A stretch of 64,000 bases of DNA from Epinephelus fuscoguttatus (Eukaryota > Chordata > Actinopteri > Perciformes > Serranidae): positions 31,147,098 to 31,211,097 of the forward strand of contig NC_064770.1 of assembly GCF_011397635.1 (NCBI RefSeq), given 5' to 3'. A model generated the notes under the pieces. It worked only from the letters and a program-made list of their open reading frames with translations, was not told the origin of the DNA and ran no database searches. Position numbers and translations under genes: made by a program. Of this stretch, positions 1-64,000 are shown piece after piece. How positions within the stretch are numbered: position 1 is the stretch's first letter; every line of letters begins with the position of its first letter.

Positions 1-250
1 TCCTCCAGGACTGTAACATGCTCATGCTTGTCTTGATCTGACCGAGACCACCTCTTCAAGGTCTCAGTCCAGTCATTTTGGTGCACATCTGAGTGTGATT
101 GCTGTGTTCACACCTGCCCAATCGAACTGCACTTAGGGGGCAAACGAAATTAAGTTCGATTGAACAGAACCAAACGGGGCAGGTGTGAAAGCACCCTGAA
201 TAAAGCAGTTTCATGTTACAAATCTATGTTTCTCCAATGCTGTTTTGCAG

Positions 251-348
251 ACTCAAGATTCAGACGCTCAGGAGGTTTTTTCCTGGAGTGGAATTATCCA
301 CAGAGGTCTCCTCCTCTCCAAAACAAATGGACCTGGTGATTCAAACCG
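251..348 (+). CDS. Candidate orphan coding exon, gene unknown
   Basis: A 98-base stretch is bounded by a pyrimidine-rich acceptor ending TTTTGCAG and a GTAATG donor, so it looks like an internal exon. Two of its three forward frames are open. One reads with a basic, hydrophobic stretch (…RRFFPGVEL…) followed by a Ser/Lys part. I do not recognise the protein family. It could be the last visible exon of a gene that starts left of the window, or a chance splice-like sequence. No partner exon could be joined with confidence downstream; the stretch at 4541-4614 is the only other candidate and the two do not obviously belong together. Confidence 0.3.
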
Positions 349-1418
349 GTAATGACACTGAATAAAGCAGTTTCATGTTTAGAAGTGACTATTTTTCCGA
401 TGCTCTTGTTGCGGAGGGGCTGCTGACTATGGTGGCCGATGCTAAAATGTGAATGGCCCTAGAGCCAGTGTTTGGTTTGTCTGCTCTGTGCTACTGTAGA
501 AATAAGGCAGTGCAACATTTTCAGATGATTATACACTAAAGAAAACATACTTATGGAGTCAGTGTCTGCCAATATATCCCCCTATATCATATACACTGAA
601 CCTTTAAGCACTTATTTAAAGTTAGAAAAATATCTAGGTCTAAGTTCAGGAACAAATGCTGTTATGGTTTCAAAAACATTGAGTGTTTATAGGAAATCAG
701 TCTCCCATGTCGTTGTCCTGCTCATCTACCCCAACGTCCCTTTGTGAACTTTGTGGTTCTCCAACGTCATCTGACTTCCTCTTTTTCTTCCCAGAAAGAC
801 AAGAATCATAATTACCACAGTCGCTAGAGGGCTTTGTCACTTCAACATAAACAAATGTTGTTTTGGGGCACCTGCTGACTGATACTGTCATTCTCCTCAT
901 TTCAACCTGCAAAAAAGTTGACAATCAACTTTTACTGCCGTGCAAATAAGTCAAACTGCACATTCAGGTTACTTCATAGTACACACCCATATAAGCTGCA
1001 GCATTTTTCGCACGTCTAAGACACCTGAGTGATGTATGAACATGAAGATCAAAGATACTGTATCAGTAAAATGAAATCAAATACACAAACAGTTTGTTTC
1101 TGTACTTCATTTCTTTATCATATGCAGCTGGTTAGCAGCAACATGTACAGATCACACCCATCTTTTTTCCATAAACGACTCACTTCCTCTTTCCTCTTCA
1201 GTTGCCCTGCCATGCGCTCTCTCTCAAGCACACACACACACAAACTTCCTATGGTAATCCTTATAGAAAAAGTGTGAGTTATGTTAAGGCTAGTGTGTGT
1301 GTGCATGAGTGTGTGTCTGTGTGTATGTGGCATTGTTCCCAGTGTGATGACTGCTTGTGCAGCCAAGGCTTAACTTTTGTGCTGAGTAACTCTGTGGCCA
1401 AATTCTGACCTGAGTCTA

Positions 1419-1421
<3 letters not shown>

Positions 1422-1475
<54 letters not shown>
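1422..1475. repeat. (GT)n microsatellite
   Basis: About 27 uninterrupted GT units. Two further GT tracts follow at 1574-1618 and 1809-1833, making a microsatellite-dense half kilobase. On the minus strand these give poly Thr-His open frames with no biological meaning. Confidence 0.95.
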
Positions 1476-1478
<3 letters not shown>

Positions 1479-1571
1479 CCACTTGCTGAATGGACAGAAT
1501 GTGCCTGACTTCATGATGGACTATCTAGTCTAGCGTGAGTGTGAATGTGTGTGTGCGTGTGTGCATTTGTG

Positions 1572-1573
<2 letters not shown>

Positions 1574-1618
<45 letters not shown>
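1574..1618. repeat. (GT)n microsatellite
   Basis: About 22 GT units, uninterrupted. Confidence 0.95.
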
Positions 1619-2354
1619 CAGATTGACAGATGATGTCATCGCTCTAATGAACTGCGTGTACTTGCACAAAACTGACAAAATGTCTACATCAGTGAGGGTT
1701 AATAATACACAGTAATTTTGCAACATGTGCACTTTTGCACATTTTCCACGTCCCTACAGCCCTAAAATGTATCAAATAGAAACATTTCATATCCAGACTC
1801 CACCGTGGGTGTGTGTGTGTGTGTGTGTGTGTGAGTCCTCCCTTACTACATTATACTTCCTCCATGACTACTGCACCAGAGAAGAAGACAAAGGACAGTG
1901 TTTTTAAAGGTGCAGCTCAACCTTTCTGAACCAACCTCTTGATTTATTACAGAGAATAAATGATGAGCAATTTATTCACATACACAAATGTTTGCCATGC
2001 TTGTGGCGTGATTGAAGGGATGGCAATAGTGACAGAGCGCAATTAAGTCCAGCCTACACCTGAGGAGAACGTTCATCACTCTTCATTGACTTTGTAATGC
2101 ATAAAGGTGCTTTCTTGTCACTTAGGTCTGCACTATCAACAGATGAAAGAACCCAGAGCTATGTTTTTATAAACTGCTGAACCAAAAACTTTTAAGGCTA
2201 TAAGAAGACAAAAGTTAATATTACATTGGGGTGTTTCTTTCTTTTAACTGGGACTATGTGCCCAAATATTTGCTATATAAGTTACATTTTCTAATCTTGG
2301 TAGACAGACTGTAGAGGGTAAGGCTAACAAATCTATGCAAGACCTGGTTTTGAT

Positions 2355-2932
2355 CTTCCATCCATCCATCCATCCATCCATCCATTTTCATCCGCTTATC
2401 CGAGGCTGGGTCACGAGGGCAGCAGGCCGAGCAAAGTGCCCCAGACATCCCTCTCCCCAGCAACACTTTCCAGCTCCTCCTGGGGGACCCCAAGGTTTTC
2501 CCAGGCCAGATGAGATATGTAATCCCTCCAGTGTGTTCTGGGTCTGCCCCGGGGCCTCCTACCAATGGGACATGCCTGGGACACCTCCAGTGGGAGGCGC
2601 CCAGGAGGCATCCTGATCAGATGCCCGAACCACCTCAACTGACCCCTTTCGACGCGAAGGAGCAGCGGCTCTACTCCGAGCTCCCTCTGGATGTCAAAGC
2701 TCCTTACACTATCTCTAAGGCTGAGCCCAGACACCCCACGGAGGAAACTCATTTCAGCCGCTTGTATCCACAATCTCATTCTTTCGGTCACTACCCAGAG
2801 TTCATGACCATAGGTGAGGGTTGGGACGTAGATGGACCAGTAAATTGAAAGCTTTGCTTTCCGGCTCAGCTCCCTCTTCACCACGACGGACCGGCGCAGC
2901 GCCCGCATCACTGCAGAAGCCGCACGGGTCAA
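2355..2932 (-). mobile_element. Rex1/Babar-like LINE, 5'-truncated 3' end
   Basis: The minus strand carries an open frame of 173 residues (2411-2932) that reads as the C-terminal end of a fish non-LTR reverse transcriptase. Diagnostic pieces include YGHELWVVTERM, the RELGVEPLLLRVERGQLRWFGHL stretch in shortened form (RWFGHLIRMPPGRLP), GRRPRGRPRTHWRDY and WENLGVPQEELE. The catalytic reverse transcriptase core is missing, so the copy is dead on arrival. Its 3' terminus is the (GATG)n tail, seen on the plus strand as (CATC)n at 2355-2386. The frame is intact over 520 bases, so insertion was fairly recent. Family name is from memory of these conserved phrases. Confidence 0.85.
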
Positions 2933-2989
2933 ATGTTAGGTCAAATGATGATGGTACCTGGTTGATTTGATCCAGTGGTTGTAAATGAT

Positions 2990-3102
2990 ATGGAGAGAGA
3001 TGTCTGGAATACCTTGCTCAGCCTGCTGCCCCCATGACCCAGCTTCAGATAAGTGGTTGAAAATAGATGGATGGATGGATGGATGGATGGATAGATAGAT
3101 AA
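2990..3102 (+). mobile_element. Second LINE 3' end, opposite orientation
   Basis: This is the last ~75 bases of the same LINE family as the neighbouring minus-strand copy, now on the plus strand, followed by an (ATGG)n/(ATAG)n tail. The phrase ATGTCTGG…CTTGCTC…CCTGCTGCCC…GACCCAGC…CAGATAAG is shared with the reverse complement of 2395-2440. The two copies therefore sit with their 3' tails pointing outward. Confidence 0.8.
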
Positions 3103-3365
3103 AGGTGACATTTAAAATTTAATAAAAGTATTAATATCCTGATTGCCAACTGGTGCTCATTTTATTACATCATCTCACTGTACCTTCTTCTGCACTGGTG
3201 TTGGGAGAAGTTTGCCTAGAGGGCTTTCTGCCAGCAAAGGAGTTCTTGGTTAAGGTTAGGGGAAAGTTGTAATTGGGGTCAATATTAATAGATTTCTGCC
3301 AGAAATCTCTAGGCAACCATGTGCCTCTGCAGTGGCACCTGACTGACTCCACCTACTGCTTTTTT

Positions 3366-3610
3366 TCAATGAACAAACTCCCAGTATTCACATAACTGTA
3401 GTGGATGGGGGCAGCAGGTTCTCCGCCTTCCTCCCATATGCAGGTTTGGGTAACTGGCGAATGGTTGCCTGTGTCTATGTGGCAACCTGTCCAGGGGAGG
3501 ACCCCACCTCTCACCCAGTGTCAACTGGAATAGGCTCCACCCCCCCCCCCCCCCCCCCACGCAACTAAATAGGTTAAGTGGTTATGGATAATGAATGTAA
3601 TGGATGGAAA
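3366..3610 (+). mobile_element. SINE 3' part (L2-like tail), partial
   Basis: Matches in order the 3' half of the fish tRNA-derived SINE seen complete at 37985-38270: CTTCCTCC, GGTTTGGGTAACTGG, GAATGGTTGCCTGTGTCTATGTG, CCTGTCCAGGG, ACCCCACCTCTC, CAACTGGAATAGGCTCCAC, and the terminal TAAGTGGTTATGGATAATG. A poly-C run (3541-3559) interrupts it. The tRNA-like head is missing. Confidence 0.7.
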
Positions 3611-5096
3611 AGCACAAAAGTTCACTTTTCCTCTTGCCAATTTGGCGCCACATTTGGATGGAAATCCAGCTTATGTCTGCAGGTGGGTCGGTCCACCTCT
3701 TTGGCTGAAGAGAATAGAGAATGGATTACTATGTACAGACATTCATGCCCCCCTCAGGATGAATGGTAATCACTTCGATGAGTCCTTAACTTTTCAACTT
3801 GTACAATCATCAGGTGAGCCCCAGCTGTACTTTTTAGGCTATTTACTGCTAACAGGCAAATGTTAGCATGTGTTTCTTGTAAGAATTAAACAAAGAAGAT
3901 ATAAGGTGTTAATGTGAGCTTCTTGTTACCTTTGGTTTCCAACAGTTTCCAGTCTCTGTGCTCTCGTAAAGACCTGAGGGTAGTCGATCTTCTCGCCTAA
4001 CTCTTAGCAAGAAAGTGAATACGCTCTCAATGCAGTGTCAACACTGATCTCCACCCTGCACTCAGGTTGGGCACATTTCAAACACATGCTAGTTCTAAAG
4101 GAAAATCTAGTTTCTTTCTTGTTTTCATCGTCATTTGTTTACTTTCTCCTTGTATTCTAGCAGAGCATTATACACAGGGTTATGTCAGCTTTGAGTGTCT
4201 TTTCTCTCCGTTCAAAGAGCTAATTGGACCTCTTTCTTCCATTAAAGGGTGTGGAGAGGCATGGGAGGGAATATCGAGAGGAAAGGAAAGACATTACGGC
4301 CATTTCACAAACTACGCTTTCAAACTTAAGTCTCCATGCAGCTGCACTGTTGTTTTTCTCTGCGTAGACTTTCATGTAGCCTCGAGGGGCCAGTTACACA
4401 CCTAATGACACCCCTGACTTTGCTCTCTATCTCTCTCTGTGCTGCACCCCTCTCTTTGTGTCTTTGTATGTGTCTGTCTCTATCTTTTACATGTCTATTT
4501 TTATCTCACATTTCCCCCTGTGTGTCACTCAAGGACTTTTCATCAATAACATCACCTCCTCCATGTCCATTTATAACAGCCTCCTCATCTGTATCTACAA
4601 GTCCAAGGCAAGTTCATACAGCCATGACACATCAGACATATGTTATGTATTCTCTTTAATGTCTTTAAAACCTATGAAATCCCATTAAATGTCCAATGTA
4701 TTTTAATTTCTTTATGGACAATGTGTGTCCTCAAATCTGGCCAACTGTTGGTTGACAACCAACCATGTATGTAAGAGCAGTGGTGAGTAAAGCTTTTTTA
4801 AAAGGTTTGTGTGAATGCGTTTGTCAGTTAATGACGGATGGGCCAACACAAAGAAAATATCACATTACACACTCTCGACACGGCAAACAATTGGGGGAAG
4901 GGTAGGCACACACTCACACAGCAGACACAAACACACATACACACACTTCCCCTAGTTCTTCGATTGCAAATGCCGACAAATGATACTCTGTCGACCAATC
5001 ACCTTTTCCAATAACGCCAGTGAGCGAATAAAACAGCTTGGTCCCGAAGTTTAAATTTGTTTGAACAGACACAACTGTGGGCTACACAGACTTCCC

Positions 5097-5145
<49 letters not shown>

Positions 5146-6400
5146 TATACACACACCTGTTGTATGAGCTCCCACAGTGAGAAAAGGTTGGAGAGGTGGA
5201 GATAGATTTCACCACAGCGACAACCTAAAAAGATGATAGAGCACTGACAGAGCATTGTCTTGTCACGGTAACTGTCACCTCGGTCTAGTTACCATATATA
5301 GTTTTTAAATTGTTTACACAACAATATGGTGTTACTCATGTCAACTGCACTGCTGATGCCTCCTTGGAATATTTGTACCCACTGCACTTCCACAGCCCTC
5401 CTGAATCACTTAACTACTCACCTTTGTTATGTGTTACATGGAAATCCTGATTAGATACCAGATGCAGTGCACTTAATGACAACATACTTTGTTTTAGAAA
5501 TGTCCTTTAAAGAATGTGCATTATATGAAACCAATCACTGTTTGAAATGAGTTAAGTTCAACTCAGTGTGTCCCTAAGACCTAAACTTTTGGCTGGCATA
5601 ACTCAAGCAACAGCACCACCTAGTGGACACAGTCAGTCATCTTAAACTCCAGTAATCACCCTGGTTTTAAACCAACTTCTGCGGCTAACTGAGGTTAATC
5701 ATCATTATAACTGTGTTGAGCACAACACTGAGAAATGGTGAATGCTGCTTTTCAGCTTATTGCAGTTCCCAAAGAAGTTGGGAAGAAATCATTGTAGCAG
5801 GTGGACCAGGTCGTTATCTGTTTTTGGAAAATAAATAAATAGAAAATAAATAAATCTGCTTTTGTGAAAGAGCAAATAAATAAATATTTAACTACACTAT
5901 TTTTTCCTACAGAGCTTAACTTTTTTATGTAACCTGCCTATTCTGTTGCGGTATCGTCAAAGCAACTTAACACCAGTTTAAAAAAACAAAATCAAAAACT
6001 ATTTATGAAAGTTTTTCAAAATAAATTGCTTTATTTGTATTAGCAAATTAAGGCTTTATTTATTTTGTTTTGTTCATTTGTTAGGTTGTTTTTCTTCCTC
6101 TTGTTTCTTCAATGCAATGAATAAGGGTTTTTACAATTATTTTTATTCATTCATTTAAACATGGTGAATCAGTTTTGGTATCATGCAGCACAAACCTGGT
6201 ATAACCTCCCAGATTTATTTTTACACTGCCTACACCACCCTGTAATGACTGTGTTTCAAAACTTAATTTTAAATAGTTTTAATTAATCACTGGACCTCTT
6301 GTCTGCACTTTTGCTATTTTTGATGGTGATTTTTTTAAAAAATTGTAAATCATTTAGTAATAAATTCTACCTTTTATATCTTTTTTCTCTTCATTTTTTT
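3611..6400. other. Non-coding stretch upstream of nubp1
   Basis: No gene could be supported. A (CA)n microsatellite lies at 5101-5139 and smaller CA runs at 4907-4947. The piece at 4541-4614 has an acceptor-like CACTCAAG and a GC-type donor (AAGGCAAGT) around an open hydrophobic frame (INNITSSMSIYN…). It may be an orphan exon, but I cannot name a family and would not call it a gene. Confidence 0.5.
5101..5139. repeat. (CA)n microsatellite
   Basis: About 20 CA units grading into an AT-rich ATACATATAC tail. Confidence 0.95.
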
Positions 6401-6419
6401 CGGTATGTTTTATATTTTA

Positions 6420-6480
6420 TTGCTCTGTAAAGCACTTTGAATTGTGTATGAAATGTGCTATACAAATAAAGCTGCCTTGC
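6420..6480 (+). repeat. LINE-type 3' tail fragment
   Basis: The phrase CTGTAAAGCACTTTGAATTG followed by GTGCTATACAAATAAAGCT is a 3'-end motif common to fish L2-like retroelements. A related phrase is at 45900-45955. Only the tail is present. Confidence 0.5.
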
Positions 6481-6662
6481 CTTAGTTTTATTTTATTTTA
6501 TTCTATTTATTTATTTATTCATTTCGTTTTATTTTATTTTATTTATTTATTTTTTCATTTCGTTTTATTTTATTTTATTTATTTTTTCATTTCGTTTTAT
6601 TTTATTTATTTATTTATGTTTTCATTTCATTTTATTTTATTATTTTTTATTATTTTATTTTA
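6481..6662. repeat. Degenerate (TTTTA)n/(TTTA)n repeat
   Basis: About 180 bases almost entirely T and A, built from TTTTA, TTTA and TTTCATTTCG-type units. It translates as a Phe/Ile/Tyr-rich frame that is not a real gene. It ends directly before the GC-richer nubp1 promoter. Confidence 0.9.
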
Positions 6663-6747
6663 TATACTGCGCAACCGGAGCTTCATATTGTGCGTACCCG
6701 GAACCTTTTAGCGGGGAAGACTTTAACGTGAGGACACTTGTGCAAAG
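6663..6747 (+). promoter_or_regulatory. nubp1 proximal promoter and 5' UTR
   Basis: Between the AT-rich repeat and the nubp1 ATG lie only ~85 bases. They contain CTGCGCAACCGGAGC, which resembles half an NRF-1 site, and two ETS-like CCGGA cores (CCGGAGC, CCGGAACC). There is no TATA box. This fits a short housekeeping promoter; the sites are inferred by eye. Confidence 0.4.
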
Positions 6748-9700
6748 ATGTCAGACGTACCGGATAACGCTAATGAGCGTGAGTTTTTAACTAAATATTT
6801 TTGTGACATTTAGACAATATTAATGGTTTCGTAATATGTAATATTGTTATAACAGTAAGGCTGTTGTCGGTTTTAAACAAACGTATCACTGTTACTGTAG
6901 CAACACTGTACCGTTAACGTTAAATGTTCCTGTTAGCTAGTTTTTACACTCAGGCAGGGTTTCAGTTAAATAAAATATCATTACAGTTGCATATAAGCTG
7001 GCACTACTGGGTTGTTTTGAGAGAAAATTAAACAGAAATCGCTTGTGAGGTTCAATGACGCACTTAATAAAGTGTCTCTTATAACGTGACAGCCATTTGA
7101 TAAATGACAGCGGGTCGATATCGCAGAAGTTGCTTAATTTAGCTCGAACAAGACATAATAAACACACAGGACTACATATACAGTGCTGAAATCTTTGTTT
7201 TATGAGCTGCTACACCACTTGAAATGTTGCTGAGTCACTGTGACACAGACCTGTAGACTCAATGTGGAAAATAACAACAGTTACTTTCTGGTTTTTACAG
7301 ATATTATACCACATTAAACCATACTGTTCTGCTGTGTTGCATTCACAGATGATATATGCTACACCCCAGAGTTACATTTAATCTCCTTAACATCCGAGTT
7401 ACTTTTAATTCTCTGTGTAATTAATTTCAGTGTTATTATATATTCACCTTGACATGGTTGGTGTGTTTGTAAACTTAAGTATCTCAACTAGAATATGAAA
7501 GAAAGTCCTGTTTGTTTCATCCAAGTTTGAAATGACAGTCCCAGCAGCAGGCAGTGTGGGTGAACAGGTTAGAAAATACATGCACTCACCTGCCACTTTA
7601 TTAGGTACACCTTACTAGTACTGGGTTGGACCCCTTTTGCCTTCAGAATGGCCTTAGGTCTTCATGGCATAGATTCAACAAGGTGCTGGAAACATTCCTC
7701 AGAGATTTTGGTCCATATTGACATGATGACATCACACAGTTGCTGCAGATGTGTCGGCTGCACATCCATGATGAGAATCTCCCGTTCCAGCACATCCCAA
7801 AGGTGCTCTATTGGACTGAGATCTGGTGACTGTGGAGGCCATTGGAGTACAGTGAACTCATTGTCATGTTTGAGATGATGTGAGCTTTGTGACATGGTGT
7901 GTTATCCTGCTGGAAGTAGCCATCAGAAGATGGGTACACTGTGGTCATAAAGGGATGGACACGCTCAGCAACAATACTCAGGTAGGCTGTGGTGTTTAAA
8001 CCATGCTCAGTTGGTACTAAGAAAATCTCCCCCACACCATTACACCACCAGCAGCAGCCTGAACCGTTGATACAAGGCAGGATGGATCCATGATGCCAAA
8101 TTCTGACCCTACCATCTGAATGTGGCAGCAGAAATCCAGACTCATCAGACCAGGCAACGTTTTCCAATCTTCTATTGTCCAGTTTTGGTGAGCCTGTGTG
8201 AACTGTAGCCTCAGTTTCCTGTTGTTAGCTGACAGGAGTGGCACCTGGTGTGGTCTTCTGCTGCTGTAGCCCATCTGCTTCAAGGTTGGACAAGGTGTTG
8301 TTGCTTCAGAGATGGTCTTCTGCAGACCTTGGTTGGAACCAGTGCTTATTTGACTTCCTGTTGCCTTTCTATCATCTTGAACCAGTCTGGCCGCTCTCCT
8401 CTGACCTCTGGCATCAACAAGGCTTTTTCACCCAGAGAGAATTTTCTCTGTTTCGGACCATCAGAGCAGCCCAACAACCATGTTCAGAGTCACTTAAATC
8501 ACCTTTCTTCCCCATTCTGATGCTCAGTCTGAACTTCAGCAGGTCATCTTGACCATGTTTACATGCCTGAATACCTCAATGCATTGAGTTGCTGATTAGC
8601 CATTTGCATTAACGAGCAGTTGAACAGGTGTACCTAATAAAGTGTCTAGACTTGAGTTTAAATCCAGCAACCAGAACCTGCGTGGTCTGATAAATGCCCC
8701 ACACTGGTAGTCTATTGAATTGTAACCCCTGTAACATGATACATATCAGAAAGAGAGAGATGACTGGATCAACTGTAGATCAAAACCTTGTGTTGGGTGC
8801 TCATAGAGAATGGGAAACAACAGGATACACAGGAAGTCAATCCAGGCACTCCAAAAATATAGAAAACAAGGAAGGACGTCTTAAAAAGACTGTATTGTTG
8901 TGGCTAAACCATTGAAAGAGCCAACATGTTTTGACCACTGCAGGTCTTTGTCAGGGCATAACAAAATATATTAAGTTTTCTATATTTTTGGAGTGCCTGG
9001 ATTGCCTTCCTGTGATACCGTGATACCTATCATATCAAACTCTTGCCAATACACTGCCTTATTAAGTGGTAGGCTATATGTTTTATTTTTCAGACTGCCC
9101 GGGCACACAAAGTGAGCAGGCGGGAAAGTCATCGTCATGTCAGGGCTGTCCCAACCAGAAAATATGTGCCTCCGGAGCCACCAAGGCCCCCGACCCTGGT
9201 AAGACTGTTTCTACATCTTCATATTATTATCATGTGATTTACACAGTTCAGTAAATGCATGTGAGATTATTAGGATGATTTGAATTAAACCAGGAGACGT
9301 TTGTAGCTTTGAAATAACCAATTTTTAAGTGAACTCTTATTCTGTCTCATTTGAGAGTCTCCATTCTTCATTTCTTCCCCCTGTCTCATCTCCAGCCATA
9401 GCAGAGATTGGAGTGAAGCTGTCAACAGTCAAACACAAGATCCTCGTGCTGTCTGGGAAAGGAGGAGTGGGGAAGAGTACGTTCAGCGCTCACCTGGCTC
9501 ACGCTCTGGCAAGTGACAGCACGAAGGAGGTAATCATTTTATTTTTTTTGTTTACACCGCGTAAACCACATAGCCCACAGCCATTTGTTCAAAAACCAAA
9601 ACCTTTAAAGCCACCAGGCCGTTTGGATGGTATTTTTTCTATAGGGGTGTACTGCATGACAGTTTCCTCTTTTAAGGTCAAAATGAGTTCAAACCTGTGT

Positions 9701-10715
9701 TATGTGGAATGAGTGGGCGCTCTCAAACCCATCTGCTGTTCCCTCAGAAGCTGCGGTTTTTACTGTACCTGAGGTTTAGTCCGAAACCTGTTGCTGTTTC
9801 CTGTTGGCGTCAACTTAAGACCACTAGAGGTCACTGCAGGCTTGAGTTAAGAGACATACGAGGTCGTAAAGTTCAGTATAATGGCTCCCTTGAAAAGAGA
9901 TTGTTTATCTTAACTGGACTTACCTAGATAAAAATGGGTTAAATGAAATGAATGAATAAAAATGGTCAGCTTCCTCAACATCAGTTGTCGCTGTAGACAT
10001 TTGTACAGGATTACAAAACTGAGGTGTAGTTTAAAATCCCTTCAGACGGGGCATCGGTGGCTTAGTGGTAGAGCAGGCGCCCCATGTACAAGGCTGTTGC
10101 CGCAGCAGCCCAGGTTCGACTCCAGCCCGTGGCCCTTTGCTGCATGTCACTCCCTCTCTCTCTCCCCCCTTCACGCTTAAGCTGTCCTATCAATTAAAGG
10201 CTAAAACGCCCAAAAAATATCTTTAAAAAAAATAAATAAATAAAAAAAATAAAATCACTTCAGACAATCACAGACTTTACACTTTTTCTGATCCCTTTCT
10301 CTCTCTTTAGGTTGCCCTGCTGGATGTGGATATCTGTGGTCCATCCATTCCTCGTATCATGGGTTTAGAGGGAGAACAGGTGAGTTGTGGGCAATATGAC
10401 ATCACTTATGTTGAGCTGTTACCTCAGAGTAGGTCACTAATCTGTTCTCTTGTGCACAGGTTCACCAGAGTGGCTCCGGCTGGTCTCCTGTGGTGAGTCA
10501 GTTCAAACCATGCTGCTGTAGTTTGTAATGTTTTATTCCTTTAAGAAGTTGCATGTATCATAAATGTATTTGTGTGTGTGTCTGTGTGTGTCTGTGTGTG
10601 TGTTTGTGTGTGTGTTGCAGTATGTGGATGACAACCTGGCAGTCATGTCGATTGGCTTCCTGCTCAGCAGCCCTGATGATGCAGTGATCTGGAGAGGACC
10701 CAAGAAGAATGGTAT

Positions 10716-10746
<31 letters not shown>

Positions 10747-13700
10747 AAAATGTATCTAACTTCTTCAAGATGTCACACACTTAAAACCTGTGTGGCGTTT
10801 GTTTAAAATCAGGGATGATCAAGCAGTTTCTGAGGGATGTCGACTGGGGGGAGCTGGATTACCTCATTGTGGACACGCCCCCTGGCACCTCTGACGAACA
10901 CCTGTCGATCATCCAGTACCTGAGCTCCACCCACGTGGATGGAGCTGTCATCATCACCACACCACAGGTAGCACACTTAAACATAACTTGAACACTAACA
11001 GCGTTTACAGCAACTGTAAAGGGGAATTCCAACATCAAATACCGTCTGCGTCTACTTTCACTCCACCTGATTTGACTACTTGGTCTTCAGTTGGTAACTT
11101 TCTACATTTCCCAGAATGATTTTCAGCCACCTGATGTTCATTCAGCTGGTCATTTTTGTGTAACTCCAGGGAGTAATAGTAATAGTGATAGTAACACTGA
11201 AAGCCTAGACATGATTAACAGACAGAAAATGAGAGAAACGCTCCCTTTACTCAGAACGCAACATGCCACAGCTACCTTGCAACACGCAGCACTCTCAGTG
11301 CTGCTGGGGGAAATTGGTATTCCTGCCTCCCTATGTACTATGCAGTATTAAAATTTTTCTAAAGAAAGAACCTGTGTCTTAAATATTCAACAAGCACAAT
11401 GGGAGAATGTCACATTATGCAATGTACTTGTAAGTGCTTTGACTAAGGAGTGGGATCTCATTTTATCTCACCTGGAAAACCCCTCACTTTGATTACTGCT
11501 GTGACTGTCACCAGTCCTCTCTCCACCTACAGGTTTTACCCACAGCTAAATACAGCAAGCCACCTACATGTTTAACCTACAGCTAAGTAAAGCAAGTCAC
11601 CACCCGTTGTGGGGGTTATGGAGAGCAATGATGGGAAATGTAATGTGTTTTAAGTGCATGAGGCACGTTAAGAGATAGTGGGTCTAATGAAATGAGTATG
11701 TTTTCCTACTCTTAACCAAAGAATTTCCTCAGCCTAAACTTCACCACACTGTATTTGCCACGTCATGACCAAAAAATGACCAGAAATGTTGGAACAGTCA
11801 ACATGTTACAGATACAATACACATGATATGAAAGACATTAATGTCTGAGACATTAATGAAACATGTCGATAGTCTGCATTATGTTCACACTTAATGTATT
11901 TTGTTATTGCAAAACTGTGAGTACGTAAAGTTTATTTATAGAGATACAAGATGCTGAACAATAAAAACACTGAAGAAAAATAACAGTAAAACCGAGAAAC
12001 AGGAAATAAAACACATCAAAACTGTACAGAGAATAAAAATATACAGACATTAAAACTGCACAGAAGGCAAGTACACATTATGACACAAATGGTGTGTCTC
12101 ATATCACATGCTTCCGTTAGTACACCCTTATGTAGTATACTGTTGGCACTATGTATGCATTGGCGTAGTGTGCGAATGTCGACAGGGTAGTGTTGTCTCA
12201 AACCAAACACGGCCGTTGTGCACTCACCGGAAATGAGGACTGCAAATGAGCAAGTTAGCAACTAGCGCTAGCATTCACATTATCGTTCGCGGTACCAAAT
12301 CATTACAGATTGCTAAATTAACCCAATAAACATACTGCTGGTTTATACCCGACAACAGTATAGTGGTGCTTAGTGCAAAAAACACATGTATTTGGACAAT
12401 GCAGCGACGTTGAAAAGTGGTCCCTCCCCTTCCGCTACGTAGTCAAGATGGCGACCATTGAGGGCGAGAAGTGTCCGTAGTTCCACGCTCAACTTCTTGA
12501 CCGTTTTGAGTGCACCATCCGGGTACTCATAGTGCACTGCAGTTCTCCATACTTCTCAGTGTGAATGCACTTATGCACTCAAAATATTTTAAGTACAGAA
12601 GTACGCGATTTGAGACACAGCATAAGTGCTTACAAAAGAAATGAGTTTTTAACAGCGTCTTTAGAATATCCTCTGACTTAGTGTTTTTAATATCTAAGGG
12701 AAGACAGTTCCAGCACAGCTACAGCTGCAAAAGCTGATCTTTTTTTTTTTTTTTTTTTTTTTGGCCAAAATTTTGGCACAGCCAGAGACCTTGGTCAGAA
12801 GGCCTGAGGGACCTAAGTGGTCCCATCTTAGCCAGGGGACACAGTAATTGAAGAATGTAAAGTGGGGCCAGTCTGTGTAGTGCTTTATAGGTGACCAAAA
12901 TAATTCTAAAATCAATTCGACGTCCTGTGGGTAACCAGTGCAGAGCAGCCAATACAGGTGTTATGTGTGGCCTCCGTCATGTATTTGTTAGAAGTCTAGC
13001 AGCCACATTTTGGACCAAGGTGAGACACAGAACAGCTCAGGGTGGTGAACAGTGAGTTACAATAATCAAGACAATAGGAAAATAAGACATGACAGATTTG
13101 TTCCAGATATTGAAAAGATAATACAGCTTTGATTTCGTCAGTGTTTCTTAGTTAAGATAAACCAGACGGGACCACGTTCTTTACATGCAGGTGTTGGTCA
13201 AAGAAGACTCCCATTAGCATTTGCTGCCAATGGAGATGAAACTATCAAGATTTCAAATCATGATTATTGCTCTCAGTATTATCATGCTGTGTTTAAATTG
13301 TGCTTATCATGTCCTTCTCCATAAGCTCCACTGGCTCCCCATTCCCCAGAGAATCCACCTTGAAATCCTCCTTGTAACATTACAAAGCCCTCAATAACCA
13401 GGCCCCACCCTACCTGTCTGAGCTCCTCCATCTTCACACTCCCACCCGCACACTCTGCTCTGCCGATGCTTGTCTGTTTTTTGTTTTGTGCCTGAATTTG
13501 TAAAGCATCTTTGAGTGCCAATGTATTATTATTACTATTATTGAAATGATTTCACTAGGGGTGTAACGATACATCGATCCACATCGATTCATTGATTAAC
13601 GATCCGATTACATCGATGCAAAATGAAAACATCGATAAATATCATCATCTTAAAAATACACCTTTATTTTGAAATTCACTCAAACATGAGAAATGTGAGA

Positions 13701-16700
13701 CTTTAGTGAACAGGTCTATTTTTATTATTTTTTGTTACAGAAGAATACTATTTTTCACTTAAATGCCTGATACCTGGAAGAGCTCAGAAGTAAAATGGTC
13801 AAATCATATTCTAGTTGTTTTTGTGAGTTGATGTAAATGATTGTGTTACATGGGCATATGATATCACGTCATATCGATCGCAGGCTCCTGAATTGAATCA
13901 AATCAAAATCATATCGTGACAGACTTTGTGATATCGGCAAACATTGTATCGTCATCCATACAAATCGATATAATATCGTATCATGATGAAGCTGGTGATT
14001 TACACCCCTAGATTTCACCAACTTTTATATTGAAAACCACAAATAAAATGAGCAGCACTTTCAGTTTGCATTGATAATAAAACAATACCATAGCCAACAC
14101 CTGCACCAACATCAACATATGAAAACCATATCAGATGTGCATTAATATTAAAGATAGCCTGTCTTTGAAATCCTTGCTTAGTCACTGTATCACTGCAAAT
14201 GAGGACATGGAGCCATTAGCATCACTGGGTTTGCATGCTGCACGTCCCCTATGTCAACAAGGGAACAGCAATTTGCATGCTGCAGCTGCGTCAGGGAGAC
14301 TGTTGCTAGCTTTGGTCGATGTTGTGCGGTAATCAAATATGGGATTAATAATAATTCAGGGTTGAACGGTTATACTATCCACCGGGAATTTTACAGTCCA
14401 GTCATGAAATTGGTAGCTGTTCATCTCTAGCTGCATATTTTGGCTGAAATACTCTCAGGGTCTAAATTAAGGACTTCTGTTCAGTCTTGGTTAAGCTGGA
14501 GGAAGCTGTATGACAATTCTTGATAGCAGTTAAACAGTATAGTCTTGTAGTTACAGGAGAACTGTTGGCAGTAAAGTAATCCCAGTGTGTCCTTTTAGCA
14601 ATAACTTGCAGCTGTTGTTTCCCTCTCACCATTTTTACATCTGCAAATTGCAGCTATCATGTGGCAACCAACAGAGGATGCTATTGTATCATATACCCAT
14701 AAAAAGTCAGTGGTACAGTGTGACTGCACAGGCTGTCACGGCACCATATAAAGCCATAACCCAGCATGTTTAGTGGTTATTTGTTTATACACAACACAAT
14801 AAAAGTAGTAAAATGTCAGCAAGACCGTATATAAAATACAAAACAGTTGTTGGGAGGAAGAAAAAAAACCTGTGTATTATATAATAGTTATAGAAGGTGT
14901 GAAATCTGCGCATTCATTGTACAGACACACATAAACAGAACACAACACTGCCAGGCTTTAGCTGCTGACTACCCAGGATTTCTTACTGTTATCTGGTCTG
15001 ACTAACCCTAACAGTGGCTGTCCAGTATTAAAAAGCTGGTTATCAGCTAGTTCAGTCAACTCTGGGTTTTCCTCTCCAGCCACGAGTGTGTTCATGTGAA
15101 AGATGCGGGGGTGTTAATTACGAACAACATCATCAGTACCATGAATGAAGTAGGCTGCTTCATACCACATGAGTGAAAGGTACTGAAAATGTCTGCGACT
15201 GCGAGACAGAAAAATGTCAATGGCGTGGGATGTAGACGATACTCCGTAATGTTATAATGGAAATATAGAAATATTGAAAATACTATGATGAATATGTCAC
15301 ATGAAACACTTTAAGGTGATGCAAGACTGTTTCTGCTGCTGAAATAAAGTGTGGAAAAGTTGCCTCGTTAATGACTGATGAGGTCTATCTGACTGAAATG
15401 TTGCATTTATAATAACAGAAGCCAATTAACATTGTGTGGATCATTTTGTTACTGTTATTTAGAGCTGCAGTGATGGAATCAGAGTAAAAGTAGCAGCACT
15501 ATCACTGTGGACTAAAATAAACTTTGCGTAAGTTAAAATCCTGCTAAAAATATTTGTGTAGTGTTGCAAAGATCTCTCTGTTCGCTGACCTCCTATTATC
15601 ACTGACCTCTAACAATATATAGGTTACTTTTTTCTACCTGAGACTCCAAAAATTCATCCATGAATACTTTTTTCCACAGTGATCTGATTGGTCAGAGGTC
15701 ACTGTGTTGACAGGCAGTGATACGATACCATGAACATTACCTGCCCCGGAGCAGCATAAGTTATCACAGTGATTTATCCCGATGAAAACAGAACCAGCTT
15801 CGTAGCACTGAAAACCCAGAATTAACCCTGAAGTTACCTCGCTACCTCCTGTTTACGAAACAGGCACCAAGTCTGATGTCACAGCAACCATATAGACTCA
15901 CAGATACACATGTATACACATCATACTGTATGCATGCATACTGTAAATTTGCCCATATAGTCTTAAATGCAGACAATGTAAAAATGGTGCTCCAGTGTCC
16001 CTGCTCTCTGACCCTGATCTTTGTTAACAGCCGATCGCAAATGCGTCACATAAACACTTAATTCCTGTGCCGTTCCCCACTGTTTATGTACAGTGTCAAT
16101 GAGAGGCTAATGATTAGCTAGTATCAAAGTCTGTTAGCTTGTTAACATGCTAAAAATCCACTGTGTGTTCAGGTTCACAATCTGTGCCAAAGCCACAGAG
16201 TTGTGAAGAAGAGTCTGGACAAAGATGAAAGAGTTTTCAAACACATGCACCAACTGTTAGTTGTAGTAGATTGTAAAGTCTTCTATCCCTGTCCAGCATT
16301 TGTCACAATGAACTTGTGTCATTGTTTAAGAGCCCCGAAATCAATCAAGTTTTACTGTATTTGGTGAAAGACGTGATCTGAGTAAACACTTCCTGATACT
16401 TAAATTAGGCCTGGACTTGTGAGGTCAGACAGCAGGAGAGTCACTTCCTCATTCCTTCAGCTCTCACTTAACCAAAACTAACCACACACGAGGTGGGAAT
16501 TACCCAAATAAAGCAGCCTGTCTGCTTTAATATCAAGTGACAAGTTGCTGATCTCTTTATCAAAGAGAAGGGTTTTTTACACTCGAACATTTCCACACAT
16601 TTCCACGTGAGAGCTGCTCAGTTTATCGGGGCTAACTGCTTCTCTCAAGGGAACGACTTGTGAGGGAAGGGAAAGCAATGTTCGCTCTGTTTACCAGTGT

Positions 16701-19700
16701 TTTCGTCTCCTCCCCGTCTCTGTTGTCCTCATCTTGTCTCTCTCCTTCCTCTCTTGCTTTGCCTTTCTCTTTCTTTCTTTCTTTCTTTCTTTCTATTTCT
16801 GTTTCTCGCTGTCTAGGAGGTATCGCTGCAGGATGTGCGAAAGGAGATCAGGTTCTGTAAGAAGGTGAAACTGCCCATCATCGGAGTGGTGGAGAACATG
16901 AGTGGCTTCGTTTGTCCTTCATGCAAGGTCACTGACAGATGCACACGCGCCTACACAGTGATGCAAAGACACAGTCAGATACACACAAAAGAAACTGGAA
17001 ACTATCTAATATAATGAAAGGCAATACAAGCAGAGGTTTGGACAGTTTTTGCCAAATGACCCCAAGACACCCACAGCAAAGAGGAGCAGTTGTTGATGGA
17101 GATGGTAAAACCAACGTGACCACAGAGTTGTCACTTCATCTGTTATAGCAAAACAAGTTAATAGTGGCCTCCCTTGAAGTCTGAATTAGGTCAAAACACC
17201 AGCTTCCACTGTGACACACAGACTTTGAGAGAGTCGCAGAGTGAGCATGCAGTGCACAGGTTTTCTCAACCACATGCAGCTCACCTTTGAAACCCACAAA
17301 ATCAACCAAGACCTATGTGCTTCGTTCACATCTGATGTGTTTTTCTTCTTGGTATTTTTGTCCCCTGAGATGATATTCTTGGTGAGAGACTTTGTACAGA
17401 ATAGGGCTGGGCAATATGGCCAGAAATTCATATCTCAGTATTTACAGGCAGACTGGTGATACACTATATATATCTTGGGATTTTCTACAAAATGGGCTAC
17501 ATGTTTTCAGCTGCAAGTCAAAGTCACATTTGAGATGTCACAAGCACTTTTATAAAAACAGACTGTGATCAAAATAAAATTCAAAGACAGGGTTTTTCCC
17601 CCTGTTTGAAAATATACAGCTGCACAACATGTAAATGAAAATTATATGAAAATGATATGTTAACTTTTTGCACACAGCACTGGAGCTACAGAGGTTTAAA
17701 GGTTTGCAGCACAGGATACAAAACTATAACACGAGTGTTAAAGTATCAAGTAGGCCTAAATCCTTTATAGTTTAGAACAAGTCACAGCTCCATGTCCTGT
17801 GATTTTCAGTCTCCTTTCATATTTAATAGAGGGGGGACAATACCTGACAGTAATATTCTCAGCTGTCAGGATGTGCCTGCTGTAAAGGGTAAATATAATC
17901 ATAGAAGGCTGAACATTACAGGACATGTCTGTTCTGATCATACAAGTCAGCAGTGTAAAACTCAAGCATGTGGGGGCCTCCTTTCATATTTAATAGAGGG
18001 GGCACGGTTTCTAAAAGTACAGCTGTCAAGATGCCCCAGCCACAGGCCTTTGCCACCTTGGTCTCGAAAAAACCCAGGGAAAACCCTGTCTTTGTCTGCG
18101 TTATATACGTCTTGTATATGAAATGTCTGAGTTGTCGCTGCATTTTCTTAAACACATCTGTCACCTGCATCCAGGTGCTGGCTTAATGTCACAAAATAGA
18201 CTCCAACTACCAAGAGGAACGGTGACACGCTACAATCGAACCTCACACACAAACTAGTAGCGCAGCGCTGCATTGCACATGTGCTGCGGTAATGTCAGCT
18301 CACAGACTGATTCAGCGTAGCACGTGCAGCATACAGACCGATGTCACACTGTAGACTAATTAACAGACAGATTAAACAGAGGAGCAGCTCTGTGTCTCTC
18401 TGAGTGTTGCTGGAGAGTGCTAGTGAGTGAGTGATAAACTTTCATGTAATGTAACATAACATCCAATTCAATTCAGTTCAGTTCAATTTTATTTACAAAG
18501 CCCAATATCACAAATCACAGTTTGCCTCAGAGGGCTTTACAGCATACGACATCCCTCTGTCCTTTGGATCCTCATAGCGGATAAGGAAAAACTCCCTACT
18601 AAAATGAAGAGGAGATTCTCCATTCTCCAATATCGTAGATAAGAAAATATACACAGTGTGATAACAATCAACTTTTATATCACGGTATTCCTTGAAACCG
18701 GTGTATCACGGCAATCCTAATAGTGACATCATCAAAGTAGTGTCACATGTGGCTTCGAGACTGCAAGTTTACAACAGAAAGCCTGTGTTACAAACTTTAA
18801 ATGTAGCATTTAAAAAATGCTATTAGTTTCCAAATGCAGTGTTTGTGGTGCTTGACTCATTCGAGGGACTAAAAATCAGGATATCTCAGCCTCAGCTTCT
18901 CAATTTTGACCGCTCAGTTTCAGTCTCGTGAGTAACCCAACTTCATGACAGTAAAATGCTAAATTGCCTCCAAGCACGTGTGGCTTTTAATTTTGGCACC
19001 TGGTTTGGTTTTAATCTCAGTCCGATAAAAAGTTAGATAAGTTTTGGTCAAAGTTTAGTCATTAAATGTTTGTTACTTTAGTCCAGTTATTGTAAATGAA
19101 ATGTTTATCTGATTTTAGTCATGCATTATTTTTATGTCTTCGAAGCATTTTGAGGTCACAGCTGTCATAGCTTTTGTTTTGTACAGTTACAGCAGTTACA
19201 TATATGACTTACAGTTCCCGTCACTCCCAAAGTTAGAGGAAAAGGCAGTGTTTACATGCTCACACAACCACAGTGTCTTATCCCTCTGCTCTCAGTGGAA
19301 CAATGGACTGAATCTCCTCAGTGAATACTGTTATCACTTCCAAACTTTGGCTGCTCATTTAATCAGAGTTCTTGTTTTCAAAGGGTTTTTTATTTAGTCT
19401 TACTCTTTGTTGTTGGCGTGAAAAAAAGGTTGTCAAAGAATGTTTTGTCGGAGTGAAAATAATGCTGGTGTACATCTTGAAAAGATCTGAGAAAAGGCCT
19501 TTTGAAGTAGCAAACAGCTTCAGTTTGTGAACTAAAAATTAGCTGTTAATGCTTTATGTTGTGTCCCATGTGTCCCACAGACATGCCAAATGTTGAAAAG
19601 TTCCTATGTAACTTAGGATCCACAGAATCTGAAGTGCAGACACTGAGTTTTCTTTGTCCTCTCTGTTGTAGAACACGTCACAGATCTTCCCTCCCACCAC

Positions 19701-20394
19701 CGGGGGCGCTGAGCGGATGTGTGCAGATCTAGATCTGCCCCTGTTAGGAAGGGTGCCTCTGGACCCCAGGATAGCACGAAGCTGCGACGAGGGCAGGTCT
19801 TTCCTAAATGTAGTGCCTGACTCTCCTGCTGCTCAAGTCTACCAGAGTATTGTACAGAGTAAGTGCTTTACGGAAATACATACCCACCACACACGCATAT
19901 ACACAAGCATCGCCGATGTCAGTTTCGTCACATTTCACATCATATCGTAGATTTTGTTAATTCTAGAGAAAGGAAGTTAGACACAAAAATGACTTCCAGT
20001 GAAGTCCCTTGTTGTTTTTGATGACTAGATGATTTGCTTAACATCCCAATTCCCGATTAAATGTAACGAAAGAAGAAGTGATCACTTCACAAATGGGAAG
20101 CAGTTGACTAAAGGGGAAGAAGGCGAGATCGAAATTCAATAACTGTACTTAAAGCATGAGATTAAAGTTGAATAGTTAAATGTGGTTTGTGTCACAGATG
20201 ATTCACAGTCGTTAGCAGGCAGTTCATGAAAAGCAAAAACACACATAAAGACGTTAAAACACAGAGTTGTATTTCTTTGCGTTCTTGGGAATCCTCATCA
20301 AGCTCATCATTGTCTTCCTCCTCTGCTCTCTCCTCCTCCAGGTATAAAGGACTACTGTTCCAACCGTGTGACAGAGGAGCAGAGCGCCGCCTGA
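6748..20394 (+). CDS. nubp1: Cytosolic Fe-S cluster assembly factor NUBP1
   Basis: NUBP1 is the P-loop ATPase that, with NUBP2, forms the cytosolic scaffold on which [4Fe-4S] clusters are assembled before transfer to cytosolic and nuclear proteins. Ten coding exons: 6748-6778, 9094-9198, 9396-9529, 10311-10379, 10460-10492, 10621-10711, 10813-10967, 16817-16927, 19672-19858, 20342-20394. All are GT-AG and phases join without a break, giving 322 residues, close to the 320 of human NUBP1. The N-terminal Cys set falls at 12, 26, 29 and 35, with the same spacing as the human cluster-binding motif. The deviant Walker [10 protein letters not shown] is at 66-74, DVDICGPS and [10 protein letters not shown] follow, and the second ligand pair CPSC is at 239-242. 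The start is the first ATG after the promoter and matches the family N-terminus. Introns 1, 3 and 7 have been invaded by transposons. Confidence 0.96.
7587..8650 (-). mobile_element. Decayed Tc1-type transposon in nubp1 intron 1
   Basis: Terminal inverted repeats are visible: CACCTGCCACTTTATTAGG at 7587 and its inverse CCTAATAAAGTG near 8634-8645. Between them the minus strand holds pieces of a Tc1-family DDE transposase broken by frameshifts. From N to C these are the DNA-contacting end of the catalytic half (8017-8283), the first catalytic region WSDES and the second [11 protein letters not shown] (7808-8167), and the third region [15 protein letters not shown] (7662-7895). The N-terminal DNA-binding half is mostly gone. 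About 1.06 kb long, non-functional. Confidence 0.88.
8828..9014. repeat. 40-bp near-perfect inverted repeat (hairpin)
   Basis: Arms at 8828-8867 and 8975-9014 are reverse complements at 39 of 40 positions, flanking a 107-base loop. The loop contains CCAACATGTTTTGACC and GGTCTTTGTCAGGG, a phrase type that recurs in fish interspersed repeats. No reading frame. It could be a small foldback transposon; no target duplication was found. Confidence 0.8.
10047..10240 (+). mobile_element. tRNA-derived SINE in nubp1 intron 3
   Basis: The head GGCTTAGTGGTAGAGCAGGCG resembles a tRNA A box, and CAGGTTCGACTCC is a B box of RNA polymerase III. The body CGTGGCCCTTTGCTGCATGTC and the TCTCTCTCCCCC stretch are typical of a widespread percomorph SINE, followed by an A-rich tail from about 10216. 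It lies in the intron between exons 3 and 4 of nubp1, in sense orientation. Likely near full length. Confidence 0.85.
10565..10618. repeat. GT-rich microsatellite abutting nubp1 exon 6
   Basis: Interrupted (GT)n runs right up to the acceptor TTGCAG of exon 6. A second run at 10713-10743 starts within a few bases of the exon 6 donor. The exon is therefore bracketed by GT repeats on both sides. Confidence 0.9.
12090..12622. mobile_element. Non-autonomous inverted-repeat DNA element
   Basis: Left end GGTGTGTCTCATATCACATG and right end ending CGCGATTTGAGACACAGC are inverted copies over about 28 bases with a few mismatches (TGTGTCTCA conserved). The interior repeats short motifs such as TAGTGCAC and is without a coding frame. 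The target-site duplication could not be read, so the superfamily is uncertain. Confidence 0.65.
12640..13050 (-). mobile_element. L2-like LINE 3' fragment
   Basis: On the minus strand the phrases [23 protein letters not shown] and LRPSDQ belong to the C-terminal part of fish L2/Maui-type reverse transcriptase proteins. A poly-T run at 12739-12762 interrupts it. Only the end of the element is present and it is degenerate. Confidence 0.7.
13300..13520 (+). mobile_element. L2-like LINE C-terminal fragment, plus strand
   Basis: The plus strand reads [19 protein letters not shown] in one frame and then, after a stop, PGPTLPV. This is the same reverse transcriptase C-terminal block as the minus-strand neighbour but in opposite orientation and more distantly related. 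The tail TTTGTAAAGCATCTTTGAG matches the 3' end style of these LINEs. Confidence 0.65.
13556..14010. mobile_element. hAT-type MITE with 8-bp target duplication
   Basis: The ends are TAGGGGTGTAA and its inverse TTACACCCCTA. Both sides carry the 8-base direct repeat GATTTCAC (13548-13555 and 14011-14018), the size made by hAT transposases. The 455-base interior is rich in ATCGAT and ATATCG and has no coding frame. Boundaries are therefore exact. Confidence 0.93.
17800..18045. repeat. Imperfect ~172-bp tandem duplication
   Basis: CTCCTTTCATATTTAATAGA followed by a run of G occurs at about 17811 and again at about 17979. CAGCTGTCAGGATG and CAGCTGTCAAGATG follow at matching distances, although internal spacing differs. 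It lies in nubp1 intron 8. Confidence 0.7.
18468..18640 (+). repeat. Fish interspersed repeat fragment
   Basis: The phrases CAATTTTATTTACAAAGCCC, AATATCACAAATCACAGTTT, GGGCTTTACAGCATACGACA and CGGATAAGGAAAAACTCCCT form a sequence I recognise as dispersed in many percomorph genomes. I cannot assign a repeat class. Confidence 0.55.
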
Positions 20395-20594
20395 ACCCAC
20401 TGATGGCGGCCATGTTGGACCAGAACACTGAGAGAGATCACATGATAAGAGTGGAGTAGCAACAATGAATTACTGAATAAGAAACACACACAAAGCTAAT
20501 GGCCTCCCAGAATGATCTCAACATGATAATCAGTCTTGACAGGCAGCAGCTTGCAAACCACTTTGGTGAAGTATTGGGGATAAAAAAAATCTGA

Positions 20595-20600
20595 AATAAA
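20595..20600 (+). terminator. nubp1 polyadenylation signal
   Basis: AATAAA lies about 200 bases after the nubp1 stop codon, followed by an A-rich and GT-containing stretch. It is the first canonical signal downstream of the gene. Confidence 0.6.
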
Positions 20601-22040
20601 GAGAAAAAAATTTGTAATGATGGGTGGGCTTATCAAAAAAAGCACTAGGTCCTAATTTTAAACACGAATGCATGCAAATGAATAACATAAATTCAAACTA
20701 CCACTCTGGAGATACTTTGTATATGACATTTTATACTTAAGCTGAGATAAAATATACTTTTAAATCTCTGAGGAAAAATCAATATATTGATATAAGGCTT
20801 TTTGAAATGTTTATCTTAAAGGATAAAGCTGGAGATATTATTCTTATTTATGTTATTGTCTTACAAATTCCATAAAAAGACCAAAACCCAACAATGTGTT
20901 GTGCTGTTTCTCAACTGACCTTTCGCTAAGCCCTGCAACTTTGTGATGGTCAGACAAGCTGTCAGAGTAAGCATGGAGCCTACACTGTAACTAAGTGCAC
21001 TTCCTGAAGAAATATTATCATATTTTTGGAGAAATGAAAGAGTGATTCCAGAGAGAAGCAGACAGAGGGGTCTACAGTCTGTGTTTGAAGGATATATCCA
21101 GGATGTCAAACTGACTCAGCAGCAACAACAGGTTAGAAAGACAAAGATAGTTAGAAGCTAAAGATGAACTATAGGCTACAGATCACAGTGTAAAAGTGAA
21201 CCACCACATCACTGCTGATCGCCACACAAGACAATGAATATAAAGGGAAACTTTGCTGATATTGAACCAGCTGTGTGGTATCGTAGTGTGTGCAGATGAA
21301 CGGTGTTTGGCTTCACCCCCGTGCTGCTGCTGCCAGCACCCGGACATCCACCGCCAGATGGGCAGGGATCTCTGGGGGAAGCCAAGCAACGTTCACCTGC
21401 ACACACTGCGATGACAGAGAGCTGGTTGAATATGAGCAAAGTTTCCCTGCTTCCCTTCACTGGTTCCTGTACAGCAGGGTCGGTCTTTGTTTCACTGTTT
21501 TAATCATTAAAAAGCAAAAGCAGCATGTGTATACATTCAGTAGGCTATATCTTCAGTAGCTAGCTAGCTAACCCTACACTTTTCAGGGTTTGATTTTGGT
21601 TTTGGAACAGGGAAGAAACGTTTATCTTTTTCCAACCTCTCCAGGTAACGAGTATCATTAATGCATGACGTGCCCCAGGCACAACATTTAGCTCCAAATC
21701 CACAAAACCAGCCTGAAAATGAAGGAAATCTGAAACGACTGCATCAGAGTCAATGGAGCACAGCTGTGTTGTTGTCGGACCCTGGTCTGAACCGCCTGAT
21801 GCTATGTTATGATTGGTCAGTGTGCATCCGGGGGCGGGATTTAGCGAAGGGTCAATTCTGTCAGCAGTGCACAGCTTCTGCTGTATGTGGTTCTAGGTGA
21901 CAAGCCCATGGGTTAACACTGAAGATAAATACTTAATCTGTAACAGCTGGGCACTCTACCTTTTCTAAATATGGACTCAAATGGTCGCAAATAGTGCATT
22001 TACTGGGAACTGTTTTCAGCTGTGGATGAATACACATTTG

Positions 22041-23185
22041 GGGCCCTATCTCACACCCAACGCAAAGTGCCACACAGAGCAGTGTAACTGTCATTGCTAG
22101 TTTCAGGCCAGCACAGCTGTCATTTTCACGGCCAGCACCCACATTGTGCAAATGTATTTGTACCCATCTGTGTAGGTCTTAAAATGAGCTGTGGTTAGGT
22201 ACATTGTTTGCACACTGCTGTTTTGAGGAGGCAAAAAGCAACTGTGCCATTTACTAATAAAAAAAACCTGCTCTAAAGTGAGAATGGCACAGTATCGTCC
22301 TATCTGAAAGGCACATAACTCAGAGAGTAAGGTGCACCAGCATAAATGGGCTCACAACACGCATACAGTCCACTTGTTACACACACACACACAGGGAGCA
22401 TCAAGCTTCTGTTTGTTCTGACTCCTGACGTCATTACATCTTCTCTGGCGTTCATTGTTTCAGTAAGATGAAATGAGCCGAGCTGACAATGTGTAGCATC
22501 TTCATATTAGCAAAAGTTTGAACATTTAAATTTGTATGTGCGCTCTCAACAGCTAATTAATGTTAGCTCAAGTGGGTAGTCAACACTCCGGTTTTATACA
22601 TCCAAAAAAATGAACTGCTTGGCCAAAAGACCAGGCGTCTAATTGAGACAGGCCTTTATTTGTCAAAATGTGTAGCTACACCAGGCTAGTAAAAGGGACC
22701 GGGCGTTTAATTAAGTTTTATGGTATATATGACTTTCGGCACTGTGTGGCTGTTGTGGTGATGCCAGGAGATTAGGACACACTCAGCGCTGCCGCCTTCA
22801 AGCACCTCAGGTAGCACTGGGGGATTTCTGCTGCCCTTGGTTCACTCGTGGGTTTTCACTTCGCTCAGGAGCAGATCTGTTTCCTCAGCAGAAAACTGCT
22901 CGCTTCTCCAATTTGTCACATCTGCAATTAAATAGCAGTGCGCCAGGTGCCAGGTGCAGCGAGCCTGGCTTTTAAAGGGAATGAGAGATGATACTGATTG
23001 GTTGAAGTCATGTTACACCTGAAACACACCCATGATTAATAAAAGAATTAAATACAACCCCTCTGCCCCTTGCACCTCACTTTGCACCCGGATTACTATG
23101 CGCTGTTTAGCTAGCAAAGTGGAGCTGGACGCCCTAAGTGCACTTGCACCATGCACTCTAGACCATGCACATCATTTAAATAGGG
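22041..23185. mobile_element. Probable decayed DNA transposon, GGGCCCTAT end
   Basis: The left end GGGCCCTATCTCACACCC and the right end GCACTCTAGACCATGC…TTTAAATAGGG resemble the two ends of a common fish non-autonomous element. The inner sequence contains repeated CGTCTAATTGAG/CGTTTAATTAAG phrases (22637 and 22705). The terminal inverted repeat is short and no target duplication was readable. Confidence 0.45.
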
Positions 23186-25017
23186 TGTTCCAGCTTTCAT
23201 AGCAGCAGGACAGGATTGCACTCAGGATTGACTCAAAATAAAAAGTACATGTCTTTCAGTGCAGCGGTGGCTGAGTGATGTGTTTTTAATGGAGTTCTGC
23301 AATGCGGAGGAAACTACATGAGGCATTAAATACTTAATTGATCCATTTATTGTTGTTTTTGGTCCCAACATGGAATTTGTTGATGATAAGATGTAGAATA
23401 TCACCAGACTTATTCTTTCATCTTATTTCATCTTAGAGTATATGTGGGGACCTGAGCAGTGCCACAGGCTCAGTCTGTCAGGGCGCTACATGTCATGTAG
23501 ACATCTTACAATATGTATTATGCACTTATGTTGTCTCTTTGTCTGAGAATGAGACTGTTGCGGATGCTGTGGTGCGTCCTGAGATACCGAATATATCCAC
23601 GTAGTTCCTTTAGTCGATGAAAAGAGGTAGAGACTCTCACCATTATGCTATAGTAAGGAAGGTGCTATTTGGGGAAGTTAAATGTCAGATCAGGTAGTAA
23701 ATCAAGCAGTTGTGTCAAACATTTAACCTTTTCCTACGAGGACATTTTGCAGCCCTGAATCGCGATAGTGTATCCATTGACCCTCACTGTGCGTGGTTGC
23801 AGTGAATCGGTTGTAAGTAGGGAGATAAAGTCAAATGATGGTACCGTCAAGGGGATTTAAACCTGGTTTATCACTTCCTCTAAATATAAAGCACAGTATC
23901 ATCGTCATAGTGTAAAATAACTTCCCATGTGCTTTCTCAGTCACTGAAATCATTCCACATTTAAAATGAGGAGGCTTTATGGAGATTATAACCTTCCAAG
24001 CAACGTAGATGGTTTGCTTTGGTTTCAGCAGGTCTAATGGTTTTAAAAATGTGAATGTGTGAATCTGGGAGAGCTACATAGATTACTCCGTCTGAGATAT
24101 GCAAACTGTGCATACAGTATGTGGAACTTTAACTTTCTCATTTACATTTCAGAGCCACTGACTCAATTGTGCAGAATTTAAAAAATGTTTTCACACATAA
24201 AACTGAAGGCAAAATCTTTGATTTTCTTCAAGTTCAGATGTAGATATGACTGCAGTAATTCAGTTGTTCCTGATTCACAGTAAATATGTTTTTGGATGAG
24301 ATTTTTCATTTGTTATACACGATTGTTTCAGACACATTTTGGTTAGTGTAATGTACTTGCTTTAACTGATTTATGAAATAGATTACCAAACATGAAATGA
24401 CCTGTAATGATTTTTCAGTCAAAATGATTAAACTCCTAATGCAGGATTAATTGCAATAACCTTGTCTTTAATATTAAAACCCTCACTCTGAGTATTTTTC
24501 CAATATATTCCACTCATAATAATATTGGTTGTGTGTACAGTGTTAGTCTAAGTGGTGTGAACACAGTCTCACCGGGTCTGTAGTGTCCCAGTCTTGCCAC
24601 CATGTGTTATTTGTGTATGTGTGTACAAGTGTCTGTGTGTGTACTTTGCCTTACATGGTCGTAGTTCCTCCCTGGTTCACTAAAAAACACATGTGAAACT
24701 GCATCTGCATCCTGCTAACAGACAAAACAACAGCAGCCCAAAGCCACACATGATGTTTTTCTCACACATAGCTCTACTTTTATTTTATGATCGCACCGGC
24801 TGCGGTCAGGTGAGTTATAGAAGTATGTCTTTAAGGAAACCTTATACTGAGGGTACAAAATAGTTTTTCTCACCAAATAAGAATAGTGAAAGCAGCACAC
24901 TGGACTGTTTAACATGGAAGATTATTAACAAATTATTTCACCTGCCTTAAAAAGCATCAGCAGCAACACCAATGAGCACCAGCAAATTTTAATGTCTTGA
25001 CCCGCAATCATCATTAA

Positions 25018-25710
25018 AGGGACAGTTCACCCCAAAATCAAAAATACATATTTTACCTCCTACCTGTAGTGCTATTTATTAGTCTAGATTGCTTTGGTGT
25101 GAGTTGCCGAATGTTGGAGATATCGGCTGTAGAGATGTCTGCCTTCTCTCCAATATAATGGAACTAGATGGTGCTCGGCTTGTGGTGCGCAAAGCCACCA
25201 AAAATACTCAACAGCAATGTCTCTTTCCAGAAATCATGACCTGGTTACTTAAGATAATCCATGTTTCATGTAGGAACTATTTTGTTTCTACCGAACTACA
25301 TCCGCCTACCGTGTCACTGTGCAGAAGGAAGAGTGCATCTACTGCTAGCTCACCTAGCGCCACTGATATAGCTAACGTTACAGCTCAGCAGAAGAGAACA
25401 CCATTAATATTTACATATGCAGCTGTCCTCTCATCCATGAGTAGATGCACGCTTCCTTCTGCGCAGTGATACATTTGGTAGGTGTACGTCGATAGCAAGA
25501 AAACAGTTCCTACATGAAACTGCTCACAACAAGGTCTGTGGATTATCTTGAGTAACTGGGTCTTGATTTTTGAGTTTTTCAAAAGCATTTGAGCACCACA
25601 AGCCGAGTGCCATCTAGTTCCATTATATTGGAGAGAAGGCAGACATCTCTGCGGCTGATGTCGCCAACACCTGGCAACTCACACCAAAACGTTTTGGTGT
25701 GAACTCCCTT
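25018..25710. mobile_element. TTAA-flanked long-TIR element, copy 1
   Basis: Begins AGGGACAGTTCACCCC directly after TTAA (25014-25017). It ends with a shortened GTGAACTCCCT followed by TTGA, a decayed TTAA. Both arms contain matching inverted blocks, for example the reverse-complement pair around TGGAACTAGATGG and the phrase AGACATCTCTGC. It is the same family as 34656-36047 and 43306-43713. Confidence 0.8.
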
Positions 25711-26460
25711 TGACTTTTCAGGTATGCTCTGCTGTGGCGCTGTAGGTGTGGCACAGGTCATACAAAGGAAATGAAGTGCAGTGAATACAAGTCATGGCAG
25801 CTAGGCATGCATTGTTTGGCCAAACCAGTTACAAACCCTAAAATAGGCAACACAGTGGACACATTAATTGCTAATGGTGACACTGGTTTGCGTAGTAACA
25901 ACTTGAGGAGAGAGCATACTGTTTATCAGTGCTTAGTTATGTGTGAACAGCAGTTTTGTGTCTGACTGCAAACTGATAAGTGTGTGAATGTGTTAAATCA
26001 TGATGGCTCAACATGGAATGGGGAAGGACTTTAATGAGAAAAATAAACAAAAGTATTTCCTTCACTGTTATATTGTCTCACACAGAGAAAAAGTCCCTAA
26101 ATCAGTGACAACGATAAGTCATCAAACCAGATGTCGGAATATGGTGATCCTGAGCGCCTTAAAGTAAATGTTTTGTAGATGTATAAAACACTGAAAACTG
26201 TTTTAAGCAAGGGAATAATGATGTTTTTATGAATAAATGTCTGCATTTGCTGTGTTGAAAATAATGTTTTCTTGGTTACAGAGGTGGGCAGGGTGTTATG
26301 GCACAAGTAATACGTGCATGTCAAACAAGAAGCGGTATGTGAATGTTGTAGATTATTTGAACACCATTAGACAAAATGAATACTAATTAATAATGCCGAA
26401 TACACAACAGGGTTGGGTTGTAGAAAGAGTAATGAAAATATTGAGTCTGACACTGAAAAT

Positions 26461-26570
26461 CACTTCCTTATGTAAGCACACTCCAACCTCACTTCCTAAT
26501 AATAATGAAATCTCTGCCTACATGCCATTAAAGTCACCCTCACATGAAATCCCACACAAAAACTGAAACA
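26461..26570 (+). promoter_or_regulatory. Possible ciita promoter-I-like elements
   Basis: Upstream of the first ciita ATG there are two CACTTCCT motifs (26461 and 26490), which on the other strand read as PU.1/ETS-like AGGAAGTG cores. An IRF-like ACAAAAACTGAAACA is at 26556-26570. Myeloid ETS and IRF sites would suit a dendritic-cell type promoter as in mammals. This is an eye match only; no TATA box or start site can be fixed. Confidence 0.3.
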
Positions 26571-26728
26571 ATGCTTCAAACAGACCCCACCTTCAGTGAC
26601 ACAAACACCTCCTTCTTCTAATGAAAACGCCTCCTGAACAAAATAAAAAGAACAACTTAAAACTTAATCATCTCTGCCAGCAGCTGTCTTATTTAGACAT
26701 CAATGTGCCGGGAGCAGGTGTCGTCGCC

Positions 26729-27968
26729 ATGACCCAGTTTGAGGAGGTCCTGGACGGAGTGCGGCTAGCTCTAACCTGGGCCTCTCCCACCGAGATCCAA
26801 GCGCTCCTGGAGGATTTGGTGGAAGGGCAGATAATCTCAGAGGCCTATGGCAAGAGCTTGATTTGGCAGCAACTTACTGAGGGGATCGCACCTGCAGCGT
26901 GTAAAGCGGGATCTGATCTGAGAGGATTGACCACACATTGGCACCTCGACCAAGGTCAGCTCAGCCAGGTGAAGAATTTAGGGTCAGGAAATTCTATAGG
27001 AAGGGCTGTATCATCAGTGGATGAACATGACAGCATGAGGTCTAGGCTAAAAATTCATCCTCTTAGTGAACATCAAGTTGATCCAAAACTAAATCAAGAA
27101 TTGAGGGGAGGACCGGTGACGGACGAACTCTTCAATCTCTTTTCTACCCCGATGGGACGTGACTACCAGTGCAGTCTTGGTTTTGATGACGAAAATACAG
27201 AACTGCTGAGGAGTGCAGAATTAATGCAGAAGCCAGTAAGTGATAATGAAAGAGTGTTTAAGGGGAATTTGGAAGATGAGGAGGAGTGGTTAGAGCAGGT
27301 AGAGGAGGCGGCTAGGAGGATAGCTGTTCCTCTGTGGCAGCACTGGGACAGAGGACAGAAGATGCTGCTGCCACTGGTTCCTGCCAGCATGACTGCTGCC
27401 GGCTGTGCAACAAGTGAAAACACAGCAAGAGACGGTGAAGCACAACGCCCTGTTTTAAATATGGAAGAGGAAACAGAGCTTGCAATCGCTTGCAGGACAT
27501 TAGACGCTGACAACTTTGACTACACAGAGATGGGGATGACTGACCCGAGCTTCACAATGTGTACAGACGGAGCAGCAAAAGGCCTCTGTGTCTCGACATA
27601 TGACGCTGTGGCAACTACTGGACTGAATCATTTGAATATCTCCGGAGCAGAAAGAAATGCCTCACCTGCTCAAGCCTGTGCAGCAACAGTCACAAACATC
27701 ACAGACAGGCTGCAGGGCATTCTGGATGCCTGCCGGGTAGCTGACAGTACAACAGAAGTGGACCTGCTCTGCTTGATGGAAGGCGCACAATGTGGCACGG
27801 ATGTGGGATTTACAGAAGATATTGCACATTTGTTTTCTCCATGTGCACCAACAGATACTCAAACTGACGCACAAGATGACTCTTTTTACTCCAGCGTGGA
27901 TCAGAACATGACATTAGACAATGTAGAAAATGTTTGCAGGGCCGAGGAGAGGGTGGACTCACAGTGGG
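26729..27968 (+). CDS. ciita: ciita coding exon 1: CARD-like plus acidic region
   Basis: One 1240-base exon encodes 413 residues. Residues 1-85 resemble the CARD-like N-terminus of mammalian promoter I CIITA, especially the helix IQALLEDLVEGQIISEAYG. The rest is low in structure and acidic, with EDEEEWLEQVEEA (181-), DADNFDYTEM (259-268), and two similar acidic LFS motifs, TDELFNLFSTP (about 130-) and TEDIAHLFSPC (about 362-). These look like activation-domain segments. The donor GGG|GTAAGT joins in phase to exon 2. If the intron were retained, translation would stop at 28001-28003. An in-frame ATG at 26621 exists but has a weaker context, and an acceptor-like TTATTTAG (26689-26696) suggests a 5' non-coding exon may splice in after it. 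Confidence 0.85.
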
Positions 27969-30900
27969 GTAAGTTTGCATCATCACATCACGTCTCCTCT
28001 TAACAAAAATCATTGATTTGTTTATCTAAAGATACAGTATCAATAACATTTGCTCTGTATCTTATGACTATGTCCTCATATTAGACAAAAACAAGCTGTT
28101 GGTTGGTGTATTTGTTTAGGACAGGGTCCATTTTGTTGCCATGTCCTTGGTATTTCTGCAGTCTGGGGCTAACTCAAAATGAAACTGAAAGCAGGGTACA
28201 CCTCAACCACCAAAACCTGTCCAGGCGTTTACCTAAAACAGCAGTGATTAAACACTGCCTGCCATCTCATGCAGGTGACAGAGCTGACTTTCATTTATGC
28301 AGTGATTATTATGGTGAAGCACGAAAAGGGAAATGGAAAGTACCTGGAGATCTTGGAGAGAAAATACATTTCTTTTAAATGTTCTGGCTTCAGTTTTCAT
28401 ATAACCCCCAATTCATCATGAACTTGAGTACATACACAAGAATAGACTACTACTGCCTGGAATATGACACTCGGTTTGAGCTTGTTAAAGCGTCAGTGAT
28501 GCATTGGGAGAATCAGTTCTAGAAATTAAAGAGGACACAGAGTGTAAAAAGAGGAATAAAGAGTTAGTATTTGTTGTTCAAGTTGAGGTGGACACCATAC
28601 ACCCATGCTTGGTCGTGGGAAACCTGCTGTCAGTGCGCATAACACAAAGTTGAGGCAAAGTTTAAGAATGTTTGGCCTGCATAATGATTAGCTCTGTGGA
28701 AGTTACTGTAACATGACTCAATTAAAAGGGCAGAGCCTGGCTTTCATACATTTGGGTGTGACCTATTGTGATCCCTGTTTACCACGTCAAAGGTTAACAG
28801 CTAGCATTTGGCTAACAGTCGTTTCATTTATTCCCCCCAGTTCAGTTGATGTTACAGCTTCAGAATCACATTTGTGCGTATTTATATTTAAGTTACAAAG
28901 AGAAACAGCAGTCCCTGAGTTAGCTTCATAAGAATAGACCGCCTTTATAAAGATTCATTTCCCTTCTCTTTGTCTTTGCTTCCTCTCACCTCCTATCATC
29001 CTGCTCACACTCTTCAGACTCTTCCCTTTCCTTACTCCTGCAGGACAGGCCGCCATATTTCCTTGCTCTGACTGTGTATGTGTGTTTGTTTGTGTGTGAG
29101 TGTCCATCTTGCACATCCACACACACCCATTGTTTCTGAGGACAATAGTTTACCAGTATCATGTAATTAAGTGGCAAAACGGGTACTAATCTCGTGATGT
29201 AATGAGCTTGGCAGCATGGCACACAGCAAGCGGTGTATCTGCAATGAGAAACAGGTAGAACAGGTACTTTCCACTCATAACCAAAACTCCCCGTGTTTCC
29301 TTGTCCACAGCAAGAGATGTTAAAGTGTGTGTGATGTTGTTTTTATTTTACCTGTTGCATAGGGGTCACACAGAGAATCAGAGACTCAAATAGTAGATTT
29401 TAGACATGAGCATATATATTTAATATTGTAATATTTGGAAGAGAAAAAATACAAGGATAGCTGAAAAAGTGTTCAAAAAGCAAAAGATGAACATATGAGG
29501 AGGGGCAGAGCCGGCCACTGTAAACATTTGGGGCTCAGCCCAAACCAAAGGGGGGCCAGAGTCATGCTCCCGCTCAGATTTTTTTCACATTCATGGCAGC
29601 TTTATGCACTATTTTTCAAGCAATTTGAGATACTAAAATGCCCAAAAATCTGTACATAATTTGTTAAAAACGTGAGAGAAGAACACAACAAATGACTAAT
29701 TTTCACTCCTGCCACCTAAAACGAGGCGTGATGTTACTATTTTTAAGTTACATAACATAGGTAGGGTAGAAATTTGGAGTAAAGGCATTACTAATCTTGA
29801 AACCTACTTTTGTACAGGATGAGTATTTAGCTGACAGATCTGCTACATTTGAATTCATGCCATAATAATCTGTGGTCTTCAATGCTCTGCACATTTACTC
29901 GGTTATATTAGATTTCTTTAATATAAAAGCACAAGCAACACGGGTATATATTATTATCTGAATGACATGGTTCAAAGTATTTTAAAAATCTAAAAGATTC
30001 GGGGCTTTTGAGAAAACATCCAGGGCAGGAGCCGCAGGAGCCACAGGAGCCACAGGAGCCACAGGAGCCACGCCACTGCTCCGCCTCTGCATACATGTCT
30101 GTTATGAAGCTTTCACTCAGGCAGAGCTCAGGTAGAAAAGAAAGAGGATCTTAGATATAGAGGGCCATGATGGAAAGGGGGACAATAAACTGACAGACCA
30201 CCCTAATAATAATGACACAGTGATAACAAGGCTGTAGTTATGATACATATTGGGGGGGGTCATCACCCCCAATATTAAAATATGCCCAAAAAGTCCCCCC
30301 AAGTATATTGTTGACAATATATACATGAATAAAAAATGTACTATGCTACGTAAGGCAACCACACACCACTGTCCAAAATAATCATGAGCAAATGTAAATT
30401 GCAAATGTTACATTTGGTTCTATCTTTATGGTGTGCTGCAGTTCTGCTGCCGCACCTGAGCAGAAGCCATTCTTCAACCAGTGTGTAGGTACAATCAGTG
30501 TCAAACACTACTGTCTCTTCTTTTCATTGCTTTGAAATGTATTAAAAAGTGGAAATTAGAAAGTAATTAGGGATGTCCGGCTCAAGTTTTTATGATCCCG
30601 ATCTGAGTCATTTATCATTGAGCATCTGCCGCTACCAAGTCCCAATTTGATACTTCTGTGATCCTAGATAATACAGCTACACAGTGCACACTTCACACCC
30701 TGCATCAAAGCAGTTCCTTATTGTTACTTTATTGTTTATTTATTTATTACTTAAAAAGTAACTAGGTATAAAATGACAACCCCCTAAACGCAAGATACTG
30801 TCAAACTGTGCTGAAAGTTCTCATAAATTTTGGTAACAAAAACATAAATTAACAGTCCCGTGCTGCATTTTGCTGTTGTTTATGGTGTGTGGTGTTTTGC

Positions 30901-33900
30901 CGTGGGCAGGGCTCAACCCGGGCTCTTACACATACACACAGGTGCACAGCGGAGTGAAGGAAAGAAAGACAGCAGGAGAGCTGGAGGTGGCTGCACTCTG
31001 CATGTCTCTACATTAAAGCTTTGAGTAAAAATGCCTGTGTGACAGGTGACATTAAACAAAGGATCGAATCATCTTTATAACTCTATATAGCCAATGCTGA
31101 TCAGATAAAAAAAATGCCTTAATTGGCCCTGATACCGATCTTTGAGATCAGATCGGAACATCCCTGAAGGTAGTGTGAGTGTTTTGTAGGCTATATTACT
31201 GTCCACTTGTATTTTTTTAAGTGTTAGCGTGCCTTAAAAATGTCATAAATCAGGTCATAATTAAGTCATATGTTGGCTCCCTAACATGGTGCTCAATCAT
31301 CGAAACTTTGTGAACCTCTGATCTAAGATTTTTATTTTAAAATACTTTTAAATGAGCTGGGATAGGCTCCAGCCCCCCCGCAACCCTCAAGAGGATGAAG
31401 CGGTTAGAAGATGAAGATGAATACTCTTAAATGGTCAGTTTAGCTAGCCTGGTAGACCATCCTGACAAGTCTGGACTGGGTGCCACCCCAAACCTTCTCA
31501 GTGGGTGGGAGTCCTCGCCTTGACAGACCAACTTCTTCAGCCAGTCAGCGTGACAAAACACCAGGACACATCTTCATCACCAACAGAGCCAGTTGATAAA
31601 TCAAGCTTTTGCCAAATCCAGTTGGAAGAAGGGCAAAAACATCTTTTCCTTCATGAAAATCTTGTTCGAGTGCATACTCTTGTTCTTGATTAATTGTTGT
31701 TATTTGACAATCTTGCAATAACTTCACTAATTGCTGTGTTTACTGTGCTAACATTACAGTTAGCGCTTGTTGCCTCTGGAGCAGCCATTACTGTTCTGCA
31801 AGCTGCGTCCTGCATTTTTCATCCTCAGCTACAACGTAATCCCTGATTGATTGCTTACGCCAGGGCCACACCGGATGCAGAAGCGCTGCGAATAGCCTTG
31901 AAGCGCCTCAAAGCGAAGCCAGTTTCCTTTCGGCGTCCATGTTAACCGATTGTGTCATCCACACCGGCTGCGCCGCACAGCTCCGCAAGAGAGATGAACA
32001 CACACACACACACACTCTCACACCCACTAACACGACACACACACACACACACACACGAGAAAGAGAGAGAGACAGCTATAGGGGGTGGGGTTGGGGAACA
32101 CACACACAAACAGAGAGAGATACCCATGATGGAAAAACAGCCCCAAATGTGACGGAGACAACAGCTGGGAGCAGAAGCGCTTGTCGGCCGGCGTGGAGAA
32201 ATGCGCGTCTGATGTGAACGGGCTCGCGCGAGAATTTCGGTGCGCTGTGCTCCACAGCACTTCGTTGGCAGTGTGGCCCTGGCGTTACACTGAAAACTAC
32301 GGTGCGGATCCCTCACTGGCCCCAATTGGATTTTAATTCCTGGATACAAGGCGGAGCGGCACCGAGTGCAGACTGATACAGACAGTGGAACAGAATATAA
32401 GTTCATGTCATCAGGATGGTCTTACCAGGCTACAGTTTAGCTGTTACGTTTCTAAAACATTATTCTCCAAAGTTGTTGCAAAAAAAAAAAAAAAAGCCGT
32501 CCTTTAATGTTGGCATGATACGCAGCCAGTTGCCATTATATCATACTTTAACAGCGCTTGGTGGTGTCAGGGGGAAACGTAGTGGGGCAAGAACGAAAGT
32601 TAAGGCAGTGGCAGTCCGAGTAGGGTGGGAGTGGTGGTGGATGGGTCCAACAAACACTAACATTCACCTGGGAGGACTGTGTTCGCATCCCGTAAGACTA
32701 TAAAGCCAAACCCTGTTCTTTTTTTTCCTCAACCTAACCATGTGCTTCTGTTGCTTAAAACTAACCACATATGTTAGTTATAGGAGGAAAAAAAACATCA
32801 ATTCATAGTGCATGTATTTTAAAAGAGATGTATGCAAACTGAATGTGTTGCCCATACCCCATTCAGGGGTCGGCTCGCAAAAAGTGTAGATTAAAACGGT
32901 CCCCCTAATGTTGAATAGCTGATTACGGCCCTGGATGATAATAATAAAATAAAACTGACAGATACAAAACTGATCCATGGCAGCAACATGCCACAGGTGT
33001 TGGATGTCAGCTGTCTTCACATCCAAATGGGGAGATTATTTTTATAACCACAGAAATTTGATGAAGCTGGATAGCATGGTGGAATCAAGGGTCTGCAGAG
33101 ACATATTTTGGCCACATGTCTGCAAGAAAGTCCAAGAGAGGTCCATGACTGGATTTCTAGTGAAGTGAAAGGCAATTACTGGAAGCCAGAGCGCACAGGG
33201 ACACGAGTCAGGTAACAGAATTCTGTATTTGTTTAACAGTATTTTTTTTCCTGACTGGGCTGTTCTGTCAGATTTTTGGTCATGAGCAGTGACACCTGTG
33301 GTTGTGGTTGATGTGGTGATGTACAGTATGTAAAGCTCTGACATGCGCTGTCTGACATCAATAAGCACATCATATCTCCTGTGCCCAACTGATCGTTACG
33401 CACCGTTGAAGGGCTTTTAAAAACTTTCACACTAAAGCAGTTACATGAAGATCTAAACTGAAACTGCAGCTTGTTTCAGAAACAAACTGATGCTCCCTAG
33501 TTGTGGCAATCCAACCGCCACGGGATGCAGTGGCTTGGCTGCTGTGGATGCGCATTTATAGGCAAAGTGAAAGTAAAAGCCGAGTTTTATTGTTAGACCA
33601 AGCAGGTTGCGCGCACTCACTGCGGGTACTCTGTAGAAGGTGAGAAGATATACGCAGCGTTTGATGTACACTCAGAGACTGGGAGTTCATCGCACAGATA
33701 ATATACAGCAGGGGTGCAGAGGACTTGAGCATCACCCAGTGAGACTGGCCCAGCAGGTAAATGTAATCCCGGCTCTGATGGGGAGATTTGGGCGCATTTT
33801 ATCCAAAGTGCGCATGCATCGACAGGAAAAGATGTCGGGGGGTTTCAACTTTTAACTTTTATATCCTTGTTTGACGTATTTTAGCGCCGTTTTGTAATGC

Positions 33901-36900
33901 TTTCAAGTTATTTTAATTAAATATTCGCAGTGATAAAAGTTTTATCTGTGTTTTGCATCATGATGTGATCAGCATTGAGAAAAATACGTTTCCAAAAATG
34001 CTTTTTGTTATCTGATACCTTTTCTGCTTTTAAATAACCTTATTTATGACCACCCCAAAAAATGTAGATGGGTTTAATACTTTTTCAGACTTCTAATAAT
34101 GTGATGCTTTGTGTGACTTTGCCCTCCGAAATGGCGAGTCTACTCCATTACGCATGTGTTCAGGGCTCTACTACAGCAGCCCCCCACCCACCTCCGTATG
34201 TGAAATGGTGTATGTGTCAGCGAGATTGGAGGTTCTTGCCAGGGGGTGTTAGTGGAACAGGGTATTTGGGGGGACTTCCAGGACAGAAAAGAAAGTGATT
34301 TTAGTAAAGGCATGGATGTGTGTAGGAGTAGGCACAAGGAATTTCACTCATTCATGATCAATAAACACTTGAAGCTTTTCTCTGTCTCTTGCAGTTTCTC
34401 TTGTAGTTTGACAGTCCTGCAGTTTGCAGTTTGTGGACCATGTGTTAAGCTGCATGTGATTGTGTGTTGTTTTTATCTGTGGACTTGCTGTATAAAGCAG
34501 CATGGTACTGTACCTATTTAAGTTGACAAGTTCCTCATTCTTTGGCTGAGGCCTTTTGTTTTGGGTATTATCGGGTGATAAATCAATTCCTCTAATGTGT
34601 CATTTAAAGCTGGCTGAAGTAGCATTAAAAACTGGGGTATTATTTACACTCGTAAAGGGACAGTTCACCCCCAAATCAAAAATACACATTTTCCCCTCTT
34701 ACCTGTGGTGCTGTTGCTCAGTCTAGATTGTTTTGGTGTGAGTTGTGGGTGTGTGAAATAAAGGATGCCTGCCTTCTCTCGCATATGAGATGACTCAATA
34801 GCAGTGTCTCTCTAGAAATCACAGCACAGTTACTCAAGTTGACATCTCGTGCATGCAGCAACCTCTGGGGCTGGAAAATGAGGCTAATGCATAAGTGCCT
34901 AGTCTCTATATACAGACTGTACATTCAGTGAATGTAGAGTCTGTAGGCAAACCCCGGAGATCTTGCCTCCAGAAGAAGAGCGGAAGAGCCCTGGTTTCTG
35001 GTTGTAGGCTGTTTGTAGTCCGTGTGATATTGACCAATCACGTTTGAGCCAGCTGCAGTTGTTGTCAGGTTAAACGGTCCGTGCGGTGAACTAACGAGGC
35101 GGAACATAATTGGCGTCACTGCAAACTCTGAATCCATCGCAGTGAAAATCTGGGGTCTGCCCCTAGAGGCTGTATCACCGTCTGCCAGAAGTCAGACACC
35201 GAATACAGCCGATGGGTTCCGAGAATGATAAGTGCCAAACGCTGCAGTTCTTTTGAATGGCCTGTTGAGGTTGGCTCCAGAAGTGAGTCGATCCCCATAG
35301 ACCCCCATAATAAAATGTCAAACTTTACAGCAGAAATAAACATGTTAACAGACGGTTTTGGTCTCTGTAGGTAATTTCAATATTTGTGACAACAGTACTG
35401 GGATGAATTTTCAAATAACTCACCTGTTTACATTTTATTAAGGCTTAAAGTTACGCATATTTTAGGGCGAGCCCACTAGAGTGACAGGCTGCCGGCAAGG
35501 AGTCAGATCCACCCCTTGCTCCTCCAACCTCTCATCCAAATATGGCCACTTCTGGCTCCAAAAAATCAAGATGCTGACGGCCAAAATTGCTGCACTCGAG
35601 CCTTCAAAATGGCAGTCCACAAACCAATGGGTGATGCGTCTAGTATTTTATACAGTCTATGATCTCCTACTGTCATGAGCACAAGCCTGTCATCCATGAT
35701 AACATTCACAACGTTCCTTCTGCGCTGTGATATGATAGGCGGATGTAGTCTTGTAGAAACAAAATAGTTCCTACATGAAACTATTCACAACATGATCTGT
35801 GGATTATCTTGAGTAACCAGGTCGTGATTTCTGGAAAGAGCTGTTGAGTTTTTCAAATGTATTTTCGATGCCTTGTGGACCACAAGCTGAGTGCCATGTA
35901 GTTCCATTATACTGGAGAGAAGGCAGACATCTCTACAGCTGATATCTCCAATAATCAGCAACTCACACCAAAACAATCTGAACTGATAAATAGCACCACT
36001 AGTAGGAAGAGAAATATGTGTTTTTGATTTTGGGGTAAACTGTCCCTTTAATTTACAGTAAACAGCAAATACTGACTAATTAAATTTTGATAACGTGAGA
36101 CACATTCGAGCTTGTAAGTCAGAGTTATGGTGAGTTTTGTTTGGTGAGGTGGTGTGTGCATGGCAGGAAGTTGGTCTGCACTCTGCCTATCCAGCAGCTG
36201 CCAACATGTAACCTGAGAAGACAAACAAATTGCCTACAGGGAAGTCTGTCTTCTGCCAACTGGACCCCAAGCCTGTCTTGAACTTTAAAAGCTACATGGC
36301 CCTGATGCCTGTGGCTAAATTTCTTTATTCGTTTTAAGTGCTCCAAACAGTCAGTCAGACAAAGAGAAAAGTCAGCAGTAAAATTCAGGTGCTTTCCATA
36401 TAGCGCTTGTGTAACCCCTCGAACGCCACCTGACAGGGACCAGAGCAGAGGCACTGCTTTCTGGGTCGACTTTTTTTACAATCGCTCCTCTCCCTAAAAC
36501 ACAGGAACTGCCGATCTGCAAATTATCTGATCCTCCTGACATCCTCTGTGGTCTTTCCGCCAGCTTTGCTGTTGTTTTGTCAATCTACAACGCAGATAAA
36601 TGGGTCATTAGAAAATTTTGTGTTTTATTGTACCGGAAGTTATGAGTCATCAGAGACAAGCTTTTAACAAGTCGTTGATGTCAGCAGTGATTTTGCCTCC
36701 TCTTAAAACGAAAGTTAGTTGCATACCGTCTGAGCCTTTTCATACAAAAAAATACGGGTGTGTTGGAGCTGTACTTGGACTCATCTGAGAGGGATCACAG
36801 AGGGGAGGGAGAGACTTTCAATGGTGCATTTTTGTATTGTTAAGCTTGCGGGATTAGTCCAAGATGAAGCAGACAGACATCAGATGGAGTGAAATGTTAA

Positions 36901-39900
36901 GTCTGTGAGGCGAGTCAGGGCCTGTCTCTGAAACAGTCCTGCACCGAGACAAAAGTGACCGCCTGTGGAAACCACCTACCATACACATTACATGATACAA
37001 GTTGCACGCTGTATCATGTAATGTAAACCAGTCTTAGATTATTATCAGTGGATGATATCATAACTGTCTTTGATGACTCATAACTTTTGGTAGAATAAAA
37101 CATTAAATTTCCCGATGACCCATTTTAGCCGGGTCGTCGATAGACAAAACCACAGCGAACGCTGGCTCAAACACCACCTCGAGTCACGTTTTCAAGCTGT
37201 ACTAAAAGAAGGTTGTCTTTGGCACGTAATATTATGTCTGATGATCCCTCTCACGTTTATTTAATCACACAGAAGATTTGGAGTCCCACAAGCTTGATTG
37301 GACAGGTTGAGGCACACTCATGTGCTGTGGCTCTGTACCTCTGAGAAACAAACCATACATACATAAGAGTCCTGGGTTTCTATTTAAAGTGGACTTTGAT
37401 ATTTGTAAATTTAAGAGAGCTGTGGAGATTTCTCTGCCTGATTTAGAGAAGTCGTTTAGCATCCCAGATACCTGCAGCACAGGCACACAGGCACACCCAA
37501 GAAATGTTGTGAAATGACTGTACAATAAACTGTAGCACTGGCTAAACTGAGCTCTGTGACTCAGAATAGGATAGTTTTATCGTAACAGTACAGCAAGTCG
37601 TCTACCAATCAGAAGACTGGCAGTTGGAGCCCCAGCTCCTCCAGTCCACATGTTGAGGTATCCTTGGGCAAGATACTGAACCCCAAATTGTGTGAGTGCA
37701 TTTACAGTTTAACTTAAAGTTGCTGCCTTGTAAGCTGTACTGTCTAAAAACACCTGTGATTGGATGTTCCAGAACACGTTAGAGCAACTTAGTGGTGGTA
37801 CAATTCCTTTATTATATGTCATCGTATGCATCTTAATTGCTGCTGAGGATAGTAAATACTTGGCTGGACATGGCTTGAATGAATAGATGTGTTGTAGGGC
37901 TGTCTCAGATACCAGTTTTTGGCCGCTGAAGCTTCATTGAGAGATGACACGACTAGAGACAAGAGGACATTTCTTAGAAACATCAGGTGGCACAGTGGTG
38001 CAGTGGTTGGCATTGTTGCCTCACAGCAAGAGGTTCCTTGTTCGAACCCAGGGTGGGGGAGCCTTCTGCGTGGAGTTTGCATGTTTGTCCCCGAGTCAGC
38101 ATGGGTTTTCTCGGGGTACTCCGGCTTCCTCCCACAGTCCAAAGACATGCATGTTAATTGGTGACTCTAAATTGCCCTCAAGTGTGAATGGTTGTCTGTC
38201 TCTATGTGTCAGCCCTGTGATAGTCTGGTGACCTGACCAGGGGGTACCCCACCTGTCGCCCAATATCAGCTTTGTTAGCATGCAAGTCACAGTAAATTAG
38301 GCACAATAGCTAGAAAAAATTTGCAAGACAGTTTAGCTGTTACTTAGTTTTCAGATGATTTGCCAAGTCCGTTCTAGAGTTTTGATGTGCCAGCTTCCTT
38401 TAGCATATCTTGCACTTAAATTTCAGGGGGCGTCTTTGTAAATTTTGAAACTATTCCAGATGCTTGGCTTTTGACATCTTGCTAGCATACCTGTAAACCT
38501 GTCACAGATGGTCAAATTGTTGGAGTCACAATAGTAGGCCTATCACTACGTTTAAATGTTCTTGTCTGAGAATAATTGTGTTGGATCACTATATATTGAT
38601 TCATGGGCTATTTGGGATTTTGGGGTGATGGTATAGAAAGAGCGAGCATTCGAATACTGATTTGGACATGGGTTACCGTGGCGGACGAAGCCTTGAAGCT
38701 TTCAGCTCAGCCCCACTGTGGTCTGATTGTCAGTATGGTATACTGCATGTGAACAGTAAGTGATGACATCATAGCTGCTCTAAAATAATACCCATGAGTC
38801 AAGGCAAGACAAGGTTGTTTTACTTGGATAGCTCATTGTAATACACAGAAACTTAATGTGCTTTAACTGCAACGTGTAACATGTACAGAAAAGAAAGAAA
38901 GTGAAACAATCACAAAATTGTAAAAAAGTAAATAAAAAAAACACCCACTGAAAACCCACATTTATGTTACAGACATAAACCACACACATGCAGAGAGGGT
39001 ATCAACAAGCCTGACAAACTGTTTTCGTTTTGCAACTGATTATGTGTGAGTTGCTTCATAAACGTGTCTCTTTTGCTTTTGACCCGTGTCTGATGATCTG
39101 TTGTGAAGACCTCTTTACACCGAGACTTTACAATAAGATGCACACATCGTCAGTATTTATTGAATCTAACTGGTGCAGTGCTCGTTCAAAATGTTCCTGT
39201 TCGGAAGGGGCCGATTGCTTGGCCTGTGGTATTGCTGCTGGCAGCTTTGTTGAGAACTGCTCGCACTTGCAACTTCACACTTGACACTGAACTTCCTGAG
39301 CAATACATCTCAGCTCCAAACAGCTTTTGTTTTATTGTGATGTTTAGATATGAAAAGTATTGAATCACAGTGCTATTTTAACTGTGCCCCAACATAACAA
39401 ACAGAAGGCCCTCGACACATTAGAAAGAAAATATGCAACTCAGGCTACTTACTTACAGTGAGGAAGAACTTTGTACCACTACATTTTACTGGTTACAATG
39501 CAGATTTAGATTTTGCTCACAAAATCACAATAAAACATTAAAACATCCAGAATTATACTAGAACTGAAAGCTCATCTTTGAACAGACTTTAATTAAATGT
39601 AAGCACGTTGGAGTGCTAATGCCTCTTTGTCACTTCTACTTCAAAGGAAGACACTATAGCCTACTGACAGAAAAATGTTACTGGTCACGTCACGTCACAC
39701 AAGCACATCACATTCCTCATATATTTAAGAGAACAATGAGGGCAATGTTTACAGTGACATTCAACTATGAGGAAACTCGCCAACTTGCCAACACGTGCCA
39801 GATCCTCATCTAATGCTGTCTGTGACAGTCATTATGTAATGACTCTGGTGGAAACTCAAATGCAGAGAACACACAGGAGGCAGAGTAGGGTAAAAAAAAA

Positions 39901-42900
39901 AAAAGCATGGGTTTTACTTCAGTCCAAAAAGGTAATAACAAAACTGACGAGGAGGCAAAAAAAATCCTTAAAACCACAACAGGCTAAGTTACAAACGGGT
40001 CCCGGGAATCAAATGAAGAGATTGCTAGAAAGAGGTGGGTATATATACGCAGGGATGCCTGAGAGGATAATCAGGGGCAGGTGAGTAAGTGGCAGCAGGT
40101 GCGATGAAAGGCAGGAAAACACAGGAAACTGCAATAACACAAAAGTTAGTTAGTACTTCAAAATAAAACAGGAAATATAACCCCATATGCTTTCAGTCTT
40201 CACGCATCAACATGTTGGCAATATTTTTAATTTCATTTTTGTGTATGTGCGTGTGTGTGTCCTATCAGGTGCCAAGATGCAGGACATCAGTCAGGACCCG
40301 TTTCTCTGTTTGGGAGATCTACCAGGTTTGTATTGTTCGAGTTTGGATTACTTGTTCGACTGTAAAAAGGCTGAATGGCTCAACATGAATCAAAACACTG
40401 ACTTCATAGAAAGTTACTGCTTATACTTCATCGTATCCAAAAAGTATGAGGCAGACTGTGTTGAAGCCTACTGAATGAAACAAAACTACACTGCAAGTGC
40501 AAAACTGATAAGCATCAAAGCTACAGCAGGTAACTTCTGTGAAAATAAATTTAGTCATATTGATGAAACTGTCACTATATCCACACAGTATAACACGAGA
40601 CAGATATTTATGTTCCTCCTCCTCCTTCAAGTGCTCCTCTGCTCCACTATTGATTGAGATGTGTTCTTGTTTCTCTTGAGAGGCCACAGTGTTTGAACAG
40701 TTGTCGTTTTATTGTGGATTTTTGTATTATTTGTTGTATTTGTTGCGTTTTAAATGTGTTTTGACAGGTTGCTACCAATCTAAATGGGACTTCCTGGTTA
40801 AATAAAGGTTAAACAAATCAAATAAAAGTTACCAGCTGTAGCTTTAAAGGAAATTTAGTGAATTTAATATAATGTTATTGATTGAACCAGGATCACCACT
40901 GAGCTACTGTTGCTTTGAATACAGCCATAGAGATGTTAACTGATGAAAAAAATCAATTTTAATGGGCACGTTTAACATGATCATATCACAAAAAGATGGT
41001 CTAGAATCTGGGCTGGTTGAAGGTGAAAATAGTGTACATTCACACATTACTGGTATTCTATACACTGGGTTCATTTGTCTACACTAAAGGACGAGATAAA
41101 GACGACAGTTGTAGTCAGAAAAAGCTGATAGATATTGTTCTCTACCTGTGTAACTGCATCCTGATCACTCACCTTCAAGTGTGCAACTTGTTATAACGTC
41201 CATTTATCAGAACTGTTTTAGCTGCATATCTAAGTCAGTCTTAAAGAAGCCCAGATAGCCTGTAAGACTTGTAGCAGCTGGACCTTGAGCTTGTTGTGCT
41301 CCTCCTCCTCATTCAGAGATGCTGCTCAGTAGGAAGAGGTGCCAAAACCCTCTGAACTGTTTGAGACGCCTATCTTGATTCAGAAGTTCTCGTACGCCTC
41401 AAAAACATAACCGAGACTTTAGGAAAGCAGCCAAAAAAAACCAGACGTGCACACCTTAAACTGTCCTTAGCAAATATGAGCAGAGATGGGAAAGCAAATG
41501 GTTGCAAATGCTTTGTCTAATAAATGTTCATTGTTGGTGTTTTAGATGATTTATCGGAATTCCTGAATGATGATTACCTTGGGAAGTTTGTGGGTAAGTT
41601 GCAACCAAACTTCCGCACACATTCAGTGTGTCAAATGGCTTACACATGAGCACACATATTCAAGTATGAATGCAAAGGTAATCTTTTGTCTAATTGCCTC
41701 CTTTCTTAGACACAGGAGCGCTCTTTGACGATCCCTGTCTCAACTGTGAGGAAGAACTCACCACCTGCTGTAAGAAGCTCTTGTTGCAGATGTTGACACA
41801 AACAGGCAATACATGAGAGTAAAGGAGGAAAAATAAAGGGGCTTAAGCTTTAAAAAAAACTGGGCAGGAAATATGTTATACTCCATATAACATATTTCCC
41901 TATTTGATATAATTACAATGCTATATGGCCATTTTGTGTAGTAATGTCATCTCAGCAAATGTGCAAGACCAGTTTGTGGCAAAGAGGAAGGTTTTAAACT
42001 CAACACTTTTCTACACATTGGGTTTTAAAAAGGTCAGTAGAAAAAAAAATATCTATTTGGTGCCAAAAAAATTGAGACATTCTGCAGCTGTGACCCCAAA
42101 CACCAAGAAAGTGGAATCAATGGATAAAAAACACAAGGGTTAGGAACCATTTTTCTGAGTTTTATCCTGTCTACCATTTCCTTCAAAATCTTCAAGATGT
42201 TTGGGGAAACGTGTCGCTGCTTTGATTTTCAGTTCACTACCGAAATGCATGAGAGCCATTTTTGGTTATTGTGTCCGTTAGCTGCTTCACTGACTCTCTT
42301 ACTTCCTCTTTCGTGCACTTTAGGTGATCTTCCCCCGCCAATGGAGCTGCCCGGCTTTGACAGCCTTCAGCAGATACAGGAGGACAAAGTTACAAGCACA
42401 ACAAACACCAGGAGAAAAAGATCCAGAGGTATAAAACAGTCGCTAACTAGAACTAGAATTGGTGAAAACTAATATAACACTTAATTTTTGGAATGCAGCC
42501 ACAAAATTCTGCAAGCCTGAATTAATGTGTGGGTTTTAACTGTAACTTTACACTTTACATCTTCTGTTTATATTTTTCATCTCCAGCTTCCCGATCACAG
42601 CCATGCACTGATGAGAACACACCATCTAGGCCGAAAAGGCAGAAAAGAGCAGGTGACCGACCCTGACTGACTGTTTGGTTTCTGTCTGTTGAGTATTCAT
42701 GACGTGGCTTCAAATGTGGGACACTGTGAAATATATAACCAGAGCAGTGTCATGTCTGCCAAAAGCAAATTAACTAGCTAATGTTTTATCATTTTGGAAA
42801 CCACCCTCTTTTGTTTGGTAGTCTCAGTGTTTTGTCAACAGTTTCAGGGAGCCACTGCTTCCATTCATGTATATGTCAAATGCATGTGGCGTTTTTTTTG

Positions 42901-45900
42901 TCACACAGTGGACATCAAGTTGGCATCAAGGTTTTTCAAAGATACATTACTATTAGGAAATGATGCAGTCCAATGAAATCCATCCATCTCTTTTCTGTAG
43001 CTTGTCCAAGCTGGGTTCACCCTGGACAGGTCACCAGACTAATTTCAGGGCCAACACATAGCAACAGACAACCATTCACGCTCACATTCACACAGGGAAC
43101 TTAGAGTCAACAATTAACCTAATCTGCATGTCTTTGGACTGTGGGTAAACCCCTCCAAAAAACAAGCTGACATGGAGACAAACTCCACACAGAATGGACT
43201 CAAGCTGGTATGCAAGGTCGACCCCAATGAAATCAGGCTGTACAGAAATCAGTGTAAACCAATGGCTGCCTCGAATGCTAAGATGCTAACAAAATTTGTA
43301 GTTAAAGGGACAATTCACCCCCAAATCATTACAATCTACGTCTTACACTGTCACAAGCACAAGCCTCTTGCCCATGAGTAGGTGCAGTGATATGGTTGGC
43401 GGTTGTGGTTCGGTAGAAAGGAAATAGACCCGATGTGAAACTGCTCGCAGCAAGGTCTGTGGATTATCTTGAGTAACTGGGTCATGATTTCTAGAAAGAG
43501 ACATTGCTGTTGAGCTTTTCAAATGTATTTTTAGTGCTTTAAACACCACAAGCTGAGTGCCATCTAGTTCCATTATACTGAAGAGAAAACAGACATCTCT
43601 ATGGCTGATATCTCCAACACTCAGGAACTCCCATAAAAACAGCCTAGACTGATAAATAGCACTACAGGTGAGAGGAAAAATATGTACTTTTGATTTTGGG
43701 GTGAACTGTCCCTTTAAGGAGCTTAAACTTGCAAACACAATGGTGTGTTCCTTTAAATAATTCTGGTGGATCTGGGCTTCTTTTGTGGCTGCCTTCCTGT
43801 GAGGTTAGCCAAAAACAATATTGTAATGTTTACAACCCTTCAACTCTTGCAGGTCGACCAAAAACCGAAGAGCCACAGGCTGAGCTGACTGTCACTCAAG
43901 GTATGTTTCTCATGTTCCTGCTGTAAACTGAAGCAATACTTAGGGGAAGAGATAGACCCTGTAAGTTTTGTTTTAACATTTTAAAGGAACATTAAAAATA
44001 TATTATATAATATATTAATGTTGTAAATGTCAACTGAATAGCTTTTGCAATGCACAGTACAAGGCTATGTGATATGAACACTATGCCCATGAGAGTTCTC
44101 TCTATGAGTAAAATGACATTTTACAAACAGGGCAAACCACGTGAGGCTACAGTAGTAACATATGACTCATGGTTTAAGGGGATGTTGGTTGGTTATGGTT
44201 GACTTGGTTCCTTCGTGGCACAAGGATGCAGATTGAGAAACAGGAAGTTTAATTTTGAAGTCGTCAGATAAGAGATCACACCGTGAACCAAAAGAAGAAC
44301 TCTGTCTTCATTTGACTCGATTCCATTTTCAAATCTTCTAAGTCTGCTCAAATGAAAGTCGCAGGCATGATACAAAATCTTTGGGTCCTAATCTCTTGTA
44401 ATTCCCTTGGAAGCAACCCTATCTGCATGTTTTCCTTTACCATCCTTTGTTTTTGATTCACCCAAGGTCAACAAAACCTGTGGGCACAGACAGATGAGGG
44501 TTGTTGTCTGTGTTTCTTTTGCAGACACTGACACAGGGTCAGAGCTGAGTTCACCAGAGACGGCGGCCCCCCCATCCACTCCCCCAAGAATCCTTCATCT
44601 CCATCCCTCCATTCAGTTCATCACCATCCCAGACAATCCGGGATATCAGGTTGTTCAGACACTGAGTCTCTCTCCTCCAGTTATTACACTTCCACTCCCC
44701 AACACAGCTGCTGCACCTACTTACATTTTAGGTGAGTAAAGTATTCACATACACTGATTAACCAGTTTCAGCGCAGTAGCCCTGGGAAACATCCTGTCTG
44801 TTTTTGTTGACATTGTGTGAGAGAGGAGTTGATTGTGAAGGGGAAATGAAAATTCAGTTGGCATGCAGTTGCCCTGAAAACTGGATTATCAAACTTCCTC
44901 TAAGAAGTGTAGCTTAAATAGGGGTGTAATTAGCAACCGCTGAACTATTTCCTGTTTAAAGTGACTGAAAAAGTTTTCCAGGAACTACTTTTCATGTTCA
45001 TCTAGATACTTGTTACCCGCGAAAATTTCAGTCCTAGTCCCACTGAATATTATGCTGTGTTTGAGTCAGTTAAGCATGTCCTAGGTCAGTGGTTTCCAAC
45101 TGGTGGGTCGCAGTCCAAAAGTGGGCCACTGGTCCATTTGAAAGGGACTGCAAGTGACTTGCAAATGTGTCAAGCTTAAAAAAAAAAAAAAAAAAAACCC
45201 ACTTTATTTTGAAGTTCAGTGAATTTCCGGCACAATTTAGGTGCTGTTTTTTGTTGTAGAGTGAGTGACTAACGGACAGCTACTTGACAGGGACAGCAAA
45301 CTAGCTCGACGATATGGCCAAATGCCAGTATGACGCTGAATATATCAAGCCGTAAGGACATTGAACTAATGACCGAGGAGAAATCTGGACCCGTAGCTGG
45401 ACCAGTTGGGAACCATGTCCTAGACAGACTGGAACCACATTGTCTCCATTAGAAGTTATGTATCTGGTAGGATGTGGAGTCTCCCAGGGCTCAGTCCTAG
45501 GTCCTCTTTTGTTTGAAAGCCCCACACCTTTGCCCAAAATGAATTTCTGAATTTGGCGACTGGTTCTGGCCACGCGTGCATGTTAGTGCATGCGTGTACT
45601 GGCTAGCATTCACTGCTGCTTTGCACTGAGCTCACATGGAAGTTATCACTGTTATTAGGACTATGTCATTGTGGAAGCATAGTGCCCACCCTTAAATTCC
45701 CCCCTGGTTAACACTGTTAGCTCTGTCAGCACTGTTGCTGTTGTTTGGTGCCATTTATGGAGTTAGCACCTTTAGCAACTAGCCGCTAGCTCAGCCTCCT
45801 TCCATGTTGAGAACCATGTCTGGAAAACTTATAGGCTTTGAATTTCACATAGAGCTCATTTAAATTAATACTAAATGACTCTTTTACAATGTAATGTATT

Positions 45901-48900
45901 CTGTGCACTATAAAGCACTTTGTTTATGAATATCAGTTAAACGTATTAAATTGCCTTGCCCCTTTTTTTTTATCCAGTTCCTGCTGCTTCACCACCCTTC
46001 AAACGTCAAGTCCCACCCCTCTCCCCGAGTGAGTAAAGAACTCTTTAATCTTGGATGTACATGTGTGTGTCTGCCTGTCTCTACTTCTTGTGTACATATG
46101 CAAAGATCTCATTCTGTCAGTTTTGTGTAGTTTATACTCCCACATGTATAGTTTTATTTCTGTCTTTTAAGAAACAAAATGGAAACCTCTCTGTACTGAC
46201 TGCCGTGTGTGAGAATTCAGGGTACTAATTGTTCTCCCTTTGTGTTTTTAGTTGACGGTGCAGTTGCGCCAGTCCAGATGAGTTCATCCCCATTAGGATC
46301 TCTGTCGGAAACCGCTAGCACAGCCATGTCTCCCACTTGTGCCTCACCCCAGTCTCCTAGCACTGGTGAGTTTCAGTATCTCTCTTTTCTCCTTGTGTGT
46401 AAATTACCGTGTGGAGTTACTGTCATCTTACAAAAATCTTGACATGCTGAATTTCAGAGATGTCTGCATGTAAGGAGTCACCCCTTCCTCAGTCTCCCAC
46501 TGTCATTGACATTCCACGTAAGTTACCACATGCTTTAATTCCTCTTTTCTGCTTTGATGTAAAATTTCTCAAAAGCACAAATCATGTTTTGTGGATAAGC
46601 AGGTTCACAAACAATTGTGTTTCTTTTTCAGAAGTTGTAAAGGACTACATCCAGGAAGCCAAAGCCCATATGAGTCAAACCTGCCAGGATATGGAGGCAG
46701 GCCTTAGCCTGACCTCTCATTACGTGGATGTGCCAGTGAGCCAGAGAGAGACTCGCTCTGGAAAAAGCACAAACAAAACCCTGGATAAGGAGCTTATCAT
46801 CATGGGAGACACGGATCGGCAAAAGACCTTGTTGGGGCCGAGTCAGGTAACACTTTCACTTTAATGGGAGGGATAAACAGTTATCATGTAGTGCTTTCTA
46901 AACATAGCCAAATTCAATACTATACAATGTATCCTCATACAACAGCTCGTATGATATCCTACAGATTTGCACCCCATGAATAACATTATGTGCTTAATGT
47001 AAAGTTGCAAAGGTTAGGTTAAGTCAAGTAAAGTTACTGTAGTTAGGTCTAGCTCCCAGGAACATCGCTCAGCATTGCTTCCAATTTTTCCCAGTGGCCA
47101 CTTGTGGTATCGCAGCAAATAAAATCCTGTGTGGCCCAAAACCATTATAAAGAGACATCTGTAAAGCAGTTGACAGGACACCTTGAACTGCAATAAGTTC
47201 AATTATGACTCTTTCTAAAATAAATTCTGATCCATGGAGGTTTCGTATTTGTAAAACTTTCCTTGAGCCGAGAAAAACGATTGTAAATCTGGGACATCTG
47301 AAACATGATGATGATGTACATTAAAATGCCTCCAAGTTTACTGAAAGTTCACATGTTTCCGAACACCAGTGTCTTGGGGAAAGTCCTGTGTTTTGTGGCC
47401 CATCCACCACCCCTAACTGCCCCCTTACGAGACCCCTTCTGTCTTTACCTTCCCAAAGACGTGGGTTATACACAAATTAGTGTCTCATGATGATGTGGGA
47501 TATGTATGAAATACGTACAAACAGTGCATGAGAACAGCCTATACTGTAAAGTATGAAAGTTTTGATTTGTTTATATCCAAAACATTGCTGAAATCATTGG
47601 CTGCAACTCACTGGTATCCATATGTTTGTCTTTATCCACCTAGATCTTCGAAGGCTCAAATGTAGACAAACCCAAACGCTACATAGTGCTACTCGGCAAT
47701 GCTGGTATGGGAAAAACCACCCTGATCAGGAAGCTGTGTCTCGACTGGTCCAGGGACCGCATCCCACAGTTTGACTTTGTCTTCTTATTAGATGGAAAAT
47801 CACTCTCTTTAACAGAGGCGACCTTTAGCCTTAAGACCCTCCTCCTAAACCTCTCCTCCTTTGCTCCTTCCTGCATGGACCCCGAGGCAGTGTACGCTCA
47901 GATCCTCGCAGCCCCTAAGCGCGTGCTGATCATTTTTGATGGGTTTGGCGAGTTGCGGGACTTTGAAACTCTTCTCCAGACTCAGGAAAAAGACATTGTA
48001 GCATCATTGCAGAAAGACAGTAAAGCACAGAACTTCACAGTAAGACATTTATACTCTGGCATCCTTCAGAGGATGCTCCTTCCAGGCTGCACTCTTCTGC
48101 TCTCGACACGACCAAAAGGCACTGCCACCCAGCTACTCCGGCGGACAGACAGCATTTTGGAGGTGTGTGGCTTCAATCCCACAGACGTAGAGACATATTT
48201 GTCTCAGTACTTCACTGATCCTGACCTCAGAGCATCTGCTTTGGACTCCTTAAAAGACTGCAGCTATCTCCACCTCCTCTGCTGGAACCCTGGACTGTGT
48301 CGGTTAGTCTGCTTGGTTTTAGAACAGTGCAAAAGTTCAGAGGACCTCCCGAGAACTTTAACTGGACTCTGCCATCAAGTGCTTCGTCTGATAATGGAAA
48401 TGGACAGAAAGAGCATGCACTCACAGGCTGAATCTCAGTCAGAAACATCTATGCAAACAGAAGAAGAAGCCCAGACAGAAATCTCAAGTAGTTCTCAAGC
48501 AAAAACGCAGCACAAAAACACTCGGAGAAAGTCCAGAGCACAAGTTCGCCCTGGCTCGCACACCCAACGAGCAAGGAGGACAAAAAAACAGGACAAAGAG
48601 GAAGATGATGGCGATGGGGAGGGGATGAGGAGTGCTGGAGAGGAAGCAGACAGAACAGAGGAGAAAGAGTTGCTGTCCCAGCTGAGTTCTTTGGCCTGGG
48701 AGTCAGTCAAAGCAAACACCTGCACCCTCCCCACAGGACGAACCATATCAGCCAAACTCAAGGCATTTGGCCACAGGACAGGACTTTTCTTCTCTTGCCA
48801 CCTGAGGGCGGGGCAGGTTGTCCCAAGTGGTGAGACAGAGGGAGGGGGAAGAGAGGATAGTGAAGAAATGGGAACTGGAAAGAATGGAAAAAAGGGGACA

Positions 48901-51490
48901 GTCACTGAACATGCTGACACTAGTGATGACCACATCCTGTTGTGGGCCAATCCTTTTCTTCAGAGTTACCTGGCAGGGGTCCATTTGTCTCTATCAAGGT
49001 AAAAGTTTCTTGATTCATCAGAGTAAAATAGTCTTCCTCTATGTTTTCTATTAGAATTATTTGGATAAAAAGATTAAATGAAAAGTGGTTGATTGAGTGA
49101 TAAGCTTTTAAGCTGGCATAGTATCTTCTATGTCCTTTGTTTAAAAATGAAAGAGCACATCTTTTTCCACTCCCAGCCTCTTTTCTCTTTCACTTTCAGT
49201 GCTCTGCCCTCTCCGGATTTCCCTGACTCTTTCCCACTTTCTGTTTCCTCAGGACTATAACAGACCGTGCCTTTCATCCAACCCTCCCTTTCCAGTCAGG
49301 CCAGAAGGGGCGTCGGAGACCCCAAAGGGAGGAGCTTGAACTCACTCAGCGATTTGCAGTCGGACTCCTGTTCCACGACAGAACAGAGCTGCAGAGGCTT
49401 CACTCACACACAGAGAAAACCTTCAGAGATATGGTTGCTGCCAAGCAGGCTTTAGTAACAAAACACCTTGAGGGTCTTTCCTACAGTGACCTGAGCCCCG
49501 CCCAGGTCCTGGAGGCGTGTCACTATGTGTATGAGGCAAACTCCACGCATGGTGATGGTAACAGAGACAGTGGCAGCACACAATTAGTTGCCCACCTGGC
49601 AGCAAATCTTCCGGAAGTTCTAACATTTCGTGGAGTTCCACTTAAGCCGTCGGACGTGTTCACTGTGCAGCATGTTCTCGAAAAGGGTGGAACTGAAGGT
49701 AGAAGGTTCTGTTTGGATCTGGAGGATTCGGGGATACAGATTTCTGGACTCAGAGCTCTCATTGGGCTCAACAACATCAACACATACAGGTATACAATTA
49801 AGTTTGTAAAACCCCTTCCCCAAACAGTGATTGTCCAATCATAGCTTAATAACCCTAATAAGTGCTCAGTTCAAAGAGAGCTGTATGATACTAATCCACT
49901 GAAACCAATATCAACACTTGGGTGTCTTCTAGGGCATGCATTGCTGATGTCATCACCTTATGGGAGCAGTTAGAGCAGAGTGGTGAAGAAGGTCTCCTAC
50001 AGGGGACGGTGTCCAAATTCAAGATCCACCCTCTGAAAGCCACACAGGTGTGTCACATAGAGCACCTGGCAAAGCTGGTGAACATACATGTGCACAAGAG
50101 GCTGTCAGACAGGTAATACAACCCGCCACCTTCCCACACACACATGGAGATGAACTCAGTTATACTTTACAACATACAAACTGTGTGTGTCTGGCCTCTG
50201 ATGTGTGTGTGTGTGTGTGTGTGTTTGCTTTTAGTTCCAGCCAATCAGATTCAATCCTGGCAGAGGGAATACCAGCCGTCAAAGAGCTACGCAAGCTGGA
50301 GTTTGAGTGAGTAGATCTGACATTTGACATTACTTCAAAAAGTAATCTATTACTTCACTTAATCACTCCCTGTAGAAAACTCTGCTGGTTAGATTACTTC
50401 TGCAGCACTCGGCAACATTGCCTGAGATGCATTGTTACGTATTGCCAATTGACAATATGATGTTAAACCTTACATATGCCCACATATAGGCACAAAACAA
50501 GGCTCAATAGGAGAATCAATATGGCACTGCAGTAGGCTGTAACTACCTACACCACCTAGTATAAATCTTAATTGCCTCAAAATAACACATCAAGAGGCCT
50601 AAACAAGGTAATACAGGAGACTGGCCTTCTAACACCATTAGATGACGATGGACTAAAATGGCGTACAAACTGTTTTTAACGGGTCAAACATACTCCAATG
50701 AACTCACTCAGTTTGCTCGCTCACAAACCGTGGTTTCATAGCAGATATGTCCAGTTTATTTGATGTATTGATCACTAAAGCAGTGGTTATACCTCATGAG
50801 GAAGAGTCTCTCAAGTCGTTTGTCAGACAACCTGTTCCTTGTTGGAGTCAGCACTGTACGGCATCGCTGTTGTCGGCACGTTTAATGAGCTTTTCCTATC
50901 CACCCATGCAGATGATTAATTAACTTATGTAACGCAATTAGTAACAACATTGATTAGGAACTGTAATGTGATTACTGAATTTAGGAAGAGTACATTTGAG
51001 TAGAATTGATGATTACAATGACAGTAATGACTTTATCTTTCTGTCTAGCCTTGGTCCAGAGAAAGGTCCACTTGCTCTTCTCAAGCTGTGGGGGCTCCTG
51101 CCTGGTCTACAAAACCTCCAGCACTTAGAGTAAATATACACCCCTTTACTTCTAGTTCTTCTAGTGTATTTGTGTGTTTGTCTCAAATGTCTGATGGTTG
51201 CTCTCCTTCTCCTTCAGTCTGGAAAACAGTAAGATAGGTGACAAAGGAGCAGAGAAACTGGCCGATGCTTTAGTCTCACTCTCTTCCCTGGAGATACTCA
51301 AGTGAGTACACCGTGTTCCTTTCTCAACCTGTGCAACATAGTCTTTATGTATAGAATGTGTGTTTAGCAAAGTGTGACCTCTCTCCTTCCGGTTTCTAGT
51401 GTGTCACAGAACTGTATCGGAGATCAGGGGATGAAGAGACTGGCAACCACACTGAGGGATCTGCCCAAACTGCACTGTTTAAGGTATATT

Positions 51491-51523
<33 letters not shown>

Positions 51524-52326
51524 AATACCTACACAACACCACCCACTGTGGTACATACTGTAGACCCACATAATTTCACTTCCCTATCCCCTCTCTGTGT
51601 TTGTTCCAGTCTCTACAGTAACGTGATTTCTGATGAAGGGGCAGAGAGTTTAGCAGCTGTCCTCCCACACATGGCTTCGCTCACTGACCTGGAGTAAGAC
51701 CTTACATATATATGTCATGTTTACAATTCACATGTATGACTTCTGTGTGTACGTGTGTGTTTTAATGGCGTGCTGTCCTCATATCTGATACCTCTTTGTT
51801 TATTTAACTGAAAATGCTCTGTGGTGTCTGTACTTTGCACTGGATATCACTTTCATTAAACTATGGACAGAAATTGAAACACACACATCAAATGAGGAAC
51901 CACTGAAATAAAATTAGACACAAGTAAATGTTGATCAGGTGATCTTTAGTGAGTAATACGTTGGGGTGACATTTAAAGTGTAAATTGTTTTCTGTTTGGC
52001 AGTGTGAAGTACAACAAGCTAACAGACGTTGGCGCACAAAGCTTGGCAGCCAGTCTGAGAAACTGCAAGAAAATGAAAACACTGAGGTGAGAAAACATGT
52101 GAGCGTAACCACCTCTCCCCTCTCCTTTTGGGAAAAATATTTCACTGCTCCACAACCAAAACCAAAACCAGAGCATTGTTATCTCACTTCCTTCCCTGGC
52201 ATGCCATATTACATCACAACATTTTTTTCCATCTCATCCCATGACAGGATGTGGAACCAGTGTATTCCATACGGAGTGTTTGAGAGGCTTCAACACCAGG
52301 ACAACCGGATCCAGTCCTGGCAGTAG
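26729..52326 (+). CDS. ciita: MHC class II transactivator (CIITA), CARD-bearing form
   Basis: CIITA is the NLR-family, non-DNA-binding master coactivator of MHC class II genes, recruited to the RFX/CREB/NF-Y enhanceosome. Coding exons: 26729-27968, 40269-40325, 41546-41593, 41710-41769, 42324-42428, 42587-42652, 43853-43900, 44525-44731, 45978-46028, 46252-46365, 46458-46517, 46632-46846, 47644-48998, 49253-49789, 49933-50112, 50235-50306, 51049-51129, 51218-51301, 51400-51483, 51610-51693, 52003-52086, 52248-52326. All introns are GT-AG; phases agree across every junction (phase 1 through exons 1-11, phase 0 before the NACHT exon, phase 2 after). The sum is 4911 bases, 1636 residues, against about 1130 in human. 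Order: CARD-like, acidic, Pro/Ser/Thr-rich, NACHT (Walker A GNAGMGKTT at 775-783, Walker B LIIFDGFGEL near 852), winged-helix/helical region, LRRs. The last residues (LQHQDNRIQ) match the vertebrate CIITA C-terminus. ATG 26729 was chosen for its GCCATGA context and because the CARD-like part begins there. Confidence 0.93.
30026..30071. repeat. 9-bp minisatellite (CAGGAGCCA)n
   Basis: About five units of a 9-base repeat in ciita intron 1; on the minus strand it translates as repeated Cys-Gly-Ser. Confidence 0.9.
30568..31165. mobile_element. MITE with TAGGGATGTCCG ends
   Basis: Left end TAGGGATGTCCGGCTC and right end GATCGGAACATCCCT are inverted copies with few mismatches. The subterminal blocks GATCCCGATCTGAG (left) and CTGATACCGATCTTTGAGATC (right, in shortened form) are related. 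End style is like fish hAT elements, but the flanks do not show a clean 8-base duplication. Confidence 0.7.
31545..31727 (-). pseudogene. RecQ-like helicase N-terminal fragment
   Basis: The minus strand reads a 60-residue piece with EQEYALEQDFHEGKDVFALL and the ATP-binding loop LPTGFGKSLIYQLALLV. That is the Q-motif and Walker A start of a RecQ-type DEAD helicase. It stops shortly after motif I, so no functional helicase is present. RecQ-like fragments of this kind are dispersed in fish genomes, so this is more likely a piece of a repeat or a retrocopy than an exon. Confidence 0.55.
31861..32281. mobile_element. MITE with CAGGGCCACAC ends
   Basis: Left GCCAGGGCCACAC and right GTGTGGCCCTGGC are perfect inverted copies (13 bases). 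The ~420-base interior is GC-rich at both ends (GAAGCGCTGCG, CTCGCGCGAG) and includes a (CA)n run at 32031-32056. No coding frame; target duplication unclear. Confidence 0.8.
34656..36047. mobile_element. TTAA-flanked long-TIR element, copy 2, with nested insert
   Basis: Left end AGGGACAGTTCACCCCCAAA and right end TTTTGGGGTAAACTGTCCCT are inverted copies, followed on the right by TTAA (36048-36051); the left flank is GTAA. Inner blocks such as TCTAGATTGTTTTGGTGTGA and its inverse near 35960 extend the inverted repeat. A second sequence about 34895-35670 is inserted; it carries GTCTCTATATACAGACTGTA at one side and TTTTATACAGTCTATGA at the other, plus the fish repeat phrase GGCTCCAGAAGTGAGTCGAT. 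Confidence 0.82.
36535..37185. mobile_element. Long inverted-repeat element with perfect central hairpin
   Basis: Arms of about 90-120 bases are recognisable as inverted, diverged copies: TGGGTCATTAGAAAATTTTG…TTATGAGTCATCA on the left against the reverse complement of TGATGACTCATAA…CCCGATGACCCA on the right. Near the centre a perfect 14-base inverted pair CATTACATGATACA / TGTATCATGTAATG (36986-36999, 37010-37023) closes a 10-base loop. Confidence 0.65.
37565..37800 (+). repeat. Fish interspersed repeat fragment
   Basis: Contains GGAGCCCCAGCTCCTCCAGT, CCACATGTTGAGGTATCCTT and GGGCAAGATACTGAACCCC, a sequence block that I recognise as common in percomorph genomes. I do not know its class. Confidence 0.5.
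37985..38270 (+). mobile_element. Full-length tRNA-derived SINE
   Basis: The head has an A-box-like GTGGTGCAGTGGTTGGCAT and a B box TTGTTCGAACCC. The conserved middle GTACTCCGGCTTCCTCCCAC, AGTCCAAAGACATGCATG and the L2-like 3' part GGGTACCCCACC follow. This is the V-SINE/HAmo style of fish SINE. Pieces of the same family are at 3366-3610 (+), 31355-31416 (+) and 42975-43205 (-). Confidence 0.85.
39830..40100. repeat. Probable interspersed repeat fragment
   Basis: Contains GGTGGAAACTCAAATGCAGA, an A-run (39893-39904) and AATCAGGGGCAGGTGAGTAA, which resemble a repeat seen dispersed in fish introns. Class not known. Confidence 0.4.
40269..40325 (+). CDS. ciita: ciita coding exon 2, alternative start candidate
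   Basis: Reads AKMQDISQDPFLCLGDLP. The ATG at 40275 has a purine at -3 (AAGATGC). In mammals the shorter, CARD-less CIITA isoforms begin at an ATG in the corresponding exon, so this exon is the likely start of a short form if a promoter lies just upstream. The donor GTTTGT is weaker than average. Exons 3 and 4 continue the acidic part with DDLSEFLNDDYLGKF and GALFDDPCLNCEEEL. Confidence 0.75.
42324..42652 (+). CDS. ciita: ciita exons 5-6 encoding a bipartite nuclear signal
   Basis: Exon 5 (42324-42428) ends in TRRKRSR (residues 498-503) and exon 6 (42587-42652) ends in RPKRQKRA (518-524). The two basic clusters are about 14 residues apart, as in a bipartite nuclear localisation signal. Human CIITA has nuclear signals in the comparable N-terminal region. 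The intron at 42429-42586 splits them. Confidence 0.7.
42975..43205 (-). mobile_element. SINE fragment, minus strand
   Basis: Reverse-strand pieces of the SINE complete at 37985-38270: CTAATCTGCATGTCTTTGGA, GACCTGTCCAGGGTGAACCC, and GTGTGGAGTTTGTCTCCATG near its inner end. The tRNA head is missing. It lies in ciita intron 6. Confidence 0.75.
43306..43713. mobile_element. TTAA-flanked long-TIR element, copy 3
   Basis: Sits between TTAA at 43302-43305 and TTAA at 43714-43717, with ends AGGGACAATTCACCCCCAAA and TTTTGGGGTGAACTGTCCCT. It is 408 bases and the cleanest of the three copies. TTAA duplication is the mark of piggyBac- and Kolobok-type transposases, so this is a non-autonomous derivative of such an element. 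Confidence 0.9.
43853..46846 (+). CDS. ciita: ciita exons 7-12: Pro/Ser/Thr-rich linker
   Basis: Six short exons encode a low-complexity segment rich in Pro, Ser and Thr, which matches the P/S/T region of mammalian CIITA. Exon 8 (44525-44731) has SIQFITIPDNPGYQ and PVITLPLPN, resembling the human IQF…STLP stretch. Exon 12 (46632-46846) reads VVKDYIQEAKAHM and leads into the NACHT exon. Five of the six internal junctions are phase 1, so single exons could be skipped without a frameshift. Confidence 0.85.
45087..45417. mobile_element. hAT-type deletion derivative in ciita intron 8
   Basis: Ends CAGTGGTTTCCAACTGGTGG and CCAGTTGGGAACCATG are inverted copies. Flanks show TCCTAGGT (45079-45086) and TCCTAGAC (45418-45425), an 8-base target duplication with two changes. 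Inside, the plus strand reads MAKCQYDAEYIK before a stop, which looks like the start of a hAT/ZBED-type transposase. It is an internally deleted copy. A run of A (45178-45197) lies inside. Confidence 0.82.
47644..48998 (+). CDS. ciita: ciita exon 13: NACHT nucleotide-binding exon
   Basis: One 1355-base exon carries the NACHT domain, as is usual in NLR genes. Walker A GNAGMGKTTL binds the nucleotide phosphate; Walker B reads IIFDGFGEL; LLLSTRPKG is the sensor 1 type segment (about 908-916). Human CIITA has GKAGQGKS in Walker A and is known to bind GTP. Residues about 1012-1099 (48406-48669) form a highly charged insert. It includes Ser/Gln/Glu repeats, the basic run KNTRRKSRAQVRPG and RARRTKKQDK, and an acidic EEDDGDGEG. 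This replaces a short loop in the human protein and may act as a second nuclear signal. Confidence 0.9.
49253..52326 (+). CDS. ciita: ciita exons 14-22: helical region and LRRs
   Basis: Exon 14 (537 bases) covers the helical domains after the winged helix, with SGIQISGLRALIGL resembling human CIITA. Exons 15-16 lead to the LRR start (AVKELRKLEF). Exons 17-21 are 81, 84, 84, 84 and 84 bases, all phase 2, each one ribonuclease-inhibitor-type leucine-rich repeat of 27-28 residues (for example LENSKIGDKGAEKLADALVS, then the NCIGDQGMKRLA and SNVISDEGAESLA units). The last exon ends in QCIPYGVFERLQHQDNRIQ and a TAG at 52324-52326. Confidence 0.92.
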
Positions 52327-55239
52327 AGCCACATGAAACCTCCTTACCAAAATGAACTTTTTATCATGCATCTCAAACATACATGTTTACACTACACAAT
52401 ACATTTTCTAAAACATTTATGTTGAAGAAAAAGGAACAAAGTGAAAGCGCAAGAAAGTGAAAGTGCACTAAAAGAAACTAAAAATGAAGTTCTTTGCTGC
52501 TTTAGTCAATATTTGATCTTGCCAGAGTCTTCCAAAGATCCCACTCAGTGCCACAGGGGAGTAATTCATCCTTCAGCATTACACAGTGCTGCATCTGTGC
52601 ACTGTGTGAGTGTGTTGTAATTCTTGGTACAATTTCAAGAAGCTCATTTGCACTATGATATGTGACTTTATGTTGGTTGGTCTTTTTGTTACGCTGTTTT
52701 TATCAAATGTCTGCTACCATGTGTTGTTTTTGTGACATGAACAGAATTTTTGTTTGCACTTCTCTCTGTTGGCTGTAAATGAAACATTGCTTAACAATCA
52801 CCTAGCACTTTATTTTACATAAAATGTCTCGTCTTGTCACCAGATACATCGTTTTCTTTCCTCTTTTTTTACCGCTTGTCATTTGACATGTTCACTGAAG
52901 TTATTGTTTTTTTTAATAACTTCTTTCCCAACAGGTTTCTGTTCTCTGTTTTCATCCAGCCTGACCTTTATCGTGTTTTGGTGTTTGCCACTCTGCGTAG
53001 TTGACCATATTACTTTATCTGCATTAAGCCATTATTTTCCACCAAAAATTTGCTGACTCTACAGGGGAGGCCAGACTTTCCCCTATTGTGATATCGTGGT
53101 AGAATAAGGGGAACAACTCATCTTTACTGACAACATAAATACTTTGTTTTTACTTGTCGTGTTCCTCAAAGGAAAATTTTGGTATTTATGATTCTAGACC
53201 CTGTATTCCCATGTGTTTGTGTCTAAAGTACTATTCGGACGGGATTAGTTTTACATAGAGATGTGGACTAATGTCTGCTTACCATAGGATGTCTGTAATA
53301 TAAATGTCTGATTCGCACAGGACAAAAAATCTCCGTAATTCTACCAGAGATGGGAGTGGTAACTTGGTTTGCGCCCCGGCGTCAACTCCCTGTCGGCATG
53401 GGTTAACGGTACGTCTCATTCTCATAAATGCTATATCTCAAGAACACCTTCAGGGAATTTTTTCAAATTTGGCACAAACGTCCATTTTGATTAAACAACG
53501 AGCTGATCAGATTATTAGATTTTGGTTGTCAAAGGTCAATGACACTGTGACCTTGCATCTGTTTAACTTTTGTAAACACTATAATTTAAGAAAGCCTCGA
53601 AAGAATTTCCTCAAATTTGGCACAAACGTCCACTTGGGCTCAAGGATGAACTGCTAAGAACTTGGTGGTCAAAGCTCAAGGTCACTGTGATGTAACAAAA
53701 TATGTTTTTGGCCTTAAATAAAGAATTCATACACTATGACAACATTTCACACAAATGTCTAATAAGACAAAATTATAAAGTAATGACAATTTATATTTTA
53801 AAGGTCAAAGGTCACCTTTAATGCAAAAACACTAGCAGTCACAGCAGCATAACAGGCTTCAATGTAATCCCTATGCCTACGGGCAATTATGCACAGTCAA
53901 TTTACATGCATTAAAAGTGCTTGCCAACTTGCTTAGACTGTGATTATCAGTGTCTGACAATGTTACGGAAAAGACCCTACAGAGAAATTAACCGTTTTTT
54001 TCTTGGTTAAAAAAACCCCCAAAGTTTCCATTTAAGGTGACCTCTGATCTTCAGACTGTGGTTCTTAGCGTAAAGTCCGTGCTAAAAAAAAAGTGTGAGG
54101 TGTACACCTTAAAAGACATAGACAGGAACAAGGCAGATGTTAAGTTGCCTTATGGGAAATGAAGGACCCAGTGTTATGGGGGCTTGACCCAAAAGTGAGG
54201 ATATCGAGGCTCTAACGCATTTCATTTTACCAATTCTTTTCCTAAGCTGTTTCTTGTCATTCCTCCAACATCATGGAAGTGGACTATGGCAGTGCTTTAA
54301 AAGTAAAATTAAACAAAAGTAAATACTGAATCACTATAGAGCTCAAATATCAGAGAATCACAGGTATCTCCCACAAGTTTAGACATTTGGACCAGGTTCC
54401 ACCAGACCTCTGAGCCATCATCCACATCTCGAATTTGATTAGTACTTTGACTGGGCATTTTAATTATTTGCATGTCATCATGCATGTCACAGATATGAAA
54501 CTCTCAACATACAGTGGCTTCCTCTTTTGTATTTTTAGTTTTTATCTTAGACAAGTTATTGAGTTCAGAAGGAAGGATACAAGTGACAGATGCTCCGTAG
54601 GTTGGTACTAGAAGTCTTCAATATATGCACTTGCTTTTATGAACCCTCTAGGAATATAATTAGTTCTAATTCAGTCAATGAAGACATATTTGGTTGATGT
54701 GTAAATCGACCAAGCTGCACTTGAATCTGAATAAACAGAAAATACAAATTGATTAAATTATTTTTTCTATATTTCACTGTCTGTGAAGTACTGCCATGCC
54801 CAGGTATACTTCCTGGCTCCATCACAATAATCTCAAATATCACACGTCAACTTTTCAACCCTCTCTTCAGTCAGAAACAGCAGGTGGCTGTGGTGCATCA
54901 GATCAGGACACATAACGTGGTGTCGGTTGTCGATCACAGACATTTTACTGAAACACCTGCCATGCTCTGTAGATTCTAAATACATTTAAAGACCAGAGCA
55001 CCACTGATGTGTCACAAATTTCCATTGTCAAGCACCACTGACATCAAAGCATTCCAACAATGTCCTGCTGTTGTTGTCTGGTGCACTGATGCTCTCTTGT
55101 GGACAAAATGTAAAGTGACACCAAAAGAGCACACGGTAACAAGTAAACAGTCTGAGCTCAACACTGCAAGATAATCAGTAAGCACACATCTGAAATGACA
55201 GTTCAAGTAAGAGGCAAACAAGTTGGCATTCGCTCAAAG
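52327..55239 (+). other. ciita 3' UTR and downstream region
   Basis: An AATAAA at 53717-53722 (CTTAAATAAAGAAT) is the nearest canonical signal I found, which would make a 3' UTR of about 1.4 kb. The part 53395-53830 holds a tandem repeat (listed separately). The rest to 55239 shows no gene. Confidence 0.45.
53450..53830. repeat. ~147-bp tandem-like repeat
   Basis: CAAATTTGGCACAAACGTCCA occurs at about 53465 and again at about 53612, each preceded by GAATTT and followed by a GGTCAA…GTCACTGTGA unit. A third, more diverged unit with AAAGGTCAAAGGTCACC ends the array near 53815. Confidence 0.75.
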
Positions 55240-55646
55240 TTTATTAAATACACATTGGAAAATAAAACTCTGTTACGATCCATAGCTTATTATAGCATGT
55301 GCATGTCTGCAAAGAAGCAGATGTGGAGGGATGACACAAGCACTGGGTAAAGGCTGTATGTTGATGATGTGTCACAGTCCTTTCGGAGTCTAATGGGGTT
55401 TCCACTTAAACTAAGATGCTGTGAACAGAGTTGATCAGAACCTGACCAGCACAGTGTGGTATCATGCCTGGGAAATGGCACAAACAGTCTCATACCTGCA
55501 ACTTAACACCAGTGATATAACAGTTTAAATACAAAACATGGATCCTCCCCATCAAACAGCTTCACTTGCAAAATGATTTTTAGAATATGGGGGGCGACTT
55601 TAATATTTGAATTACTTAACTCATCATATGGGCATCAGCGTGTTGA

Positions 55647-56443
55647 AGGGATAGTGTGGATCTTTTGAATTCATAGTCAGCGTATTACATACAGTAGATG
55701 TCAGTCGGCATGCCACCAGTTTGGAGAAGCAGGCTGGAGTCTGACATGGAAGCTAAGCAATGTACTGCTGTAGACATCTTTTAGTAACCATAAATGAAAT
55801 ATCACTTAAAGTGCGCACTATATTTGGAGTATTTTGACAGCTTTACTTTACGTTAAACAGTGATTGCAAGCGTGGAAATGAAGTTGTTACATCGCTCTCA
55901 TCAAAGCCAGACTACATTGAGAAAAGAGGCGATTTAATATCACTGAACGCAGGAGCTACTGGTCTACCACTGCCTTTGTTAGTTAGTTAGTTTTTATTAT
56001 TGTGTGACTTTGGCTTTTAAAAGGATTGGTTTGGATTCACCGAAGTCCCACAATTGCACAAACAAACTAACTGACAGAGGCAGGGGTAGGCCAGCAGCTC
56101 CTGTAATCAGCAATCCAAAATAACTGTTTTTGTCAATGGAGTCTGGTGGCTTTGATGCTGTTTACCGCTTACCCATCAGACCAGGCTGTCTAATGGAAAG
56201 GTAAAGTAAAGCAATCAAAATGTTCCTAATATAATGTAAACTTAAGCTGTTACGTACTTTTTTAGGTGGTTAAAATATGTTTTGCTGCTGGCCCCCATCC
56301 ACAGCAGTGCATTGCTTCGGTTCCGTTTCAATACTCCTGCTGCTTCTCCAAACTGGGGGCGTGCTGACATCTACTGTATGCAATACACTGACTATTGATA
56401 AGCACCCTGTACAGCCCCACTTTAAAAAATCCAAACTACCCCT
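55647..56443. mobile_element. Second TTAA-flanked long-TIR family
   Basis: Left end AGGGATAGTGTGGATCTTTT and right end AAATCCAAACTACCCCT are inverted; the right flank is TTAA (56444-56447) and the left TTGA. Inverted inner blocks include ACAGTAGATGTCAGTCGGCA / ATCTACTGTATGCAATA and CCAGTTTGGAGAAGCAGG / TGCTTCTCCAAACTGGG, so each arm is roughly 140 bases. Length 797 bases, no coding frame. The end style resembles the AGGGACA family but the interior is unrelated. Confidence 0.85.
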
Positions 56444-59400
56444 TTAATGCTCTCCACCTCCAGCATAATGTGGTTTGATTACACAATTCACTGTTCTTCA
56501 ACAGCAAGCCCTTTCCTGTTATTGATCGCATGATTGTTTGATCAAATTCCACACAAACATGTTTAACAATATTTAATGAATATTAGTATCCTGAGCTTTA
56601 GTGTCGCGTGATCTAAGTGCTGTTTCAGATGGACTTTTGTCCTGCCCAAAACAGACACACTGATTCATTCAAATGCACAAACAATCTAATCCAAACACTG
56701 TAAATGTCACCACAATATATTACTTACAGACAGCTTCAGTCCAAATGGAAGAAAGAATCTGATTATCAGCCATGATTAATCAATACTGGCTGAACTCTGA
56801 AACTCTGAACAGTCTTGCAAGGCATACGAAGTCTCCGAAGTTTCCTGCTAAATTTTGACACAATTATTTTTTAACATCCCTGTTCTTGAGTTTGAGTATG
56901 GCCTTTTCTGGACAACTATCTGGTTATATTCAGTGAGCCATCTTGATGAAAGGTTGTCCCGCAGAATGTTATGTTTAAAACACTGACAGTCAGGCAATGA
57001 AATTCTGGACTAAAGCTTAATTAGAGTATGAAACGTGCATGTGCACCACATCGCAATGATTATTTTGCACAATTTGCTTATTCTGGTAGACAGGTGCTGA
57101 ATGCTGTGAGAAAATACTGGTTCCTCTGCATTGCCTCCAAAATCAACGTTAAGTTAATCAGCTTGGCTTTAGGTGCTCTTCACAGACCTACAGTATGTAC
57201 AGTACTTTCAAGGCTTACAAATAGCTAGTAAATCAAGTGAACTATCCCTTTAGAGGCGCTCTGCTTCCACCCATCCACAGCCACACTTAACCAACTGATT
57301 ACCTTACTCTGTGCATGAGCTCATTTGTATAACTACCGAACTGCCGCACTGCTTGAATCCAGTTTATTATTGCTGCCAAGAATATACATTTAATTAACTG
57401 AATTCTAATTTCATAACAAAGTAAAACAGAAGAAAGTGCAATAAAACAGAATTTTGACAACCAAAGCTAATCTCTTTAAAAAAAAAACACACACACAACC
57501 AATATCATGCGTTGAGTCTTTTCTCTGTGTCTAACACACACTTGTTAACATTAAAAGAACAAACACGAATGCAACAAATAGAGGATGAAAACATCAAATA
57601 TCTGAAGCACTTCTTCTTCTGAGGTTCTTTTTCATGTGAGGTTTCAGCCGTTGACATGACTCATACAGACAACAGCTGCGATCACAGCTTTCCTAACTAT
57701 TGCTGTTCACTTTTAGGTGGAAAAATTAAATGTGCATATCATCCCAATTACTAATGTGATATACATCATCAGAAGACAGACTGTATCAAAGAAATAACTC
57801 TCCCTAGATACTTTTGGAGTTTCTACATTATACTGAATAGTGTGGCAGGTGTGATATGGTGTTTCTGGTTCATGAGAAAGCTTGAAAAGATTAGGGCTCT
57901 CATATATTCTACAGTTTCACAGCCTGTGTCCAGTGTCAGTGTCTTACCAGAGTTCCTGACTGTACTCCTGAGAGTGTGTACATCCCTGAAGCAGATATAC
58001 AGATGACCTCAAAAGACACTTTTTTTTAAATTACACCTCAAGGATGAGCCTGCAAAATACCAATGCATTCTGAAAACTTAAAAGGACAAACAGTTAAAAC
58101 AAGTTCTGCAAGTGATTTAGTATGCAACAGACCTAAAGTGGACATCGTTCTCACACTGTTTGCCAGTTCTTCTGAGATGTCACACTGCGTAGGACATCAC
58201 ACTGTGACTGTGTGTGAAGATTTGATTCACTTCCTTCAGCAGTTGGCCACCAGATCCTGCACAGCCTGGGTGATTGTTCAGTGTAAATACCAGACACATC
58301 AGGCGACTGTATCTGAACTGGCTGCACTGCAGACGACCTGAGTCATGCTCCACATCTCTGTTAACATTCATTTTACATCCACGGGGAATAGCTGTCTCTG
58401 AGCACTTGCAGCACATGGTGCTTTCTTTCATCGTGTCCAAAGTGGAGGACACAGACGCCAGTGCTAACCCCTTGGTGTGGCTATTCCTTCTAGTATGGCA
58501 ACAGACTGACAGCTGATCCAGTGCAGAGTCCCATGAGACAGTCGCTGATCATGTGGCCAGTGGTGCAGTCTCCTCCTCAGGCTACCTTCTTTTAAGTCGA
58601 GACAACCTAAAAACATGTGGCACACCGAGAAATAGGACAGATAATTACCAAAATATTTATTCCAGCTTATCTTTCAACAGAACATTAAATTGTGAGGCTG
58701 ATGAATAACAAAAAAATATATGTTTACATTCACAAAACCTCCTGTTTGTATCAGATACTGCCTAAAAATGCAGTTTGTTTGTTTATTTGCTGTTTGTCCT
58801 GTAAGGTCACCTCGTCTTGGATAGCCTCGCGTCACCAGGCTCTTCAGGCGAAGAGCCTGGTGTCTATTCACTCTGAATTTTGTCTTGATTCTGGTTCCGG
58901 TCTAGAGAGTGGATCCGGAATTCACCAAGTAAATGTGTTCACCAAAGTAAAATCGATTTCCACCTCCGGTTTCTCCACTATGTAAAGTTTAATCAGAAAA
59001 GAAAGAAGAGAGAAGACTCGCCATGATCGATACATTTTAACCATTTAAACATGGATATAGAACAGTCTGTTTTAGAGGAGTTTCTTCAAGAAACCTGTCG
59101 GGTACATAGCATCACGTAGTTTTCCTCTCTCTTCCGTCCCCACCACCCCAAACTTTATCGAGACAATGCATTTACATAATACAGTATAACATACAAAACT
59201 AGGATCAATTGCCTATTAAATAAAACAGACAACTGAAATAGACGATAACTTGTAACACAAATAAATACCACAAAAGAAAAAGGTAAACGTAATGGCTTGG
59301 CTTGGGGCTTTTCTTGTAAATTATATTCTTTAAATTAAAAGGTTTCACTGCATTTTTATTAGCTTGGTGCTTTTATTTTGACGCACATCCATCGAATTCC

Positions 59401-59489
59401 GGATCCTGTCTCTCTCGCCCTGGTTCTGGTTGCTTCACAAAACAGCCACTCAATGGCCCCAGACTAGTCTTGGATAGGTTACCGTACAG

Positions 59490-59804
59490 TAGGGCTGGAA
59501 CGATTAGTCGACTAATCGATGACTGGTTTGAGTCATTTTTCATAGAAAAGTACTATAAAAGTACCCAAAATACTCTTATTGCAGCTTCTTATGTTCAAAT
59601 ATTGGCAGCTTTACACACTCTCCCATGACGGTGAACTAAAACCCTTTGGCGTGAGTACGAAACAAGACATTAGATGTCATAATTTTGGGGTTTTGGAGAG
59701 ACATTTTTCAACATTTTAACACATTTCCTGATAAATAGTCGACTAATCGAAGAAATAAGCGACAGATTAGTCAACAATGAAAATAATCCTTAGTTGCAGC
59801 CTTA
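59490..59804. mobile_element. hAT-type MITE with ATTAGTCGACTAATCGA arms
   Basis: Ends TAGGGCTGGAACGA and TTAGTTGCAGCCTTA are inverted copies. Flanking 8-base repeats CCGTACAG (59482-59489) and CTGTACAG (59805-59812) differ at one base. Inner blocks GATTAGTCGACTAATCGATG and AATAGTCGACTAATCGAAGA lie at each end. Non-coding, 315 bases. Confidence 0.9.
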
Positions 59805-60436
59805 CTGTACAGGGCTACCAGGCACAGGCTCAGGGGCCCAAAGTGTCTTTACCTGCAAAATGTCACTCAAATGAATACATACCAACCACAAAGAGACTCA
59901 AGATGACCACTAAAAGATGCAAAGGAACTGCAAATACACATAAAATAACTAAAAAGGGGCCCAAACAACCACAGAGTGACACAAAATGAATACAAAGAGA
60001 CACAAACAATTAAAAAAAAACAAAAAAAAAAACCACACACAATCACCCTCAAACAGACACAAAACGATGTATAACCTCTACTAGATGCAACACAACAAAG
60101 AAGTAAGTCTGTGTTTCCTGCTGCTATGTAGCATGGTGGGGCCTTGTGCATACCGGTGCCCAGGGGCCCATGAGCCCAGTAGTACATAATGATCTACACC
60201 TCTCATTATGGACATGAAACAAACTTAAAAACACAAAATATCTTGCGTGCACTTACTTTTTCACTGATATGTCTGTGTGAGAAAAAGGCAGCAACAGCAT
60301 CCACTGTGAGGCATGTCCTCCCCACATCAGTGACCAGGGAGTGTTCACGCTGGTCCAATCTGCCCCGGACCTCTGCATCATCATCATCATCACCACCTCC
60401 ACTTCACTGTCTTTATCTTCCTCCAGGGCCGCCCTG

Positions 60437-60799
<363 letters not shown>

Positions 60800-60843
60800 T
60801 CAGGGGTGATGGGGATGGGGCGTCCATTTCGGGTCGTCCCGAC

Positions 60844-61239
60844 CTGTGAACAGTGAGTGAGAGGCGGCTACTTTATCTGTACGGTCCAGAAGAAAACGAC
60901 ACACACACAGGTAGACTAGAGGGCGTAGCGTTCATAGCTAAAAATAACTATTGGACGGTATCAAAATATCACGTTGGCTAGCTCGACGCATTCTTGACAT
61001 TGGTTCTTTGGGTTTGCGGAATTCACGCCATGCCAGCTGGCTAGGGCTAAAAACAGTAGCATGCGATGATAGTGAAAACAAACGCGAACATATGTTCAAG
61101 CTACGTATTTGGACTTATCTAGTATGCACAGCCGTACCGGTAAATAAGAAAACATTCACAAATACACGCGTCTACCGATGTTTCTAAAGCTAAACGTCCC
61201 TTCTAACATTTTTGCTAACTGCATCAAAACAGTCCTCAC
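60844..61239 (-). other. Predicted dexi 5' UTR intron
   Basis: On the minus strand CTTCTG|GTGAGG (donor, exon ending at 61240) and CTGTTCACAG|GTCGGG (acceptor, exon starting at 60843) define a likely intron in the 5' UTR. Vertebrate DEXI genes have a non-coding first exon, which fits. No transcript evidence is available here. Confidence 0.5.
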
Positions 61240-61264
61240 CAGAAGCGACACCCGAAGTCTCGGC

Positions 61265-61310
61265 AGATGATTGGCTGTCCGCTTGACAAGCTCAACTGTG
61301 ATTGGTCTTC
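61265..61310 (-). promoter_or_regulatory. Paired CCAAT boxes upstream of dexi
   Basis: ATTGG occurs at 61269-61273 and 61300-61304, each a minus-strand CCAAT box, within 70 bases upstream of the predicted first exon end. Both are in the context TGATTGG. Likely NF-Y sites of the dexi promoter, by motif only. Confidence 0.4.
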
Positions 61311-61384
61311 AAGGTGTCGATCAGTAACAGAACCCTCGCGAGGACCTGTCGCATCCTTTTATCGTCACTGCCACACCGGATGTG

Positions 61385-62500
61385 ATTTTTCTTTTCTTTT
61401 ATTTATTTTTTTATTCAGAGTCAAAAAAGGTACATCAGATTATATTAATATAACTGAGCGAACTGCAAGACCGAAATAAATAATGAAATAGATAGATAAA
61501 TAAATAAAATAAATTAAAAGGTAACAAAATACAAGTAGTCATTCAGAAAATTAAAGTACACAAATATTCATACAGACAGGGCCTTTCCAATTTTCCAGCA
61601 CTTTACCTTTTTTGTATAGAATTACTTAATTTAGTAATAAAGGAAATACTGGGGTAGTTTTAAAAATGACATTTGTGAATAAAATATTTTGCCAAAATAA
61701 TTAAATTATTTTTTGTCCACCAATTGGATCCCAACCATTATGTTTTCATAATTTAGAATCATAATATTTTGATCATCATAAGTTAACCAATATTTCAAAA
61801 AGTCCCAACATTTTTAGGTACAACACAAGAAAAAAGAAATGTTCTAAGGTTTCAGTGCTTGAGTTACAGACTGTACAAATATTCAAATCTAAATTAAACC
61901 TTTGGTGTAAGAAGTCATTACTAGTGTAAATCTCATTTATTATTTTAAAGTGAACTTCTTTAGCATTGAGGGAATTGGAAAAGAGAGGTATCTGGTTCTT
62001 ATTTTGACTGTCAACATACTGCTGTATTCTTAGAAAATATGTCTTTGCTTCAAAGGCGATGGTAAACAAACTGAAGTGAGAATATTCCCTTATTATTTAA
62101 TAATGCCTTTTTGTTATCTTAAAAAAGTACATGCAACTATAATTAATAAAGGCTTTTGTGGAATAACCACAGAATAAATCAGCATGCCTCTAATTAACTG
62201 AATCATCGCTTGTGTGATTGCCTTAATTGCTGTGTTATATTGCCCATCAGTAGAAACAATTTTGTATTTTTTCATAAAAGTATATGTTAAAATATGAGTA
62301 CGATTATCTAATAAATTAATAATGAACCAGATACCCCTCTCCATCCATTTTCAATTAATATACTTCTGTTATTTCACATAGAAACCATGTGTGGGGTAAT
62401 GTTATGCATATATATCAATATCCAATAATGGAGGACTACATGTCAATAAGAAATGTCAATAAGAAATCTATACCACCAAAATTCATGAGTATTTTAGACA
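61385..62500 (-). mobile_element. Degenerate L1-like LINE 3' end
   Basis: On the minus strand two frames read as the C-terminal end of a fish L1-type reverse transcriptase protein. 62114-62344 has ERGIWFIINLLDNRTHILTY…FMKKYKIVSTDGQYNTAIKAI. 61776-62069 has NEIYTSNDFLHQRFNLDLNICTVCNSSTETLEHFFF, the CxxC…H zinc-binding end. Frameshifts separate them. A T-rich stretch at 61387-61420 would be the element's A-tail. Its insertion splits the GC-rich dexi and clec16a promoters with AT-rich sequence. The right limit is uncertain. Confidence 0.7.
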
Positions 62501-62710
62501 GAAAATAAAACCAAAAATGTCCACCTTTTTATGAGGAAACTTTTTAATCATTTTAATTTAATTTGATCTAAGTCAATAGCATTTAGATCCCTTCCTCAAT
62601 ACATTTATCAATATCACTTTTTCTTATATAATTTTGTTTATTTTTCCATATTAATTTAAATTAATTTTTCAAGTACATCAAATGACTAATGAAAGTCTAG
62701 ATAAACTACA

Positions 62711-62969
62711 GGAAGTGAATGTTGTAGTTTTCCTCCACTCGCTCTTGTAGGCTGTGTCCAGTGTCCATCGCAGGGAAAGAACTACAACTCCCACACAAAC
62801 CACGCGCTGTAGTGTTACGCAATGACCCCTCAGCGCTGCTATCGCTGCCTATCACCTTCTGTTTGCTAAGTAGCTATCTGCACGGGAAAGTGGGTGTAAT
62901 GGGTAGCTGCGGACGCTAACGTGAGCAAAATAACTCGCCTGTCAAAACATTACACCCCGTAAAACCACC
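62711..62969 (+). promoter_or_regulatory. clec16a promoter and 5' UTR with ZNF143-like sites
   Basis: ACTACAACTCCCACA at 62781-62795 matches the core of the ZNF143/Staf site (ACTACAATTCCCA) with one difference. A second partial copy in reverse (GTTGTAGTTTTCC) is at 62722-62734. The region is GC-richer than its surroundings, without a TATA box, which suits a housekeeping promoter. Confidence 0.5.
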
Positions 62970-64000
62970 ATGTTCGGCCGGTCACGGAGCTGGGTTGGAG
63001 GACAGGGGAAGACGAAAAACATCCACTCCTTGGACCATTTGAAGTGAGTAGCTAGCATTAAATATGCTAACGTTAGCCTGTGTGATAGCCGGCTAAGAAC
63101 GGCTGTTAGCGCTATCATTAGCTTAGTGTTTAACAGCTCAAATAACTAAATGTAGCTGTCTAATTAGGTGTTCTTCTCTATGGTTGCTGCGTCCTTACTG
63201 TTCTGTTTGACAACGTAGTTCTACATGTGAGCTAGCGGTTAGCTTTAAAGTGATAAATCCACCCTAAAACAGAATTTGACCCTGTGCTACTGTAATGGTT
63301 TTGGACATAGTCAGTGTCAAACATTGAGCACCAAGTGTCCATACAAGCTGAACAGCGAAGCACCGAGATTTAAAGGGCTTGCACACGGCTATAGATGTAT
63401 GCCCAGGTTGAAGTAGGGGGGAGCTATGCTCGCTATTACAGAGGTCACAAATGGTAATCAGAATGGCAGAATTTAAAGTTGTCCCACCACAACAGGTGCA
63501 ACTAATTAACCAGGGAGTAATCAAGCTCAGTCTGCACACATGCACAGAGTCCTGAGAAGCAGTCCAATGAGGCATAAGTGAAAACACCTGTGTGAATGTA
63601 CAGTGCAGGAGCTTTAATTTGGTGGTTATTATATTACACTATTAGAGATGATCATTTGACTAACTGTATGGGCTCATAGTACTCAGATTTTCTACCACAG
63701 AGATGGGTTTTATTTTGAACACAGGGTTTACAGTCAGTTCCTCAAAAGTTGTTTCATTATTCTGGTCTGCAGAGCAGCTTCTAGATGCACTATGTCTTTA
63801 TATCACTGCAGTCTGTCTCTCTGCTGCTAAGTTCAGAGATAGATTTGTACGGATTAATACTAAGCTTTATGACTATCTCCCACACATCTTACCCTCGTTC
63901 CTGTCTCTCCATCAGGTATATGTACCATGTCCTGACCAAAAACACCACAGTGACCGACCACAACCGAAACCTTCTAGTGGAGACCATCCGCTCCATCACA
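62970..64000 (+). CDS. clec16a: CLEC16A, first two coding exons (gene runs off the window)
   Basis: CLEC16A is an endosome/autophagy-associated regulator of mitophagy and endosomal trafficking, despite its lectin-like name. Exon 1 (62970-63043) encodes MFGRSRSWVGGQGKTKNIHS and LDHLK, exon 2 begins at 63916 and reads YMYHVLTKNTTVTDHNRNLL, VETIRSIT up to the last base of the window. The phase-2 junction (AA|G) gives the Lys expected, and the start agrees with vertebrate CLEC16A. The 872-base intron 1 has CA-poor unique sequence and no recognised repeat. The remaining >90% of the gene is beyond the window. Confidence 0.95.

Follow-up and report, generated by a model that had tools for sequence, protein, structure and literature searches.

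The locus considered here is a 64,000-nucleotide stretch of the Epinephelus fuscoguttatus genome (NC_064770.1, positions 31,147,098 to 31,211,097 of the forward strand), hereafter called the window, in which a long open frame lies upstream of the common exons of ciita. The question is whether this frame (26729..27968) is a first coding exon of ciita, comparable with the exon that starts mammalian isoform I, and what the long acidic part that it would add might do. From the sequence, the interval was judged with high confidence to be a coding exon of ciita. The reading favoured here, which is considered quite probable, is a promoter-I-type first coding exon with a CARD-like start and an arm of ~330 residues, spliced in a long form to exon 2.

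Gene model and neighbours of ciita

A gene model built from splice sites and phase spanned 26729 to 52326, its 22 coding exons encoding 1636 residues with no internal stop, and every one of exons 1 to 11 ended in phase 1. The genomic span from exon 2 to the stop codon was 12.1 kb, compared with 25.6 kb when counted from exon 1. The features of the model were as follows:

26729..27968, forward strand: exon 1 of ciita (1240 bases), a putative type-I-like first coding exon that ends in phase 1
27969..27974, forward strand: donor GTAAGT of exon 1, directly after 27968
40269..40325, forward strand: exon 2, the first common exon; translation from its ATG at 40277 would give a short form without the CARD-like part
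40269-40325, 41546-41593, 41710-41769 and 42324-42428, forward strand: exons 2-5, the usual N-terminal acidic domain, assigned from composition
42324..46846, forward strand: exons 5-12, with the basic stretches RRKRSR and RPKRQKR and then a proline/serine/threonine-rich (P/S/T) region, assigned by eye
47644..48998, forward strand: exon 13, NACHT domain (PF05729, E-value 3.2e-31)
49253..52326, forward strand: exons 14-22, leucine-rich repeats (by eye from the translation) and the stop codon

The CIITA architecture, namely an acidic N-terminus, a P/S/T region, a NACHT domain and C-terminal leucine-rich repeats, was therefore found within one gene. On a separate point, the NACHT exon encodes long charged stretches past the domain (48421-48920), one of them starting KNTRRKSRAQVRPGSHTQRARRTKKQDKEEDDGDGEG, the basic part of which could be an additional nuclear signal.

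Three further features were located on the two sides of the gene:

8020-8427, reverse strand: Tc-type transposase fragment (PF01498, E-value 1e-11), 18 kb from exon 1
9329-9709, forward strand: NUBPL/ParA-family exon (E-value 5.3e-10), upstream of ciita and on the same strand
60440-60799, reverse strand: DEXI open frame (PF15198, E-value 2.8e-51), downstream of ciita

The NUBP-like and DEXI neighbours fit the identification of the gene as ciita. NUBP1 is the gene upstream of human CIITA (PMC7866136). DEXI adjoins CIITA in mammals. Exon 1 lies ~12 kb upstream of the common exons and between these two neighbours, as would be expected of a distal promoter-I exon.

No second copy of exon 1, as DNA or as protein, was found among the best-scoring candidates in the genome of 1.05 Gb and 26 contigs. 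The exon itself was the sole good match to the extension (two other hits had E-values of 2.6 and 9.2), while residues 1-85 matched nothing in the rest of the genome up to an E-value of 10. As exon 1 matched only itself well among these candidates, a mobile element, a paralogue and a processed copy were rejected.

Borders and coding signal of exon 1

The ATG of exon 1 is at 26729, from which 413 codons are open, within a stop-to-stop frame of 467 codons (26600..28003) that is the longest in the window. The terminal donor at 27968 scored 9.6 bits, is in phase and lies close to the end of the open frame, while ~0.004 in-phase donors of this strength would be expected within 40 bases. The donor matrix, like the charge-hydropathy formula and the 9aaTAD pattern, was an approximate version. 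The acceptor of exon 2, CCTATCAG, is at 40269, where the split codon is completed, the computed join giving the junction frame W-G-A-K-M-Q-D. Two marks of isoform I, an ATG of its own and an in-phase splice to a common exon, were thus present as computed from the sequence. The earlier note had described a 1240-base open exon that splices in phase and adds 413 residues, and this description was confirmed by the frame, the donor and the computed junction at 40269.

The 467 codons of this frame exceeded both the longest frame in 100 simulated 64-kb windows (250 codons) and that in 2000 sequences, each of 1404 bases, generated with the statistics of the exon itself (307 codons). Stops amounted to 32 and 28 in the other forward frames of exon 1, and to 14, 16 and 12 in the reverse frames. 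Furthermore, residues 86-413 had a codon score of 0.109 per codon, using a score trained on the other ciita exons, and this value was reached by none of 5706 non-coding frames of the same length taken from window parts outside the ciita exons (maximum 0.085). Four ciita segments held out of the training scored between 0.073 and 0.117, and the extension falls inside their range. The period-3 chi-square of residues 86-413 alone (42.9) was likewise reached by 0 out of 1188 non-coding stretches (maximum 23.7), the control stretches overlapping, so that the counts are not independent trials. On the other hand, synonymous codon choice gave no signal in the extension (-0.040), nor did it in the surely coding NACHT exon (-0.015). 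In view of length, periodicity and splice phase, a chance frame was rejected. Exon 1 is likely to be used mainly in its long form.

The CARD-like start

Exon 1 was divided into two parts:

26729..26983, forward strand: CARD-like N-terminus, residues 1-85, the first 54 of which align gap-free to mouse isoform I
26984..27967, forward strand: extension, residues 86-413, with a net charge of -35, no second copy found and no known family

Residues 1-54 were aligned with mouse isoform I from its first methionine, using a provisional mouse sequence and not a database record, which gave 15 identities out of 54, no gaps and a score of 71. Compared with the other 1666 open six-frame segments (at least 25 residues), the same mouse sequence scored 39 at best. 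Moreover, shuffling the mouse piece 5000 times gave a maximum of 59 and shuffling the exon 2000 times a maximum of 65, so that no shuffle reached 71. An N-terminus homologous to that of the mammalian exon was thus found with respect to the provisional mouse sequence. In view of this gap-free match, exon 1 most likely corresponds to the promoter-I exon of mammals, and its homology to the isoform-I exon is considered very likely from the sequences compared.

Pfam profiles run against exon 1 returned no CARD family up to an E-value of 10, and the PDB sequence search with exon 1 returned nothing significant. An alignment-free model of residues 1-105 consisted of six helices with a mean pLDDT of 56, too poor for use, and its best fold match had an E-value of 4.7. 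The CARD-like start described in the earlier note therefore stands with regard to the alignment with the provisional mouse isoform I, but found no counterpart among Pfam CARD profiles or significant fold matches.

The acidic extension

The 328 residues of the extension contained 18.0% D+E and 7.3% K+R. When windows of this length were taken along the whole protein, 133 out of 1309 were as acidic or more, some of them overlapping the extension, and the charge of its most acidic 30-mer was reached in 1828 of 2000 shuffles. The earlier note had described long acidic segments with aromatic residues. The overall charge agrees with this, but three segments had at most one aromatic residue and a net charge no lower than -3: residues 86-126 (neutral overall, no W, F or Y), 209-249 (net -3, no W/F/Y) and 291-331 (net -1, one W/F/Y).

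Tiles of 39 residues were then filtered for acidic-plus-hydrophobic composition with thresholds of our own (net charge of -7 or lower and at least seven W/F/Y/L). A total of 15 out of 290 tiles passed in the extension, starting at residues 147-158, 169 and 331-332, compared with 41 out of 49 in exons 2-5, 3 out of 47 in the CARD-like part, 0 out of 202 in the P/S/T part and 0 out of 858 in the NACHT-LRR part. After shuffling of the extension, 14.3 tiles passed on average, and at least 15 passed in 415 of 1000 shuffles. Since shuffling matches the tile count, nothing besides composition points to an activation domain. The composition would permit one, while the arrangement of the residues singles none out.

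With respect to disorder, the extension fell just on the disordered side of the charge-hydropathy boundary (0.107 vs. 0.097, with the approximate formula), as did exons 2-5 (0.149 vs. 0.082), unlike the CARD-like part and the NACHT domain. The alignment-free structure prediction of residues 86-413 had a mean pLDDT of 33, too poor for use. No known family was assigned to the extension by Pfam, PDB sequence or fold searches on exon 1, and among viral and prokaryote contigs, which might carry fish contamination and where 1 and 6 stretches respectively fitted a pattern, no relative was confirmed. Two possible origins were likewise not supported: the extension as a duplicate of exons 2-5 (score reached by 637 of 1000 shuffles) and an internal repeat (462 of 1000).

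Upstream sequences and alternative forms

The following elements were found upstream of exon 1 and within it:

26460-26468 and 26489-26497, reverse strand: two AGGAAGTGA sites, PU.1/ETS-like by motif, as putative promoter-I elements
26703..26732, forward strand: nine-codon upstream frame, with its ATG at 26703 and its stop (26730-26732) overlapping the exon-1 start as ATGA
26954..26955, forward strand: internal donor AAG|GTCAGC, cutting one base past codon 75 and in phase with exon 2

The AGGAAGTGA pair precedes the ATG of exon 1 by about 230-270 bases. In the conventional dendritic cells of mammals, PU.1 is a transactivator of promoter I (PMC4841550). The word occurred eight times in the whole window, vs. 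0.70 expected, and was not confined to the surroundings of exon 1; this window-wide over-representation weakens the reading of 26460-26497 as promoter elements. The words for GAS, ISRE (GAAANNGAAA) and EICE were absent from the 600 bases before exon 1 and the 1000 bases before exon 2. Other motifs included IRF half-sites at 26561, 39562 and 40238, an E-box at 39792 and AGGAAGT at 39297. The nine-codon frame could dampen or couple translation, provided that the mRNA starts upstream of 26703.

The donor at 26954, which the earlier note does not mention, is the second-best in-phase donor of exon 1 by the approximate matrix (7.5 vs. 9.6 at 27968), and the chance of finding an in-phase donor like it within 150 bases is ~0.046. 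A slightly stronger donor (7.9) follows 26968, yet it is out of phase. Splicing from 26954 could give a CARD isoform of mammalian size. Furthermore, a scan of intron 1 for an ATG with an in-phase GTRAG donor returned four short candidate alternative first exons. A more speculative proposal, to which a low probability is given, is that exon 1 is switchable: the 26954 donor would give a mammal-like CARD isoform, the 27968 donor would add a 338-residue acidic arm as a second activation or turnover domain, and antigen-presenting cells would tune MHC class II through exon 1 splicing.

Comparison with known CIITA forms

Mammalian isoform I adds 101 residues (PMC7866136; PMC5536018), which agrees with the ~100 residues that the earlier note had given for the mammalian CARD-like part and makes the 413 residues of exon 1 about fourfold longer. 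In both, an alternative first exon supplies its own ATG and a CARD-like start and joins the common exon 2 in phase (PMC7866136). They differ in the ~330 extra acidic residues found here, to which nothing in the provisional mouse exon corresponded (score 38, compared with a mean of 30 and a maximum of 52 for shuffles). NLRC5, with its untypical CARD, is an MHC transactivator with a death-fold-like N-terminus, a feature that the putative long form may share, but is without an acidic activation domain (PMC7866136).

As of 2017, work on fish CIITA was described as two catfish reports only (PMC5536018). Two forms were later reported in zebrafish (Hou et al. 2020, J Immunol; its IRF1/CIITA result is recounted in PMC7573153), so that alternative forms of a fish ciita are on record. 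The grass carp protein is likewise a teleost NACHT-LRR CIITA; its gene differs in having 20 exons and an open reading frame of 3189 bases, it was drawn beside human type IV, and the main text of that paper never uses the word CARD (PMC6540827). The annotated CIITA spans were ~7.4 kb in round goby (PMC6988351) and ~18.8 kb in Atlantic salmon (PMC7573153). In European anchovy, CIITA was reported to be under positive selection (PMC13403563), so that fish CIITA may be undergoing lineage-specific change.

Among the matches listed from the open literature, represented by titles and the starts of abstracts, no description of a long acidic CARD-type ciita exon in fish was found. Such an exon may well be present in the gene models predicted for other fish. 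The earlier note likewise knew of no description of the large acidic extension; that it is undescribed is a weak claim.

Discussion

In the favoured reading, the first exon of an mRNA made from an upstream promoter would encode a CARD-like segment, which is homologous to that of mammalian isoform I, and then ~330 mildly acidic and probably disordered residues; splicing to the common exon 2 would preserve the frame. None of the usual parts, namely acidic domain, P/S/T region, NACHT domain and leucine-rich repeats, would be lost from the predicted protein of ~1636 residues. Its extension would most likely be a flexible, negatively charged N-terminal arm, making weak contacts with co-activators beside the main acidic domain and/or controlling turnover. 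Translation starting at the exon-2 ATG would give a form without the extension.

Several other explanations bear on whether this exon is translated in full. The grass carp open reading frame of 3189 bases argues against a long first exon, and the round goby span could not accommodate an exon placed 12 kb upstream, which also counts against it, though annotations often miss first exons. Most transcripts could instead end the exon at 26954, leaving 75 residues plus a junction glycine, with the long form as a minor product or the extension as a regulated cassette. Such an exon would be about the size of the mammalian one (101 residues, PMC7866136) and would use the second-best in-phase donor, but that donor is the weaker of the two, its chance occurrence is not very unlikely, and the coding-like sequence past 26954 indicates that this stretch is not plain intron; the explanation is regarded as rather improbable. 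A chance or decaying untranslated frame beside ciita could be argued from the uninformative synonymous codon usage, and is considered very unlikely in view of the length, the periodicity, the splice phase and the isoform-I match. Even less credence is given to an exon of another gene or a mobile element, for which no support was found, the nearest candidate being the transposase fragment 18 kb away; the lack of a second copy among the genome candidates, the in-phase ciita junction and the CIITA-type N-terminus all stand against it.

As regards the function of the extension, the earlier note had proposed a second transactivation domain, which would recruit co-activators by itself. The net charge of -35 over 328 residues and the passing tiles, compared with none in the P/S/T and NACHT-LRR parts, are in its favour, and the isoform-I part of mammals raises MHC-II transcription somewhat (PMC7866136). 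Nevertheless, passing tiles were about as many as in shuffles, the acidity did not cluster beyond composition, exons 2-5 scored far higher and showed no similarity to the extension, and mammalian isoform I was less active than isoform III once the protein level was counted, against an earlier report cited there (PMC4752451). Thus, the acidity of the extension was upheld, while an autonomous domain is viewed as a tentative and somewhat unlikely interpretation. A slightly lower probability is given to an extension that sets the stability or location of the isoform, as a degron or through cytoplasmic retention, rather than activation. By analogy, the extreme N-terminus of mammalian isoform III mediates both degradation and transactivation (PMC4752451), which would be compatible with such a role.

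CIITA sets the levels of MHC class II, and even in mammals there is disagreement over the value of its CARD-type isoform (PMC4752451 vs. PMC7866136). If the reading favoured here is true, a natural isoform with an N-terminus that is fourfold longer would date the isoform-I exon to before the split between fish and mammals and indicate that it has been reshaped. Moreover, the long isoform would then offer a natural test of what the residues that separate the CARD-like part from the acidic domain do.
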